A stretch of DNA of 64,000 nucleotides from Yersinia thracica (lineage in GTDB: Bacteria; Pseudomonadota; Gammaproteobacteria; Enterobacterales; Enterobacteriaceae), in assembly GCF_902170565.1 (NCBI RefSeq), contig NZ_CABHXX010000008.1:1-64000 (forward strand), in the 5' to 3' direction. Made by a program: the position numbers and the translations under genes. Below the pieces are notes generated by a model. It was not told the origin of the DNA and ran no database searches. It worked only from the letters and a program-made list of their open reading frames with translations. This document shows, in pieces, positions 1-64,000 of the stretch (within the stretch, counting starts at the first letter, position 1; each line of letters begins with the position of its first letter).

Positions 1-202
1 GACGACTGATTATTGATGACATGAACGGCACAGCGGCCTGATGATAAACCTGACACAAAAAATGGCTCTTTGAAGCCTAAGGTTCATCAGGCGCGGAACT
101 CATCATGGCGCGGACATCCTTGTCCACCAGACGCCGAATAGATTTAAGCAAGCCCATCATAAATCAAAATCGGTGTTGCAAAAACGGGGGTGACCATAGA
201 TT

Positions 203-478
203 TTATGCCTGGACAACAGGCTGGCGAATCCTCACTTTTCGGTCGATAAGGGCACCGGTTTTTGAATCAAAATAGCGTGTTGGCCAAATTTCGGAAGGAT
301 GAATGTCCAGGCATTCTGCGATCAACCATTCTCCCTTGGGCCAAGGGCGTGTTAATGCATTAGCAAGTGTGGATGAACTTAAACCTGCTTTTCGAGAGAC
401 CGCCGCCAGAGTGGTGTCTTTCTTACGTAGTGCAGCAATGATGTCGGCAGGGTGCCAATCAGATTTCCTTAAAATCAT
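203..478 (-). CDS. sfsB: Ner-like DNA-binding transcriptional regulator SfsB (Nlp)
   Basis: A 91-residue protein of the Ner/Nlp family, small helix-turn-helix proteins named after the phage Mu Ner regulator. Visible family signs are the opening DWHPADIIAALRKK, the HTH segment AAVSRKAGLSSSTLANAL (about residues 24-42) and the tail motif HPSEIWPTRY. An AGGA Shine-Dalgarno sits just before the ATG. In E. coli sfsB (nlp) lies beside ispB, and ispB is also close by here. The family is linked by old genetic work to maltose-gene expression, but its targets are poorly known. It is divergent from a Mu-repressor-like gene at 662. Identity as a Ner-family protein is firm; the cellular role is not. Confidence 0.9.
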   Translation of the reverse strand: MILRKSDWHPADIIAALRKKDTTLAAVSRKAGLSSSTLANALTRPWPKGEWLIAECLDIHPSEIWPTRYFDSKTGALIDRKVRIRQPVVQA

Positions 479-661
479 CTTTAATCCTTTTTTTTTCTAA
501 GCCGCTGACGTGTTAGTGATATAAATAACGGTACATTGTTAATCGTACGGTGAACAGAAAGTAATCATTTAGAAGTATACTAACATTTATTTTCTGAAAG
601 ATTTTAAATGTTTTCTAAATATTCCTTTTTTGTGTCATAACGCATATTAGGAAGCAACACC

Positions 662-1018
662 ATGAAAAAAGAGTGGTTTGCCGCTAAGGAATTGGCAGGT
701 CTTGATGGGTTACCGTCATCGCCACAAGGAGTCAACCTCATGGCTAAACGTGAGGGATGGGAGCAGCGCCGCCGTCGTGGCGTTCAGGGTAAAGCTGTCG
801 AGTATCACATTGAGAGCTTACCTGTCACCATATTGAATTCATTACAGTTAAGAGAGGAGCCTGCCCAATATACGGCAACGCGACAGGACCCGCTGGCACT
901 ATGGGTTGAAGCCTATTATCGTTTTACAGAGGCCGAGCGTGAGCAAGTTATCACATTTATTTTTCGTGAGGGCGCTAAAAGCTTAATAGAGCGGCTGACG
1001 ACAGATGAGTGTGGATAA
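662..1018 (+). CDS. Small Mu-type HTH protein resembling phage Mu c repressor
   Basis: A 118-residue protein whose first 60 residues match the Mu-type HTH domain shared by MuA transposase and the Mu c repressor: EWFAAKELAGLDGLP, then GVNLMAKREGW and GVQGKAVEYHIESLP. The whole protein is about that domain plus a short helical tail (FTEAEREQVITFIFREGAKSLI) that recalls the C-terminal part of Mu c. It is too short to be a transposase. AGGAAG precedes the ATG at a good distance. It stands divergent from the Ner-like sfsB, the same pairing as c and ner in phage Mu. No other phage genes are near. DNA binding is likely; targets are unknown. Confidence 0.8.
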   Translation: MKKEWFAAKELAGLDGLPSSPQGVNLMAKREGWEQRRRRGVQGKAVEYHIESLPVTILNSLQLREEPAQYTATRQDPLALWVEAYYRFTEAEREQVITFIFREGAKSLIERLTTDECG

Positions 1019-1131
1019 TGGCGGGCGAGGTGCAGCTTTTGTCATGAATGAAATACAACAGGTTTAGGCTATTTAACTCTTTTAATATCAATATATTGAT
1101 GTGTATTTCAAGGTTTTGGTGACCAACAAAA

Positions 1132-1161
1132 GGAAAACTCCGGCAAGGCGCCAGAGTTTCC
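1132..1161 (-). terminator. Hairpin downstream of ispB
   Basis: Inverted repeat GGAAAACTC / GAGTTTCC about 10 bases after the ispB stop, read on the minus strand. The following bases are only moderately T-rich, so this is a weak intrinsic terminator candidate. Confidence 0.5.
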
Positions 1162-1171
1162 TAATAATTTC

Positions 1172-2143
1172 TTAAAATGAGCGTTGTACAGAAATGTGAG
1201 CCAACCCTTCCAATGCCAGTCGATATTCGCTTTCAGGAAGGACCTGCAAAGCAGCAATGGCTTTATCGGCTTCTTCTTCGGCACGCTGGCGGGTGTAGTC
1301 CAGTGAGCCGCACTGCTGCATGGCAAGCAATACCGGTTCGAGTAAATGGCGGCCATTCCCTTCTTTAATGGCTTGCCGAATCATTACGGCTTGCTCTGGC
1401 GTCCCATTACGCATGGCATGCAGTAAGGGGAGTGTCGGCTTGCCTTCATTGAGGTCATCACCGGTATTTTTACCCAAAGTGGTGCCATCGGAGCTGTAAT
1501 CCAGCAAATCGTCAATAAGCTGAAAAGCGGTGCCCAGATAGCGGCCATAATTCTGTAATGCGAGCTCCTGCTCTTGTGCGGCATCAGACAATATAGCCGC
1601 AGACTGTGAAGCCGCTTCGAACAAGCGCGCTGTCTTGCTATAGATGACCTGCATATAGTTTTCTTCAGTGATGTCAGGATTGTTGCAGTTCATTAACTGC
1701 AAAACCTCACCCTCAGCAATCACGTTCGTGGCTGCTGACATCAATGTCAGCACCCGCAGTGATTCAAGGCTGGTCATCATCTGGAATGAGCGCGTATAGA
1801 TATAATCGCCCACCAATACGCTGGCAGCATTACCAAAGGCGGCATTGGCCGTCGCTTTACCTCGACGCATATCAGATTCATCGACGACATCATCATGCAG
1901 CAGAGTGGCCGTATGAATAAATTCAATCAATGCTGCGACCGTGATATGTTTAGTTCCTTGATAGCCGAGCGCTCGAGCCACCAAAATAGCGATCATAGGG
2001 CGAATGCGTTTGCCGCCGCCACTGATAATGTAATGGCCCAATTGATTGATGAGAACAACATCAGAGTTCAATTGGTCGAGAATGGTTGTGTTTACAGCCG
2101 CCATATCTGGCGCGGTTAAGTCGATAATTTTTTCTAGGTTCAT
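1172..2143 (-). CDS. ispB: Octaprenyl diphosphate synthase
   Basis: A 323-residue trans-polyprenyl diphosphate synthase that elongates farnesyl diphosphate with isopentenyl diphosphate to make the C40 side chain of ubiquinone and menaquinone. The first aspartate-rich motif is at about residues 84-88 (LLHDDVVDESDMRRG) and the second in FQLIDDLLDYSSD near residue 211. The GGGKRIRP substrate-binding segment is near residue 42. Length and sequence agree with the E. coli enzyme. It is divergent from rplU, the conserved enterobacterial arrangement. The protein is cytosolic and normally essential. Confidence 0.97.
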   Translation of the reverse strand: MNLEKIIDLTAPDMAAVNTTILDQLNSDVVLINQLGHYIISGGGKRIRPMIAILVARALGYQGTKHITVAALIEFIHTATLLHDDVVDESDMRRGKATANAAFGNAASVLVGDYIYTRSFQMMTSLESLRVLTLMSAATNVIAEGEVLQLMNCNNPDITEENYMQVIYSKTARLFEAASQSAAILSDAAQEQELALQNYGRYLGTAFQLIDDLLDYSSDGTTLGKNTGDDLNEGKPTLPLLHAMRNGTPEQAVMIRQAIKEGNGRHLLEPVLLAMQQCGSLDYTRQRAEEEADKAIAALQVLPESEYRLALEGLAHISVQRSF

Positions 2144-2300
2144 TGTTATATTCAGCTGTTTTTCTCTTTAACTGCGATGAGATTACCGCCCACATTATTA
2201 CATGACGTTCCCTGAGACTATGATTGTACTTGAAAAATCCATCAAATAAACGAGATGTAAGAAACTGTGCTTTTTTTCTTCTCTTGAGCTGATTATATAC

Positions 2301-2329
2301 TTGTCATTCACTACATTTTTGCGTAGAAT
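2301..2329 (+). promoter_or_regulatory. Sigma-70 promoter of rplU-rpmA with GC-rich discriminator
   Basis: TTGTCA and TAGAAT are separated by exactly 17 bases and followed by CGCGCCC, the GC-rich discriminator typical of stringently controlled ribosomal promoters. It lies about 75 bases upstream of the rplU start. Confidence 0.75.
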
Positions 2330-2345
2330 TCGCGCCCTATTGTGA

Positions 2346-2714
<369 letters not shown>

Positions 2715-2733
2715 GATTTAGGAGAGCGGATAA

Positions 2734-2991
<258 letters not shown>

Positions 2992-3017
2992 GTTTTTCGC
3001 GTCCTGTAAATAGATGT

Positions 3018-3048
3018 AAGCCCTGCAATTTCGTTGCGGGGCTTTTTA
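3018..3048 (+). terminator. Rho-independent terminator of rplU-rpmA
   Basis: Stem AGCCCTGCAA / TTGCGGGGCT with a 4-5 base loop, directly followed by TTTTT. Confidence 0.9.
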
Positions 3049-3077
3049 CATTTCTGGGTTAACCCCCCTGGTAAAAA

Positions 3078-4037
3078 ATGGATACGAAGCAGCAGGCTGG
3101 TTTAGGTATTTTTTTGGCACTGACCACTGCCGTATTCTGGGGTGCCTTGCCGATTGCAATGAAGCAAGTGCTCGAGGTCATGGAGCCTTATACCATTGTT
3201 TGGTATCGTTTTATGATGGCGGCTATCGGCTTGGGGATTATTCTGGCTTCACGCCGTCAGTTGCCCTCTCTTAAACTTTTTCGCCAACGTCGCTGGCTGG
3301 TATTACTGATTATTGCGACCTGTGGCTTGCTGGGGAATTTCATCTTCTTCAGTTCATCATTACAATATCTCAGCCCGACCACATCTCAGGTCATCGGGCA
3401 ACTTTCCCCCGTTGGGATGATGGTTGCCAGTGTGCTGATTTTAAAAGAGCGGATGCGCATCAATCAGGTTATTGGTGCGATTATGCTGATTTGTGGCCTG
3501 ATGTTATTTTTTAACACCAGTTTGCATGAAATTTTTACCCGTTTGACTGATTACACTCTTGGCGTGGCATTGGGTGTTTGTGCAGCGGTTGTCTGGGTGA
3601 GTTATGGTGTTGCCCAGAAGGTGCTATTAAGGCGTATGGCATCGCAACAAATCTTATTATTGTTGTACACTTTATGTGCAATTGCATTATTCCCATTAGC
3701 AAAGCCAGCCGTTATTTTTCAGCTAAATGGGTGGCAGTTTGCCTGTTTACTATTTTGTGGGGTTAATACCCTGATTGGTTATGGTGCTTTGGCTGAGGCC
3801 ATGGCGCGCTGGCAGGCAGCGCAGGTAAGTGCGCTCGTCACATTGACGCCGCTATTTACCTTGTTTTTTTCAATTTTATTGGCGCTGGCCTGGCCAGATA
3901 TGTTCGCCGCACCCTCTCTCAACTTTGTGGGATATGTAGGCGCATTCGTGGTAGTGGCAGGTGCAATGTTTTCCGCAATTGGGCACCGTTGGTGGCCACG
4001 TCGGACAGAGATAAACCCGGTTGCTGCGCAAAAATAG
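3078..4037 (+). CDS. yhbE: DMT-superfamily (EamA) inner-membrane transporter YhbE
   Basis: A 319-residue integral membrane protein with ten predicted hydrophobic segments arranged as two EamA repeats (about residues 10-142 and 156-300), the drug/metabolite transporter fold. It aligns along its length with E. coli YhbE and has the same place between rpmA and obgE. The substrate is not established for the family. The ribosome-binding site ahead of the ATG is poor, so translation may be low. An obgE start follows 31 bases downstream, suggesting co-transcription. Confidence 0.93.
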   Translation: MDTKQQAGLGIFLALTTAVFWGALPIAMKQVLEVMEPYTIVWYRFMMAAIGLGIILASRRQLPSLKLFRQRRWLVLLIIATCGLLGNFIFFSSSLQYLSPTTSQVIGQLSPVGMMVASVLILKERMRINQVIGAIMLICGLMLFFNTSLHEIFTRLTDYTLGVALGVCAAVVWVSYGVAQKVLLRRMASQQILLLLYTLCAIALFPLAKPAVIFQLNGWQFACLLFCGVNTLIGYGALAEAMARWQAAQVSALVTLTPLFTLFFSILLALAWPDMFAAPSLNFVGYVGAFVVVAGAMFSAIGHRWWPRRTEINPVAAQK

Positions 4038-4068
4038 CAGCCTGGTGAATGATTTACGGAGAAAGTAA

Positions 4069-5238
<1,170 letters not shown>

Positions 5239-5278
5239 TTTGCCCGTTGTAGTTTGTTAGTAAAGCATAATTGAAACA

Positions 5279-5308
5279 AAGGCTACCTTTCATGGTGGCC
5301 TTTTTGTT
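5279..5308 (+). terminator. Rho-independent terminator of obgE
   Basis: AAAGGCTACC / GGTGGCCTTTTT hairpin with a short loop and T-run, 40 bases after the obgE stop. Confidence 0.85.
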
Positions 5309-5351
5309 GATAAAACAGACGATGACAAAGTTGATATTTGAATTGCTGACT

Positions 5352-6416
5352 TTAGCTATGGGTGGTCGTCGGTATCCAACATTGTGCTTTTAACCCGGAG
5401 CGGTCAGTGCGATTTTCCAGCGTTAGGCGGCCTTGGTGCAGTTGGGCAATTCGGATCACAATATTCAACCCTAAGCCGCTGCCGCCATAGCGCTGATCCA
5501 TACGGCGAAACGCCTGAGTCAGTTCCCCTGCTTGTTCCTGCTTTATTCCCGGCCCCTCATCAATGACTTGCAACAGGATGCCCTGTGCTTCGGTCGCGAG
5601 TTTGACTGATATTTGGCTGCCGACCGGGCTGTAACGATGTGCATTCTCAACCAAATTACGCAGCATCAAACGCAGCAATGTAGCGTCGCCCTGAGTCTGA
5701 GCATCTGGGGGAAGTGACCAGTGTAGGGTTTGCTGGCGCTGAGCACACATTTCCTCCAGTTCTTCTTTCAGTGGCTGCACCACGTTTTCTATCCAATCGA
5801 GAGTTTGATAAAGGCCGCTGGCAAAATTCTGCCCAGCCCTCGACAACATCAATAATTGCTCAATGGTATGTATTAATAAATCAATCCGGCTGATAAGCGG
5901 TTTGCTTTCAGCAATACCTTGTTGTTCCATCAATTCAAGATGCAGCCGAATACCGGCAAGCGGAGTGCGCAGCTCGTGCGCAGCATCGGCGGTGAATAGG
6001 CGCTCCTGTTGAATAGTATTAGAGAGCCGGGATAGCAGCTGATTAAGGGTCGAGGTGACCGAGACAATTTCTTGCATATCACTGTTAACAATGACGGGCG
6101 TCAGATTATCGGCGGAGCGCTCGGCCAGTTTCTGCTGTAATTGGTCCAGTGGCCGAATAATCCAACTGATTGCCCAAAAAGAGAGCAGCAGGGTGATAGC
6201 CATCATGATGAGTGACGGCGCAAGCAGTGAGGCAATGGCTTCGGCGATTTCGGTATCAACCCGCTCATTGCGCACTTTGGCACTTAGGGTTTCATCGACC
6301 AGAAAGCTGATTTGCTCTTGGCTTTCATGCCATAACCAAAACGCGCTGATCAACTGAGTAATCAGTAATATTAACGCCAGCATTAAAATGAGACGGCGGC
6401 GCATACTGATCATCAT
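5352..6416 (-). CDS. basS: Sensor histidine kinase BasS/PmrB
   Basis: A 354-residue inner-membrane sensor kinase of the PmrB type. Membrane segments at about 8-28 and 63-84 flank a short periplasmic loop of roughly 34 residues that contains an ExxE motif (E56-I-A-E59), the kind of motif implicated in iron sensing by Salmonella PmrB. HAMP follows, then the H box DAAHELRTP with H147, the N box NLVENAHRYSP, G1 DEGPGI and G2 GGSGLGLNI. The start overlaps the basR stop by 4 bases (ATGA), so the two are translationally coupled. The family controls lipid A aminoarabinose and phosphoethanolamine modification and polymyxin resistance. Confidence 0.92.
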   Translation of the reverse strand: MMISMRRRLILMLALILLITQLISAFWLWHESQEQISFLVDETLSAKVRNERVDTEIAEAIASLLAPSLIMMAITLLLSFWAISWIIRPLDQLQQKLAERSADNLTPVIVNSDMQEIVSVTSTLNQLLSRLSNTIQQERLFTADAAHELRTPLAGIRLHLELMEQQGIAESKPLISRIDLLIHTIEQLLMLSRAGQNFASGLYQTLDWIENVVQPLKEELEEMCAQRQQTLHWSLPPDAQTQGDATLLRLMLRNLVENAHRYSPVGSQISVKLATEAQGILLQVIDEGPGIKQEQAGELTQAFRRMDQRYGGSGLGLNIVIRIAQLHQGRLTLENRTDRSGLKAQCWIPTTTHS

Positions 6417-7072
6417 AGTGCTTCCAGTCGATAGCCAATGCCCCGGACTGTCCGGATCCTGTCTTTACCCAATTTACGCCGCAGATTGTGAATATGCACT
6501 TCCAGCGTATTGGAGCCGAGATCGTCATTCCAGGTATACAGATCTTGTTGCAACAATTCACGATTGACTGTTTGGCCGGCTCGCATAATTAAGCGTGTGA
6601 GAATCGCAAATTCTTTGGGTGTGACTTCCAGCGGTTGGCCCTGCAAACACACTTGCTGGGTAGACAGATTAAGACTCAGGTCATCTTGCTGGACCAGATT
6701 GTCACTTTGCCCTTGATAGCGGCGGATCAACGCGCGAACACGGGCCAGTAACTCTGCGAGGGCGAAAGGTTTTATCAGATAATCGTCAGCACCGGCATCC
6801 AGCCCGTCAACTCTGTCCTCAAGTGCATCTCGCGCTGTCAGGATAAGCACCGGTAGCGTGACCTGCTCGCGCCGCCATTGACGAAGTAATACGGCACCGT
6901 CTTGATCCGGTAAACCGAGGTCAAGAATCACCATGCTGTATTGACTGGTGAGCAACAAACTGTGCGCCTCTGCGGCGGTACCCGCGCAGTCACAGGGATA
7001 GCCCGCGCCAGTCAGCGCCATGGCGATCCCTCGTTGTAGCAGTTCATCATCTTCAACAATCAGTAGTTTCAT
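6413..7072 (-). CDS. basR: Response regulator BasR/PmrA
   Basis: A 219-residue OmpR/PhoB-type response regulator. The receiver domain (1-120) has the acidic pocket EDD at 7-9, phospho-acceptor D51 (MVILDLGLPDQDG) and K101-type KPF. The C-terminal winged helix ends in EVHIHNLRRKLG and IRTVRGIGYRL. It pairs with BasS, overlapping by 4 bases. It starts only 26 bases after the dacB stop on the same strand, which suggests that dacB, basR and basS may be co-transcribed. Targets are expected to include arn-type lipid A modification genes, none of which are in this window. Confidence 0.92.
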   Translation of the reverse strand: MKLLIVEDDELLQRGIAMALTGAGYPCDCAGTAAEAHSLLLTSQYSMVILDLGLPDQDGAVLLRQWRREQVTLPVLILTARDALEDRVDGLDAGADDYLIKPFALAELLARVRALIRRYQGQSDNLVQQDDLSLNLSTQQVCLQGQPLEVTPKEFAILTRLIMRAGQTVNRELLQQDLYTWNDDLGSNTLEVHIHNLRRKLGKDRIRTVRGIGYRLEAL

Positions 7073-7098
7073 GATTTTTAGCTGCTCTAATAAGAGTT

Positions 7099-8547
7099 TT
7101 AGTTATTCTGATAAATGTCTTTATACAGGCGACTTTCGAAACGAACTAATGGCGCCCGACGATTTTTTTGGTCTTCAGGTGGGACCGCGTAGCCAGATAA
7201 AAATTGTACAAAGGCCATACGCTGCCCACTGGCGGTAGTCATAAATCCGGCCAGATTGTACACACCTTGCAAGGCACCTGTTTTCGCTGAAACCTTGCCG
7301 TCAACCCCGGCTTCGTGTAGCCCGCCACGATAACGTAATGTGCCGTCGTAGCCTGATAATGGTAGCATCGAAATAAAGTTAAGTTCTTGATCGTGCTGAG
7401 CAATATATTGCAACGCCTGCATCATGGTTGCCGGTGAAATAAGGTTATGCCGTGATAAGCCAGACCCATCCACGACAATACTATTTCCGAGGTCTACACC
7501 CGCTTTTTGGCGCAATACTTGGCGTACAGCATCAGCACCAGCGCGCCATGTCCCTGGCACCCCAAACCGCTGATGACCAATAGTTCTAAATACCGTGTCC
7601 GCAATCATGTTGTCAGACTTTTTCAACATGATTTTCAATAAGTCATGTAGCGGCGCTGATTGCGCTTGAGCTAACAGGGTACCCGCTGGATTTGGCGTAG
7701 TTTGACGGCGCAAGCTGCCATCAATTTGGATGTCAGCTTTCTTCAATTCATCCTTCAAAATAGCCCCGGCATAGCTGGCACCATTTTGTATTGCGAAAGC
7801 CAAGGGCAGCGGCTCACTGCGTTGTGTCAGGCAACCCGTCAGTGTGAACCGGTTTAACTCACCGGGCACCACATCTAATTCGCAATATTGCGCATCAGGC
7901 GAACCTTTGGCTAAGGTGCGGACTTCACTGAACATCTGCACCGGGTAATAAGATGCGACTCGGATAAATGCCATGTCGCCCGGGTTCGGGGCGCTGTAAA
8001 GGGAGACTGAAAAACAATTCCGGTCGACAATCGCCGCAGCTGGCGGGGCGCTAAAGCATTGCGTCATGTCGTTCCACGGCCAACCTGGGGCTTTATCATG
8101 GCTGGCAAAAACCGACGTATCGATAATCAAATCACCGGCGATTTGTTTTACGCCCGATTTTCTGAGTGTCGCCACCATATTACGCAACTGTTGGCGTGTT
8201 AAGGTGGGATCTCCGTCAAAACGAGCAATTAAATTGCCGCGTAATACACCGTCCGTGATTGTGGCGTGGCTTTCCAATGTGGTATTAAAGCGAAAATCTG
8301 GGCCAAGTTGCAGCAATGCCGCCAGCGCGGTCAGGACCTTTTGCGTACTGGCAGGTAATGCCATCTGCTGGGCGTGATAGTCTATTGCCGGGGTTGTGGC
8401 CCCGATTTTTTGCACGACTAACGCAAGATTTGCCCCATCAGGCAGATATTGTGTGTAATTCTCAACTTGAGCCGCATTGGCATTAGATATGCTGATATTG
8501 ATCGCAATAGCACAGGCCAATCCACTGACAATTCGTGAAAAATGCAT
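7099..8547 (-). CDS. dacB: D-alanyl-D-alanine carboxypeptidase/endopeptidase PBP4
   Basis: A 482-residue class C penicillin-binding protein with an N-terminal signal peptide (cleavage after SNANAA). The serine-lysine motif S67-T-Q-K70, the SxN-type motif KSDN and the KTG motif SAKTGALQG are all present. The enzyme trims pentapeptides and cuts D-Ala-mDAP cross-links in the periplasm; it is not essential. In E. coli dacB is immediately divergent or adjacent to obgE; here basRS is inserted between them. The start region lacks a strong Shine-Dalgarno. Divergent from greA across 259 bases. Confidence 0.95.
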   Translation of the reverse strand: MHFSRIVSGLACAIAINISISNANAAQVENYTQYLPDGANLALVVQKIGATTPAIDYHAQQMALPASTQKVLTALAALLQLGPDFRFNTTLESHATITDGVLRGNLIARFDGDPTLTRQQLRNMVATLRKSGVKQIAGDLIIDTSVFASHDKAPGWPWNDMTQCFSAPPAAAIVDRNCFSVSLYSAPNPGDMAFIRVASYYPVQMFSEVRTLAKGSPDAQYCELDVVPGELNRFTLTGCLTQRSEPLPLAFAIQNGASYAGAILKDELKKADIQIDGSLRRQTTPNPAGTLLAQAQSAPLHDLLKIMLKKSDNMIADTVFRTIGHQRFGVPGTWRAGADAVRQVLRQKAGVDLGNSIVVDGSGLSRHNLISPATMMQALQYIAQHDQELNFISMLPLSGYDGTLRYRGGLHEAGVDGKVSAKTGALQGVYNLAGFMTTASGQRMAFVQFLSGYAVPPEDQKNRRAPLVRFESRLYKDIYQNN

Positions 8548-8682
8548 AATTTCGATATAACTGCTGAATAACGTGTTGCCATACTACGGTGCAACGAGGG
8601 CGAAAGTAAACGATGACCCTAAAGGAACTCTACGTTAAAATGCATATCAAAATGCAAAATTGATCCTGACTTGGGGTTTTAG

Positions 8683-8716
8683 CTCCGGGGGTGATTTTTT
8701 TGTTTATCGCCCGGAG
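8683..8716 (+). promoter_or_regulatory. Inverted repeat in the greA leader
   Basis: CTCCGGG...GAT pairs with ATC...CCCGGAG around a T-rich loop, about 90 bases upstream of the greA start. In E. coli the greA leader makes an attenuated short RNA (GraL). This may be the equivalent structure, but no transcript data are available. Confidence 0.4.
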
Positions 8717-8806
8717 GCGGGTAAAGTATCAGGCTTGCCGCATTTTCATTCGAAAACGTTAGGATGACGGTTTTTTGAACAGGATAGATTTAGAGGTATT
8801 TAAAAG

Positions 8807-9283
8807 ATGAAACAGATTCCGATGACGGTAAATGGCGCAGAAAAATTGCGCGAAGAGCTGGATTTTTTAAAAGGCGTTCGTCGCCCTAAAATTATTGCTG
8901 ATATCGCTACTGCCCGTGAACATGGCGACTTAAAAGAAAATGCGGAATATCACGCAGCCCGCGAGCAGCAAGGGTTCTGTGAGGGTCGCATTCAAGAAAT
9001 AGAAGCGAAGCTCTCTAATGCGCAGGTGATTGATATCACCAAAATGCCAAATAATGGCCGCGTTATTTTTGGTTCCACTGTGCGTGTATTAAATGTGGTT
9101 TCTGAAGAAGAGCAGCAATACCGGATTGTGGGTGATGACGAAGCTGATTTTAAACAAAATCTTATTTCAGTTAACTCACCCATTGCTCGTGGCCTGATTG
9201 GTAAAGAAGTCGATGACGTGGTGGTTATCCGTACTCCAGGTGGCGAAGTAGAATATGAAATTCTTACCGTAGATTATGTGTAA
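8807..9283 (+). CDS. greA: Transcription elongation factor GreA
   Basis: A 158-residue GreA. The N-terminal coiled-coil hairpin (about residues 1-75) carries the tip acidic residues in [20 protein letters not shown] that reach the RNA polymerase secondary channel and stimulate cleavage of backtracked RNA. The FKBP-like C-terminal domain ends with [18 protein letters not shown] lies upstream of the ATG. It is monocistronic, with a strong symmetrical terminator 60 bases downstream. Confidence 0.98.
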
Positions 9284-9345
9284 TACTTGTTCAACTGAAC
9301 AGTAAGCATGCATTATTTATAAAAAATGAAGTTGTAAAGAAAAGT

Positions 9346-9367
9346 AAAAGGCCGCTTGCGGCCTTTT
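9346..9367. terminator. Bidirectional terminator between greA and yhbY
   Basis: Perfect AAAAGGCCGC / GCGGCCTTTT hairpin with a two-base loop, flanked by A- and T-runs so that it can serve both convergent genes. Confidence 0.9.
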
Positions 9368-9411
9368 ATCAGAACAAAGTGCATGGCACCTTTTCTCTAA
9401 AACAAGCGTCA

Positions 9412-9705
9412 TTAACGCGGTAAAATAATTTTGCGCTCTTTTGCTGGACGATAGAGCACTAAAATATTACCGATGATTTGGACGTTAACGGCACCGGTCT
9501 CACGCACGATGGCATCAGCAATTAGGGCTTTGGTTTCACGCTCTTCAGCAGTGATCTTCACCTTAATAAGTTCATGATGTTCCAGCGTTTGTTCGATTTC
9601 AGCCAGCACCCCTTCGGTTAATCCGTTATTGCCTAACATGACTACTGGCTTTAATGGATGGGCCAAGCTTTTCAGGTGCTGTTTTTGTTTGTTATTCAGA
9701 TTCAT
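9412..9705 (-). CDS. yhbY: CRM-domain ribosome assembly RNA-binding protein YhbY
   Basis: A 97-residue single CRM-domain protein. Family features are KQKQHLKSLAHPLKPVVMLG at the start and the GNNGLT loop, the conserved RNA-binding motif. YhbY associates with pre-50S particles. It is divergent from rlmE, itself a 50S-modifying enzyme, as in E. coli. Confidence 0.95.
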   Translation of the reverse strand: MNLNNKQKQHLKSLAHPLKPVVMLGNNGLTEGVLAEIEQTLEHHELIKVKITAEERETKALIADAIVRETGAVNVQIIGNILVLYRPAKERKIILPR

Positions 9706-9851
9706 CGTCTTTTTTGCTTAAGTTGGGATTGAAAACGGTTCATTCTACCGCCATCTCATGTGTATCACCAAATCGGTCTACGCCGAGAGGGAGTTTACGC
9801 GAGCTAAGCAATAGATGCGCGGACTCTTAATTAAGATAGTTGGAAAAAGAG

Positions 9852-10481
9852 ATGTCTAATAAAAAGCGTTCAGGTAGCTCGAGTCGCTGGTTACAAGAAC
9901 ACTTTAGCGATAAATATGTCATTCAGGCACAGAAAAAGGGGCTTCGCTCCCGTGCCTGGTTTAAACTTGATGAAATACAACAAAACGATAAACTTTTTAA
10001 ACCCGGTATGACAGTTGTCGATTTAGGCGCTGCACCCGGAGGTTGGTCTCAATATGTTGTAACCCAGATCGGCGGTAAAGGGCGAGTCATCGCATGTGAT
10101 CTTCTACCAATGGATCCTATCGTTGGTGTCGATTTCCTTCAGGGCGACTTTCGTGATGAACTGGTTCTGAAAGCTTTACTTGAGCGTGTTGGGGATAAAA
10201 AGGTTCAGGTGGTCATGTCTGATATGGCCCCGAATATGAGTGGTACTCCGGCAGTTGATATACCTAAATCAATGTATCTGGTTGAATTAGCTTTGGAAAT
10301 GTGTCGTGATGTACTTGCACCAGGCGGAAGTTTCTTGGTGAAAGTGTTCCAGGGAGATGGCTTTGATGAATACCTACGGGAAATTCGCTCCCTGTTTACG
10401 AAAGTTAAGATTCGTAAGCCAGACGCTTCTCGTGCGCGATCGCGTGAAGTGTACATTGTAGCGACAGGGCGGAAACTGTAG
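9852..10481 (+). CDS. rlmE: 23S rRNA 2'-O-ribose U2552 methyltransferase
   Basis: A 209-residue RrmJ/FtsJ methyltransferase that methylates U2552 in the A loop of 23S rRNA, a late 50S maturation step. The SAM motif [11 protein letters not shown] and the K-D-K catalytic residues (K in [11 protein letters not shown] in [11 protein letters not shown] in FLVKVFQG) are present. The ATG at 9852 gives [13 protein letters not shown], which matches the E. coli length; a TTG 12 bases upstream is less likely. Followed 47 bases later by ftsH, with which it forms a heat-shock operon in E. coli. Confidence 0.97.
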
Positions 10482-10528
10482 TACCCTAACGCTGTTTGTT
10501 AACACAGTTGTAATATGAGGTTAATCCC

Positions 10529-12472
10529 TTGAGTGACATGGCGAAAAACCTAATACTCTGGTTAGTTATTGCAGTCGTATTGATGTCTGTATTCCAGAGC
10601 TTTGGACCCAGCGAATCGAATGGTCGTAGAGTGGATTACTCTACTTTCATGTCCGACGTAACCCAAGATCAGGTTCGTGAAGCACGTATCAATGGACGTG
10701 AAATTAACGTCAGTAAGAAAGATAACAGCAAATATACGACTTTCATTCCGGTCAACGATCCAAAGCTGTTAGATGTCTTATTGACTAAAAATGTGAAAGT
10801 TGTTGGTGAGCCACCGGAAGAGCCGAGCTTGCTGGCCTCTATCTTTATTTCCTGGTTCCCAATGCTGTTGCTGATTGGGGTCTGGATCTTCTTTATGCGT
10901 CAAATGCAGGGCGGCGGCGGCAAAGGGGCAATGTCCTTTGGCAAGAGCAAAGCCCGAATGCTGACAGAAGATCAGATAAAAACTTCTTTTGCTGATGTCG
11001 CCGGTTGTGACGAAGCAAAAGAAGAAGTCAGTGAACTGGTTGAATACCTACGCGAGCCAAGCCGTTTCCAGAAATTGGGCGGTAAAATTCCGAAAGGCGT
11101 ATTGATGGTCGGCCCTCCGGGGACGGGTAAAACCTTGTTGGCGAAAGCCATTGCAGGTGAAGCTAAAGTGCCATTCTTCACCATTTCGGGTTCTGACTTC
11201 GTAGAAATGTTTGTTGGTGTGGGTGCATCCCGTGTCCGTGACATGTTTGAACAGGCTAAGAAAGCCGCGCCTTGTATCATCTTTATCGATGAAATTGATG
11301 CGGTAGGCCGTCAGCGTGGCGCAGGTCTGGGTGGCGGTCACGACGAACGTGAACAGACTCTGAACCAAATGCTGGTTGAGATGGATGGCTTTGAAGGTAA
11401 TGAAGGCATCATCGTCATCGCGGCAACTAACCGTCCAGACGTGCTTGACCCGGCGTTACTGCGTCCAGGCCGTTTTGACCGTCAGGTTGTGGTGGGTTTA
11501 CCGGATGTTCGCGGTCGTGAACAGATTTTGAAAGTCCACATGCGTCGCGTGCCATTAGATACCGATATTGATGCTTCCGTAATCGCTCGTGGTACACCAG
11601 GCTTCTCTGGTGCTGACTTGGCTAACCTGGTCAACGAAGCCGCATTGTTTGCCGCTCGCGGTAACAAACGTGTCGTTTCAATGTCTGAGTTTGAGAAAGC
11701 GAAAGACAAAATTATGATGGGTGCGGAACGTCGCTCCATGGTAATGACAGAAGCGCAGAAAGAATCAACGGCATACCATGAAGCAGGGCATGCGATTATC
11801 GGTCGCTTGGTACCTGAGCATGACCCAGTACATAAAGTGACCATTATTCCACGTGGTCGTGCATTGGGTGTAACATTCTTCTTGCCGGAAGGTGATGCCA
11901 TCAGTGCCAGCCGTCAGAAACTGGAAAGCCAGATCTCGACTTTGTATGGTGGTCGTCTTGCTGAAGAAATCATTTATGGCCCGGAAAAAGTATCTACCGG
12001 TGCATCGAATGATATCAAAGTTGCCACGTCTATCGCGCGTAACATGGTAACGCAGTGGGGCTTCTCCGAGAAACTGGGGCCGTTGTTGTATGCTGAAGAA
12101 GAGGGCGAAGTGTTCCTTGGCCGTTCTGTTGCGAAAGCCAAGCACATGTCCGATGAAACAGCGCGTATTATTGATCAGGAAGTTAAATTACTTGTCGAGC
12201 GTAACTATCAGCGCGCACGTACTTTGCTGATGGAAAACATGGATGTTCTGCATACCATGAAAGATGCTTTGATGAAGTATGAAACTATTGATGCGCCACA
12301 GATTGATGACTTGATGAATCGCAAAGAAGTCCGCCCGCCAGCGGGTTGGGATGATGCGAACAAGACTAAATCATCTGACAACGATAGTACGCCAAAGGCA
12401 CCAACGCCGGTTGATGAGCCACATACACCAACGCCGGGCAATACTATGTCAGAGCAGTTGGGCGATAAGTAA
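10529..12472 (+). CDS. ftsH: ATP-dependent zinc metalloprotease FtsH
   Basis: A 647-residue membrane-anchored AAA protease. Transmembrane segments are at about 5-23 and 99-120. Walker A GPPGTGKT, Walker B IIFIDEID and the second region of homology [21 protein letters not shown] define the AAA domain. The zinc site HEAGH lies near residue 414. A TTG start at 10529 is chosen because GAGG lies 10 bases ahead of it and the product begins MSDMAKN as in E. coli; the ATG three codons later is spaced too far from it. It degrades LpxC, sigma-32 and damaged membrane proteins. Confidence 0.97.
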
Positions 12473-12488
12473 GTCTACTGTTGGTATC

Positions 12489-12686
12489 TATACTCTAAAT
12501 AATTCGAGTTGCGGGAAGGCGGCAAGTGAATGACAAATTGGTTGCAAACCATTTTGAACGGCGCTTGCGCTGGCCCGCAGGGTGAGCCTCTGATGAGGCT
12601 CATAATCCCGATGAGTTGACGCCAGTCAATGATTCGGGTGAGAGATAGCAGCCAACGCACATGTAGCTTGAAGTATACCGAGTATA
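12489..12686. repeat. ERIC-like dispersed intergenic repeat, copy 1
   Basis: About 198 bases bounded by TATACTC and its inverse GAGTATA. Inside is a core CCCGATGAG...GATTCGGGTGAG closely related to the central ERIC/IRU palindrome, and an internal GAGCCTC / GAGGCTC stem. A second, inverted copy with the same core lies at about 50245-50435. It occupies the ftsH-folP gap and would be transcribed as hairpins. Confidence 0.8.
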
Positions 12687-12705
12687 AAGCGTTGTGATTA
12701 ATATA

Positions 12706-12732
12706 AACCTCGGGCTTGCTCGGGGTTTTTCT
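12706..12732 (+). terminator. Hairpin with T-run between ftsH and folP
   Basis: AACCTCGGGC / GCTCGGGGTT stem with a two-base loop and T-run. It would end ftsH transcripts before folP, or act as a partial attenuator. Confidence 0.7.
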
Positions 12733-12751
12733 TTTTTTAAGGCGCAATAGT

Positions 12752-13585
12752 ATGCATTTAACGGCCAGAGGTCTGACGTTGGACCTCACTCGCCCACAGG
12801 TTATGGGTATCCTGAATGTCACACCAGATTCATTTTCAGATGGTGGGCATCACAATAATCTTGATAAAGCATTACAACACGCCCAACTGATGTTATCAGC
12901 GGGTGCTACTCTAATTGATATTGGTGGTGAGTCCACTCGCCCCGGTGCGGCTGAAGTTAGTGAGCAAGAAGAGCTTGATCGAGTCGTGCCTGTCGTGGAA
13001 GCATTGGCGAAACGTTTTGATGTTTGGTTATCTGTAGATACATCCAAAGCGGCGGTAATCACTGAATCAGCTCGTGTCGGCGCTCACCTAATCAATGATA
13101 TTCGTTCGTTGCAAGAACCCGGTGCGCTTGAAGCTGTGGCAAAAACCGGCTTGCCGGTGTGCCTGATGCATATGCAAGGGCAGCCACAAAGTATGCAGCA
13201 GTCCCCTCATTACGATGATCTTATGACTGATATAAATCAGTTTTTTAAGCACCATATTGACCGTTGTGTTGCGGGCGGTATCGCAAAAAGTAAATTGTTA
13301 CTCGACCCAGGCTTCGGTTTCGGTAAAAATCTGGCGCATAATTATCAACTACTGGCACGGTTGGCCGAGCTTCACCATTTTGATCTGCCATTATTAGTCG
13401 GGATGTCACGAAAATCTATGGTTGGGCAGCTATTAAATGTCCCGCCACAACAACGGGTTATCGGGAGTGTCGCTTGCGCTGTCATTGCCGCAATGCAAGG
13501 CGCGCAGATTGTCAGGGTGCATGATGTCAAAGAAACTGTCGAGGCGATGCGTATCGTCGAGGCAACACTTTCAGCGAAGGGATAA
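12752..13585 (+). CDS. folP: Dihydropteroate synthase
   Basis: A 277-residue dihydropteroate synthase, the sulfonamide target, joining p-aminobenzoate to dihydropterin pyrophosphate in folate synthesis. Signatures are MGILNVTPDSFSDGG, IDIGGESTRPGA, LLDPGFGFGK and the phosphate-binding SRKS and RVHD near the end. The ATG at 12752 fits the family N-terminus; an upstream in-frame ATG at 12716 lies in the terminator stem and is rejected. glmM starts 9 bases after its stop. Confidence 0.96.
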   Translation: MHLTARGLTLDLTRPQVMGILNVTPDSFSDGGHHNNLDKALQHAQLMLSAGATLIDIGGESTRPGAAEVSEQEELDRVVPVVEALAKRFDVWLSVDTSKAAVITESARVGAHLINDIRSLQEPGALEAVAKTGLPVCLMHMQGQPQSMQQSPHYDDLMTDINQFFKHHIDRCVAGGIAKSKLLLDPGFGFGKNLAHNYQLLARLAELHHFDLPLLVGMSRKSMVGQLLNVPPQQRVIGSVACAVIAAMQGAQIVRVHDVKETVEAMRIVEATLSAKG

Positions 13586-13594
13586 ATAAAAATT

Positions 13595-14935
13595 ATGAGT
13601 AACCGTAAATACTTTGGTACAGATGGCATTCGCGGCAAAGTGGGTGACAGCCCGATTACGCCAGATTTTGTATTAAAGCTCGGCTGGGCTGCCGGTAAAG
13701 TTCTGGCTCGACATGGTTCTCGTAAAATTATCATCGGTAAAGATACGCGCATTTCTGGCTATATGCTGGAATCAGCACTCGAAGCAGGCCTGGCTGCTGC
13801 GGGGCTATCAGCCTCATTTACCGGTCCGATGCCGACCCCTGCCGTCGCTTATTTGACGCGAACTTTCCGTGCAGAAGCGGGCATCGTTATTTCGGCATCC
13901 CATAATCCTTTCTATGATAATGGCATTAAATTCTTCTCAATTGACGGCACTAAATTGCCTGATGATGTGGAAGAGGCGATTGAAGCCGAGATGGAAAAAC
14001 CATTAACTTGTGTAGAATCTGCGGAACTGGGCAAAGCCAACCGTATCGTGGATGCTGCGGGTCGTTACATTGAGTTTTGCAAAGGGACATTCCCGAGCGA
14101 ACTCAGCTTGAATGAGCTGAAAATTGTGGTTGATTGCGCTAATGGCGCAACTTATCACATTGCGCCAAGCGTATTGCGCGAGCTAGGTGCAACCGTCATT
14201 ACTATCGGCTGTGAGCCGGATGGTATGAATATTAACGAAAAATGTGGTGCCACAGATGTTCGCTTGCTGCAAGAACGTGTTCTTGCTGAAAAAGCGCATG
14301 TTGGGCTGGCATTTGACGGCGACGGTGACCGGCTGATGATGGTCGATCACTTGGGTAATAAGGTTGATGGCGACCAAATCCTCTATATCATTGCTCGTGA
14401 AGGTTTACGTCAAGGCCAATTGAAAGGCGGTGCTGTCGGTACTCTGATGAGCAATATGGGGTTGCAACTGGCATTGAAAGAGCTGGGCATTCCGTTTGTT
14501 CGCGCTAAAGTAGGTGACCGCTACGTGCTGGAAGCTATGCAGGAAAAAGGCTGGAGAATTGGTGCTGAAAACTCAGGCCACGTAATCCTGTTGGATAAAA
14601 CCACCACTGGTGATGGTATTGTGGCTGGTTTACAGGTGCTGACTGCGATGGTGCGTAACCATATGAGCTTGCACGATTTGTGCAGCGGTATGAAGTTATT
14701 GCCACAAATTCTGGTCAATGTGCGTTTCTCTGGTGATCATAATCCACTGAAATCAGACTCAGTTGAAGAAGTGACCCGCCAGGTTGAAAAAGAATTGGGC
14801 GACCGTGGCCGAGTTCTGTTGCGTAAGTCAGGTACTGAACCATTAATCCGAGTGATGGTTGAAGGTGATGCTGAAGAGGCACTGATTTCTGAAATGGCGA
14901 ATCGGATTGCTGATGCGGTAAAAGCGGCAGGATAA
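13595..14935 (+). CDS. glmM: Phosphoglucosamine mutase
   Basis: A 446-residue phosphohexomutase that converts glucosamine-6-phosphate to glucosamine-1-phosphate for peptidoglycan and LPS. The phosphoserine loop is [15 protein letters not shown] with S102, the metal loop [11 protein letters not shown], the sugar-binding loop ENSGHV and the phosphate-binding loop [12 protein letters not shown]. It follows folP closely, as in E. coli. Confidence 0.97.
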
Positions 14936-15071
14936 TGATTTTTTAGCGGGGGAGGGGGGTACTCTCCCCTGTAAATTATGCTGAAGTTGAATAACTTGAC
15001 GTTTTTTTCCGCAAATAAACCTATGTAATGAAATTGCCCTTGCGTGTACTAGACGCTTTGGTTAGTATTCA

Positions 15072-15089
15072 CACCCGCTTAAGTGGGTG
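15072..15089. promoter_or_regulatory. Palindrome in the secG leader
   Basis: CACCCGCTTAAGTGGGTG is a near-perfect 18-base inverted repeat about 70 bases upstream of the secG start. It is not followed by a T-run, so it is more likely a leader structure or operator than a terminator. Confidence 0.4.
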
Positions 15090-15159
15090 AATAAGTCCCC
15101 CGCTTGATGGGTGAGAAGCATTTGGCATGCGGTGAACCCGCAAGGATACAGGTACAACT

Positions 15160-15495
15160 ATGTACGAAGCTCTTCTGGTTATTTTCTTGCTGATTTCGAT
15201 TGGGCTAGTTGCTCTGATCATGTTGCAGCAAGGTAAAGGCGCGGATATGGGAGCCTCATTCGGAGCAGGTGCTTCTGCAACTCTGTTCGGTTCGAATGGT
15301 TCCGGTAACTTTATGACCCGCATGACGGCTGTATTGGCGGCGCTGTTTTTCGTCATTAGCTTGATTTTGGGCAATATGAGCACCAACCAGGGCAATAAAG
15401 GCAGCGAGTGGGAAAATCTGGGTCAGCCAGCAAAATCTGAGCAGACTACAGCACCCGTAGCGCCGACTAAGCCGAGTAGTGATATCCCGCAGTAA
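15160..15495 (+). CDS. secG: Protein translocase subunit SecG
   Basis: A 111-residue inner-membrane subunit of SecYEG. Two membrane helices (about 3-23 and 52-71) flank the conserved cytosolic loop MLQQGKGADMGASFGAGAS. The C-terminus is hydrophilic and Pro/Thr-rich. Length equals E. coli SecG. It is followed by tRNA-Leu, the conserved order. Confidence 0.97.
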   Translation: MYEALLVIFLLISIGLVALIMLQQGKGADMGASFGAGASATLFGSNGSGNFMTRMTAVLAALFFVISLILGNMSTNQGNKGSEWENLGQPAKSEQTTAPVAPTKPSSDIPQ

Positions 15496-15586
15496 TGTTT
15501 CAAAAGCAGTTAGTAGTCAGAAATAGAAAGAAAGTTTTAAAGTGGTTGTGACGACTTAATCAGTAAAAACAACCATTTGAATCAGT

Positions 15587-15673
15587 GCCGGGGTGGTGGA
15601 ATTGGTAGACACGCTACCTTGAGGTGGTAGTGCCCGATTGGGCTTACGGGTTCAAGTCCCGTCCTCGGTACCA
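15587..15673 (+). tRNA. leuU: tRNA-Leu (anticodon GAG)
   Basis: Class II tRNA with long variable arm and encoded CCA. The anticodon loop TTGAGGT lies between CTACC and GGTAG, giving anticodon GAG. The T arm GGGTTCAAGTCCC is canonical. The sequence is almost that of E. coli leuU, which also lies downstream of secG. The acceptor stem has G-U pairs at positions 1 and 5. Confidence 0.96.
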
Positions 15674-15688
15674 AATCAGACAGATAAC

Positions 15689-15717
15689 TTGCTTTTTTGT
15701 CGTTATCAACGTAATAT
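15689..15717 (+). promoter_or_regulatory. Promoter of metY-rimP-nusA-infB operon
   Basis: TTGCTT and TAATAT separated by exactly 17 bases, ending 16 bases before the metY tRNA. Confidence 0.65.
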
Positions 15718-15733
15718 TTGCCACGTTTTCGGA

Positions 15734-15808
<75 letters not shown>

Positions 15809-15810
<2 letters not shown>

Positions 15811-15831
15811 CTTTCCTAAAGTGTTTTTTTT
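15809..15831 (+). terminator. First terminator after metY
   Basis: CACTT / AAGTG hairpin overlapping the CCA end of the tRNA, then eight T residues. First of three successive terminators before rimP. Confidence 0.65.
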
Positions 15832-15941
15832 CAAATGTTGTATTCGGTAGACCTCAGATACTTTCGATTTCAATTTGAAAAAAATACTTGTCAGAAAGTT
15901 GTACCGAAGCCGCTTTGCGGCAAACAGGGTCCAGTTGCATA

Positions 15942-15965
15942 AAGCCCCGAATTTCGGGGTTTTTT
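15942..15965 (+). terminator. Second terminator in the metY-rimP leader
   Basis: CCCCGA / TCGGGG with a three-base loop followed by six T residues; strong intrinsic terminator. Confidence 0.85.
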
Positions 15966-15987
15966 GTTATTTGACAGCAGAATCACT

Positions 15988-16008
15988 GGGCTATTAGGCC
16001 CTTTTTTT
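15988..16008 (+). terminator. Third terminator immediately before rimP
   Basis: GGGC / GCCC short stem followed by seven T residues, ending 17 bases before the rimP start codon; likely partial. Confidence 0.55.
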
Positions 16009-16025
16009 ATGTCTTGGGGGTGGGC

Positions 16026-16478
16026 TTGTCCACATTAGAACAAAAGTTAACAGAGATAATTTCAGCACCGGTAGAGGCCTTAGGCTATGAATTAGTCGGC
16101 ATCGAGTTCATCCGGGGGCGCCAATCGACGCTACGAATCTATATTGATAGTGACGACGGAATCACTGTTGATGCTTGTGCTGATGTCAGCCACCAGGTCA
16201 GCGCTGTCTTGGATGTCGAAGATCCCATTACGGTCGCTTACAACTTAGAAGTTTCCTCTCCGGGCCTTGAACGCCCAATGTTCACTGCTGAACACTATAC
16301 TCGTTACCTTGGTGAAGAAGTTACTTTGGTCTTGCGTATGGCTATGCAGAACCGCCGTAAATGGCAGGGCATTATCAAAGCCGTTGATGGTGAAATGATC
16401 ACGGTTACTGTGGATGGAAAAGATGAAGTGTTCGCGCTGAGCAACATCCAGAAAGCGAACCTGGTACCCCACTTTTAA
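16026..16478 (+). CDS. rimP: Ribosome maturation factor RimP
   Basis: A 150-residue RimP (YhbC) needed for 30S subunit maturation. A TTG start at 16026 is chosen because it yields the family N-terminus [20 protein letters not shown] and follows GGGGGTGGGC; the TTG at 16014 would add four non-conserved residues. Conserved stretches are [29 protein letters not shown] and [11 protein letters not shown]. nusA starts 21 bases downstream. Confidence 0.96.
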
Positions 16479-16499
16479 AGTTTGGATGAGGCAACTAGG

Positions 16500-17987
16500 A
16501 TGAACAAAGAGATTCTGGCTGTTGTAGAAGCAGTTTCCAATGAGAAATCCCTTCCGCGCGAGAAGATTTTTGAGGCGTTGGAAACCGCTCTAGCGACAGC
16601 GACCAAGAAAAAATACGAACAAGAAATTGAAGTTCGCGTCAGTATCGACCGTAAAACCGGTGATTTCGACACCTTCCGTCGTTGGGTTGCCGTTGACGAA
16701 GTCACGATGCCAACTCGCGAAATTACGTTAGACGCGGCTCAGTATGAAGATCCATCGCTCCAGTTGGGCGATTATGTTGAAGATCAGATTGAATCTGTCA
16801 CTTTTGACCGCATTACAACCCAAACTGCCAAGCAAGTTATCGTACAAAAAGTGCGTGAAGCTGAGCGGGCTATGGTGGTTGAACAATTCCGCCAATATTT
16901 AGGTGAGATTGTTACTGGTACGGTTAAGAAAGTTAACCGCGACAGTATTGCACTGGATCTGGGTCATAATGCCGAAGCTGTTATTAACCGCGAAGACATG
17001 TTACCGCGTGAAAACTTCCGTCCAGGCGACCGTATCCGTGGTGTTTTGTACGATGTTCGTCCAGAAGCTCGCGGTGCTCAGCTGTTTGTCAGCCGTTCAC
17101 GCCCTGAGATGCTGATTGAACTGTTCCGCATTGAAGTGCCAGAAATCGGCGAAGAATTGATCGAAATTAAAGCCGCTGCCCGTGATCCTGGTTCGCGTGC
17201 TAAAATTGCGGTTAAAACCAACGACAAACGTATCGACCCGGTCGGTGCTTGTGTTGGTATGCGTGGTGCCCGTGTTCAGGCTGTTTCTAGCGAACTTGGC
17301 GGCGAGCGCATTGATATTGTATTGTGGGATGATAATCCAGCCCAGTTTGTTATTAATGCCATGGCGCCAGCTGATGTTGCGTCAATTGTGGTTGATGAAG
17401 ACAAACACACAATGGATGTTGCCGTTGAAGCCAGTAACCTGGCACAGGCAATTGGCCGTAATGGCCAGAATGTACGTTTAGCGGCACAGCTGAGTGGCTG
17501 GGAACTGAACGTAATGACAGCGGACGATCTTCAGGCCAAGCATCAGGCCGAGGCTCATGCCGCTATTGATACCTTCACCAAATATCTTGATATCGATGAA
17601 GACTTTGCCACCATCTTGGTAGAGGAAGGTTTCTCTTCTCTGGAAGAATTGGCTTACGTGCCAATGAAAGAACTTCTGGAAATCGATGGTCTTGACGAAG
17701 ATACGGTTGAAGCGCTGCGTGACCGCGCCAAAGCTGCATTGACCACGCAGGCCCTGGCACAAGAAGAAAGTCTTGGCGACCAAAAACCCGCTGATGATCT
17801 GCTGAATCTGGCTGGTCTGGAACGTAGCATGGCATTTAAATTGGCTGCGCGCGGTGTGTGTACGCTGGAAGATCTTGCCGAGCAGGGTATCGATGATCTG
17901 GCAGATATTGAAGGGCTTAGCGATGAGCAAGCCGGCGAGCTGATAATGGCTGCACGTAATATCTGTTGGTTTGGCGATAACGCGTAA
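16500..17987 (+). CDS. nusA: Transcription termination/antitermination factor NusA
   Basis: A 495-residue NusA. In order: the RNA polymerase-binding N-terminal domain (1-130), S1 domain (about 135-200), KH1 and KH2 (to about 345, including [12 protein letters not shown] and [12 protein letters not shown]), and two acidic repeats AR1 and AR2 (about 350-495). The ATG at 16500 gives [16 protein letters not shown] and the E. coli length; the ORF extends six codons upstream without homology. It modulates pausing, termination and antitermination and represses its own operon in E. coli. Confidence 0.98.
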
Positions 17988-18011
17988 TAAACTGTAGCAG
18001 GAAGGAACAGC

Positions 18012-20690
18012 ATGACAGATGTAACCGTAAAATCGCTGGCAGCTGAGATTCAGACCCCAGTTGATCGCCTGGTACAGCAATTTGCTGATGCAGGGATCAA
18101 GAAGTCTGAAGTAGACTCAGTTACCCAGCAAGAAAAAGAAACATTGCTGGCGCACTTAAACCGTGAACACGGTAGTGCGCCTAATAAACTCACGCTGCAA
18201 CGCAAAACGCGTAGCACCTTGAATATTCCGAGCACCGGCGGAAAAAGTAAATCGGTGCAAATCGAGGTCCGCAAGAAACGCACTTATGTAAATACGCCGG
18301 AAGCTGAACAAGCAAAAGCGGAAGAGCAGGCACAGCGTGAAGCGGAAGAGCAGGCACAACGTGAAGCGGAAGCAGCAGCGCAGAAAATCGCTGAAGAAAA
18401 AGCTAAACGAGCGGCCGAAGAACAAGCCAAACGTGAGGCCGCTGAAAAAGCTAAACGCCAAGCAGCGGAAAAAGAAAAAGTGACGAATCAACAAACCGAC
18501 GAAAAAACCAAGCCAGCTCAGACTGATAAAGCACGCCGTGAAGCTGAAGCTGCCGAGCTGAAACGCTCTGTAGAAGAAGAAACACGCCGTAAGGTCGAGG
18601 AAGACGCTAAACGCGTTGCTGAGGAAGCCCGTAAAATGGCAGCCGAAAATGAAGGTAAATGGCCAGCACCTGTGGCTGAGCAGACTGAATCTGCCGATTA
18701 CCACGTAACCACCTCACAACATGCGCGCGCCGCGGAAGATGAAAACGACGCCAAAGTTGAAGGTGATCGCCGCAGCCGCACTCGTGGTGGTAAAGCAACT
18801 AAACAGAAGAAAGGCAATAAACTCTCCGAGTCTAAAGCTGATCGCGAAGAAGCACGTGCTGTTGGCCGTAAAGGCAAACGTAAACCAAGCACATTACAAC
18901 AGAGCTTCAACAAGCCTGTTGTTGCCGTTAACCGCGATGTAGTGATTGGCGAGACGGTAACTGTTGCTGAACTGGCAAACAAAATGGCTGTTAAAGGTTC
19001 TCAGGTCATCAAAGCAATGATGAAACTGGGTGCAATGGCAACCATTAACCAGGTTATCGATCAGGAAACAGCACAGCTGGTTGCTGAAGAGATGGGCCAC
19101 AAAGTTATCCTGCGTCGTGAAAACGAGCTGGAAGAAGCGCTGATGAGCGACCGTGATACCGGCGCTGAAGCTGCAGCTGAGCATCGCGCTCCCGTTGTGA
19201 CCATTATGGGCCACGTTGACCACGGTAAAACTTCTCTGCTGGATTACATCCGCTCCACGAAAGTGGCGTCAGGTGAAGCCGGCGGTATTACACAGCACAT
19301 CGGTGCTTATCACGTTGAAACTGAAAACGGCATGATCACTTTCCTGGATACACCAGGACACGCCGCGTTTACTTCAATGCGTGCCCGTGGTGCTCAGGCG
19401 ACTGATATCGTGGTGCTGGTTGTCGCAGCCGACGATGGCGTGATGCCACAGACTATCGAAGCTATTCAGCATGCCAAAGCGGCGAACGTGCCAGTTGTGG
19501 TTGCAGTGAATAAAGTCGATAAGCCAGCCGCTGACCCAAGCCGTGTTAAAACTGAATTGATTCAATACGGTATTATATCCGAAGATTTTGGCGGCGATGT
19601 TCCATTCATCGAAGTATCTGCGAAAGTCGGTACCGGTATTGATAATTTGCTGCAAGCAATTCTGCTGCAAGCTGAAGTCATGGAACTGAAAGCCGTTCGT
19701 ACTGGCATGGCAAGTGGTGTTGTCATCGAATCCTTCTTGGATAAAGGCCGTGGCCCAGTTGCTACCGTGCTGGTTCAACAAGGTACGCTGAACAAAGGTG
19801 ATATCGTACTGTGTGGCTTCGAGTATGGCCGTGTACGTGCGATGCGTGACGAGCTGGGCCGTGATATCACGTCTGCTGGTCCGTCTATTCCGGTTGAGAT
19901 CCTTGGCTTATCCAGTGTTCCTGCTGCTGGTGATGAAGTTACCGTTGTTCGTGACGAGAAGAAAGCTCGTGAAGTTGCACTGTATCGTCAGGGCAAATTC
20001 CGTGAAGTTAAGCTGGCTCGTCAGCAGAAATCTAAACTGGAAAACATGTTTGCTAACATGACTGAAGGTGAAGTTTCTGAACTGAACATCGTCATCAAAT
20101 CTGACGTACAGGGTTCTTGTGAAGCTATCTGTGATTCACTGGAAAAACTGTCTACCGATGAAGTAAAAGTCCGCATTGTGGGTTCAGGCGTTGGTGGTAT
20201 CACCGAAACTGACGCAACACTGGCCGCAGCTTCTGGCGCAATCATCCTTGGCTTTAACGTTCGTGCTGATGCTTCAGCGCGTCGTGTAGTAGAAACTGAA
20301 GGCTTGGATCTGCGTTACTACTCAGTCATTTATAGCTTGATTGATGAAGTTAAGCAGGCGATGAGTGGTATGCTGGCACCTGAGTACAAACAACAAATCA
20401 TTGGTTTGGCTGAAGTTCGTGATGTATTTAAATCACCGAAATTTGGCGCCATTGCTGGTTGTATGGTTACTGAGGGTGTGATTAAGCGTAATAATCCAAT
20501 CCGTGTTCTGCGCGACAACGTGGTTATCTATGAAGGCGAGCTGGAATCTCTGCGCCGCTTCAAAGATGACGTCAACGAAGTTCGTAATGGTATGGAATGT
20601 GGTATCGGCGTTAAGAACTACAATGACGTCCGTACGGGCGATGTGATCGAAGTCTTCGAAATTATCGAAATCAAACGTACTATCGATTAA
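18012..20690 (+). CDS. infB: Translation initiation factor IF-2
   Basis: An 892-residue IF2. The N-terminal third has the IF2N fold and a long charged Ala/Glu/Lys/Arg coiled region (about 95-210) of variable length. The G domain has G1 [10 protein letters not shown]3 DTPGHAAF and G4 NKVDKP. The C-terminal domains bind fMet-tRNA. A tandem 24-base duplication lies at 18318-18365 in the coiled region. E. coli makes shorter forms from internal starts; that is plausible here but cannot be read with certainty. Confidence 0.98.
18318..18365 (+). repeat. Tandem 24-bp duplication within infB
   Basis: Two adjacent 24-base units differing at one base encode two copies of AEEQAQRE in the IF2 linker. In-frame, so only linker length changes. 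Confidence 0.85.
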
Positions 20691-20755
20691 TCGCCTCAGA
20701 TCTGCTTATATCCATTTGGGGGGCCTTGGCCCCCCAATTTGTCTGGAGAATCCAA

Positions 20756-21166
20756 ATGGCAAAAGAATTCAGCCGTTCTCAGCGTGTTTCACAAGAAATG
20801 CAAAAAGAGATCGCACTCATCTTACAGCGCGAAATCAAAGACCCTCGTGTTGGCATGGCGACCGTGTCAGGTATCGAGCTATCTCGTGATTTGGCTTACG
20901 CTAAAGTCTTTGTGACCTTCCTGAACGTGTTAACCGATAATGCCTCACCGGATACAGTAAAAAATGGCATTAAAGCACTGCAAGATGCCTCCGGTTATAT
21001 CCGCACTCTGCTGGGTAAAGCAATGCGCTTGCGTATCGTGCCAGAACTGACTTTCGCCTATGACAACTCTCTGATTGAAGGGATGCGGATGTCTAACCTG
21101 GTGACTAACGTCATCAAAAATGATGCAGAACGTCAGGTTAATCCAGGAAACGACGAGGAGAAGTAA
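20756..21166 (+). CDS. rbfA: 30S ribosome-binding factor RbfA
   Basis: A 136-residue cold-shock ribosome assembly factor with a KH-like fold. The ATG at 20756 follows GGAG and gives [20 protein letters not shown]. The conserved KVFVTFLNV and [15 protein letters not shown] are present. Ten upstream codons without homology are excluded. The stop overlaps the truB start by one base (TAATG), coupling the two. Confidence 0.97.
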
Positions 21167-22110
21167 TGGGTCGTCCACGTCGTCGCGGCCGTGACATTAA
21201 CGGCGTTCTGTTATTGGATAAGCCGCTGGGCCTCTCCTCCAATGACGTTTTACAAAAGGTAAAACGCCTCTTTAGCGCAAACCGCGCAGGCCATACTGGT
21301 GCACTTGATCCTTTGGCGACCGGTATGTTGCCTATCTGTCTGGGCGAAGCGACCAAGTTTTCCCAATTTTTGCTAGATTCAGATAAACGCTACCGTGTTG
21401 TGGCCCGTTTAGGTCAACGGACTGATACCTCGGATGCCGAAGGCGCATTAATCAGCGAGCGGGAAGTTAATGTCACGCAGGCGCAGATGGATGCCGCTCT
21501 GGACAGTTTCCGTGGTGACAGCCAGCAAGTGCCATCGATGTATTCTGCGTTGAAGCATCAAGGCAAGCCGTTGTATGAATATGCCCGTCAGGGGATTGAA
21601 GTAGAACGTGAAGCGCGCAGTATTACTGTGTACGAGCTGCTCTTTATCCGCTGGGAAGGTAATGACCTGGAGCTGGAAATTCATTGCTCTAAAGGGACTT
21701 ACATTCGCACCATTGTTGATGATTTGGGTGAATTATTGGGTTGCGGCGCGCATGTCAGTTATTTGCGCCGTTTGCAGGTAGCGACTTATCCCAGTGATCG
21801 CATGGTGACTTTAGAGCAGTTAACTGCGATGGTTGAAGCGGCACAAGCAGAAGAGCGTTCGCCAAATGCGGAACTGGATGCGCTGCTATTGCCGATGGAC
21901 AGTGCAGTATTAAATTTCCCTGAAGTCAATCTGTTACCTGCTGTTGCTGCTTATGTAAAACAAGGGCAGCCAGTGCATGTAGCCGGTGCGCCAGGCGAAG
22001 GAATGGTTCGTATCACTGAAGGCGAAGAGCGTAATTTCATTGGTATTGGCACCATTGCAGAAGATGGCCGTGTGGCTCCTAAGCGCTTGGTTGTGGAATA
22101 TGCTGAGTAG
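21166..22110 (+). CDS. truB: tRNA pseudouridine(55) synthase TruB
   Basis: A 314-residue pseudouridine synthase that makes psi-55 in the T loop of tRNAs. Catalytic D48 lies in [16 protein letters not shown]. Other family motifs are [14 protein letters not shown] and [12 protein letters not shown]-terminal PUA-like domain follows. It overlaps rbfA by one base. Confidence 0.97.
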
Positions 22111-22126
22111 GGCCTAGCGGCCTACC

Positions 22127-22155
22127 TTGCGATCCCGCGGTTCAAAGAGTAGAAT
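22127..22155 (+). promoter_or_regulatory. Promoter of rpsO
   Basis: TTGCGA and TAGAAT separated by exactly 17 bases, 78 bases upstream of the rpsO start. Confidence 0.7.
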
Positions 22156-22232
22156 AGTGCGGCTTACATATTGGGTTGCTGAATTAGAGATCGGCGCCTG
22201 TCTTAATTTATCTATATATTTGGAGTTGTATC

Positions 22233-22502
22233 ATGTCTCTAAGTGTTGAAGCGAAAGCTAAAATCGTTGCTGACTTCGGTCGCGGTGCCAATGACACCGG
22301 TTCAAGCGAAGTTCAAGTTGCTCTGTTGACTGCTCAAATTAACCATTTGCAAAGTCACTTCTCCGAGCACAAAAAAGATCACCACAGTCGTCGTGGTCTG
22401 CTGCGTATGGTATCCACGCGTCGTAAGCTGCTGGATTACCTGAAGCGTGAAGACATATCGCGTTATGCTTCCCTGATCGAGCGTCTGGGTCTGCGTCGCT
22501 AA
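22233..22502 (+). CDS. rpsO: 30S ribosomal protein S15
   Basis: An 89-residue S15. Signatures are [22 protein letters not shown] and [37 protein letters not shown] ribosome site precedes it. In E. coli S15 represses its own translation through a leader pseudoknot in this same interval. A strong terminator follows. Confidence 0.98.
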
Positions 22503-22523
22503 GTCTGCGAGTTTCGGGAGAAA

Positions 22524-22547
22524 GGGGCCAAATTGGCCCCTTTTTTC
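22524..22547 (+). terminator. Terminator between rpsO and pnp
   Basis: GGGGCCA / TGGCCCC hairpin followed by six T residues. Confidence 0.9.
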
Positions 22548-22627
22548 TAAGAAGCAATGATAAAATACGCTAGTATATTGTTGTTGTTCTATATTTTTAA
22601 AAAAGGATCTTCCGGTGCAGAGGTTCG

Positions 22628-22682
22628 CGCGGCTAATGAGAGACTTTAACTCAATGGGAGTTAAGGGTTGTCATTAGTCGCG
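22628..22682 (+). promoter_or_regulatory. Long pnp leader hairpin (RNase III autoregulation site)
   Basis: CGCGGCTAATGA pairs with TCATTAGTCGCG, with an inner stem TTTAACTC / GAGTTAAG. This matches the long double-stranded leader that RNase III cuts and PNPase then degrades to autoregulate pnp in E. coli. It ends 80 bases upstream of the pnp start. Confidence 0.8.
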
Positions 22683-22762
22683 AGGATGCAGTGTGAAGGT
22701 ATTAGTAACAGGTGGATGGAGAGTCAATACGATCCGGCACCGCATAGTATAAGGATACTATT

Positions 22763-24883
22763 TTGCTGACTCCGATTATTCGTAAATTCCAGTACGGCCA
22801 ACATACCGTCACCATCGAAACTGGCATGATGGCCCGCCAGGCAACTGCTGCTGTAATGGTAAGCATGGATGACACCGCAGTATTCGTCACTGTTGTTGGC
22901 CAAAAGAAAGCTAAACCAGGCCAGAGTTTCTTCCCTCTGACAGTTAACTATCAGGAGCGTACTTACGCTGCTGGCCGTATCCCAGGCAGCTTCTTCCGTC
23001 GTGAAGGCCGCCCAAGTGAAGGCGAAACGCTGACTTCACGTCTGATTGACCGTCCGATTCGCCCACTGTTCCCAGACAGCTTCCTGAATGAAGTTCAGGT
23101 TATTGCGACTGTTGTTTCGGTTAACCCACAAATTAACCCAGATATCGTGGCATTAATTGGTGCATCAGCTGCGCTGAGCTTGTCAGGTATTCCATTCAAC
23201 GGCCCAATCGGTGCTGCGCGTGTTGGTTTTATCAACAACCAGTACGTGCTGAACCCAACCACTGACGAGCTGAAAGAAAGCCGCCTGGACTTGGTGGTTG
23301 CCGGTACTGCTGCTGCGGTATTGATGGTTGAATCAGAAGCACAAATTCTGTCTGAAGATCAAATGTTGGGCGCGGTTGTCTTCGGCCACGAACAACAACA
23401 AATTGTGATTGAAAATATCAATGCTCTGGTTGCTGAAGCGGGCAAACCGAAGTGGGATTGGCATGCAGAGCCAGTGAACGAAGCGCTGCACGCGCGCGTT
23501 GCTGAGTTGGCTGCTGCTCGTCTGGGTGACGCATACCGTATCACCGAGAAACAAGAGCGTTATACACAAGTTGATGCTATCAAAGCTGACGTGACTGAAG
23601 CGCTGTTAGCGCAAGACGATACTTTAGATGCTTCTGAAATTCAGGATATCTTGGGCAGCGTTGAGAAAAACGTCGTGCGTAGCCGTGTATTAGCTGGCGA
23701 ACCGCGTATTGATGGCCGCGAAAAAGACATGATCCGTGGTCTGGATGTGCGTACCGGCGTATTGCCACGTACTCATGGTTCTGCGTTGTTCACCCGTGGC
23801 GAAACTCAGGCGCTGGTTACCGCAACACTGGGTACTGCACGTGATGCACAAAATATTGATGAGCTGATGGGTGAGCGTACTGACTCATTCCTGCTACACT
23901 ATAATTTCCCTCCATATTGTGTTGGTGAAACCGGTATGGTTGGCTCACCGAAACGTCGTGAAATTGGCCATGGCCGTTTGGCGAAACGTGGTGTGTTGGC
24001 AGTGATGCCAAGCCCAAGTGAGTTCCCTTACACTGTCCGTGTGGTTTCTGAAATCACCGAGTCTAATGGTTCTTCTTCAATGGCTTCTGTTTGTGGTGCT
24101 TCTCTGGCCCTGATGGATGCAGGTGTACCGATTAAAGCCGCTGTTGCTGGTATCGCAATGGGTCTGGTTAAAGAAGATGAAAACTTTGTTGTTCTGTCTG
24201 ATATTCTGGGTGACGAAGATCACTTGGGCGACATGGACTTTAAAGTAGCCGGCAGCCGTGACGGTATCACCGCACTGCAAATGGATATTAAAATCGAAGG
24301 CATCACCCGCGAAATCATGCAGGTGGCTCTGAACCAAGCTAAGGGTGCGCGTCTGCACATTCTGGGCGTTATGGAACAGGCTATCAGCACTCCGCGCGGC
24401 GATATCTCTGAATTTGCTCCACGTATCTACACCATGAAAATCAATCCTGAGAAAATCAAGGATGTGATTGGTAAAGGTGGTTCTGTGATCCGTGCGCTGA
24501 CTGATGAAACTGGCACCACCATTGAAATCGAAGATGATGGCACCATTAAGATTGCAGCAACTGACGGCGACAAAGCGAAACATGCGATTCGCCGTATCGA
24601 AGAAATTACTGCTGAAATCGAAGTGAACCGTATCTATGCGGGTAAAGTGACTCGTATTGTTGATTTCGGTGCATTTGTAGCAATCGGCGGCGGTAAAGAA
24701 GGTCTGGTTCATATTTCTCAAATCGCTGACAAGCGCGTAGAGAAAGTGACTGACTATCTGCAAATGGGCCAAGAAGTCCCAGTGAAAGTAATGGAAGTTG
24801 ATCGTCAGGGCCGTATCCGCCTGAGCATCAAAGAAGCCACTACTCCTGACGCAGAAGCACCAGCACCAGAAGCAGCAGAGTAA
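22763..24883 (+). CDS. pnp: Polynucleotide phosphorylase
   Basis: A 706-residue PNPase, the phosphorolytic 3'-5' exoribonuclease of the degradosome. Two RNase PH-like domains (about 1-215 and 310-545) flank an alpha-helical linker; the second bears [15 protein letters not shown]. The KH domain has [15 protein letters not shown] and the S1 domain [25 protein letters not shown] start at 22763 is used, as in E. coli, with AAGGA upstream. The C-terminal tail is Ala/Pro/Glu-rich. Confidence 0.98.
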
Positions 24884-24892
24884 TTAGTATTC

Positions 24893-24924
24893 CACAGCTC
24901 CTTACTGATGAGTGAGGAGCTGTG
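24893..24924 (+). terminator. Hairpin after pnp
   Basis: CACAGCTCC / GGAGCTGTG with a 14-base loop and no strong T-run. It may protect the pnp 3' end or allow readthrough to nlpI. Confidence 0.5.
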
Positions 24925-25005
24925 TTATCTCGAGGGCAGGATGCTCTTGTATTAAACAAATGGATGAAAGGATATTTATCCAATGTTTGTCTTCGGGAGT
25001 AGGAA

Positions 25006-25890
25006 ATGAAGCCTTTCTTGCGCTGGTGTTACGTTGTGACAGCACTGATGCTGGCAGGATGCAGCAACCATGATTGGCGTAAAGACGAGGTATTGGCAAT
25101 TCCGTTGCAACCTACGTTGCAGCAGGAAGTGATTCTGGCGCGCATGGAACAAATCCTTGCAAGTCGGGCACTTACGGATGATGAGCGCGCGCAGCTTTTA
25201 TATGAGCGCGGAGTGCTGTATGATAGCCTCGGGCTACGGGCACTAGCGCGAAATGATTTTTCGCAAGCGTTAGCTATTCGTCCTGATATGCCAGAAGTTT
25301 TTAACTATCTGGGCATTTATTTAACGCAGGCAGGCAATTTTGATGCTGCCTATGAAGCGTTTGATTCTGTACTAGAGCTTGATCCAACTTACAATTACGC
25401 GCGTTTAAACCGGGGTATCGCTCTGTATTATGGCGGTCGATTCCCGTTAGCGCAGGATGATCTGCAGGCGTTTTATCAAGACGATCCAAATGATCCCTTC
25501 CGTTCGTTATGGCTGTATCTGGTGGAAAGAGAAATCGATCCTAAGACAGCTGCAGTAGCGTTACAACAGCGCTATGAAAAATCGGACAGAGGGCAATGGG
25601 GATGGAATATTGTCGAATTCTACTTGGGCACAATCAGCGAAAAAACGCTGATGGAACGGCTCAAGGCAGATGCAATGGATAACACTTCGCTCGCTGAGCA
25701 TCTCAGTGAAACTGACTTCTATTTAGGTAAACATTACCTAAGTCTGGGGGACAAGAACACTGCTTCGGCGCTGTTCAAACTGACGGTAGCTAACAACGTT
25801 CATAACTTTGTTGAGCACCGCTATGCATTGTTGGAATTGGCGCTTTTGGGCCAAGAACAAGACGACCTATCGGAATCGGACCAGCAATAG
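25006..25890 (+). CDS. nlpI: Lipoprotein NlpI
   Basis: A 294-residue lipoprotein. The signal peptide ends in the lipobox LAGC with the acylated Cys at residue 19; residue +2 is Ser, consistent with outer-membrane sorting. TPR repeats cover about 60-170 ([41 protein letters not shown]). NlpI is the adaptor that brings the endopeptidase MepS to the protease Prc. It sits between pnp and deaD as in E. coli. Confidence 0.97.
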
Positions 25891-25938
25891 CTGACGAACA
25901 ATTATTAGCCTGATATACCTTGGTTTTTACCAACGTTA

Positions 25939-25965
25939 ATCACCCTAACAGGTGATGGCCTTTTT
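25939..25965 (+). terminator. Hairpin between nlpI and yrbN
   Basis: ATCACC / GGTGAT with a six-base loop, then GGCCTTTTT. Modest terminator or attenuator ahead of yrbN-deaD. Confidence 0.6.
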
Positions 25966-26006
25966 GTTCGTTTTATAATCTAATTTGAGCCGGTTCACAC
26001 TTTTCA

Positions 26007-26087
26007 ATGAAAATGACTGAAAATTTTCTCGACGAGTTATGTAGACTGGCTGCCATTATTAATGAGGCACGTGTACATGACTACTGA
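26007..26087 (+). CDS. yrbN: Small protein YrbN, overlapping the deaD start
   Basis: A 26-codon ORF whose product begins [19 protein letters not shown] and ends ARVHDY, the same, as far as I recall, as the E. coli YrbN small protein located at this position. It overlaps the deaD ATG (26077) by 11 bases in another frame, so the deaD ribosome-binding GAGG lies inside yrbN codons. That arrangement suggests translational coupling. Function is unknown. Confidence 0.93.
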
Positions 26088-28056
26088 GCTTGAAACCTCT
26101 TTTGCTGATCTGGGGCTGTCCGCTCCAATTCTTTCCGCTCTGACTGATCTTGGTTATGAAAAACCATCTCCTATTCAGTTGGAATGTATTCCACACCTGT
26201 TGAACGGCCGTGATGTTCTCGGCATGGCACAAACTGGTAGTGGTAAAACAGCCGCATTTGGTCTGCCGCTGTTGCACAACATTGACCCGACATTGAAAGC
26301 GCCACAGGTACTGGTGTTAGCACCGACCCGTGAGTTGGCTATCCAGGTTGCACAGGCACTGACCGATTTTTCAAAACACATGAACGGCGTTAACGTGGTG
26401 GCCCTGTACGGCGGTCAGCGTTATGACGTTCAATTACGCGCTTTGCGCCAAGGGCCACAAGTTGTTGTCGGCACCCCAGGTCGTCTGTTAGACCACCTGA
26501 AACGCGGTACTCTTAACCTGTCCAACCTGAGCGGTTTAGTGTTGGATGAAGCAGATGAAATGCTGCGTATGGGCTTTATCGAAGACGTCGAAACTATCAT
26601 GGCGCAGATCCCAGCGGAACATCAGACTGCTCTGTTCTCTGCTACCATGCCAGAAGCGATTCGTCGTATCACCCGTCGCTTTATGAAAGAACCACAGGAA
26701 GTCCGCATTCAATCTAGCGTGACGACCCGCCCTGACATTAGCCAGAGTTTCTGGAGAGTCGGTGGTGGTTATAACAAGAAAGAAGCGTTGGTTCGCTTCC
26801 TGGAATCTGAAGATTTCGATGCAGCCATCATCTTCGTGCGCACCAAAAATGCGACGCTGGAAGTTGCAGAAGCTCTGGAACGTAGTGGTTACAACAGCGC
26901 AGCATTGAACGGCGACATGAACCAGGCGCTGCGTGAGCAGACACTGGATCGCCTGAAAGATGGCCGTCTGGATATCCTGATTGCGACTGACGTTGCTGCT
27001 CGTGGGCTGGATGTTGAACGTATCAGCTTAGTTGTAAACTATGATATCCCTATGGATTCAGAGTCTTATGTTCACCGTATCGGCCGTACTGGCCGTGCGG
27101 GTCGTGCAGGCCGTGCATTACTGTTCGTAGAGAACCGTGAACGTCGTCTGTTACAGAACGTTGAACGTACCATGAAGCTGACTATCCCTGAAGTTCAGTT
27201 GCCAAACGCAGAATTGCTGGGCGAGCGCCGCTTAGCTAAATTCGCAGCGAAAGTGGGCCAACAGCTGGAAAGCAGTGATTTGGATATGTACCGCGCGTTG
27301 CTGGCGAAGCTGCAACCAGAAGAAGAGTTTGATCTCGAAACTCTGGCTGCCGCACTGCTGAAAATGGCACAAGGCGAACGTCCTTTGATCCTGCCACCGG
27401 AAGCACCGCGTCGTCCACAGCGTGAATTCAATTCTCGCGATGACCGTGGTAGCGATCGCGGCCGTGATCGTAATGACAGCCGTCGTGAACCTCGTTCTGA
27501 CAGCCGCGACGGTGGCGAGCGTCCAGCACGTCGCGAACGTCGTGATGTTGGCGAGATGGAACTGTACCGCATTGAAGTGGGCCGTGATGATGGTGTTGAA
27601 GTTCGTCATATCGTTGGCGCTATCGCTAACGAAGGTGATATCAGCAGCCGTTATATCGGCAACATCAAGCTGTTTGCTTCGCATTCAACTATCGAGCTGC
27701 CAAAAGGCATGCCGGGTGAAATGTTATCTCACTTCACTCGTACCCGTATCCTGAACAAGCCGCTGAACATGCAGCTGTTGGGTGATGCACAGCCGCATGA
27801 GCGCCGTGAGCGCCCAGCAGGTGGTAATGGTGGTGGTGAGCGCCGTGGTGGTGCTGGCCGTTCAGCCGGTGGCGAACGTCGTGAAGGCGCAGGTGCTCCT
27901 CCTCGTCGTTCATTCGGCAGCGACCGTGCTCCAGCGGGTGGTGGCGAACAACGTCGTGGTAATCGTGATGGTCAGCGCTCAGCTGCACCTGCACCACGTC
28001 GCGATGATGCCGCAGCGCCAGCCGCACCTGCTCGCCGTCGTTTCGGTGATGCATAA
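26077..28056 (+). CDS. deaD: DEAD-box ATP-dependent RNA helicase DeaD (CsdA)
   Basis: A 659-residue cold-shock RNA helicase acting in 50S assembly and mRNA decay. Motifs in order: Q motif (PSPIQ), I AQTGSGKT, Ia [32 protein letters not shown] and [13 protein letters not shown]. The RNA-binding domain follows ([20 protein letters not shown]), then a Gly/Arg-rich tail with many ERR and RRD repeats. The ATG at 26077 follows GAGG with 9-base spacing; an ATG five codons upstream lacks a ribosome site. The conserved mtr gene that follows deaD in E. coli is missing here. Confidence 0.97.
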
Positions 28057-28084
28057 GCCTTAGTTCATCTCTGATGATTAAAAC

Positions 28085-28111
28085 AAAACCAGCCCTCGGG
28101 CTGGTTTTTTT
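28085..28111 (+). terminator. Terminator of deaD
   Basis: AACCAGCC / GGCTGGTT with loop CTCG and seven T residues; very strong. Confidence 0.93.
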
Positions 28112-28140
28112 ATGTCTGCGATATTCAACTTGTGAATGAA

Positions 28141-29175
28141 CTACAGGCGCTCGGCGGGTTGCAAGTCTTGTTGCAAACTGGCAACTATTTCAAATGAATA
28201 CAATCGTGCTTGGTGATCAAAAATCTGGCCATTGACCATCAATTCATCGGCCTGAGTTTCCCGCAATAGTGACTGAAGCCCGTGCCGGACTTTACTTTTA
28301 TCGCCAATGATAGACAGGCGCAGCGCTTGGTCGACACCAAACTGCTCTGCCGGAGAACAGATTTTCTCCATATCGTCGACGGGCGGTGGTAATTGGCCCG
28401 GTGTACCACGGCGCAGATTGACAAACTGCTGCTGCATCGAAGTAAACAGGAAACGGGCATCACGCTCAGTATCTGCGGCCACGACATTCACACACACAAT
28501 CGCATAAGGTTTTGGCCACTGAGCGGAAGGTTTGAAATTCTCCCGATACAGTTTGAGCGCCTGGAATAGCATGTCTGGTGCAAAATGCGAGGCGAAAGCA
28601 AAGGGCAGGCCCATGGCAGCTGCTAATTGCGCGCTATACAAGCTAGAGCCCAGCAGCCACAGAGGGACATGCAAACCCTGGCCGGGGACGGCTTGTACCG
28701 CTTGCCCAGGTTGCACATCGGCAAAATAGTTTTGCAGTTCGCGTACATCGGACGGGAAATTATCAACCTCACCAGAGAGATGGCGGCGTAGCGCCATCAT
28801 AGTGCGCTGATCACTGCCGGGGGCCCGGCCAAGGCCGAGGTCGATGCGGTCAGGATACAGCGAGGCAAGGGTACCAAACTGTTCAGCTATCACCAGCGGT
28901 GAATGGTTTGGCAGCATAACACCGCCTGAACCGACGCGGATGGTGCTGGTGCCACCGGCAATATAGCCAATGAGCACGGAGGTCGCGGCGCTGGCAATGC
29001 CGGTCATATTATGGTGTTCGGCCAGCCAGTAGCGGTGATATCCCCATTTTTCAGTATGTTGAGCTAAGTCCAACGAGGCATGAAATGCATCTCGTGGGGT
29101 CTTGCCCTGCGCTATTGGTGATAAATCGAGTACTGAAAGTGGCACGGCCTTTTTGTCAGTCATAGAATCGTCCAT
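28141..29175 (-). CDS. yhbW: Luciferase-like monooxygenase family protein YhbW
   Basis: A 344-residue TIM-barrel protein of the bacterial luciferase-like (flavin-dependent) family, with [30 protein letters not shown] and [13 protein letters not shown]. It aligns over its length with E. coli YhbW, whose substrate is unknown. The ATG at 29175 is chosen because AAGG lies 5 bases upstream; the E. coli N-terminus corresponds to the ATG at 29163, four codons later. The ORF extends further upstream without homology. It is convergent with deaD. Confidence 0.93.
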
Positions 29176-29427
29176 CTTAACCTTAGTCGAGTCGCTTGAA
29201 GGGCGAGCGCGTTTATTGATAAACGCATTGATTTTAAAGAGATAACTACGGATTACCATATTCACTATGTGAATAAATCACAGCAATAACAGCCATTCAT
29301 GAATAAGAGCATAATCGAAATAGTGTCTTTCGGGAGGGGAATAAATGCGGCCTGAAAGGGGACACAATTGTTTGTGTGAATAATCAGTGTGAATAAATGG
29401 GGAACCGTGGCCCCCCCGCCTAATCTA

Positions 29428-30306
29428 TTAGGATACCAATTCTAGCCCGGCTAATCGCCGCCAGTAGCCGTTACAATCGGCTTTATTGGTTAACGCCAGC
29501 GGAACCAAACCTTGCTCGTTGGCGCGGAACTGGTCGATGACATTCAGCGTCTCAATACCTTGTGGCGAAAGACGGACGATATCCACTAAACCTTGCATGG
29601 AAATCAAATCATTACCGAGGTTATAGCAGTAGCCACTCTGAGTTTGAATGCCATTGAGAATAAACACCTGCTGCTCTTCTTGTGACAGCACTGGCCGCCC
29701 TTGCGGGTACTTAATGCAGCAAGTTTCACATTGGTCTTTGGCCAGATTTTCTGAACGCGCAGTAAAACAGCGGGCAGAATAAGCCAGTGGCAGATGGCCG
29801 TAGCTCAACACTTCGACTTCAAACTGATGGCGGAACCCCAGCTCTTCACACTGTTGCAGCACATTAGCCAGCCAATCGCGAGATAGCTCAACCGGCATGC
29901 ACCAGCGCATCATGCCCTGGCGATGTAAAATCCGCAGGGTATAGGCGTTGTAGCAATTGAGCGCATGACCGGCCACAAATGGCAAACCGCGTTCGGCCGC
30001 CATATTCACCGCACCCAAATCATTCGCTTCCAGCAAGAATTCGCCGTTTTCCACATAGCGCTTTAATTCATTTAACTCTGATGGCGCTTGCAACAGGGCG
30101 AGAGTGGAAATCACCACCTGCTTGCCGCTGGCGGCAACTTCTTTGGCTAAAGCTAACCAATCACCGACTTTCATTTCGCGGCGCTTGGTGCAGACATTCT
30201 CACCAAGATAAATGATATCGGCGCTGCTGCTGACTGCGGCCTGATAAAAAGCTTCAATATCGGTTTTTGGCCAGTAATAGAGCACTGCGCCTAAGGCGTA
30301 CTTCAT
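29428..30306 (-). CDS. ubiV: Oxygen-independent ubiquinone biosynthesis protein UbiV
   Basis: A 292-residue U32-family protein (YhbV). With UbiU it forms an iron-sulfur heterodimer that hydroxylates the ubiquinone ring without O2. Cluster cysteines are visible in GENVCTKRR, SARCFTARSEN and DQCETCCIKYPQGR. GGAGGAAGT lies directly before the ATG at 30306; the ORF's upstream seven codons are excluded. The gap from the ubiU stop is 11 bases. Confidence 0.96.
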   Translation of the reverse strand: MKYALGAVLYYWPKTDIEAFYQAAVSSSADIIYLGENVCTKRREMKVGDWLALAKEVAASGKQVVISTLALLQAPSELNELKRYVENGEFLLEANDLGAVNMAAERGLPFVAGHALNCYNAYTLRILHRQGMMRWCMPVELSRDWLANVLQQCEELGFRHQFEVEVLSYGHLPLAYSARCFTARSENLAKDQCETCCIKYPQGRPVLSQEEQQVFILNGIQTQSGYCYNLGNDLISMQGLVDIVRLSPQGIETLNVIDQFRANEQGLVPLALTNKADCNGYWRRLAGLELVS

Positions 30307-30317
30307 ACTTCCTCCGG

Positions 30318-31313
30318 CTACTGCCACTTACGGTGATAAGCGCCCAAGGTGGTTTGGGTGCCTTCGGACATTGCGCCCAGTTGTTCCATCCATTCTGCTT
30401 TAGCAGAAAATTGCGCAGGATTGGCCTGATAGCGGTCAATTGCCTGCCGCCACACTTTGGCAACCTGGCTGACATAAGCTGGGCTGCGCTGACGCCCTTC
30501 AATTTTCACTGAGGCAATATTGGCGGCAAATAATTCTGGCAGCAGTTCAAGGGTATTCAGGCTGGTCGGCTCTTCCAGTGCATGATAGCGCTGCCCATCC
30601 ACCAGATAGCGCCCTTTACACAGGGTCGGATAACCGGCATTTTCGTTATCTTCATAACGGTCGATCAGCACCTCATTGAGGCGAGATTCCATCCCTTGCG
30701 GGGTTTGCTGCCAGCGAACAAAGCGTGCTGGTGAACAGGCACCCACGGTATTGGGGGATTCACCAGTCAAATAGGATGAAAGATAACAGCGGCCTTCGGC
30801 CATAATGCACAAGCTGCCAAAAGCGAAAACTTCCAGCGGTACCGGGCTGGTGCGGGATAATTGCTTAACCTGATGCATGGACAGCACGCGCGGTAAAACC
30901 ACCCGTGCGACATCAAAATGGCGTTGATAGAAACGGATAGCTTCATCATTGGTTGCGGATGCTTGCACCGATACATGGCGCTCCACCTCTGGATAGCGTT
31001 CAGCGGCATATTCCAACATGGCCAAATCCGCCAGAATCAGTGCATCGGCCCCCAGTTGCGCCGCCATATCCACCGCTCGCTGCCAGCGGGAATAGCCGTC
31101 GGGGTGGGCGAAAGTATTAATAGCGATATGTAATTTGCGCTTGCGGCTGTGAACGTAATTGACCGCTTCCTGTAGTTTTTTCTCGGTGAAATTCAGTCCG
31201 GCAAAATGGCGGGCGTTAGTATCATCTTTCAAGCCGATATAAACTGCGTCGGCACCATTATCGATTGCGGCCTTTAATGCGGGTAAATTGCCGGCAGGAC
31301 AAAGCAGCTCCAT
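30318..31313 (-). CDS. ubiU: Oxygen-independent ubiquinone biosynthesis protein UbiU
   Basis: A 331-residue U32-family protein (YhbU). The N-terminus MELLCPAGNLPALKAAIDNGADAVYIG is typical. The four cluster cysteines are in SLCIMAEGRC, GACSPAR and TLCKGRY. It is first in the ubiUV operon and divergent from ubiT, the third gene of the anaerobic ubiquinone pathway. No convincing FNR site was found between them. Confidence 0.96.
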   Translation of the reverse strand: MELLCPAGNLPALKAAIDNGADAVYIGLKDDTNARHFAGLNFTEKKLQEAVNYVHSRKRKLHIAINTFAHPDGYSRWQRAVDMAAQLGADALILADLAMLEYAAERYPEVERHVSVQASATNDEAIRFYQRHFDVARVVLPRVLSMHQVKQLSRTSPVPLEVFAFGSLCIMAEGRCYLSSYLTGESPNTVGACSPARFVRWQQTPQGMESRLNEVLIDRYEDNENAGYPTLCKGRYLVDGQRYHALEEPTSLNTLELLPELFAANIASVKIEGRQRSPAYVSQVAKVWRQAIDRYQANPAQFSAKAEWMEQLGAMSEGTQTTLGAYHRKWQ

Positions 31314-31512
31314 AGAATTTTCCCTATCCGAAGATGATATTAAAATATAGCGAAGGGCGATTTTAGTTAACCTGCTGTGAACTGACCTTGATTTAGGGCA
31401 GTTTCTTTGGCATTGGTGCCATTCTTCTGATATTTAGCAAGACTTTCAGAGACAACTTGGTGCAAAATTTATCGATATAACATATTTATCTGGATTTAGA
31501 AGGAGTCAGCCT

Positions 31513-32034
31513 GTGTTGGGAGAACTACGAGCGCGCCTTGTGCGCCAAGGGCCGGCGCTGCTGCGGGGGCCGTTAAAATTGACACCATTCGTCTTACAGC
31601 GGCAGGTACTAGAACAGCTGCTGGGTTGGCAATTCCGTCAGGCACTGCTGGACGGTGATTTGGAGTTTCTGGAGTCTCGCTGGTTAAAAATTGAAGTGCG
31701 CGACCTCGCATTGCAATGGTTTATGACGGTAGAAAGCGGTAGGCTGGTGGTCAGCCAACAGGCTGAAGCGGATGTTAGCTTCAGTGGTGATGCCAACGAT
31801 CTGATTTTGATCGCTGCCCGTAAAGAAGATCCGGACACACTGTTTTTCCAGCGCCGGTTGCGAATTGAGGGGGATACCGAATTGGGCCTGTATGTGAAAA
31901 ATCTGATGGATGCCATTGAATTGGAATCCATGCCGACGCTACTGCGAGTGGGTCTGCAACAATTGGCTGAATTTATTGAAGCTGGTCAGCAAGAGGGTGC
32001 GGCGAGTACTTCCCGTACATTAGCATCATGCTGA
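31513..32034 (+). CDS. ubiT: Anaerobic ubiquinone accessory factor UbiT (SCP2 domain)
   Basis: A 173-residue SCP2-family lipid-binding protein (YhbT), the anaerobic counterpart of UbiJ. Conserved stretches are LEFLEGRW-like LEFLESRWLKIEVRD, RKEDPDTLFFQRRLRIEGDTELGLYVKN. A GTG start at 31513 with AAGGAG upstream gives MLGELRARL, matching the E. coli pattern. The stop overlaps the yhbS start by 7 bases. Confidence 0.95.
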   Translation: MLGELRARLVRQGPALLRGPLKLTPFVLQRQVLEQLLGWQFRQALLDGDLEFLESRWLKIEVRDLALQWFMTVESGRLVVSQQAEADVSFSGDANDLILIAARKEDPDTLFFQRRLRIEGDTELGLYVKNLMDAIELESMPTLLRVGLQQLAEFIEAGQQEGAASTSRTLASC

Positions 32035-32531
32035 TCCGGGTTGAAATTCCAGTGGATGCACCGGGGATTGACGCCTTATTGCGCCAGGCATTCAAGGGTG
32101 ATGATGAAGCTGAATTAGTGCAACAATTGCGCGAAGACGGCTTACTGACGCTGGGTATTGTGGCGACGGACGACGAGGGCGGTGTGGTTGGTTATGTCGC
32201 ATTCAGCCCAGTGGATGTGGGCGGTGAAGACCGTCAATGGGTTGCGTTGGCCCCGCTGGCGGTGCAAGAAAGCTTGCGTCGGCAAGGTCTGGCGGAGAAA
32301 CTAGTCTATGAAGGTCTCGACTCTCTGAATGAGTTCGGCTATGCCGCTGTCGTGGTGTTAGGCGATCCCGCCTATTATCAGCGTTTTGGCTTTGTTCCGG
32401 CGGCCCGCCATCAATTAACCTGCCGTTGGCCTGATACCGAAGAGGCCTTTCAGGTGTATGCGTTAGCAGAAGATGCATTGACTGATGCGGATGGCGAAGT
32501 GGTGTTTTCTGCGCCGTTTAATCGGTTCTAA
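32028..32531 (+). CDS. yhbS: GNAT-family N-acetyltransferase YhbS
   Basis: A 167-residue GNAT protein matching E. coli YhbS end to end. The acetyl-CoA loop appears as [18 protein letters not shown], followed by [15 protein letters not shown], a motif of the YhbS subgroup. It overlaps ubiT at its start and overlaps the convergent yhbQ by 14 bases at its end. Substrate unknown. Confidence 0.94.
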
Positions 32532-32811
32532 CGTCTAGCAATGATATCAATGAAGAGGGCTGGTTCATCACCAGCTTTTCTTTTTGCTGCTTACTAAGTT
32601 GTTTCACCCGATATTCCAGTTTCAACGCAGTTGAGCGATCCCCTGCTTCACAATGAAATACCAACACTAACTCCCCCTTACCCCGCAGCGCTTTTGCGCC
32701 TTTTCCGGCCTGATGTTGTGTGAGTCTTCTCGCTACGTCAGTGGTAATGCCGGTATACAGCATGCCGCTGGTGGTGCGCAGCAGATAGAGATGCCAAAGG
32801 CTGTCCGACAT
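32518..32811 (-). CDS. yhbQ: GIY-YIG nuclease-superfamily protein YhbQ
   Basis: A 97-residue GIY-YIG domain protein: [19 protein letters not shown] (GIY-YIG as LYLL...YTGI), [11 protein letters not shown] with the catalytic Arg, and [15 protein letters not shown]-like tail. E. coli YhbQ has reported nuclease activity and a DNA-damage link. Its 3' end overlaps yhbS by 14 bases on the other strand. In E. coli the next gene is yhbP; here yhbP lies 14 kb away. Confidence 0.94.
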
Positions 32812-32947
32812 AATTTTATTCCAGTCCGGGGGTAGCGGTTCGGAACATTATTACCGGAATTTCCTATTGCATTCTGACTTTTTTATCTGCTGGCACCTAA
32901 TCAGTTTAAATCGGCTCTATTTTGCTCGATATGAGCCATTCTGTTGC

Positions 32948-34264
32948 TTATTTAGTCTTTGCTGCAAACTCAAAGCGCGGTGAAACTAAGCCGTACAGTG
33001 TCCAACCAAGGAAAGTCACAATCGCGCCCCACGTCATGGCTTCCTGACCTGAACTGTAAAGTGCATAGAAGCTGTACATCGCACCAATAAAGGCAATGAT
33101 ATTGGCTTTGCGCGCTTTGGCTGGTGGAACATTGGCGGTTTTCTGAATAATTACCAATGCTGCCATAGATAGAATGTATGGGATGATATTGGTCACGACC
33201 GCCAGATTGACCAGCACATTGAATTGTTTATTCAATGACGGGCTAATGGTCATCAGCGACAAGACACTCTGGATGACAACAATGGTCAGCATCCCTTTGA
33301 TTGGCGCATCAGCTTTACTGACTTTTGAGAAGATTTTCGGGAAAAAGCCTTCATCAGCAGAGGATTTAAATACCTGAGCAATGGTGAACTGCCAGCCGAG
33401 CAATGAACCGACACAAGACATAATCATCAATGCCATGATGATTTTACCCACGGCTGGGGTGAACATATAAGCGAATGCCAGGCCAAACGGCGCAGTTGAG
33501 TTCGCCAAATCCATATTCGGCACAATACCGGCGATGACGTTGGTCGAAATAATGTAGATAACCGCTGCACCTAAAGTCCCGCCCAATACCGCGATCGGAA
33601 CGTTACGTTCAGGGTTTTCTACCGCATCGGTGTTGGCACAGGCAGATTCCAGCCCCAGGAAAGCCCATAATGTCATAGAGATAGAAGAGCCGATAGCTTC
33701 AAAAGTTGGTACACCATGTGGGTTCCATGCCGCCGCGTAAGCTGAGCCGCTAAACCAGAACCACCCAATAATCGAAATCCCCACGACGGGGATAATCACC
33801 CCCCAGATGGTGACACTACTGATTTGCCCGGTAATACGTGCGCCACCGAAGTTAGCAACGGTTGCCAACCACAGTACGCCGATGGTGGCGATACAAATAC
33901 CGAATGGCGTTAAGGTGGTACCCAGTAATTCTGTGCCATAACCGACTGCTGATATCGCAATGGCGATATTGGCAATCAGCAGGGATGCGCCATAGGTATA
34001 GTTGGCCATAAAGTTGCCGGATTTGCCAAAAGCGTATTCTGCATAACCGCCCATCCCCCCTGATTTTCGGCTGAACATCCCGCACTGAGCAAAGGCATAA
34101 GCCAGTGCCATAGAACCCACGGCGGTAACTAACCATGAAATGATAGAAATCGTCCCAACTTCGGCGAGTTTGGTTGGCAGCATAATTATGCCGGACCCCA
34201 TCATATTGACGGCGGTCAGAATAGTTAGCTGGACGACTCCCATCTTATTATTTGTTTTACTCAT
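32948..34264 (-). CDS. potE: Putrescine-ornithine antiporter PotE
   Basis: A 438-residue APC-family transporter with twelve hydrophobic segments. Near-identical to E. coli PotE through NKMGVVQLTILTAVNMMGSG, GMGGYAEYAFGKSGNFMANY and LWAFLGLESACANTDAVENP. It exchanges external ornithine for cytosolic putrescine and so completes the acid-consuming SpeF cycle. It lies 90 bases downstream of speF in one operon. Confidence 0.97.
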   Translation of the reverse strand: MSKTNNKMGVVQLTILTAVNMMGSGIIMLPTKLAEVGTISIISWLVTAVGSMALAYAFAQCGMFSRKSGGMGGYAEYAFGKSGNFMANYTYGASLLIANIAIAISAVGYGTELLGTTLTPFGICIATIGVLWLATVANFGGARITGQISSVTIWGVIIPVVGISIIGWFWFSGSAYAAAWNPHGVPTFEAIGSSISMTLWAFLGLESACANTDAVENPERNVPIAVLGGTLGAAVIYIISTNVIAGIVPNMDLANSTAPFGLAFAYMFTPAVGKIIMALMIMSCVGSLLGWQFTIAQVFKSSADEGFFPKIFSKVSKADAPIKGMLTIVVIQSVLSLMTISPSLNKQFNVLVNLAVVTNIIPYILSMAALVIIQKTANVPPAKARKANIIAFIGAMYSFYALYSSGQEAMTWGAIVTFLGWTLYGLVSPRFEFAAKTK

Positions 34265-34354
34265 TTTTATTATCTCTTTTAAAATTTCAGAGACTGCGAG
34301 AATAGTTTCCCGCAGGTTTGAGTTATTGATTGTTTTTAATAGATACTTTTTATT

Positions 34355-36520
34355 TTACTTATTTTTCATCATGTAGCCGTATGCGCGGTTCCATCCATCT
34401 TCATCGACTTGTAAATAAACACCCTGTAATTCAGGTGCAAAGCCTGGCAATAAATTAATACTTTCTTCAAGTGCCAGGAAATAACGTTGAGCCGCGCCAC
34501 CCCAAACTTCACCAGGGACAACACACAATACTCCCGGTGGGTAAGGAAGTGCACCTTCAGCGGCAATTCGACCTTCTGCTTTGCACAGTGGCACTAATTC
34601 AGCATGTCCACGGACGAATTCAATATTGGCATCCTGAGGATTCATCACGACTTTAGGGAAGTATTGTTTACGGAACATTTCTTTTTGTAGCTGTTTAACA
34701 TCATAGCTGACATAAAGATCATGCATTTCCTGACATAATTTACCGATGGTATATCCTTTATAACGAGTTTCGTTATTACGATAAACCGTTGGTAATACCT
34801 CACTTAACAATGCATCTTCTTCAATGAAACGTTCAAAACGAGCAATTTGTGCTACCAAATGTTGCATTTTCGCCAAGTCTTCAGCTGGCGTTAATAAGAA
34901 CAGAATGGAATTAAGGTCACATTTTTCTGGCACGATACCATTTTCACGCAGGAAATTAGCCAGAATGGTCGCTGGAATACCTGATGCAGTATATTCGCCA
35001 GTATTGGTATCAATCCCTGGTGTGGTTAATAATAGTTTACATGGGTCAACAAAATATTGTGACTCTTCGTAACCTTCAAAAGCATGCCATTTTTCGCCAG
35101 GAATAAAATTAAAGAAACGTAAATCTTGTGCCATGGCATCGGTGTCATATTGTTGCCAAGGTTTGCCATCAACCTCTACCGGAACAAAAGGTTTAATCAT
35201 ATTACAGGTATTTAAAATCATTTTACGGGCTTCAATACCGGTCTTAACACAATCTAACCACATACGCTGGCCACTTTTTCCTTCATGCATTTTCGCATTA
35301 ACATCTAATGCTGCGAATAATGGATAAAATGGGCTAGTGGATGCATGCAACATAAAGGCATTATTAAAACGTTTATGGTTACAATAACGATCCTGGCCTT
35401 TAATATGTTTGTCTTTCTTATGAATTTGCGAAGTTTGTGAGAAACCAGCTTGTTGTTTATGTACTGATTGCGTAACGATAATCCCCGGATCGTTTTCATT
35501 CAGCTCAAGTAATAATGGTGAACAATCTTTCATCATCGGAATAAATTGTTCGTAGCCCACCCAAGCGGAGTCGAACAGAATATAATCGCAAAGGTGACCA
35601 ATTTTATCCACGACCTGACGAGCATTATAAATAGTGCCGTCATAAGTCCCCAATTGAATAATCGCCAGGCGGAATGGGCGAGCTTCATTGGCGCGGTCAG
35701 GCGCTACGCCACGTATTTGTTCGCGCAGGTATTTTTCTTCGAAGCAGTGGGCATCAATACCGCCGATAAAGCCGAACGGGTTACGGGCAGTCTCCAGATA
35801 TACCGGTGTTGCCCCAGCTTGAATCAGTGCGCCATGGTGGTTGGATTTGTGATTATTACGGTCAAATAGCACCAAATCACCACGGGCTAACAGAGCATTA
35901 GTGGCCACTTTATTAGAGGCAGAAGTCCCGTTCAGGACGAAATAAGTTTTATCGGCATTAAATACTTTTGCTGCATGTTTTTGAGCATCACAAGGCGCGC
36001 CTTCATGAATAAGCAAATCACCTAATTTGACGTCAGCATTACACATATCAGAACGGAAAATAGTTTCGCCGTAGAAGTCAAAGAATTGACGGCCAGCCGG
36101 ATGTTTACGGAAGAATTGCCCCCCTTGGTGTCCTGGGCAGGCAAACGTGGAGTTTCCCATTTCTACATATTTTTTTAATGTATTGAAGAAGGGGGGCAGC
36201 AATTCTTTCTCATATTTTTCAGCGGCGGATTCCAGTTGTTTACCGTAAAAATCAGTATTGTCACCGCACAGCTCAAATACCCCATTTAAAGACGGTAATA
36301 CATCAGTATTCAGTTCTTCTTCACAACAAACCGCCGCAAAAATAGGGATATCCAAACCTAATGAATGAATGCTTTCAATGACATTATTATTAATATCCTG
36401 AACAGAAAGTACCACGGCAGCAACATCAGTAAAATCTGTGTGTAAAACATCCACGACTTCGCGTTGGGTTTCAAAGCAGGGTATTGCTGAAGTACTTGCT
36501 GCGATATTTAACTTCTTCAT
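34355..36520 (-). CDS. speF: Inducible (degradative) ornithine decarboxylase
   Basis: A 721-residue PLP enzyme of the Orn/Lys/Arg decarboxylase class I (fold type I). The N-terminal wing (1-105) is followed by the PLP domain; the Schiff-base lysine is in TQSVHKQQAGFSQTS. STFACPGHQGGQFFRKHPAG is the conserved entry to the active site. It makes putrescine and CO2 from ornithine and consumes a proton. It is preceded by the 34-codon speFL leader ORF and a 457-base untranslated spacer, the regulatory arrangement known from E. coli and Salmonella. Confidence 0.97.
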   Translation of the reverse strand: MKKLNIAASTSAIPCFETQREVVDVLHTDFTDVAAVVLSVQDINNNVIESIHSLGLDIPIFAAVCCEEELNTDVLPSLNGVFELCGDNTDFYGKQLESAAEKYEKELLPPFFNTLKKYVEMGNSTFACPGHQGGQFFRKHPAGRQFFDFYGETIFRSDMCNADVKLGDLLIHEGAPCDAQKHAAKVFNADKTYFVLNGTSASNKVATNALLARGDLVLFDRNNHKSNHHGALIQAGATPVYLETARNPFGFIGGIDAHCFEEKYLREQIRGVAPDRANEARPFRLAIIQLGTYDGTIYNARQVVDKIGHLCDYILFDSAWVGYEQFIPMMKDCSPLLLELNENDPGIIVTQSVHKQQAGFSQTSQIHKKDKHIKGQDRYCNHKRFNNAFMLHASTSPFYPLFAALDVNAKMHEGKSGQRMWLDCVKTGIEARKMILNTCNMIKPFVPVEVDGKPWQQYDTDAMAQDLRFFNFIPGEKWHAFEGYEESQYFVDPCKLLLTTPGIDTNTGEYTASGIPATILANFLRENGIVPEKCDLNSILFLLTPAEDLAKMQHLVAQIARFERFIEEDALLSEVLPTVYRNNETRYKGYTIGKLCQEMHDLYVSYDVKQLQKEMFRKQYFPKVVMNPQDANIEFVRGHAELVPLCKAEGRIAAEGALPYPPGVLCVVPGEVWGGAAQRYFLALEESINLLPGFAPELQGVYLQVDEDGWNRAYGYMMKNK

Positions 36521-36977
36521 TTATTTTTCTCTCTTATTTTATTTAGGGTATATGAACCCGTCCAACATTTTTGCAAGTTGGATTTAGTCGTTTAATAAAT
36601 TCTGCGTATAGCAATCCGTATCAATGAATTAATATTCATTAATAATCTGGGCTGCTTTATATCTTTGCTGCGTAACACCACGGCTGAATTTCAGACGCAG
36701 TGATCCATATGTCATTTAGCATTAATGACAAAGGTGACATTAATTTTTTACGAGATAGCTATGTTTCTGCTGAAAGACGTAAACATCGCACCAATATCCA
36801 GAAAGTGCACTGGCACCCATCTGTTAGGCTTGAAAATATTACGAGTGTTCGTCTTTTCGAATGACGCAGACAATAGTTAACATCACGTAAAGGCAAGAAA
36901 GCACTTTTCGTCGCTGTTAAATATTGAGCATAGACAATGACTATCCAATAAAAATGGATGTCATCGCAGGAGGGAGA
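36521..36977 (-). promoter_or_regulatory. Long speFL-speF leader region
   Basis: 457 bases between the speFL stop and the speF ATG with no convincing gene. In E. coli the equivalent region holds a Rho-dependent termination zone and an anti-SD stem that are blocked when the ribosome stalls on speFL with bound ornithine. Short complementary segments such as TAATG / CATTA near 36724-36743 are visible here. A 26-codon ORF at 36740-36820 lacks a ribosome site. Confidence 0.6.
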
Positions 36978-37082
36978 TTATCTATAATGGTAATAAGAAA
37001 AGTTAAAATAACTACGGTGTGCGGGCATCATTAAATGCGTTGTTCGCCTTATATGTGCCATTTTCTTGTTGTTATTTTCCAT
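36978..37082 (-). CDS. speFL: Ornithine-sensing leader peptide SpeFL
   Basis: A 34-codon ORF, exactly the length of E. coli SpeFL. It starts MENNN and contains the hallmark HIRRTTH (residues 10-16), then an aromatic, basic tail ending SYYHYR. In E. coli this nascent peptide binds ornithine in the ribosome exit tunnel, stalls at its end and lets RNA polymerase pass into speF. The conserved HIRRTTH core and the changed tail (FHFFNAR in E. coli, SYYHYR here) are consistent with the same mechanism. It lies on the same strand as speF, 457 bases upstream. Confidence 0.92.
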   Translation of the reverse strand: MENNNKKMAHIRRTTHLMMPAHRSYFNFSYYHYR

Positions 37083-37190
37083 TTGTGTAAGGTCTCTGGT
37101 TTTTTAAACATTAAACAAGGTTGCCGTTTTAAACAAAACTTTCAAAAACGAACTGATGGCGGTTATTCTAGTCATAACACTCATTCATTC

Positions 37191-37206
37191 TGTGACTTAA
37201 GTCACG
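37191..37206. promoter_or_regulatory. CRP-like palindrome upstream of speFL
   Basis: TGTGACTTAAGTCACG matches the CRP consensus TGTGA-N6-TCACA at 9 of 10 positions and contains a perfect 14-base palindrome. Confidence 0.6.
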
Positions 37207-37594
37207 TTTTTATCCGATTTTAAAATGCCTTTTGACTAATAAATGAATAAATAACTATTTTTATTCATTTTTAACGGTATTTATTCAAAACTGTACTGGA
37301 TGTTATGCAATACAGTAAGATTATATTTAACACGGCGGATACATTGGCGGGTTTATTATTATGCGATATTAGCAATGAGTGCGGCTTCTTAATAGATTTT
37401 GTATTTTATTTGTTAATCCATAATTATTTGTTACATCCAAACTTATACGCTTATTTTGCATATAAATTCATATGCATCTTATGCAGTAAATGCTAGCTAA
37501 ATCACGTTATCAGGCGGTTTTTCGCCATAAATCCTTTTCTCTGGGAGGATATGCTGAAAACTCTTTCTTTGAGGGATATAAGTGTCGAGAAAGA

Positions 37595-37611
37595 GGGGCA
37601 ATGATTGCCCC
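37595..37611 (-). terminator. Hairpin downstream of the heparinase-like gene
   Basis: GGGGCA / TGCCCC with a five-base loop, 14 bases past the stop; on the minus strand it is followed by CTCTTTCT, so only moderately terminator-like. Confidence 0.5.
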
Positions 37612-37624
37612 ATCCTAAATAAGA

Positions 37625-39673
37625 CTAACTGAATAGCGGTAGGCTACTGTCGGTAAAGGGAATTTTTACCTGTATAACCTGCTGTTGACGCGTTAATGTG
37701 ATGGATAATATCTCGCCATTATTGTCCACTTGAACATCCAACAGGGGGTCGTGGTTATTCATATCAAACACGCAAGTGACCAGTGACTCAGGTTGATGAT
37801 GACGCAAAATCAGATAACTGATATCACGCACCGACGGATTTGCCGGTGCCAACCCCTGAAATAGGGTGGCATCCGCTGCGAGCCAAAGTGATAACGGGCG
37901 TGCCGCTGTTTGATAGCGGCACTGAATCACGCCATTGAGTGGTTGGGCGGTCACCTGATGTAAATATTGCATCGGCCCATTGCTGCTAAAAGTGGCACTT
38001 TCCCCCACTGATTCCATTGCTGTGCCGTCAATATGCAGTGTCCAGTTCCACTCTTGCTGATGTGGATTAACGATACTGCTGAGGTCAATAATGGCGTCAT
38101 CCAACCACAAAATACGGCGACGGAATTTGACATCGCGATAAGCTTCGCAATCCCATTGAACACGAGTATGACTGTCTAACTCGGGCGCTTTTTTACTCCA
38201 ATCTACCTCTGTATCCAAGCAACTAAATTTTGCCGATTGATGCCAGTTATGAATCACCGGCACTGCGGGCGGCTGATTTGCCTGGTTAATACTCAGCGTA
38301 TTGTGAGTGGCGCTATTTTTGTAGTATCCATAATGTAGCTGCGCGCCATAACCTGTGGTGCCTAAATCCGGCAGGATTTCGTGCCCTTGCTCAAACAAAA
38401 TTAAATTTAGCCGATCATAATGATCGTGTTCACCTCCGTAAGGGCTGTGTTTTACCAACAAAGCCCGGCCAGACTGCGGTTGGCGCAAGATGGTCAGCCC
38501 GCAATCCGGTGCATGCAGTGTATCGGTTGGAATGACATCAATCATTTGTGGTGGTAATTCTTCAACGCCATACAGCAGAGCATCCAAATTTAGGCGCGGC
38601 TCATGGCGATAAATATGCTGTAGGGCGGCAGCATATTCATCATTACCATAGGTTTTAAAAGCAAATTCATACAAATGGGCATGATTGAGCTGCTCTTGGC
38701 CCGCAGTACAATCATTGATGCGCGGGAATGTGCCATCGGGCATCAGCAGTTTTAAAGGGAAACTGAGCATATCGCGGTAATAAGGCAACGCCAGCAGACT
38801 GTAGCGGCTACCGGCGGCCAGTTTTTCAAATGACCAGAAGCCTTGCAGCGCATAAAAGTGATAATGCACCGAGCCTTCAAACCATAATCCCTCATTGAAC
38901 AACCCATGTTCTAGCTGATAACGCAGGCCATATTCGGCATTCACCGCAAACTCAACATAGTGTTCATCTTCGAGGATCAAGCCGATCACCGCGATAGCGC
39001 TGCTGATCTTCACTTCATGGTTATGTAACTGGCGGGTGCGGTGTTGCATTAAGAAATCCGCGCCCTCTCGCAATAAGCGCCCGGCGATGCAGTCGCGTTG
39101 TTCCTGACTGAGCGCGTCGGCAATAAAGTCATAACCCAATGCAAAATCGAGCAGGCAATTGGCCTCACACAATGTCTGTGCATTGGCTTTGCCCGGCCCG
39201 TTGTACGGAATCCCCCCGTGAACTTCATAGTTAGGATAGTAGCGGGCGTAATTGATCAGAATATCCCGCACCTTTTCGAAGTAACGACTTTCTCCAGTGA
39301 GCTGCCACAGCAAACCGAGCTGATTACAGGCTTTGGCATTGAGGCCATTAAGCGCCCGCCACCAGGCACCGTCATAGGGTTCTCCGCTAAACAGATGCGA
39401 GTCTATCGGGCAACGGTGTTGAGTCGGTGAATGGCGATCCCACTCCAACATCACACCGTGATCAGGGCAATAATAGTAATGGTTCCAGGTGGCGATACCG
39501 GTGGTCGGGACTTGTGTTTCTGAGTCCAAAATCACCTGATTGCCTGCAATCAGCGAGGCAATAATCTCCGGCTGCTGCTGCACTGGATTTCCCTGATGTA
39601 GCACTGTATTTTTCTGATATAGCACAGCGCGCTGGCGGATTTTTGCCATCTGCCGATCCGTAAACTGCTTCAT
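37625..39673 (-). CDS. Heparinase II/III-family polysaccharide (oligo-uronate) lyase
   Basis: A 682-residue protein without signal peptide, so probably cytosolic. The N-terminal part is an alpha-toroid (repeats such as WWRALNGLNAKACNQLGLLWQLTGE); the C-terminal half is the beta-rich heparinase II/III domain. Candidate catalytic segments are QLHNHEVKISSA (Asn/His), SVHYHFYAL (Tyr) and GEHDHYDRLNL (His), the pattern seen in PL15/PL17/PL21-type exolyases that release unsaturated monouronates. It follows the secreted lyase gene by 22 bases in one operon. The true substrate (alginate, glucuronan or a glycosaminoglycan oligomer) cannot be read from the sequence. Confidence 0.8.
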   Translation of the reverse strand: MKQFTDRQMAKIRQRAVLYQKNTVLHQGNPVQQQPEIIASLIAGNQVILDSETQVPTTGIATWNHYYYCPDHGVMLEWDRHSPTQHRCPIDSHLFSGEPYDGAWWRALNGLNAKACNQLGLLWQLTGESRYFEKVRDILINYARYYPNYEVHGGIPYNGPGKANAQTLCEANCLLDFALGYDFIADALSQEQRDCIAGRLLREGADFLMQHRTRQLHNHEVKISSAIAVIGLILEDEHYVEFAVNAEYGLRYQLEHGLFNEGLWFEGSVHYHFYALQGFWSFEKLAAGSRYSLLALPYYRDMLSFPLKLLMPDGTFPRINDCTAGQEQLNHAHLYEFAFKTYGNDEYAAALQHIYRHEPRLNLDALLYGVEELPPQMIDVIPTDTLHAPDCGLTILRQPQSGRALLVKHSPYGGEHDHYDRLNLILFEQGHEILPDLGTTGYGAQLHYGYYKNSATHNTLSINQANQPPAVPVIHNWHQSAKFSCLDTEVDWSKKAPELDSHTRVQWDCEAYRDVKFRRRILWLDDAIIDLSSIVNPHQQEWNWTLHIDGTAMESVGESATFSSNGPMQYLHQVTAQPLNGVIQCRYQTAARPLSLWLAADATLFQGLAPANPSVRDISYLILRHHQPESLVTCVFDMNNHDPLLDVQVDNNGEILSITLTRQQQVIQVKIPFTDSSLPLFS

Positions 39674-39695
39674 ATCTGGTGTGTCCTCGCGGTGC

Positions 39696-40931
39696 TTATT
39701 TTTTTGTGTTCAGTGGCTGTGTTATTGGGTAAAGCAGGATTTCAACGGCATCCGGATATTGGGCAATCAGGTATTGCGCTTTTTGTTGGAAATCAGTGTC
39801 AGCCGGGTAGGCGCGGGCGGCCGTTATCATATTGACCAAGGCTTTTTTATCTTGCACCCCGTCCAAGTCTTTGTACGGCCAAACCTGGTCGGTATTGATA
39901 AAGCCCGCGACATATTGATAGCCTTTTTTCAAACTGTGTTCATCAAGGCTAAAGTTCCAGATATCTTTATCGGCCACTTCACCCAGGCGGCCCAGCTTGT
40001 TGTAGGCTTCCAGATGGAAATTACTGTAATGCCATGGGCGGGTGCGTTCCAGTTCTGCATTTTGGCGGCCTTGCATATCAAAATGCGAGGGAATTCGGCG
40101 CAGTTGCGTGATTTCTAAGCGCTTTTGTGCGGCGGCTTTTTGGTCGCTGAACAACGCAAAAGAGGCGGCCTGCATATCAAAATAGGTGCCGTGGTTATTA
40201 TGCCAATTATCCTCTTCGAAACCATTTTGGCTGGTGGTCATCCATTGATAAAAATCTTTGTACCAAAGTTTGATAGCTTGATAGTCGGCGTCATTGAGGA
40301 CATTCGCGGGCCTTATCAATTCCACCGCATCAATAACGTCTACCAGTGCCCGGCTATCTATCAAGCCAATACCTCGGCCTTCATTGATGCCCGGAATAGC
40401 TTGAGCATATTGTAAATTCGGGTTCATTCGGGTATTGGGGTTGACGAACCAATTGACCAATAAATCGCGCGCTTTTTCGGCATACTCTGGCTTGCCGGTA
40501 AAGCTATAAGCTAATGCCAGATAATAGACATCGGCACTGAAGCTGTTCATGCGTTTCTTATCAGTCGCGTCACTATTGGCATCAGGATTCGTTTCGCCGT
40601 CTTTACGCAAATAAGGCATGCCGTCTTTCTTACTTGGGTCCGGCCACCAATAAGGTGGGAAGCTGTAATAGTCATGTTTATCACCACTGGCGGCCAACAG
40701 ACTTTTATCCATGACAGAATAGAGCGGCGCTTTCAGGGCAATGTCTGCTTTAGCTATCAGATTTTTATAGGATTTTTCATATAGCGGATTGTTTTGTTTA
40801 ATTTGGTCAATGCTATAGTTTATATCATCCATTTTTAATAATAATGGGTGGCTTTCTGCCGCGTAAATAAAGGGCGAAGAGCTAAGAAGAATAGCCAGTA
40901 ATAGGTTTTTTTTACCCAACATTTTCATCAT
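39696..40931 (-). CDS. Secreted alginate-lyase-superfamily protein (PF05426-like)
   Basis: A 411-residue protein with a clear signal peptide (basic start, hydrophobic core, cleavage near YAAE at residue 25), so periplasmic or secreted. The fold is the alpha/alpha toroid of alginate-lyase-like enzymes: KHDYYSFPPYWWPDPSK, MPYLRKDGETNPD, and the Asn-His pair in WHNNHGTYFDMQ that corresponds to the catalytic NNH of AlgL-type lyases. AAGGA precedes the start. It is first in a minus-strand operon with the heparinase-like gene, and is related to the cytosolic protein at 45695. Substrate unproven. Confidence 0.8.
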   Translation of the reverse strand: MMKMLGKKNLLLAILLSSSPFIYAAESHPLLLKMDDINYSIDQIKQNNPLYEKSYKNLIAKADIALKAPLYSVMDKSLLAASGDKHDYYSFPPYWWPDPSKKDGMPYLRKDGETNPDANSDATDKKRMNSFSADVYYLALAYSFTGKPEYAEKARDLLVNWFVNPNTRMNPNLQYAQAIPGINEGRGIGLIDSRALVDVIDAVELIRPANVLNDADYQAIKLWYKDFYQWMTTSQNGFEEDNWHNNHGTYFDMQAASFALFSDQKAAAQKRLEITQLRRIPSHFDMQGRQNAELERTRPWHYSNFHLEAYNKLGRLGEVADKDIWNFSLDEHSLKKGYQYVAGFINTDQVWPYKDLDGVQDKKALVNMITAARAYPADTDFQQKAQYLIAQYPDAVEILLYPITQPLNTKK

Positions 40932-41494
40932 ACTTTCCTTATTTTTTATGATTTACATGATTAAAAATAAAGTGTTTTGGTTGATTTAATTAATTTATCC
41001 ATTCTTAATGAATAGTTTTTCTTACCTTTAAAAAACAAGGTTATTAAATTTATTGGTACGCTATCAATAAAGGGAACGCTGTTCCATTTAAGATGGATTT
41101 TAATTCTAGGGTAAAGTTTTAGGACTTTTGTGATCTAGATCTATCTTATAAATTATCTGTTAATAAATGATTTAAATTGTGATTGGCATCAAATTAAATC
41201 TCTATTTTAGACATTTTTTAGGCAATTTAAATAATTACACGATTTTTTTATTTTTTAAAATGAAGATATTATAGCTTTGTTTTTAAAAGGTAATTTAACT
41301 TAATTGTTATTTTGTCTCATTTTGCAAGTGTGATCTTAAGCAGAAATATTAAAATGGAATTAAGTTTTGTTTTTTATGGTGTAGTTTTTTGTTTTCCTCT
41401 GAGTTCTAATGTTGTCGAGTGTTTCGTGATTTTATTCTGTTATTTAAACTTCTGGGTAAATTCATAAAAATTAGATTTCAACGAGGACGCTAAG
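40932..41494. promoter_or_regulatory. Divergent promoter region of the polysaccharide locus
   Basis: 563 very AT-rich bases between the two divergent operons with no gene. It holds three TGTGA motifs: 41129-41144, 41179-41194 and 41329-41344. No regulator gene and no clear KdgR-type box was seen. Confidence 0.6.
41179..41194. promoter_or_regulatory. CRP-like site in divergent promoter
   Basis: TGTGATTGGCATCAAA matches TGTGA-N6-TCACA at 9 of 10 positions. A second motif at 41129-41144, TGTGATCTAGATCTAT, has a perfect left half and the ideal spacer but a weak right half. Confidence 0.55.
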
Positions 41495-42808
41495 ATGAAG
41501 ACAAAAATGATAATGTCAAAAGTAAAAATAAAATCTTTGCTGTTGTTAACTTATTTAGCTATGGGGGTTCCTTCTCTCCACGCAGCAGAGACATTACAGG
41601 TGTGGATACGCGCCAGTAATGATTCAAAAAATATTTATAAAGCAGAAGCTGAGACTTTTGAGAAGAAAACCGGCATCAAAATTGAATATTTCAATGCCAC
41701 CACCGATTTTGAACAGCGCCTGGCAAGGGCGGCGGCCGGTAACGCTTTGCCGGACTTGATTTTCAATGATGCGGCGGCTATCGGGCAGTTTGTTCAGCTC
41801 GGTATTGTTGAGCCGATCGAGCCGAAAAATATCATTGGTGGGGCAGATGTCTTAGATACTGCTTGGCAGAGCGCCCAATATATTGACGGTAAATATTATG
41901 GCGTGCCAACTTCAGCACAAACCTTTGCTTTGTTTATCCGTAAAGATTGGCGCGAAAAACTGGGCTTAGAGTTACCGAAAAGCTGGGAAGATATCAGCAC
42001 CTTGGCCAAAGCATTTACCTTTAATGACCCCGATGGCAATGGCAAAAATGATACTTACGGCTTTATTTTGCCCGCCTCCACCACTCGTGGTTACGCCAGC
42101 TGGTTTATCAGCTCCTATCTGTGGCAAGCCGGTGGTGACTTCATTCGCCCGGCCGGTGAGGGCAAATTTAAAGGCTCATTGGAAGAACCCGCAGCGGTTG
42201 AAACACTGAGCTTCATTCGCGGCATGGTGTGCAACAAAACGGTACAGCCGGGCGCAATTAACGCCACCACCGCCGACGCCATTCCTTCCTTCCGTTCCGG
42301 TCAAAGCGGCATGTTCGTCACCGGCCCATACCATATTGCTCTATTTGATAAAGATCCCGGTAAAGATGCTTTTGAAGTGATCCCGCCGCCAAAAGGGCCC
42401 AAAGGGCAGGCAACACTGGCCGAAGGCACCACGGTATTTATGATGAAAAGTAGCGAGAAAAAAGCAGCTGCTCAGAAATTCATAGAATTTATGATTTCAC
42501 CTGAAGGGCAACAAATCGGCATGGGCATGGGCAGCAACAATATGCCGGTCGTGCGCTTATCCATTAATAAACTGGTTGATACCAAAGCCGTTTATAACGA
42601 CCCGCGCTGGGCAATGTTTGCAGATTTGTACGCCGAACATGGCCGCTATATTCCGCAAGTCCCTAACTGGACGCCAATTCGTCAGGTTACTGCTGAAGGT
42701 TTCAACCGCATCTTAGCCAACTGTGAGGGTGATATCCCTGCTGAATTAAAAGCAGTGAATCAGAAAGTGAATGATGAGTTGGCTAAACAGAATGTCTTAG
42801 GGCAGTGA
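41495..42808 (+). CDS. ABC transporter sugar/oligosaccharide-binding protein
   Basis: A 437-residue family 1 extracellular solute-binding protein with a signal peptide ending PSLHA before AETLQVW. The N-terminal lobe has KIEYFNATTDFEQRLARAAAGNALPDLIF, typical of binding proteins for maltose, glycerol-phosphate and uronate oligomers. GAGG lies before the ATG. It heads the plus-strand operon: binding protein, permease, permease, ATPase, lyase. Given the flanking lyases, an unsaturated or saturated oligo-uronate is the likely ligand; this is inference. Confidence 0.85.
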   Translation: MKTKMIMSKVKIKSLLLLTYLAMGVPSLHAAETLQVWIRASNDSKNIYKAEAETFEKKTGIKIEYFNATTDFEQRLARAAAGNALPDLIFNDAAAIGQFVQLGIVEPIEPKNIIGGADVLDTAWQSAQYIDGKYYGVPTSAQTFALFIRKDWREKLGLELPKSWEDISTLAKAFTFNDPDGNGKNDTYGFILPASTTRGYASWFISSYLWQAGGDFIRPAGEGKFKGSLEEPAAVETLSFIRGMVCNKTVQPGAINATTADAIPSFRSGQSGMFVTGPYHIALFDKDPGKDAFEVIPPPKGPKGQATLAEGTTVFMMKSSEKKAAAQKFIEFMISPEGQQIGMGMGSNNMPVVRLSINKLVDTKAVYNDPRWAMFADLYAEHGRYIPQVPNWTPIRQVTAEGFNRILANCEGDIPAELKAVNQKVNDELAKQNVLGQ

Positions 42809-42815
42809 GTAAATC

Positions 42816-43700
42816 ATGATAACGCTAACCCCCCGACTAAAACGTAATCTGGTTCCGTGGCTGTTCTTGGCCCCGGCACTGGTCATCTTCACCTGGTTTA
42901 AATTCATCCCGATGCTGCAAGGGCTGGTGATGAGTTTTTACAAGGTTAACTTTAACCAGCCAAATGAGTGGGTCGGGTTTGACAACTTTTCCCGCGCGAT
43001 GGGTGATGAAGCACTGCATTCTGCGGTTTTCAACACCCTGTTATATGTGGTGGTCACCATGGTGGTGGCCGCTTTTATCGCCTTCTTCTTAGCGATGTTA
43101 TTGGAAGGGCCGGCGCGGCATTTGCGTTTTATCCGTACCGCAATCTTCTTGCCTGCGGTGACCAGTGCGGCGATCGTCGCCGAAATGTGGCGAATTCTGT
43201 TTAACCCGACGAGCAACGGTGTCGTCAACCACATTTTGTCGTGGTTTAGCATTGAAGCGCAGGGTTTTCTGGCCGACACCGACCAGGCGCTGTGGACCGT
43301 GATGTTGCTGCATATCTGGAAAGCCGTGCCTTACAACATGGTTATCTTTATTGCGGGTCTGGTGGGGATTAGCCGTGATTTGTACGACGCCTCGAATGTG
43401 GACGGCGCTAACTGGTGGAACCGTCTGCGTTACGTTACTTTGCCGGGCATGATCCCCGCGCTTTCTGTGGTGCTGATGCTGTCATTCATCCGTGGTTTCC
43501 GGGTGTTTGCTGAAGTCTATGCCACCACCGGCGGCGGCCCGTCTAATGCGACAGAAATGATCATGACTCATATCTACAAACTGGGCTTTGAGCAGTTTGA
43601 CTATGGTTATGCGTCAGCGGTGTCCTTCCTGTTATTCGCTTTCACTGTGGTGCTGACTATTTGTCATCTCACATTGAAAAAGCGTATAGCCCGTTACTAA
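42816..43700 (+). CDS. ABC sugar transporter permease (MalF/UgpA type)
   Basis: A 294-residue inner-membrane permease with six hydrophobic segments. The EAA loop that contacts the ATPase is DLYDASNVDGANWWNRLRYV followed by TLPGMIP. It starts 7 bases after the binding-protein stop and is paired with the second permease 19 bases downstream. Confidence 0.9.
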   Translation: MITLTPRLKRNLVPWLFLAPALVIFTWFKFIPMLQGLVMSFYKVNFNQPNEWVGFDNFSRAMGDEALHSAVFNTLLYVVVTMVVAAFIAFFLAMLLEGPARHLRFIRTAIFLPAVTSAAIVAEMWRILFNPTSNGVVNHILSWFSIEAQGFLADTDQALWTVMLLHIWKAVPYNMVIFIAGLVGISRDLYDASNVDGANWWNRLRYVTLPGMIPALSVVLMLSFIRGFRVFAEVYATTGGGPSNATEMIMTHIYKLGFEQFDYGYASAVSFLLFAFTVVLTICHLTLKKRIARY

Positions 43701-43719
43701 CCCGAGCCGGAGACTGGGA

Positions 43720-44559
43720 ATGAAAAGTAAAAGTTGGAACAGTATCGGCCGCTGGGTAATTTATGGTCTGTTGCTGGTGGTGTTTGTCGGCCCCTATTGG
43801 GGCATCATTGCCACCGCATTCAGCGGCGCACCGGTAAAACCGGGGGAGCTGTTGGCCTGGCCCAATCAATTCTCGTGGGATAACTTTATCTTCGCCTGGA
43901 TGGATATCGGCGTCTGGCAATACCTGCTGAACTCCATCGTCGTGGTGTTCTTCGGCACCATTTTACAGGTGTCGGTCAGTGCTCTGGCGGCCTATGCGCT
44001 GGCCCGTAAAAAGTTTGTCGGGGTCTCGCTGACCAGCTTGATTATTCTGTCGACCATGATGCTGCCGGAAGAAGTTATCGCCATCCCGCTGTATATGATA
44101 ATCAACTGGCGACTGCCGGTGATTGATGCCTCGCTGTACAACAGCTATCTGGGCATGATCCTGCCGGTGGTGGGTTGGGCTTTCTCTATCTTCGTGCTGA
44201 CCGAGTTTATGGCGGCTATCCCGAAAGAGCTGGAGGAAGCGGCGCGCATTGATGGTGCCAGCGAATGGCAAATCTTCTTCCACGTCATCCTGCCGCTGGT
44301 TAAACCGGCATTGGGCACCGTGGTGACCTTCGGCTTCATCATGATTTGGGACCAATACCTGTTGCCACTGATTGTGGTGAATCAGGACAGTTTGAACACT
44401 ATTCCGGTGATCCTCGGCACATTGCGTACTGACGAGACCATCACACCAAATATCTTTATTGCCATCACTCTGTTGGCGATGTTGCCAAGCATCATCGTGT
44501 ATCTGGGTCTGCAAAAACATTTCAATCGCGGGATCATGTCTGGCGCGGTTAAAGGCTAG
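43720..44559 (+). CDS. ABC sugar transporter permease (MalG/UgpE type)
   Basis: A 279-residue inner-membrane permease with six hydrophobic segments. The EAA loop is ELEEAARIDGASEWQIFFHV, then ILPLVKPA, the classical carbohydrate uptake transporter-1 signature. GGAG-like spacing upstream is fair (CCGGAGACTGGGA). Together with the previous gene it forms the heterodimeric channel. Confidence 0.92.
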   Translation: MKSKSWNSIGRWVIYGLLLVVFVGPYWGIIATAFSGAPVKPGELLAWPNQFSWDNFIFAWMDIGVWQYLLNSIVVVFFGTILQVSVSALAAYALARKKFVGVSLTSLIILSTMMLPEEVIAIPLYMIINWRLPVIDASLYNSYLGMILPVVGWAFSIFVLTEFMAAIPKELEEAARIDGASEWQIFFHVILPLVKPALGTVVTFGFIMIWDQYLLPLIVVNQDSLNTIPVILGTLRTDETITPNIFIAITLLAMLPSIIVYLGLQKHFNRGIMSGAVKG

Positions 44560-44570
44560 GGAGAAACAAA

Positions 44571-45686
44571 ATGGGATCGGTTGTACTTAAAAATGTCTGT
44601 AAATCTTACGGTGACACCCATGTGATCCGCGATGTATCGCTGGAAATCCCTGACGGTGAATTCTGCGTGTTAGTTGGCCCGAGCGGCTGCGGAAAATCCA
44701 CCTTACTGCGCATGATAGCCGGGCTGGAGGAGATCTCCGGCGGCACGGTGGGCATCAATGATAAAGACGTCACTGACGTTGAACCCAAGATGCGCGACAT
44801 TGCCATGGTGTTCCAAAGTTATGCGCTTTATCCGCAGATGACGGTGCGCGAGAACATGGGTTTTGCGCTGAAAATGGCCAAAATGTCCAAAGCCGAGATC
44901 AATAAAAAAGTGGAGTCCACGGCGGAATTACTGGGCTTACAAGCTTTGTTGGAGCGGCTGCCGAAAGATTTGTCCGGTGGTCAACGCCAGCGGGTGGCCA
45001 TGGGTCGCGCCATTGTGCGTAACCCGCAAGTGTTCTTGTTCGATGAGCCATTGTCGAACTTGGATGCCAAATTGCGTACTCAGGTGCGTGGTGAGATCCG
45101 CGAATTGCATCAACGGCTGAAGACCACTTCCGTCTATGTGACGCATGATCAGATTGAAGCGATGACCATGGGGCAGATGATCGTGGTGCTGCGCGACGGG
45201 CGTATTGAGCAAGTCGGCTCGCCATTGGATCTTTACGATCGTCCCGCCAACTTATTTGTGGCTGGCTTTATCGGATCACCGGAGATCAATCAGTTGAAAG
45301 GCACCGTGGTGCTCAATGCTGGAGAGACGACAGAACAAGGCGACGAATTCCTGCTGCGGCTGGAAGACGGCTCTTTGCTGACATTGCCGGCCGGTTTGCA
45401 AGTGACTGATGGGCAAAATGTGGTGTATGCCATTCGTCCAGAGCAGGTCAACGTGGTGGATGAAACACACCACGCCAGCGCACTGAAAGCGACCATTACC
45501 GCGATTGAAAATACCGGCTCGGATATGCAGCTATTTTGCAGCACCGGCGGGGGCCGTTTTACCTCGGTCTTCAAACAGCGTTTGGCGGTGAATGCAGGGG
45601 AGACCGTGTATTTGCAGCCTAAGCTGGCCGGTATCCACATTTTTGATGCCGCCACTGGCGTGCGGGTTGCCAGTCAGGCCGCATAA
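44571..45686 (+). CDS. ABC sugar transporter ATPase (MalK/UgpC type)
   Basis: A 371-residue ATPase. Walker A GPSGCGKST, Q-loop VFQSYALYP, signature LSGGQRQRVAMGRA, Walker B VFLFDEPLSNLDA and switch His VTHDQIEA are intact. The C-terminal 130 residues form the MalK-type TOBE regulatory domain. It powers the permease pair encoded just upstream and starts 11 bases after the second permease. Confidence 0.93.
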   Translation: MGSVVLKNVCKSYGDTHVIRDVSLEIPDGEFCVLVGPSGCGKSTLLRMIAGLEEISGGTVGINDKDVTDVEPKMRDIAMVFQSYALYPQMTVRENMGFALKMAKMSKAEINKKVESTAELLGLQALLERLPKDLSGGQRQRVAMGRAIVRNPQVFLFDEPLSNLDAKLRTQVRGEIRELHQRLKTTSVYVTHDQIEAMTMGQMIVVLRDGRIEQVGSPLDLYDRPANLFVAGFIGSPEINQLKGTVVLNAGETTEQGDEFLLRLEDGSLLTLPAGLQVTDGQNVVYAIRPEQVNVVDETHHASALKATITAIENTGSDMQLFCSTGGGRFTSVFKQRLAVNAGETVYLQPKLAGIHIFDAATGVRVASQAA

Positions 45687-45694
45687 AGGAAGCC

Positions 45695-46867
45695 ATGCCC
45701 ATGACGCCAATGAAAACGTCTGTGACGCCAATGAAATTGTACACGCTCGATGTGGATTGCCTTGCCAAGGCGAAAGCGGTATTGCAGCAGCCATTTTCAC
45801 CTCTACAACCGGCCTTGCGCCGGTTATTAAGTGAAGCCGATGCATTGCGCGATCAACCGCCGGAAAGTGTGACACACAAAACGCTACTGCCCGTCAGTGG
45901 CGACATTCACGATTATTACAGTTTTGGCACTTACTGGTGGCCGAATCCGCGTAAGCCCAATGGATTGCCCTATGTGCGCCGCGATGGGCATACCAATCCA
46001 CAAAGTCAGAATGACGATACCGATACTCAGCGGATTGAGCGGATGTGTGACCGCTGCCTAACCCTCGGACTGGCTTACTATTTTACCGGCAATAGCCGCT
46101 ATGCTCAGGTGGCGGCAGAGCAGATCCGTTGTTGGTTTTTAGATGCCAAAACTCGGATGAATCCGCACTTGAATTATGGTCAGGCCATCCCCGGCATTGT
46201 TTCTGGCCGTGGGACGGGGTTAATCGATACCCGGCTGATGTGGATGGTGATTGACACTATTGGATTGATATTGCCCGCCAAGCTACTGGATACCGAGGAT
46301 ACCGCGGTGTTGCAGCAGTGGTTCCGTGACTTTAACCACTGGATGTTCCACAGCGAAGTGGGTCACTCGGAATATGTCTGGCACAACAACCACGGCACCT
46401 GGTATGACGTGCAGCGCGCGGCAAATGCGATGTTCTATGGCGATCGTGGGCTGGTTTCCACCATTATTCGCCAGGGGATTACCCAACGGCTGGCGGCACA
46501 AATAGCGCAAGACGGTAAGCAATGGATGGAACTGGAGCGCACCGTGCCTTTCCATTATTCCTTATTCAATATGGAGGCGCATTTGCTGCTGTGTCGTTAC
46601 GGCGAACATGTTGAAATTGATCGCTGGGATTGGGTACAAGATGGCCGCAATGTGCAGCAAGGTATTGATTATTTGCTGCCATTTATTGCTGAACCTGAGC
46701 TGTGGCCTTACCGTGATTTGCGCGGCATTGATTATGACAGTGCTTTGCGGCTGTTATTACAGGCGGCTCGGGGCTATCCAACAGATGCCAAACGCTATCA
46801 AGCGGTGCTCGCCACTTTGCCAGCAGACACCTTAACCTCACGCGACCGTCTGTTGTGGCAAAGTTGA
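45695..46867 (+). CDS. Cytosolic alginate-lyase-superfamily protein
   Basis: A 390-residue relative of the secreted protein at 39696 but without a signal peptide. Shared motifs are HDYYSFGTYWWPNPRK, LPYVRRDGHTNPQ, NPHLNYGQAIPG and WHNNHGTWYDVQ with the likely catalytic Asn-His. It closes the transporter operon, 8 bases after the ATPase. The N-terminus repeats (M/V)TPMK, encoded by a duplicated 14-base segment, so the true start may be the second or third Met; AAGGAAG favours the first. It probably acts on imported oligo-uronates. Confidence 0.78.
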   Translation: MPMTPMKTSVTPMKLYTLDVDCLAKAKAVLQQPFSPLQPALRRLLSEADALRDQPPESVTHKTLLPVSGDIHDYYSFGTYWWPNPRKPNGLPYVRRDGHTNPQSQNDDTDTQRIERMCDRCLTLGLAYYFTGNSRYAQVAAEQIRCWFLDAKTRMNPHLNYGQAIPGIVSGRGTGLIDTRLMWMVIDTIGLILPAKLLDTEDTAVLQQWFRDFNHWMFHSEVGHSEYVWHNNHGTWYDVQRAANAMFYGDRGLVSTIIRQGITQRLAAQIAQDGKQWMELERTVPFHYSLFNMEAHLLLCRYGEHVEIDRWDWVQDGRNVQQGIDYLLPFIAEPELWPYRDLRGIDYDSALRLLLQAARGYPTDAKRYQAVLATLPADTLTSRDRLLWQS

Positions 46868-46921
46868 TAGAGGCAGAGGCAAAGCTAATAGAAGCAAAAG
46901 CTAATCGAGCCAAAGTTGATG
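46855..46921 (+). repeat. Degenerate short tandem repeats after the second lyase
   Basis: About four imperfect copies of a 15-16-base unit resembling GGCAAAGTTGATAG, with variants AGCAAAAGCTAATCG and AGCCAAAGTTGATGT. The first copy contains the lyase stop codon. Confidence 0.65.
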
Positions 46922-46961
46922 TACACTGAAAGCTGTTTTTAGCTGGAAAGTGATGTGAAGA

Positions 46962-47414
46962 ATGAGTGCCGTGAATAACCCCGATGACCTGATCTCCATT
47001 ACCCGCTTCCTGCGCCAGCAACATGTCCTGACGCTGTGTGCTGGCAGCGGTATGGATATGTGGTGCGCCAACTGTTTTTATGTTTTTGATGAAGCCAAAA
47101 TGGCGCTTTATCTGATGACAGAAAAACACACCCGCCACGGCGAGTTGATGCAGGTAAACCCGCAGGTTGTCGGGACCATTGCCACCCAACCGCGTACTGT
47201 GGCCTTGATAAAAGGTATTCAATATCGCGGCGAAATAACCGAATTAACCGGCGACGCCGAACACCTCGCCCGCCAGCGCTATTGCCGCCGTTTCCCGGTG
47301 GCTAAAGTTGCCTCCGCTCCCCTCTGGCAGCTTAATTTGCTGGAAATCAAGATGACCAATAATACCCTTGGCTTTGGCAAAAAACTGTATTGGTCTCGTA
47401 TTGAGCCGCAGTGA
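46962..47414 (+). CDS. yhbP: YhbP family protein (UPF0306)
   Basis: A 150-residue protein matching E. coli Yhb[45 protein letters not shown] and [14 protein letters not shown]. The fold resembles FMN-binding split-barrel proteins. Function unknown. In E. coli it adjoins yhbQ, so its position here marks the right end of the inserted segment. Confidence 0.93.
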
Positions 47415-47652
47415 TCTACTGTTTTTTGTCATTCGTTTCGTCTGTGAGGGTTTTGTCGTTAAAAATACTTAGAATATTTATATTGTCAGTTAGTTTACAC
47501 AATGCAAACGTGGATAAACCCCTATAATTAGTGACTCTAATAATTAGTATATATAATTATTTATTAACATATCATTTACTATAAATGGTATTAATGTCGG
47601 ATTTTCTGCAAATTAAAGTCCCCACAGATTAATAAGATATGAAATTTGCCAC

Positions 47653-47677
47653 ACAACACTATTTAATATAGTGTTGT
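47653..47677. promoter_or_regulatory. 25-bp perfect inverted repeat
   Basis: ACAACACTAT and ATAGTGTTGT flank a five-base AT spacer. Possible operator for an unidentified regulator of the downstream gene, or terminator-like hairpin without T-run. Confidence 0.5.
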
Positions 47678-47730
47678 AAATCAATGCGATATGTATTTTT
47701 TTGTAAGGCGTGTAATTAACTTCATATTTT

Positions 47731-47746
47731 AGTGATATATATCACA
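47731..47746. promoter_or_regulatory. CRP-like site
   Basis: AGTGATATATATCACA agrees with TGTGA-N6-TCACA at 9 of 10 positions and is flanked by A/T runs. It lies 175 bases before the start at 47921. Confidence 0.6.
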
Positions 47747-47920
47747 TTTTGTTAATAAACAAAAAAAGCAGTAACACTTCTTATGATTCACATCTATAAA
47801 TATTAGGTGGGCATAAAACCCCCATATTTATTGCCCCACAAAATATATATTTCAATGTAGTAATATCTTACGACTTGATTAAATATCGAGTTCAACTCTA
47901 TTCTATTTAAGGTAACTATC

Positions 47921-48910
47921 ATGAATTCAGAACCTAAAAAAGGCTCGGCCAAAGCAACATTCGATTCTAAAGAAAGTGCTGATTTAGTTAAAAATAAAAT
48001 GGTGACATGTACAACACGCTTTAAATTCTATTTACCAAAAGTTAATGGTGACTCAATAGAGTTCGGATTTGGTATTGAAAGTGATTGTGTAAATGCTGCC
48101 GATGATTTTAAAACATTATTTAATTCATGGCTTAACAAAAAATCATTAGCAACATCATCGAGTGAGTTTTGTAAAAAAGTTGATATTCTTACATGTGCAG
48201 TAGTCAATAATCCATTAGAATACTCGATGAGCCAATTGCAAGGAGACTTATACACGATATATATAGTCAGTGAGTCTGCCAATACCGAAACATTTTGGTT
48301 ATTCCTTGATAAACCCGATAAATTAGCTGTCGGTTCTACTATATATGCAAACTCAGCTGCCAATCTAACAATAGCTTCCGGCTCCTCCCCAGAAGCGACC
48401 TTTGGTATTCCTATTCAGTATAAGCTCGGGGCGAAATCGTCAAATAATGCTGTTGGACTAAACGTGAAAGTTGCAACTTCGCAATTAAAGGATGTAAATA
48501 TCCAGGATGTTTGGAAAGCAACCTTTTATGATGGGCCTGAACATCAAGCTCCTGACCTCGATAAAGCGGATGGTGTGGCAAATAAAGATGAAATAAATTA
48601 TACGGATAACTCATTTGATCCTGATAGAGTTATTCAAAATTCATGGTATCCCAGTCAAACGTTTGGCATACAGACTGAAAATGGATTTGTAGGTATGACT
48701 TGGGAAGCTCGGCCAGCTAAAACAGTCGCAATTGCTCCAAAATTAACATTCTTTGTAACGACGGGTGAATATTCAAGTAATCAACTGGCCGATTATTCTA
48801 CGGTATCAAATAGTGCTCAAATCGTTAACCTATCTGATTTCTCAGGATTTGCAGTAACGGTAACTTATACCAAAGACGGAAAGTGGAACATTAAAAAGGG
48901 TAGGCCATAA
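47921..48910 (+). CDS. Unrecognised 329-residue protein, possible RhiA-like C-terminal region
   Basis: Not recognised with confidence. The protein is soluble with no signal peptide or membrane segment and is rich in Ser, Asn, Thr and Lys. Residues 1-105 form a region of their own (FKFYLPKVNGDSIEFGFGIE). From about residue 110 the pattern YTIYIVSESANTETFWLFLD, later FGIQTENGFVGMTWEARP and FFVTTGEYSSNQLADY, weakly recalls RhiA-type proteins, abundant cytosolic proteins under quorum control in Rhizobium. AAGG precedes the ATG. Flanked by long AT-rich non-coding DNA on both sides, between yhbP and yraR, so probably acquired. Confidence 0.75.
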   Translation: MNSEPKKGSAKATFDSKESADLVKNKMVTCTTRFKFYLPKVNGDSIEFGFGIESDCVNAADDFKTLFNSWLNKKSLATSSSEFCKKVDILTCAVVNNPLEYSMSQLQGDLYTIYIVSESANTETFWLFLDKPDKLAVGSTIYANSAANLTIASGSSPEATFGIPIQYKLGAKSSNNAVGLNVKVATSQLKDVNIQDVWKATFYDGPEHQAPDLDKADGVANKDEINYTDNSFDPDRVIQNSWYPSQTFGIQTENGFVGMTWEARPAKTVAIAPKLTFFVTTGEYSSNQLADYSTVSNSAQIVNLSDFSGFAVTVTYTKDGKWNIKKGRP

Positions 48911-49613
48911 TTGAATTTAAAACTCCAATGCACGAGCCAACTATAGTGAATAAATATTTAATTTTCTATTGTGATTTTCTATAATGGATCATGATAAATT
49001 TCACTATATTTATAATGAATATTGGAAAGCCTCATGTCATCATGAGGCTTTGATTGATTAAGTTAAATATTCAGAGAGTCATTTATAACCAGTGTGTTGG
49101 TTAATGGGGTTATTTTGTTTGTCATTTTTAAAATGTACGAATAAATTTAATATATTTCACAATGGGTTTATTATTACCAATCATTTAAAAAACAGGGTGA
49201 ATTTATATATCTATGGTCACTATCAACATCTTATGGCATTTTCTTTTCCTAACTATCTGTCGTAATTAAAAACTGTCGCAATTAAAAAATTTATTTACCA
49301 GTATTCCACATAAAACAGTGTGCATCACTCTATGACTGTAAGATATATGTGGTGATTACGCTGATATGACTGACGGTAGCTTGCAGCGCCGCATTAGGTC
49401 TGTCACTTGATGACCGTTATCAGGCCACATAGGGGAATGTTGTTGACGACCTCACTGAATACCTGTCGACCCAATGGCTTACCTCCCAGCGCTAACCTTC
49501 CTGCCATATGAATTATTTAGGGTATTGTGTTTCTGGTATGTATTATTCATAACAATTGATTTCAATAATTGTCTCCATGTTGGGGGGCGCTAGCTTTTTA
49601 TCGGGAGGGTCAA
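48911..49613. other. Gene-free AT-rich interval
   Basis: 700 bases with no supported gene on either strand. Only the hairpin at 49026-49051 stands out. Confidence 0.6.
49026..49051 (+). terminator. Terminator-like hairpin after the 329-residue gene
   Basis: Perfect 11-base arms AAAGCCTCATG / CATGAGGCTTT with loop TCAT, 115 bases beyond the stop. Short T-run only. Confidence 0.65.
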
Positions 49614-50252
49614 ATGGCGAAGGTATTATTACTGGGGGCAAGTGGTTTGGTAGGGGGTGAATTACTGCGCTTGCTACGTTTGGATGCCCGCGTGACATCT
49701 ATTATTGCGCCAACCCGTAAGCCATTGCCTGCTATGAATAAACTGATTAATCCGCAAGGTGAGAATATCGGCGAGTTGCTAAAAACGCTTAATGAGCCGG
49801 TGGATTTGGTCTTTTGCTGTCTGGGCACCACCCGCAAGCAAGCGGGGAGTCAGGCGGCGTTTCGGCAGGTGGATTATCGGCTGGTGCTGGCAGCGGGTGA
49901 AACCGGTTTACGCCTTGGTGCGCGGCATTTCCTCTTGGTGAGCGCGGTGGGGGCCAATCCAAATTCGTGGCTGTTTTATAACCGCACCAAAGGCGAGGCT
50001 GAGCGGGATTTACAAACTCAGGGCTGGCCACAACTCACTTTCGCCCGGCCTTCGATGCTGGCGGGGCAACGCCCGACACCGCGATTAATGGAAAGTCTCA
50101 GCGCACCTTTGTTTGCCTTATTGCCTGATAAATGGCGCTTAATTAAAGCCAAAGATGTGGCGCAGGCGCTGCTGGATCACGCTTTTGCTCCGCCGCAAGA
50201 GGGCGTGACAATCTTAACCTCTGCCCAAATGCAACATCCCCTTCGTACTTGA
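49614..50252 (+). CDS. yraR: NAD(P)-binding Rossmann-fold protein YraR
   Basis: A 212-residue short epimerase-like protein aligned end to end with E. coli YraR. The nucleotide motif is LLLGASGLVGGELLRLL; further motifs are VDLVFCCLGTTRKQAGS, HFLLVSAVGAN and FYNRTKGEAE with the YxxxK-like pair. GGGAGGG lies directly before the ATG at 49614; the ORF extends 15 codons upstream from a TTG without homology. The last codons coincide with the edge of an ERIC-like repeat. Function unknown. Confidence 0.92.
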   Translation: MAKVLLLGASGLVGGELLRLLRLDARVTSIIAPTRKPLPAMNKLINPQGENIGELLKTLNEPVDLVFCCLGTTRKQAGSQAAFRQVDYRLVLAAGETGLRLGARHFLLVSAVGANPNSWLFYNRTKGEAERDLQTQGWPQLTFARPSMLAGQRPTPRLMESLSAPLFALLPDKWRLIKAKDVAQALLDHAFAPPQEGVTILTSAQMQHPLRT

Positions 50253-50435
50253 AGCCGCAGGGGTGTTAGCTGCACCCACTCACCCGAATCGCTTACTGGT
50301 GTAAGCTCATCGGAATTAATGAGCCTCATCCTTGAGGCTCACCCTGCGGGCTAGTATAAATACTGTTCAAATCGGTTCCCGACCGATTTGCCGTTTACTG
50401 GCTGCCTACCTGCGATTCCAATTACTTTGGGGAGC
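50245..50435. repeat. ERIC-like dispersed repeat, copy 2 (inverted)
   Basis: On the minus strand it shares with copy 1 the blocks CCCGCAGGGTGAGCCTC, GAGGCTCAT, CGATGAG, GATTCGGGTGAG and a CAGC...CTTGAAGTA end. An internal AAATCGGT / ACCGATTT stem is specific to this copy. It fills the yraR-phnP gap and reaches into the yraR stop codon. Confidence 0.78.
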
Positions 50436-50440
50436 AATTA

Positions 50441-51205
50441 TTATAAGCTAATTATCTGATTATCTTGGGCAATAGTGACACCAGCGGGCAGTGTGTTGTC
50501 GAGCGCCCAGACATCCAACTGGTGACTGATGTGGGTCAGTAAAGTGGCTGTGGGCTGCAATAGCTCACTGATGGCGAGCGCCATGGTCACATCATTATGA
50601 TTACGTGGCGGTGGATTATGTTGTGAAAGATCCTGTGGCGGATGGCTGCAATCTTGCACCAGCAAATCAATGTTTTTACTGGCTAAAAACAGCGCGCTAT
50701 CAGCCGGTAACCCAATGGTGTCGGTGAGATAGGCGATAGTCCGGTTAGGGCTTTGCAGCAGATAGCCGAAAGTGATTTTTGAGTGATTTAAGGGGATGGG
50801 TGTGACCCGCAAATTGCCAAATTGAATCGGGTGAAATGCCCTTAATGGCGGCTGAAAAGCCAGTATTCCCGGGTGCTTATACAGATCGTCGCAGCCATCA
50901 GGATCTGGCGGCCCGTACACCGGGATCGTATTTCCGCATCCCCAACGTAACGGAAATAACCCCTGAACGTGATCCATGTGGTAATGTGTAAGCAAAAAAC
51001 GCTGAATTTCCCCCGCCGCAAATTGTTGATCCAGTGTCGGCAACCCCGCATCAATCAAGGTCGTTTCCCCCTGATAACGCAACATTGCACTGCAAGATTT
51101 ACGGCGCAGCGCGGGTTGCACTCTGGCTTTGACGCAAACCACACACTCACAGCCAAACACCGGCACCAGTTGGGCGCATCCGGTTCCTAACAATGTCAGT
51201 TCCAT
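50441..51205 (-). CDS. phnP: Phosphoribosyl 1,2-cyclic phosphate phosphodiesterase PhnP
   Basis: A 254-residue metallo-beta-lactamase-fold enzyme that opens ribosyl 1,2-cyclic phosphate, a product of C-P bond cleavage. The metal motif is LLTHYHMDHVQGL; the early zinc-binding Cys cluster CECVVCVKARVQ and the later PLNHSKITFGYLL are as in E. coli PhnP. It is the last gene of the phn operon and overlaps phnN by 10 bases. phnO, which lies between phnN and phnP in E. coli, is missing. Confidence 0.95.
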   Translation of the reverse strand: MELTLLGTGCAQLVPVFGCECVVCVKARVQPALRRKSCSAMLRYQGETTLIDAGLPTLDQQFAAGEIQRFLLTHYHMDHVQGLFPLRWGCGNTIPVYGPPDPDGCDDLYKHPGILAFQPPLRAFHPIQFGNLRVTPIPLNHSKITFGYLLQSPNRTIAYLTDTIGLPADSALFLASKNIDLLVQDCSHPPQDLSQHNPPPRNHNDVTMALAISELLQPTATLLTHISHQLDVWALDNTLPAGVTIAQDNQIISL

Positions 51206-51780
51206 GATTGACTCTCTTTGGTGTGGTCTGATGACGGGCCAATTGCCAGTAATTGCTGTAATTGCCCCAGTGTGTGGTGCAGTTCGCCGTCATTGCAAAG
51301 TTGCAGGCAGTTAACCGGCAGTTGTTGCTGATAATGTTGCGCCCGCTGTAAACGCGCCGCGATTTGCTCACTGTTTTCACGGCCACGTTGCTGTAAACGC
51401 TGGGCTAAAATGGCGGGCGAAACAGTCAGACACAGCGGCAGTAATTGGTGGTGATAGCGCCGTTCGGCCTCGGGTAAATAAGCGCGGGAGCCATTCACCA
51501 CCACATCCAGCCCGCGTTGCAGCCAGATATCAATCTCAATTCCCACCCCATAATGATGCTGATGTGCTTGCCAAAACAGCGCAAATAACCCCTGTTCGGC
51601 GCGCAATAAAAACTCCTGTTCACTCAGCGCGATATGATTTTCAGCGCCCGCGTGGGCCTCGCGGGTAATATAGCGGTGCGCGACCAGCATATTGGCGGGC
51701 ATGGCCGCCCGTAGCGCAGACAGCAGGCAATCCTTACCGGCACCGGAAGCGCCCATCAGATAGATTAAGCGCGCCATCAA
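51196..51780 (-). CDS. phnN: Ribose 1,5-bisphosphate phosphokinase PhnN
   Basis: A 194-residue guanylate kinase-like enzyme that converts ribose 1,5-bisphosphate to PRPP. Walker A is YLMGASGAGKDCLL. Other family features are VAHRYITREAHAGAENHIAL and VVNGSRAYLPEA. It overlaps phnM by 4 bases and phnP by 10. Confidence 0.95.
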   Translation of the reverse strand: MMARLIYLMGASGAGKDCLLSALRAAMPANMLVAHRYITREAHAGAENHIALSEQEFLLRAEQGLFALFWQAHQHHYGVGIEIDIWLQRGLDVVVNGSRAYLPEAERRYHHQLLPLCLTVSPAILAQRLQQRGRENSEQIAARLQRAQHYQQQLPVNCLQLCNDGELHHTLGQLQQLLAIGPSSDHTKESQSWN

Positions 51781-52925
51781 AATACCTGTATTCCTTGCCG
51801 CCAGACATTTTGCACGTAAACATGTTGACCCTGCGGGCCATCATGGGTGCGAGCTAAGATCAAATCCGCGCGTTTTCCCTCGGCAATCACACCGCGATCC
51901 TCCAGCCCCAAGGCCCGGGCGGGATTGCGTGTCACCAGATTGACCGCTTGCGGCAAAGTAAAACTGTTGGTCGAGTCCTGCGCGATACGAAATGCCGCAT
52001 CCAGCAAGCTGGCGGGGTAATAGTCGGAAGACAAAATATCCAATACGCCCAGTGTCGCCAGTTGGTGTGCCGCCACATTACCGGAATGGGAGCCACCGCG
52101 CACAATATTGGGCGCGCCCATCAAAACCTGTAACCCATGCTGGTGCGAAGCCCTGGCCGCCACTTCGGTGGTGGGAAATTCGGCAATCACACTGCCCAAT
52201 TGTTGTGATTCCGCCACATGTTCGGCGGTGGCATCGTCATGGCTGGCTAGCGCAATGCCTCGTTGGCGGCAGTGTGCGGCGATAGCCTGCCGGTTTTGCC
52301 CTGACCAGCGGGCTGAAAGGCTGATTTGCTCTTCTTCAAATTCCGCCATCTGCCGGTCGTTAAGGTGATATTTCCCCTGATAATATTCACGATACTTGGC
52401 CCGTGAAGCAAACTGGCGCTGGCCCGGCGAGTGATCCATCAAAGAAACCAATGAAAGCTCTGGCTGCATCATCAGTTCTTCAAACAGTGGCAAGGTGCTG
52501 TCATGGGGTAATTCACAGCGTAAATGAATCCGGTGTTCAGCTCGATTTAATCCCGCCCGCTGACTCTCGACCACCGCATTAATCATTTTTTGCAGATTAT
52601 CCAGCCGATGACCGCCATCGCGCACATCGCCGACAGCCACGGCATCTAACACCGTGGTGATGCCGCTGGCCACCATCAGCGCATCGTGGCTGCTCATTGC
52701 TGAATGTGCGGGCCAATCCACATTGGGGCGCGGGGTGAAAAACTTGTCGAGATTATCAGTATGCAGCTCGATCAACCCCGGCAATAACCAGCTATTTTGT
52801 CCATCAAGAGCCGCTGAAAGTTGCGTCGGGCGATCACTGAAACTGCGGATCACGCCCTGGTGGATTTCTAGCGATCCGCTGACCACTTGATCCTCAAGAA
52901 TAAGATTAATGTTATTGAGGATCAT
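51777..52925 (-). CDS. phnM: RPnTP hydrolase PhnM
   Basis: A 382-residue amidohydrolase-superfamily enzyme that removes pyrophosphate from alkylphosphonate ribosyl triphosphate. The metal motif is [17 protein letters not shown]; later conserved parts are [31 protein letters not shown] and [14 protein letters not shown]. It overlaps phnL by 4 bases (ATGA), giving translational coupling. Confidence 0.96.
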
Positions 52926-53704
52926 GATGGGATCTCCGTGCTGACATTAGACGGCGGTGGGGTCATGGTAAGTAGGCGGTCACTGACATGATTGCGCACA
53001 TTTTCATCGTGGAAAATCCCGACAATCGCCGCTCCGCGCTGTTTGGCTTCATCAATCAAGCTAACCACCGCCGCGCTATTGGTGCTGTCCAGTGAGGCGG
53101 TCGGCTCATCCAGCAGTAAAATAGGGTAATCGACGATAAAACCACGGGCGATATTGACCCGCTGTTGTTCGCCGCCGGAAAAGGTGGAGGGGGCCAAATC
53201 CCACAATCTCGGCGGCACATTGAGGCGAGTTAGCAAGTCTTGCGCCCGCTGTTGGCAGATTTGCCGATCAAACCCCAGCTCCAGCAAGGGCTGCATCACC
53301 ACATTTAATGCACTGATCCGCGGGATCACCCGCAAAAATTGGCTGACCCAACCCACGGTATGGCGGCGCACCGCCATAATCTGCCGGGCTTCGGCGCTCA
53401 CCATATCCAGCCATTCGCCCTGATGTTTCACCCAGATATGGCCGCTGTCGGGTAAATAATTGGCATATAAAGAGCGCAGTAAGGTCGATTTTCCGCTGCC
53501 GGAATGGCCGTGTAGCACCACACATTCTCCACTGCTGACTTCCAGCGAAGTTTGATGCAGCACCGGCAGACGAATGCCGTGCTGGTGGTGTAATACAAAG
53601 GTTTTACTGAGATTTTCAACTTTGAGTTGTAAGGATTTCATAGGCAGCTGTAGGGGTTTGATAGACAGTTTTAAGGGTTTGATGGACAGTTGCAGGGAGT
53701 TCAT
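52922..53704 (-). CDS. phnL: C-P lyase complex ATP-binding subunit PhnL
   Basis: A 260-residue ABC-type ATPase of the C-P lyase system. Walker [11 protein letters not shown], signature [14 protein letters not shown], Walker [13 protein letters not shown] and switch FHDE are present. The first 30 residues are not part of the family: they are four degenerate seven-residue repeats ([28 protein letters not shown]) made by a 21-base tandem repeat. Which Met is used is open; GAGAG upstream favours 53704, while the Met at 53641 would trim most repeats. Confidence 0.93.
53635..53704 (-). repeat. 21-bp in-frame tandem repeat at the phnL 5' end
   Basis: Three to four imperfect 21-base units of the type AAACCCTTAAAACTGTCTAT encode the heptad-like LxLSIKP repeats ahead of the conserved PhnL N-terminus. 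Confidence 0.8.
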
Positions 53705-53717
53705 AGTCAGCTCTCAA

Positions 53718-54524
53718 TCAGTTTTGCAGCACGGATGAAACCAGTAATTGGGTATAAGGATGGTGAGGATCATCCAGCACCCGGTCAGTGAGGCCGCTTT
53801 CGATAACCCGGCCCTCTTTCATCACCAGCAGGCGGTTAGCCAATAGGCGGGCGACCCCCAAGTCATGGGTGACAATCACCACCGCCAGTTGCATTTCCAC
53901 CACCAGATTGCGCAGTAAATCCAGTAACCGTGCTTGCACTGACACATCCAGACCGCCAGTCGGTTCGTCCATAAACACCAGCTTTGGATGAGTCACCAGA
54001 TTGCGAGCAATTTGCAATCGCTGTTGCATCCCGCCGGAGAAGGTGGTGGGCAGGTCATCCAGACGGGATAAGGGGATCTCAACATCTTCCAGCCAGCGGC
54101 CTGCTTGTTGGCGAATTTCGCCATAATGGCGCTGTCCGATAGCCATCAGCCGTTCGCCGATATTGCCGCCCGCCGAGACTTGTGGCCGCAATCCATCCAG
54201 CGGATGCTGATGAACCACGCCCCATTCAGTGCGCAGTAAGCGGCGGCGTTGGCTTTCTGCCATCTGATATAAATCAAGCGCTTGCTGTGCATCTGGGCGG
54301 TAAATAATTTGTCCCTGTTGCGGCGTCAGGCGGGCTGAAATGGATTTCAGCAAAGTGGTTTTCCCCGAGCCAGATTCGCCAACAATCCCTAATACTTCGC
54401 CGGGATACAGTTGGAAAGAGACCTCGCTGAACCCCTTACCCGGCGCATACAAATGGGTGAGATTCTCCACCGACAGCAGCGGATGGGCGGCGGTGGAGGT
54501 TAAAATAGCGGCTTGTGAAATCAT
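53718..54524 (-). CDS. phnK: C-P lyase complex ATP-binding subunit PhnK
   Basis: A 268-residue ABC ATPase that docks onto the PhnGHIJ core. Walker A GESGSGKTT, signature FSGGMQQRLQIARN, Walker B LVFMDEPTGGLD and switch VTHDLGVARL are intact. The ATG at 54524 overlaps the phnJ stop by 4 bases; the ORF runs further upstream inside phnJ without homology. The tail DDPHHPYTQLLVSSVLQ resembles peptide-transport ATPases, as known for PhnK. Confidence 0.96.
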   Translation of the reverse strand: MISQAAILTSTAAHPLLSVENLTHLYAPGKGFSEVSFQLYPGEVLGIVGESGSGKTTLLKSISARLTPQQGQIIYRPDAQQALDLYQMAESQRRRLLRTEWGVVHQHPLDGLRPQVSAGGNIGERLMAIGQRHYGEIRQQAGRWLEDVEIPLSRLDDLPTTFSGGMQQRLQIARNLVTHPKLVFMDEPTGGLDVSVQARLLDLLRNLVVEMQLAVVIVTHDLGVARLLANRLLVMKEGRVIESGLTDRVLDDPHHPYTQLLVSSVLQN

Positions 54525-55387
54525 GGGATATTCACCTCTGGTGCAGCGGCCTGAGCCAATTGCTGCTGGCAATAATCAGTATCCGAGCAAACAAACATCC
54601 GGCTGCCTTTATCATCCATCACCACTTCATCAAGATAACTGTGGCGCGAGCCGCACAGGGCGCAAGGCTCATCCCATTGCTGCACGGTAAACGGGTGGTC
54701 GTCGAAATCCAGACTTTCTACCTTGGTAAAGGGCGGCAGGGCATAAAGGCGCTTTTCCCGACCGGCGCCAAACAGTTGCAGTGCGGGCATCATGTGCATC
54801 TTGGGGTTATCAAATTTCGGGATTGGCGACGGGTCCATCACGTAGCGGTCATTCACTTTCACCGGATAGGCATAGGTGGTGGCGATATGGCCGTAGCGGG
54901 CGATATCTTCATACAGCTTTACCTGCATCACGCCATACTCCTCCAAAGCATGCATTTTGCGGGTTTCAGTTTCGCGCGGTTCAATAAAGCGTAGCGGCTC
55001 AGGGATAGGTACTTGATAGATAATAATTTGATCTTCAGTCAGCGCTGTTTCTGGAATGCGGTGCCGGGTCTGGATCAAGGTGGCGTCAGTGGTTTTTTCC
55101 GTGGTGGCGACCCCGCTGACCCGCTGGAAGAAGCGGCGGATCGACACCGCGTTGGTGGTGTCATCGGCCCCTTGGTCGATCACTTTCAGCACGTCATAGC
55201 GGCCAATCAAACAGGCGGTTAGCTGAATGCCACCAGTGCCCCAGCCATAGGGCATCGGCATCTCGCGCCCGCCAAATGGCACCTGATAGCCGGGAATGGC
55301 CACGGCTTTCAGTAGTGCGCGGCGCAGGGTGCGTTTGGTTTGCTCATCCAGATAGCCCAGATTATAACCGGCGAGGATTTCAGTCAT
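54521..55387 (-). CDS. phnJ: Alpha-D-ribose 1-methylphosphonate 5-phosphate C-P lyase PhnJ
   Basis: A 288-residue radical SAM enzyme that breaks the carbon-phosphorus bond. The iron-sulfur ligands are in DEPCALCGSRHSYLDE (two Cys three apart) and MFVCSDTDYC; the latter also holds the essential thiyl-radical Cys. GGREMPMPYGWGTGGIQLTA and DQGADDTTNAVSIRRFF are conserved blocks. The ATG at 55387 overlaps the phnI stop by 8 bases and gives a length near E. coli's 281; the ORF extends 64 codons upstream into phnI without homology. Confidence 0.97.
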   Translation of the reverse strand: MTEILAGYNLGYLDEQTKRTLRRALLKAVAIPGYQVPFGGREMPMPYGWGTGGIQLTACLIGRYDVLKVIDQGADDTTNAVSIRRFFQRVSGVATTEKTTDATLIQTRHRIPETALTEDQIIIYQVPIPEPLRFIEPRETETRKMHALEEYGVMQVKLYEDIARYGHIATTYAYPVKVNDRYVMDPSPIPKFDNPKMHMMPALQLFGAGREKRLYALPPFTKVESLDFDDHPFTVQQWDEPCALCGSRHSYLDEVVMDDKGSRMFVCSDTDYCQQQLAQAAAPEVNIP

Positions 55388-56498
55388 GGCGCGGCTCCTG
55401 TTGTTCTGTAGCTGCGGATAAATGCTCACGCCGCAGGCGCTTGAGTAACTCGAGTTCGGCCTGGAAATCCACGTAATGGGGCAGTTTGAGGTGAGAGACA
55501 AAACCGGCGGCTTCGACATTATCGGCGTGGGATAATACAAATTCTTCATCCTGCGCCGGGCTGGCGACCTCTTCGGCATATTCCCGGCTTTGCAGGGCGC
55601 GGTCCATCAGAGCCATCGACATGGCTTTGCGCTCTCCACGGCCAAACACCAGCCCATAACCGCGGGTAAAGTGCGGCGGTTCTGACTCTGGACTGACAAA
55701 ACCATTCACCATTTCACATTCGGTCAGCAGGATTTCGCCGATATCAATGGCAAATCCCAGTTCTTCCGGCTCAATGGAAATTGTCAGGTAGCCCGTGCGG
55801 ATCTCAGCGGCGAATGGGTGAGTGCGGCCATAACCGCGCTGGGTGGAATATCCTAGCGCCAGCAGGAAACCCTCATCACCACGCACCAGTTGTTGCAGCC
55901 GTGCCGAGCGATTGCACGGGTAAACCGGCGGATGGCGGGTGATATCTTCCGGCGGGGTCTCGTCATCTTGCTCAACTTTTGCTAATTGCTCTTGGGCCAA
56001 TAAATCAAATACATGGGCGCAATTATTTGGCGATAAATCTTCTAACGATGCTGCCCTGCCATTGGGGGTGCGCGGCGCATCTCCTGCGGCCAGCAGGGTG
56101 AAATCCAGTAGCCGGTGGGTGTAATCGTAAGTCGGGCCAAGCACTTGCCCGCCGGGCAAATCTTTGTAAATGGCGGAGATACGCCGCTCCAGCCGCATAT
56201 TGCCAGTGGTCAGCGGTTGGCTGACTGCCAGACGCGGTAAGGTGGTGCGGTAGGCGCGCAGCAGGAAAATCGCCTCCACCAAATCACCGCTGGCCTGTTT
56301 GATGGCCAATGCGGCCAATTCCCTGTCATAAATACCGCCCTCAGTCATCACCCGATCCACCGCCAGCCCGAGCTGTTGCTCAATTTGTTCGCAATCGACC
56401 GCCGGGATTTGTGTAGCGCCACGGCGCTGGTGTTCCAGTAATTGATGGGCGGCGGCAATGGCTTTTTCGCCCCCTTTGACGGCAACGTACATCAGCAC
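55380..56498 (-). CDS. phnI: C-P lyase core subunit PhnI
   Basis: A 372-residue core subunit required to couple phosphonate to ATP-derived ribose in the PhnGHLM reaction. Recognisable are MYVAVKGGEKAIAAAHQLL, SAIYKDLPGGQVLGPTYDYTHRLLDF, GYSTQRGYGRTHPFAAEIR and HVKLPHYVDFQ-like LKLPHYVDFQAELELLKRLR. Slightly longer than E. coli PhnI (354) through the C-terminus. It overlaps phnH by 7 bases. Confidence 0.96.
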   Translation of the reverse strand: MLMYVAVKGGEKAIAAAHQLLEHQRRGATQIPAVDCEQIEQQLGLAVDRVMTEGGIYDRELAALAIKQASGDLVEAIFLLRAYRTTLPRLAVSQPLTTGNMRLERRISAIYKDLPGGQVLGPTYDYTHRLLDFTLLAAGDAPRTPNGRAASLEDLSPNNCAHVFDLLAQEQLAKVEQDDETPPEDITRHPPVYPCNRSARLQQLVRGDEGFLLALGYSTQRGYGRTHPFAAEIRTGYLTISIEPEELGFAIDIGEILLTECEMVNGFVSPESEPPHFTRGYGLVFGRGERKAMSMALMDRALQSREYAEEVASPAQDEEFVLSHADNVEAAGFVSHLKLPHYVDFQAELELLKRLRREHLSAATEQQEPRHD

Positions 56499-57073
56499 AC
56501 CTCCACATGGGTAGTGCGTGGGATTGCCATCAGGTTCTCGCCACAGGTGAGTAGAAAATCGAGGCCCGCGGGGAAGGCGGCGGGGCGGTTAAGCAAGTCA
56601 TTCAGCACGGCAGAGGGTAATTGCGGCGCGACCCTGCGGTAGTGTTCAATTCCCGGTCCGCGTAGGCGCAGAGGTACGCCGTGATGCAGGTTTGCTACCT
56701 GAAGAATGACCGTGGTGGAGTGCTCCGGCGAAAGTTCGTTACCCGCTGGGCAGTTAGCCAGCAAATCTTCTGTTATCTCATGGTCAAATAAGGCAAAACT
56801 GGCAGCATTGATGCTAGCCGTCAGGGGTGCTCCGCAATGAAAGCGTACATTCTGCTGCACGGCATCACTGTTAAGTGCTGGTGCTAAATAGAGCGGCGTT
56901 TCCTGATCCGCCAGAGTCAGCAAAATACTGGTGGTGGCGGGATTTAATGGTGACCAGCCGCGACTATGGGGTAGCGAAATCAAGACCCCAGGCTCACTTA
57001 ACGCTTTGAGAATACGGCGAAAAGCGTGCTGGGCATCATCAACCGGCTGGTCGAAATGGGTTAATAAACTCAT
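56492..57073 (-). CDS. phnH: C-P lyase core subunit PhnH
   Basis: A 193-residue core subunit with a PLP-transferase-like fold lacking cofactor. Recognisable are DDAQHAFRRILKALSEPGV, PLNPATTSILLTLADQETPLYL and FPAGLDFLLTCGENLMAIPRTT. It overlaps phnG by one base (TAATG) and phnI by seven. Confidence 0.96.
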   Translation of the reverse strand: MSLLTHFDQPVDDAQHAFRRILKALSEPGVLISLPHSRGWSPLNPATTSILLTLADQETPLYLAPALNSDAVQQNVRFHCGAPLTASINAASFALFDHEITEDLLANCPAGNELSPEHSTTVILQVANLHHGVPLRLRGPGIEHYRRVAPQLPSAVLNDLLNRPAAFPAGLDFLLTCGENLMAIPRTTHVEVC

Positions 57074-57549
57074 TAATCCTCTCCTCGCACTAAGGTGAAG
57101 AAATCAACTTTGCTGGTGGCGATAGCTTGGGCGCGTAATTCCCGCCGTTCTTGCTGTATCGCCGCCAGCGGGTGAATAACGGTTTTGAGTAGCAATTCAC
57201 TCAGGCCAGCCGGTTTGCCGTTAACCCTTGAAAGCTGTAATAACGCATCCAGCAGGGCGCAAAGTTCTGCATGGGGCTTATTGCGCCCGGCAATGTAGCT
57301 GTAGCCGTAGGTGTCCGCGCTATCATCGAGTTTGATAACCGCGCGGGTGATGGTCATATCGCCCAGAATAAACCGGCGGCCAGTGCCGCCCATCCGCGCC
57401 TGCAATTGGTTTAAACCCATCTCGGGGGCGCGAATCACTTGATATTGCGGCGACAGATTCAAAGGTTGCCAATGGGCAAGCAATTGCGCCGGTTGGCTGT
57501 GGGCCAACACTGACATCCAGCCCTGCCGCGTGCTCGAGGTACTTTCCAT
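57073..57549 (-). CDS. phnG: C-P lyase core subunit PhnG
   Basis: A 158-residue core subunit. Conserved: RQGWMSVLAHSQPAQL, YQVIRAPEMGLNQLQARMG, GRRFILGDMTITRAVIKL and KVDFFTLVRGED. It begins immediately after the phnF stop with no gap, so phnF is co-transcribed with the core genes. Confidence 0.96.
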   Translation of the reverse strand: MESTSSTRQGWMSVLAHSQPAQLLAHWQPLNLSPQYQVIRAPEMGLNQLQARMGGTGRRFILGDMTITRAVIKLDDSADTYGYSYIAGRNKPHAELCALLDALLQLSRVNGKPAGLSELLLKTVIHPLAAIQQERRELRAQAIATSKVDFFTLVRGED

Positions 57550-58275
57550 TTAGTGCTCCATAGTCAGTTCAATCATGTCAGCGCGGGTCAGACTGACGGA
57601 GTACTCCGCCACCTGCCGGCTAGCAACACCAATATTCAAGGTGCGCACACAGAGCAATGGGGCGTGGGTAGCAATTTCCAGCAAGCGGCTCTCTTTGGCT
57701 TGAGCACGGCGGGCGCTAATGCGAGTTTGGCTACGGCTTAATGGCTGTTGCAGATGCTGGCTGATGAATTGATGCAGTGAGCCAGAGTTAAACTGCTGTA
57801 ATGCGGGCCACCAATTCAGGTCTGGCAGGTAGTGATCAATAACACAGACTGGGACCCCATTGACTCGGCGTAAGGTGCGCAAATGAATCACTGTCGTCCC
57901 TTCATCCAAAGACAGCGCTTTGGCGACATGCTCAATACAGGGGCGTAAAACTGCGAGTAAGCGCTCACTGGTGGGGTCACTGCCCTGATCCAATAAGTTT
58001 TGGCTAAAGCGCGCATTGGCATGCAGCGGATAATCATAAGGGCGCATCAACACCAGAATGCCGATGCCCTGCCGGCGTTGCAGCCAGCCGCGCTCGACCA
58101 GTTCATCGACGGCGCGGCGCAGAGTATGGCGATTCACCTGATAGCGCTCGGCCAATTGTTGCTCGGAAGGCAGATAGTCGCCACAGCGATAAGCGCCGCG
58201 CAACTCTTGCTCTAACTGGGCCGCAATTTGTTGATAGCGGGTGGGATAGCTGGTCGGTGGTCTAGATAAGTACAT
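57550..58275 (-). CDS. phnF: GntR-family regulator PhnF
   Basis: A 241-residue GntR/HutC-type regulator. The winged HTH (about 10-75) shows YRCGDYLPSEQQLAERYQVNRHTLRRAVDELVERGWLQRRQG; only parts of this are diagnostic. The UTRA effector domain ends TRADMIELTMEH, as in E. coli. The ATG at 58275 fits the E. coli N-terminus and follows AAGGG; 20 upstream codons are excluded. Here it is the first phn gene: phnC, phnD and phnE are not present upstream. Confidence 0.94.
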   Translation of the reverse strand: MYLSRPPTSYPTRYQQIAAQLEQELRGAYRCGDYLPSEQQLAERYQVNRHTLRRAVDELVERGWLQRRQGIGILVLMRPYDYPLHANARFSQNLLDQGSDPTSERLLAVLRPCIEHVAKALSLDEGTTVIHLRTLRRVNGVPVCVIDHYLPDLNWWPALQQFNSGSLHQFISQHLQQPLSRSQTRISARRAQAKESRLLEIATHAPLLCVRTLNIGVASRQVAEYSVSLTRADMIELTMEH

Positions 58276-58417
58276 GGCAGATAACCCTTCTCTGTGTATC
58301 AACACTCCCGTCAGCCATCCACACTGAAACAACAAAAGTCACAATATTGATGAGCAGGTGGCGGAGTGTCATGGTGATAGCCCGTAAGTTTTCTCACCGC
58401 TATGCTGGCGGTTTTTA

Positions 58418-58424
58418 ATGACAG
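58418..58424 (-). promoter_or_regulatory. Possible PhoB half-site upstream of phnF
   Basis: On the minus strand CTGTCAT is followed by TAAA, matching the first repeat and AT spacer of a Pho box; the second repeat is poor. Weak candidate 143 bases upstream of phnF. Confidence 0.3.
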
Positions 58425-58571
58425 TAGGGTTAAGCTGAGATGGCGGAATGATGAAGTTTTACCGGGTTGATAACGCGGTTTTCGCAGGGGAAGTGTATTT
58501 TGGGCGGATATTAAGAGGAAAGATGGGTCGCCATTCTGGACTCGGGCAGTGCGCAGAATGGCGAAAATACA

Positions 58572-59036
58572 TTACCGTAAATGATGAATAACCTGATTAC
58601 CGCTGCCGCGCCAGATAAGTGAAGGGTCTTTGAGATCTTGCACAAATTTACCATCGACCAGCACATTAATTAAATCAACCACTTGCTGCTGTTCGGTGGT
58701 CAGTTCAGCCAGTGTATAGCCGGTCCAGACCCAAATATCTTTGCCGTCGCACTCTTGGCGCACACGTTTTACCAGTTGCAGAATGGCGGGCAGATTTTGC
58801 GGATGTAGCGGATCACCGCCGGAGAGGGATAGCCCTTGCCGACGGATGCGCGAGTCATTCAGATCCACAACAATCCGATCTTCCATTTCTTGGGTAAAGG
58901 GTTTACCCGAATTCAGTCGCCAGGTGCTTTTGTTATAACAGCCCACACACTCGTGCACACAGCCGGAGACAAACAGCGTGCAGCGGGTGCCAGGGCCGTT
59001 GATGACATCGACACTATAATATTGATGATAATTCAA
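58572..59036 (-). CDS. nrdG: Anaerobic ribonucleotide reductase activating protein NrdG
   Basis: A 154-residue radical SAM activase that installs the glycyl radical on NrdD. The cluster motif CVHECVGC (Cys-x3-Cys-x2-Cys) lies near residue 26, and LSLSGGDPLHPQNL is the SAM-contact region. It starts 25 bases after the nrdD stop in one operon. Confidence 0.97.
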   Translation of the reverse strand: MNYHQYYSVDVINGPGTRCTLFVSGCVHECVGCYNKSTWRLNSGKPFTQEMEDRIVVDLNDSRIRRQGLSLSGGDPLHPQNLPAILQLVKRVRQECDGKDIWVWTGYTLAELTTEQQQVVDLINVLVDGKFVQDLKDPSLIWRGSGNQVIHHLR

Positions 59037-59061
59037 TGTGTTAATAAACCTAATAGAGTAA

Positions 59062-61200
59062 TCAGCCCAGTTGTCCGTTCGCCAAATGCTTAACGCGGCG
59101 CTTCACTTCTTCCTGCTTACCGGCGTTAAAGGGCCGCGCATCCGGGCTGCCCAAATAACCGCACACCCGGCGGGTGACCGACACTTTCGACGGCTCATGA
59201 TTACCACATTTCGGGCAAGTGAAACCCTTGCTGGTGCAGGAGAATTCGCCGGTAAAACCGCATTCATAACATTCATCAATCGGCGTATTGGTGCCGTAAT
59301 AAGGCACTCGGCTGTAGCTGTAATCCCAGACATCCTCCAGCGCTCTGAGGTTGTGCTGCAAGTTCGGGTATTCGCCGTAACAAATGAAACCGCCGTTAGC
59401 CAATGGTGGATAAGGTGCTTCGAAGTCCAGCTTGTCATACGGGTTAACTTTCTTTTCAACATCCAGATGGAAGCTGTTGGTGTAATAGCCTTTGTCGGTG
59501 ACACCCTCGACTACGCCAAATTCTGCGGTATCCAGGCGGCAGAAGCGGTCACACAGGTTTTCACTTGGCGTGCTGTACAAACTAAAGGCGTAGCCGGTTT
59601 CTTCTTTCCAGTTATCAGTGGCTTGTCTCATGCGTTCGACGATAGCCACGCCTTTTTCACGTAATTTTTCGTCATCAAAGACATGTGCCTGATGACCAAA
59701 CAGGGCATTAACTGTTTCATGAATACCAATAAAGCCCAGAGAGATAGATGCACGGCCATTTTTAAAGATTTCTGAAATATTATCATCCGCTTGCAAGCGC
59801 ACCCCACAGGCTCCCTCCATATAGAGGATAGGTGCCACGCGGGCTTTGATCCCTTCCAGACGTGCAATGCGGGTCATCAGGGCTTTCTTGGCTAACAACA
59901 GGCGCTCATCCAGCAATTGCCAGAATTTTTCTTCATCGCCCTGGGCTTCCAATGCAATACGCGGCAGGTTAAGACTAATCACTCCAAGATTGTTGCGGCC
60001 ATCGTGGATTTGCTTGCCATCTTCTTCATACACCCCCAAGAAGCTGCGGCAACCCATGGGCGTTTTGAAAGAGCCAGTAACTTTAACCACTTGATCATAA
60101 TTGAGAATGTCCGGATACATGCGCTTGGTTGCGCACTCCAGCGCCAACTGTTTGATATCGTAGTTGGCATCGCCAAATTTATGGTTCAGACCATCACGGA
60201 TAGCAAAAACCAGTTTCGGGAACACCGCGGTTTTGCGATTTTTGCCCAAACCGGCAATGCGATTACGCAGAATCGCCTGCTGAATCATGCGCGATTGCCA
60301 GCTAGTGCCCAGCCCGAAGCCGAAAGTGACAAACGGCGTCTGACCATTGGCGGTATGCAGGGTATTGACTTCATATTCCAGTGATTGGAATGCGTCATAG
60401 CACTCTTTTTCAGTGCGCGACATAGCATAACCGGCGGCATCGGGGATCTGCCACTCTTCGGCGACAGCCTTATGTTTGTTAAAGCTTTCAGTGACAAATG
60501 GCGCAAGGACTTCATCAATACGGTTGATGGTTGTGCCGCCATAAATATGGCTGGCGACCTGCGCAATAATCTGAGCGGTCACAGCGGTGGCGGTAGAAAT
60601 GGATTTTGGCGGCTCAATTTCCGCGTTACCCATTTTAAAGCCCTGTGTCAGCATGCCATCAAGGTCAATCAGCATGCAGTTAAACATTGGGAAGAATGGC
60701 GCGTAATCCAGGTCATGATAGTGAATTTCACCCCGTTCATGAGCCAAGACCACATCCCGTGGCAAAATATGTTGTTTGGCGTAATGTTTCGCGACAATAC
60801 CGGCCAGCAGATCCCGCTGAGTGGGGATGACTTTGCTGTCTTTATTGGCATTTTCGTTCAGCAGCGCTTGGTTACTTTGCTCTACCAGACCGCGAATTTC
60901 CTGATTTAGGCGACCACGTAGTTCGCGCGAGATATCCCGGTCATGGCGATACTCGATATAAGCTCGGGCGAGTTGCTTATATTGACCGGCCATCAGTTGG
61001 TTTTCTACCGCAGTTTGGATGTCGCGGATATCAACTTTCGGCTGGTTCTCCATCGTCTGAGCGACCACACGAGCAACAGTTGCACAATAATCTACGTCTA
61101 CCACGCCAACCGCCAGCGCTGCGCGCTCGACCGCTTCCTTGATTCGCACCTCATCAAAAGGTACCTGACAACCGTCCCGTTTAATCACTACTGTTTTCAC
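59062..61200 (-). CDS. nrdD: Anaerobic ribonucleoside-triphosphate reductase NrdD
   Basis: A 712-residue class III ribonucleotide reductase. The N-terminal ATP-cone (MKTVVIKRDGCQVPFDEVRI) senses dATP/ATP. Active-site cysteines lie in the barrel. Near the C-terminus the zinc site CYECG ... CPKCG is followed by the glycyl-radical loop RRVCGYLGSP. It makes dNTPs during anaerobic growth. The upstream region carries two NrdR-type boxes and a cluster of DnaA boxes. Confidence 0.98.
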   Translation of the reverse strand: MKTVVIKRDGCQVPFDEVRIKEAVERAALAVGVVDVDYCATVARVVAQTMENQPKVDIRDIQTAVENQLMAGQYKQLARAYIEYRHDRDISRELRGRLNQEIRGLVEQSNQALLNENANKDSKVIPTQRDLLAGIVAKHYAKQHILPRDVVLAHERGEIHYHDLDYAPFFPMFNCMLIDLDGMLTQGFKMGNAEIEPPKSISTATAVTAQIIAQVASHIYGGTTINRIDEVLAPFVTESFNKHKAVAEEWQIPDAAGYAMSRTEKECYDAFQSLEYEVNTLHTANGQTPFVTFGFGLGTSWQSRMIQQAILRNRIAGLGKNRKTAVFPKLVFAIRDGLNHKFGDANYDIKQLALECATKRMYPDILNYDQVVKVTGSFKTPMGCRSFLGVYEEDGKQIHDGRNNLGVISLNLPRIALEAQGDEEKFWQLLDERLLLAKKALMTRIARLEGIKARVAPILYMEGACGVRLQADDNISEIFKNGRASISLGFIGIHETVNALFGHQAHVFDDEKLREKGVAIVERMRQATDNWKEETGYAFSLYSTPSENLCDRFCRLDTAEFGVVEGVTDKGYYTNSFHLDVEKKVNPYDKLDFEAPYPPLANGGFICYGEYPNLQHNLRALEDVWDYSYSRVPYYGTNTPIDECYECGFTGEFSCTSKGFTCPKCGNHEPSKVSVTRRVCGYLGSPDARPFNAGKQEEVKRRVKHLANGQLG

Positions 61201-61230
61201 GATGTCGCTCCTGTATCCTGCCGCGTAGGA

Positions 61231-61311
61231 TTATCAACAATACAATCTTATCCACAAGGCAACCCGCAGCACATAAGGGCTGCGAGGGGGTGTGGATGAT
61301 TTTGTGGATAA
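61231..61311. promoter_or_regulatory. Cluster of four DnaA-box-like 9-mers upstream of nrdD
   Basis: TTATCCACA occurs perfectly at 61248-61256 and, on the minus strand, at 61303-61311. One-mismatch versions are at 61231-61239 (TTATCAACA) and 61291-61299 (TCATCCACA on the minus strand). Confidence 0.65.
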
Positions 61312-61327
61312 CTACTACATATAGGTG
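61312..61327. promoter_or_regulatory. NrdR box 1
   Basis: CTACTACATATAGGTG resembles the NrdR consensus ACACTATATATAGTGT in its central AT block; it lies 31 bases, about three helical turns, from box 2. Confidence 0.65.
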
Positions 61328-61342
61328 TTTCACTCAACATAA

Positions 61343-61358
61343 GCACTATATATAGGTG
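61343..61358. promoter_or_regulatory. NrdR box 2
   Basis: GCACTATATATAGGTG matches the NrdR consensus through CACTATATATAG. Together with box 1 it forms the usual pair. Confidence 0.75.
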
Positions 61359-61469
61359 GTGGTAAACAAGTTTGACTTAGGACAAGGAAAGCGGCGTTAG
61401 GTTACTCCCTGTTCATAGCACTTAAAAATAGGCATTTTTATGCCGATTTCTTGCACAAAACGACATGAG

Positions 61470-62378
61470 TCAGAGATTCTGTGGGCGGAAATGCTCAAGC
61501 AGAAAATCGACCCAAACTCGCACCCGCGAAGGTAAATCAGCAGAGGCATAATAAAGCCACAGGGGAACCGGCGCGGGCCAGTCATTAGCTAACACTGGCA
61601 CCAAACTACCGTCGGCAAAATGGGGTTCTGCATGCCACTGTGCCACATAGGTTATTCCCATATCGGCCAGCGCAGCATTCATTAATACCTCGGGTTGTGA
61701 AATCACCAAACGGCCCGATGGCTCAATAGACTGCACTTCATTATTGTGTTGCAGCAGCCATTTAACTATTCGGCCTGTTGATGGGTTGCGGTGTAGCAAA
61801 CACTGATGTTGATAGAGATCCTGCGGGCTGCTGGGGGTGCCATAGCGCGCCAGATAAGCGGGGCTGGCTGCCAGCACCATTTGCATTGGGTAAAACTGAC
61901 GGGCAATCAAGCGACTATCGGGATCAATATGGGTGCCGATCCCCACATCAAATCCTTCTCCGACCAAATTAACCACTCTGGCCTCCAGTGAGAGATCTAA
62001 ATCAATCAGCGGATAGCGCGCCATAAATTCGGGAATCAGCGGCATTAATCGTTGGCGGCCAAAACCGGGGATTAAACTGACCCGAACCGTGCCGCTGGGA
62101 TGTTGTTCATCATTGCGTGCTGTGTCCAGAGTGTGTGAAAGCGCCTGCCAAAGGGGGGCAACCCGCGCTAATAAGGTTTTACCCTCATCAGTCAGCACCA
62201 CGCTATGGGTATTGCGTTGAAACAGGCGCAGCGCCAATTTTTCTTCTAGCACGCGGATATTCTTACTGACAGCGGCGGGGGTGACTCCTAATTGGCGGGC
62301 GGCGACAGAAAAATTCTCGCTTTGGGCGGCGCTTAGAAATGCGGGCAATAAACGGTGAATATCAACAGGCAGCGACAT
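61470..62378 (-). CDS. LysR-family transcriptional regulator
   Basis: A 302-residue LysR regulator. The N-terminal HTH has SENFSVAARQLGVTPAAVSKNIRVLEEKLALRLFQRN; only AARQLGVTPAAVSK is needed to identify it. The rest is a periplasmic-binding-like effector domain of the CrgA/AaeR-like group. It is divergent from the quinone-reductase-like gene at 62481, 102 bases away, the usual arrangement of a LysR regulator with its target. Effector unknown. Confidence 0.93.
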   Translation of the reverse strand: MSLPVDIHRLLPAFLSAAQSENFSVAARQLGVTPAAVSKNIRVLEEKLALRLFQRNTHSVVLTDEGKTLLARVAPLWQALSHTLDTARNDEQHPSGTVRVSLIPGFGRQRLMPLIPEFMARYPLIDLDLSLEARVVNLVGEGFDVGIGTHIDPDSRLIARQFYPMQMVLAASPAYLARYGTPSSPQDLYQHQCLLHRNPSTGRIVKWLLQHNNEVQSIEPSGRLVISQPEVLMNAALADMGITYVAQWHAEPHFADGSLVPVLANDWPAPVPLWLYYASADLPSRVRVWVDFLLEHFRPQNL

Positions 62379-62480
62379 GGGTTGATACCTTAGATTGAAA
62401 TTGATGTGACAGATAACAGCCTACACTGACGGCACTGAAAATGAAAAGATAGCGTTATTAAACCTGTTGGAGAATGTGTT

Positions 62481-63005
62481 ATGCCGCGTATTTTAGTGTT
62501 GACAGCCCATCGTAAGCCGGATGAATCCCGTATCAACCACCGGTTAATAGAGACCCTTCGCCCGCTACCGAATCTCACTGTGCATGAGCTGATTCGTGAG
62601 TATCCGGATTTTCACATTGATGTGGCGCGTGAACAGCAACTACTGGAATCCCATGATGTGATTGTGATGATGTTTCCGTTTTACTGGTATAGCTCACCGG
62701 CCATTTTAAGTGAATGGCAGGACGCGGTGTTAACTTACGGCTTTGCTTATGGCAGTAGCGGGGACAAATTGCGCGGCAAGCCATTGCAACTGGTGGTGTC
62801 GACCGGTGGCAATGAACAGGCTTACAGCTCACAGGGTTATAACCGTTACCCGGCCTTGGATTTGTTATTGCCCTTCCACGCAATGGCCAATATGACGGGC
62901 ATGGATTTCCTCCCGCCATTGTTGGTGCAAGGAGCCAATGCCATGGAGGAGGAAACTCTGGATCGCTATGTTCAGGATGTGGTGGCGGTGATTAAAGGGT
63001 TTTAG
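62481..63005 (+). CDS. NAD(P)H oxidoreductase of the flavodoxin-fold/KefF-like family
   Basis: A 174-residue protein of the NQO1/KefF/YwrO group. RILVLTAHRKPDESRINHRL is the FMN phosphate-binding start; MMFPFYWYSSPAILSEWQDAVLTYGFAYG is the family signature (in it, FPFYWYSSPA is the most diagnostic part), and STGGNEQAYS follows. Likely a soluble FMN-dependent quinone or azo reductase. Probably controlled by the divergent LysR gene. It is not next to a KefC potassium channel gene here. Confidence 0.88.
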   Translation: MPRILVLTAHRKPDESRINHRLIETLRPLPNLTVHELIREYPDFHIDVAREQQLLESHDVIVMMFPFYWYSSPAILSEWQDAVLTYGFAYGSSGDKLRGKPLQLVVSTGGNEQAYSSQGYNRYPALDLLLPFHAMANMTGMDFLPPLLVQGANAMEEETLDRYVQDVVAVIKGF

Positions 63006-63107
63006 TTGATGGTATTGTGCGTGTACAAATTTAGTATAAATTTGATATTTCGCTGAGCGGATGTTAGCTTGCTTGAAGCATGATTGGCAATTGAAGGAGA
63101 AATGACT

Positions 63108-63377
63108 ATGGCCACCACAATGTCTCAAAAAGCAGCGAGAGAGGGGCTGGGATCGCCTGAACTTTTTGACGGTGGCGTTTTCGTCACAAAAAATGGCGTT
63201 GCTGAGCTGTTTGTCCAACCCGCAGCAGAAAGGGAGGCGGAGATGAGGGAACGTCATCTTGAGCGCCAATCAAATGCCCTGCTGAAGCTGGTTATGTTGG
63301 CTAAACAGGATATTAAAAACCAGCAAGGGATGTCACCGGAAGAAACGCTAAGAAAGCTGTGTGCTGCGCGCAAGTAA
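63108..63377 (+). CDS. Phd/YefM-like antitoxin
   Basis: An 89-residue protein beginning MATTMSQKAAREGLG with the Phd/YefM-like strand VFVTKNGVAELFVQ and a long charged C-terminal helix. AAGGAG lies 8 bases before the ATG at 63108; the ATG at 63102 would be too close to it. It precedes a RelE/ParE-type gene by 18 bases. The Phd/YefM assignment rests on the strand motif and the partner, so it is moderate. Confidence 0.75.
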   Translation: MATTMSQKAAREGLGSPELFDGGVFVTKNGVAELFVQPAAEREAEMRERHLERQSNALLKLVMLAKQDIKNQQGMSPEETLRKLCAARK

Positions 63378-63395
63378 ATAATATTGAGGTTAGGA

Positions 63396-63725
63396 ATGCC
63401 CCAAATAATTATATCACCGGCAGCAGAATGGACTCTTAAGGACATCGAATCTTTTAAAAGCGGCACTATGGGGGCCGTCGAGGCTGGGGAGTTTGTTGAT
63501 AATTTATTGATATCGTCAATAACAGCAATCAATGAAGATCCGGCCCGCTATCGTTTTAACTCAATGCTATCAGATAGCGGTGTGCAATTGCGTGAGCGGC
63601 TGGATCCCGACAGTGAGTACCGCGTCATCTATGACTATGACGGGCAAACAGTGGAAATACTGGCTTTTGTCAGTATGAAACAAGATTTGGAACGGGTTCT
63701 TTACCGCTATCTTATGTTTCGATAG
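63396..63725 (+). CDS. RelE/ParE-family toxin
   Basis: A 109-residue protein. The family pattern is EYRVIYDYDGQTVEILAFV followed by RVLYRYL, typical of ParE/RelE C-terminal strands. Opening IIISPAAEWTLKDIESF is also typical. The ATG at 63396 has GAGG 6 bases ahead; the TTG at 63384 is rejected. It is downstream of its antitoxin, the usual order. Whether it poisons gyrase or cuts mRNA cannot be told. Confidence 0.82.
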   Translation: MPQIIISPAAEWTLKDIESFKSGTMGAVEAGEFVDNLLISSITAINEDPARYRFNSMLSDSGVQLRERLDPDSEYRVIYDYDGQTVEILAFVSMKQDLERVLYRYLMFR

Positions 63726-63780
63726 CATTCTGCACCCGGTTTTGCCGGGGACTGAATGACCTTTGTTGTCCTATAAAGTG

Positions 63781-64000
63781 CTACCCCATAAAATGTTCCG
63801 CTAACTCAAGATCCCGCCGCGTAAACTCCCTCACAATCTTCCCACTTTCCATCATGGCTGCGCGCTCGGACATATGTGCGACCACATCACTGTCGTGGCT
63901 GACCAACAAATAAGTCATGCCGTGTTCGCGTTTCAAGTGATTGAGTAGGTTGAGAATTTCCGCCTGAACTGACATATCTAATGCTGAGGTCGGCTCATCC
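63781..64000 (-). CDS. ABC transporter ATPase (peptide/nickel type), 3' fragment
   Basis: The last 72 residues of an ATPase cut by the window edge. The fragment opens at Walker B/D-loop [16 protein letters not shown], then switch His [11 protein letters not shown]. This is typical of DppD/DppF/OppD-type ATPases. It is not one of the phn transporter genes. The 5' part lies outside the window. Confidence 0.85.

What the first reader, a model, noticed from the sequence alone, without database searches (positions are those of the whole stretch)
37625..46867. Candidate undescribed uronate-polysaccharide utilisation locus in Yersinia
A secreted and a cytosolic alginate-lyase-superfamily enzyme, a cytosolic heparinase II/III-like enzyme and a complete CUT1-type ABC importer are arranged divergently. 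The layout implies limited periplasmic cleavage, import of sizeable oligomers and final cleavage inside. It resembles the alginate importer logic of Sphingomonas and the paired lyases of gut Bacteroides, but the enzyme combination with no outer-membrane porin, regulator or sugar-acid catabolic genes is unusual for an enteric bacterium. The substrate could be alginate, glucuronan or a host glycosaminoglycan.
Basis: partly seen in the sequence, partly recalled or inferred. Interest (0 to 1): 0.72.

Follow-up and report, generated by a model that had tools for sequence, protein, structure and literature searches.

The report
Enterobacterial oligo-glucuronate lyase and uptake locus
A seven-gene locus, found in most of the Yersinia genomes searched and in many other enteric bacteria, encodes enzymes and an importer that probably break down and take up short chains of a uronic acid, most likely glucuronic acid rather than the seaweed polymer alginate.

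Summary
It is not unusual for an enteric: the PL17-type gene is in 19 of 25 genus genomes, and 37 of 80 named relative loci carry the same binding protein. Published Yersinia PL17_1 enzymes, probably orthologues, were inactive on alginates and every other uronate used. Context suggests a substrate: near 14 of 14 relatives outside the family (50-54% identical) lies glucuronate isomerase, often with KduD, an RpiB-like isomerase and KdgR; none of these four lies near 20 alginate-type PL17 genes. The window's genome has KduI, KduD, UxaC and two KdgM porins, and no GH88 match. Best reading: uptake and lysis of beta-1,4-glucuronan oligosaccharides, built like the pectin PelP/TogMNAB/PelW route. Substrate and transport are inferred; UxaC does not lie beside the enteric ABC loci, and the KdgR site is weak in Yersinia.

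The parts
37625..39673 (-). Cytosolic PL17-type lyase (subfamily-1-like), 682 aa; N218, H219, Y271, H418, Y451 align with Alg17C N201, H202, Y258, H415, Y450
   Evidence: counterparts counted by hand along the alignment, invariant in the 16-row alignment; the PL17_1 label comes from PMC5966431, not from a call
39696..40931 (-). Secreted PL38-type lyase, 411 aa; H247/Y302 align with BoPL38 catalytic H243/Y298
40932..41494 (.). Divergent regulatory region, 563 bp; 562-566 bp in 18 genus loci
41069..41089 (.). Candidate KdgR-like site, 16 of 20 consensus letters; weak evidence
   Evidence: best in the 64-kb window, 0 of 40 shuffles of the window reach 16; but 4 of 200 shuffles of the AT-rich region itself reach it and the 15-bp core is not significant (p 0.67)
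41129..41144 (+). TGTGA half-site conserved in 18 genus loci, possible CRP box
   Evidence: CRP assignment is recalled, not tested
41178..41193 (+). TGTGA-N6-TCAAA, TGTGA conserved in 18 genus loci, possible CRP box
   Evidence: CRP assignment is recalled, not tested
41329..41344 (+). TGTGA half-site conserved in 18 genus loci, possible CRP box
   Evidence: CRP assignment is recalled, not tested
41495..42808 (+). Periplasmic solute-binding protein (SBP_bac_1/SBP_bac_8), 437 aa
42816..43700 (+). ABC permease, UgpA/MalF-like, 294 aa
   Evidence: below the NCBIfam cut-offs
43720..44559 (+). ABC permease, UgpE/MalG-like, 279 aa
   Evidence: below the NCBIfam cut-offs
44571..45686 (+). ABC ATPase of the UgpC/MalK type with TOBE domain, 371 aa (NF008653 469.8 bits, cut-off 432)
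45695..46867 (+). Cytosolic PL38-type lyase, 390 aa; H233/Y288 align with BoPL38 catalytic H243/Y298

Best explanation
The locus most likely lets the cell use oligosaccharides of beta-1,4-linked D-glucuronic acid (glucuronan; sources in print include Mucor cell walls, green algae and bacteria, PMC10180729 passages). Oligomers would cross the outer membrane through a KdgM-type or general porin encoded elsewhere (inferred). The secreted PL38 shortens them in the periplasm (inferred from family, catalytic residues and signal peptide). The ABC importer takes them in (inferred). In the cytosol the second PL38 and the PL17-type enzyme finish the job; the PL17-type enzyme probably acts on unsaturated di- or short oligosaccharides, as Ogl does for pectin, releasing the 4,5-unsaturated monomer and free glucuronate (inferred). 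The unsaturated monomer would go through KduI and KduD, and glucuronate through UxaC, into the 2-keto-3-deoxygluconate pathway (shown: genes for KduI, KduD and UxaC are in the genome; inferred: their use here). The plan parallels PelP / TogMNAB / PelW / Ogl for pectin in the same genus.
For: UxaC lies in 14 of 14 neighbourhoods of PL17_1-like relatives outside the family (50-54% identical) against 0 of 20 neighbourhoods of alginate-type PL17 genes; KduD 8 v 0, RpiB-like isomerase 8 v 0, KdgR 7 v 0; KdgF-like cupin (6 v 12) and symporter (11 v 9) do not separate them (families named). Nine genomes hold both kinds and show the same UxaC split (one of these controls is only 4.3 kb). Activities known in PL17_1 are glucuronan and hyaluronan lyase (PMC5966431), and 2 of the 5 PL38 enzymes listed in PMC13027841 are glucuronan lyases. 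No GH88 match in the genome, which fits a homopolymer. KduI (451 bits, cut-off 250) and KduD (539, cut-off 430) beside a PelW-like gene; UxaC; two KdgM porins. 8 of 11 MFS-type relatives carry a KdgM porin in the neighbourhood. Catalytic residues are conserved in all three lyases. The first 8 rows for the 682-aa model are PL17 entries.
Against: Two Yersinia PL17_1 enzymes, probably orthologues, degraded none of the oligo- or polysaccharides used, in a study that had poly-glucuronic acid (PMC5966431, sections read). Orthology is inferred from one PL17-like gene per genus genome; the sequences were not compared. UxaC also handles galacturonate (recalled), so it does not by itself fix glucuronate. 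The UxaC link is in relatives at about half identity: it is in 22 of 80 named loci and in 0 of the 35 with only the ABC layout, and 3 of 16 symporter-only loci lack it. PL38 also includes alginate and hyaluronan/chondroitin lyases, and PL38 is near only 4 of the 14 UxaC-linked copies. The binding protein's solved relatives are mixed sugar binders and give no uronate clue. KdgR control is unsure in Yersinia.
Confidence: 0.58

Rival explanations
1. Alginate system: PL38 and PL17 lyases cut alginate oligomers imported by the ABC transporter, as in Sphingomonas or gut Bacteroides.
For: Two PL38 enzymes degrade alginate (Aly38A, BoPL38); PL17_2 enzymes are alginate lyases; the closest solved structures are alginate lyases.
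Against: Yersinia PL17_1 enzymes were inactive on algal alginate, polyM, polyG and polyMG (PMC5966431); the window enzyme is far below the oligoalginate-lyase cut-off (92 against 1400 bits); the alginate-type neighbourhoods lack UxaC, KduD and KdgR, which mark many relatives of this gene.
Confidence: 0.1
2. Host glycosaminoglycan system (hyaluronan or chondroitin).
For: One PL17_1 enzyme and RiPL38 cut hyaluronan; a Yersinia glycosaminoglycan lyase, YsHyl8A, is cited in print (reference seen).
Against: No GH88 match in this genome, so unsaturated disaccharides could not be opened by the usual route (recalled); no sulfatase or GH88 among the locus genes or the neighbour clusters scanned (not all neighbours were scanned).
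Confidence: 0.1
3. Glucuronate-containing heteropolymer or acetylated/substituted uronan (for example a bacterial or fungal exopolysaccharide) rather than a plain glucuronan.
For: Would explain the published inactivity on simple substrates; the authors of PMC5966431 proposed a complex substrate for PL17 enzymes in some gut loci.
Against: No glycoside hydrolase or esterase family matched the locus proteins or the neighbour clusters scanned, so side residues could not be removed locally.
Confidence: 0.15
4. Galacturonate-type oligomer: an accessory pectin system.
For: UxaC, KduI and KduD also serve galacturonate (recalled); KdgM and KdgR belong to pectin use.
Against: No PL17 or PL38 enzyme named in the passages seen cuts alpha-galacturonan; the genome already has a PelW-like gene with an ABC importer.
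Confidence: 0.07

Closest known systems
Pectin route PelP / TogMNAB / PelW / Ogl of Yersinia enterocolitica (KdgR regulon; PMC5559549, passages seen)
   Same: Periplasmic lyase, CUT1-type ABC importer, cytosolic lyases, KdgM porins, KduI/KduD downstream
   Different: Lyases are PL38 and PL17, not PL2 and PL22 (PL22 for Ogl is recalled); the binding protein aligns with the TogB-like protein only over 45 aa at 29%, while the ATPases are 45% identical; KdgR site weak here
PL17_1 glucuronan lyase OPIT5_27565 and hyaluronan lyase Acid4041 (PMC5966431)
   Same: Same family and, by that paper, the same subfamily as the Yersinia enzymes
   Different: Those two are endo-acting on polymers; the Yersinia enzymes were inactive on the substrates used; sequences not compared here
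PL38 enzymes BoPL38, Aly38A (alginate), CUL-I, TpPL38A (glucuronan), RiPL38 (hyaluronan/chondroitin)
   Same: Homology to BoPL38 (E 4.8e-48 and 2.7e-61) and both catalytic residues conserved
   Different: Two PL38 genes in one locus, one secreted and one cytosolic; substrate untested
Alginate ABC importer system of Sphingomonas sp. A1 (recalled)
   Same: ABC import of lyase oligomers followed by cytosolic lyases
   Different: No superchannel gene among the seven; AlgQ proteins are not named in the 60 best of 517 rows shown for the binding protein

Membership tests
PL17 (whole family) | Sequence and fold homology to solved PL17 lyases | tested here: met
PL17 (whole family) | Catalytic Asn-His and two Tyr | tested here: met
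   N218, H219, Y271, Y451 align with Alg17C N201, H202, Y258, Y450 (alignment counted by hand; window numbers) and are invariant in 16 rows
PL17_1 | Placement in the subfamily tree | not tested
   Label taken from PMC5966431 for Yersinia enzymes; reference PL17_1 sequences were not in hand
Oligoalginate lyase (NF042990) | Curated NCBIfam cut-off of 1400 bits | tested here: not met
   92 bits
PL38 | Homology to the solved PL38 enzyme BoPL38 | tested here: met
   8bdq E 4.8e-48 and 2.7e-61
PL38 | Catalytic His243 and Tyr298 of BoPL38 | tested here: met
   H247/Y302 and H233/Y288
PL38 | Lyase activity | not testable with these tools
   needs an assay
CUT1-type ABC sugar importer | Binding protein, two permeases, one MalK/UgpC-type ATPase | tested here: met
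Bacteroidota-style PUL | SusC/SusD pair | tested here: not met
   none among the seven genes
KdgR regulon | Operator in the promoter region | tested here: inconclusive
   16 of 20 letters in the window but 4 of 200 shuffles of the region reach it; core test p 0.67 in the window, p 0.000-0.020 in 4 of 14 loci (Serratia, Cedecea, Raoultella, Klebsiella BIGb0407), pooled 0 of 300 shuffles
Glucuronan utilisation | Activity on beta-1,4-glucuronan or its oligomers | not testable with these tools
   needs an assay; published Yersinia enzymes showed none on the substrates used

The most novel reading that the evidence does not exclude
A whole enterobacterial oligoglucuronate pathway that has gone unnoticed: the PL17_1 enzyme is a cytosolic lyase for unsaturated glucuronate di- and oligosaccharides (a glucuronate counterpart of Ogl), often paired with PL38 lyases and plugged into four different inner-membrane transporters (ABC, MFS with a KdgM porin, TRAP, sodium symporter), giving gut and soil enterics access to fungal, algal or bacterial glucuronan. 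It would explain why the purified Yersinia enzymes looked dead on polymers.
Probability: 0.4. Interest if true: 0.62.

Novelty: new variant of a known kind. Interest (0 to 1): 0.48.

Why it matters
Published work left the substrate of the Yersinia PL17_1 enzymes open. The neighbourhood contrast found here turns that into one direct test (oligoglucuronates, including unsaturated disaccharides). If right, many enteric bacteria, including 19 of the 25 genus genomes searched, hold a carbon route whose genes match the Pfam family Alginate_lyase and could be misread as seaweed use.

Tried and rejected
Alginate as substrate: rejected as main reading and published data. KdgR box by exact search: none within 3 mismatches of the 15-mer in the locus; one hit elsewhere in the window against 3.85 expected. 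KdgR box by 21-mer: best in the window and the top site at the same place in 15 of 18 genus loci, yet weak against shuffles of the region itself and not significant by core; significant in 4 of 14 loci picked over the genera, not in those tested from the Klebsiella oxytoca group (L128), Buttiauxella (L101), Kluyvera (L122) or Serratia marcescens L112. A motif of my own was unique in the genome but says nothing about function. L072, first taken as kduI, reads as iolB by its neighbours (my reading); the kduI is L191:7642-8478. The binding protein as a TogB duplicate: rejected. AlgQ-type binding protein: not seen in the 60 of 517 rows shown, which is inconclusive. A family not listed is not excluded.

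Limits: the 20 alginate-type control neighbourhoods were chosen by me from the weaker matches (many more were listed there); one holds only 4.3 kb, and their alginate-type label rests on 27-29% identity to my query, not on a family call. The 14 test neighbourhoods are 14 of the 16 nearly full-length matches outside the genus; the other two (Buttiauxella, L052 and L053) have the ABC layout and no UxaC. One of the 14 (L058) is only 5.3 kb. One search kept the best 80 of 158 relatives. Neighbour genes come from a simple ORF caller that keeps the longest of overlapping frames, so a few genes were missed (for example in L100). The tree used the quick method and holds some long branches. The 682-aa model has low-confidence stretches, including 413-418 beside the active site.
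Full report
WHAT IS THERE. Minus strand: 37625-39673 (682 aa) and 39696-40931 (411 aa). Plus strand: 41495-42808 (437 aa), 42816-43700 (294 aa), 43720-44559 (279 aa), 44571-45686 (371 aa) and 45695-46867 (390 aa). Gaps inside each operon are 7-22 bp and the divergent region is 563 bp. Pfam and NCBIfam give two Alginate_lyase (PF05426) proteins, one Hepar_II_III_C protein with a weak PF05426 N-terminal match, and a full CUT1-type ABC importer. The 411-aa lyase and the binding protein begin with a hydrophobic stretch after basic residues, as Sec signal peptides do; the other two lyases do not.

WHAT WAS KNOWN. PMC5966431 (sections 6 and 12 read; passages) expressed two Yersinia PL17_1 proteins and saw no degradation of alginates or of the other uronate oligo- and polysaccharides used; in the same subfamily one enzyme cut hyaluronan and one poly-beta-1,4-glucuronate. 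The authors left the substrate open. I infer that those proteins are orthologues of the window enzyme because each of the 19 genus genomes with a match has exactly one; I did not compare the sequences. For PL38, PMC13027841 (passages) lists two alginate lyases and two glucuronan lyases and adds a hyaluronan/chondroitin lyase. Ten paper searches (seen as listings except where a reading call is cited) turned up no description of this locus; the library holds open-licence papers only.

HOW WIDESPREAD. In the genus, 19 of 25 genomes have the PL17-type gene. All 19 have the secreted PL38 gene beside it, and 18 have all seven genes on one stretch; the 19th is cut by a contig end. 22 of 25 have some PF05426 gene. 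In a sample of 394 genomes of the order, 74 have some match; 16 outside the genus are nearly full-length at 50-63% identity. A scan of named genomes found 158 relatives and kept 80. 37 of the 80 carry the same binding protein, in Yersinia, Edaphovirga, Enterobacillus, Serratia, Buttiauxella, Cedecea, Enterobacter, Kluyvera, Klebsiella, Raoultella and an unnamed Enterobacteriaceae bacterium; 34 of the 35 with only the ABC layout show two PL38 genes. By the labels, 11 others have an MFS transporter (closest NCBIfam model D-galactonate transporter, below its cut-off), 8 of them with a KdgM porin; 6 have a TRAP transporter, 17 a sodium symporter and 9 none seen. In a tree of the 80 PL17-type proteins the 37 ABC rows and two loci cut by contig ends form one branch (SH-aLRT 93), and transporter labels need 14 changes against 39 on average in shuffles (near copies inflate this).

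WHAT THE RELATIVES SAY ABOUT THE SUBSTRATE. Glucuronate isomerase UxaC lies in all 14 neighbourhoods, KduD in 8, an RpiB-like isomerase in 8, KdgR in 7, a KdgF-like cupin in 6, a sodium symporter in 11 and PL38 in 4. As control I took 20 neighbourhoods of the more distant, alginate-type PL17 genes from the same search: UxaC 0, KduD 0, RpiB-like 0, KdgR 0, KdgF-like 12, symporter 9, PL38 1. Nine genomes are in both sets and show the same UxaC split, though one of these controls is only 4.3 kb long. Among the 80 named loci UxaC is in 22: 13 of 16 with only a symporter, 0 of 35 with only the ABC layout. UxaC acts on glucuronate and galacturonate, and KduI/KduD on the ketouronate from unsaturated galacturonate or glucuronate; alginate's monomer differs at C2 and C3 and is reduced by another enzyme (recalled chemistry; NCBIfam names KduI 5-dehydro-4-deoxy-D-glucuronate isomerase). 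With the known range of PL17 and PL38, beta-linked glucuronate is the best fit.

DOES THE WINDOW'S GENOME SUPPLY THE REST. Yes for downstream steps and a porin: UxaC; KduI and KduD over NCBIfam cut-offs, next to a PelW-like lyase (919.7 bits, cut-off 1000), four genes that read as togMNAB (my reading of the ORFs) and a kdgM gene; and a second kdgM on another contig. No GH88 match, which argues against glycosaminoglycan use. A third PL38-type gene, with a signal-peptide-like start, lies alone beside a general porin gene.

REGULATION. The divergent region has a KdgR-like site, 16 of 20 letters at 41069-41089, the best in the window; 0 of 40 shuffles of the window reach 16. Presumed KdgR promoters in this genome (kduI, pelW-like, kdgM) score 16, 15 and 18 by the same measure, the other kdgM 14, and two regions not expected to be controlled score 12 and 13. 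But the AT-rich region itself reaches 16 in 4 of 200 shuffles, the site is the top one in 15 of 18 genus loci only, and the stricter 15-bp core is not significant in the window (p 0.67); it is in 4 of 14 loci that I picked over the genera (Serratia, Cedecea, Raoultella, one Klebsiella), pooled 0 of 300 shuffles. I treat KdgR control as likely in some relatives and open in Yersinia. Three TGTGA sites are conserved in the 18 genus loci and may bind CRP.

MECHANISM AND VERDICT. Shown: gene content, families, catalytic residues, conservation, neighbourhood contrast, presence of KduI, KduD, UxaC and KdgM genes. Inferred: location of the enzymes, import, substrate, order of cleavage. I commit to oligoglucuronate use at 0.58. 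The published inactivity is the main evidence against; it would be explained if the cytosolic PL17-type enzyme needs short unsaturated oligomers, whose cleavage leaves little absorbance at 235 nm. This is a new variant of a known kind of system: the design of the pectin oligomer route with other lyases, common in enterics and not particular to this genome.

Noticed in passing
L001:1294-2628 (own genome C67:14671-15513, minus strand); also L193:6464-7798: A third PL38-type lyase with a signal-peptide-like start stands alone between a general porin gene (Porin_1) and an EamA-like transporter (my reading); 14 of 25 genus genomes have such a high-scoring copy, including three that lack the seven-gene locus, and one more genome (G024) has it split over two frames.
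   Followed up: partly
L068:7881-10004 (Yersinia similis, also L096), N-terminus of the PL17-type protein: The N-terminal segment of the PL17-type enzyme varies in length and holds a short repeated peptide in Y. similis; in the window it is the low-confidence stretch 18-33 of the model.
   Followed up: no
L067:14592-16616 and homologues in L062, L063, L066 (also L155, L159, L161, L162): A 674-aa protein family without a Pfam or NCBIfam match at E 0.001 sits beside symporter genes, and in L066 and L067 beside PL38; possibly another lyase.
   Followed up: no
window 47921-48910: A 329-aa ORF near the locus without any Pfam match at E 0.001.
   Followed up: no
L134 / L056:2193-5763: A Vibrio locus has a different ABC importer (ATPase 44%, permeases 33-34% identical) near the PL17-type gene in addition to the symporter.
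   Followed up: no
window 50441-58335: Genes that look like a phosphonate (C-P lyase) operon: PhnI, an amidohydrolase, a metallo-beta-lactamase-fold protein and a GntR/UTRA regulator.
   Followed up: no
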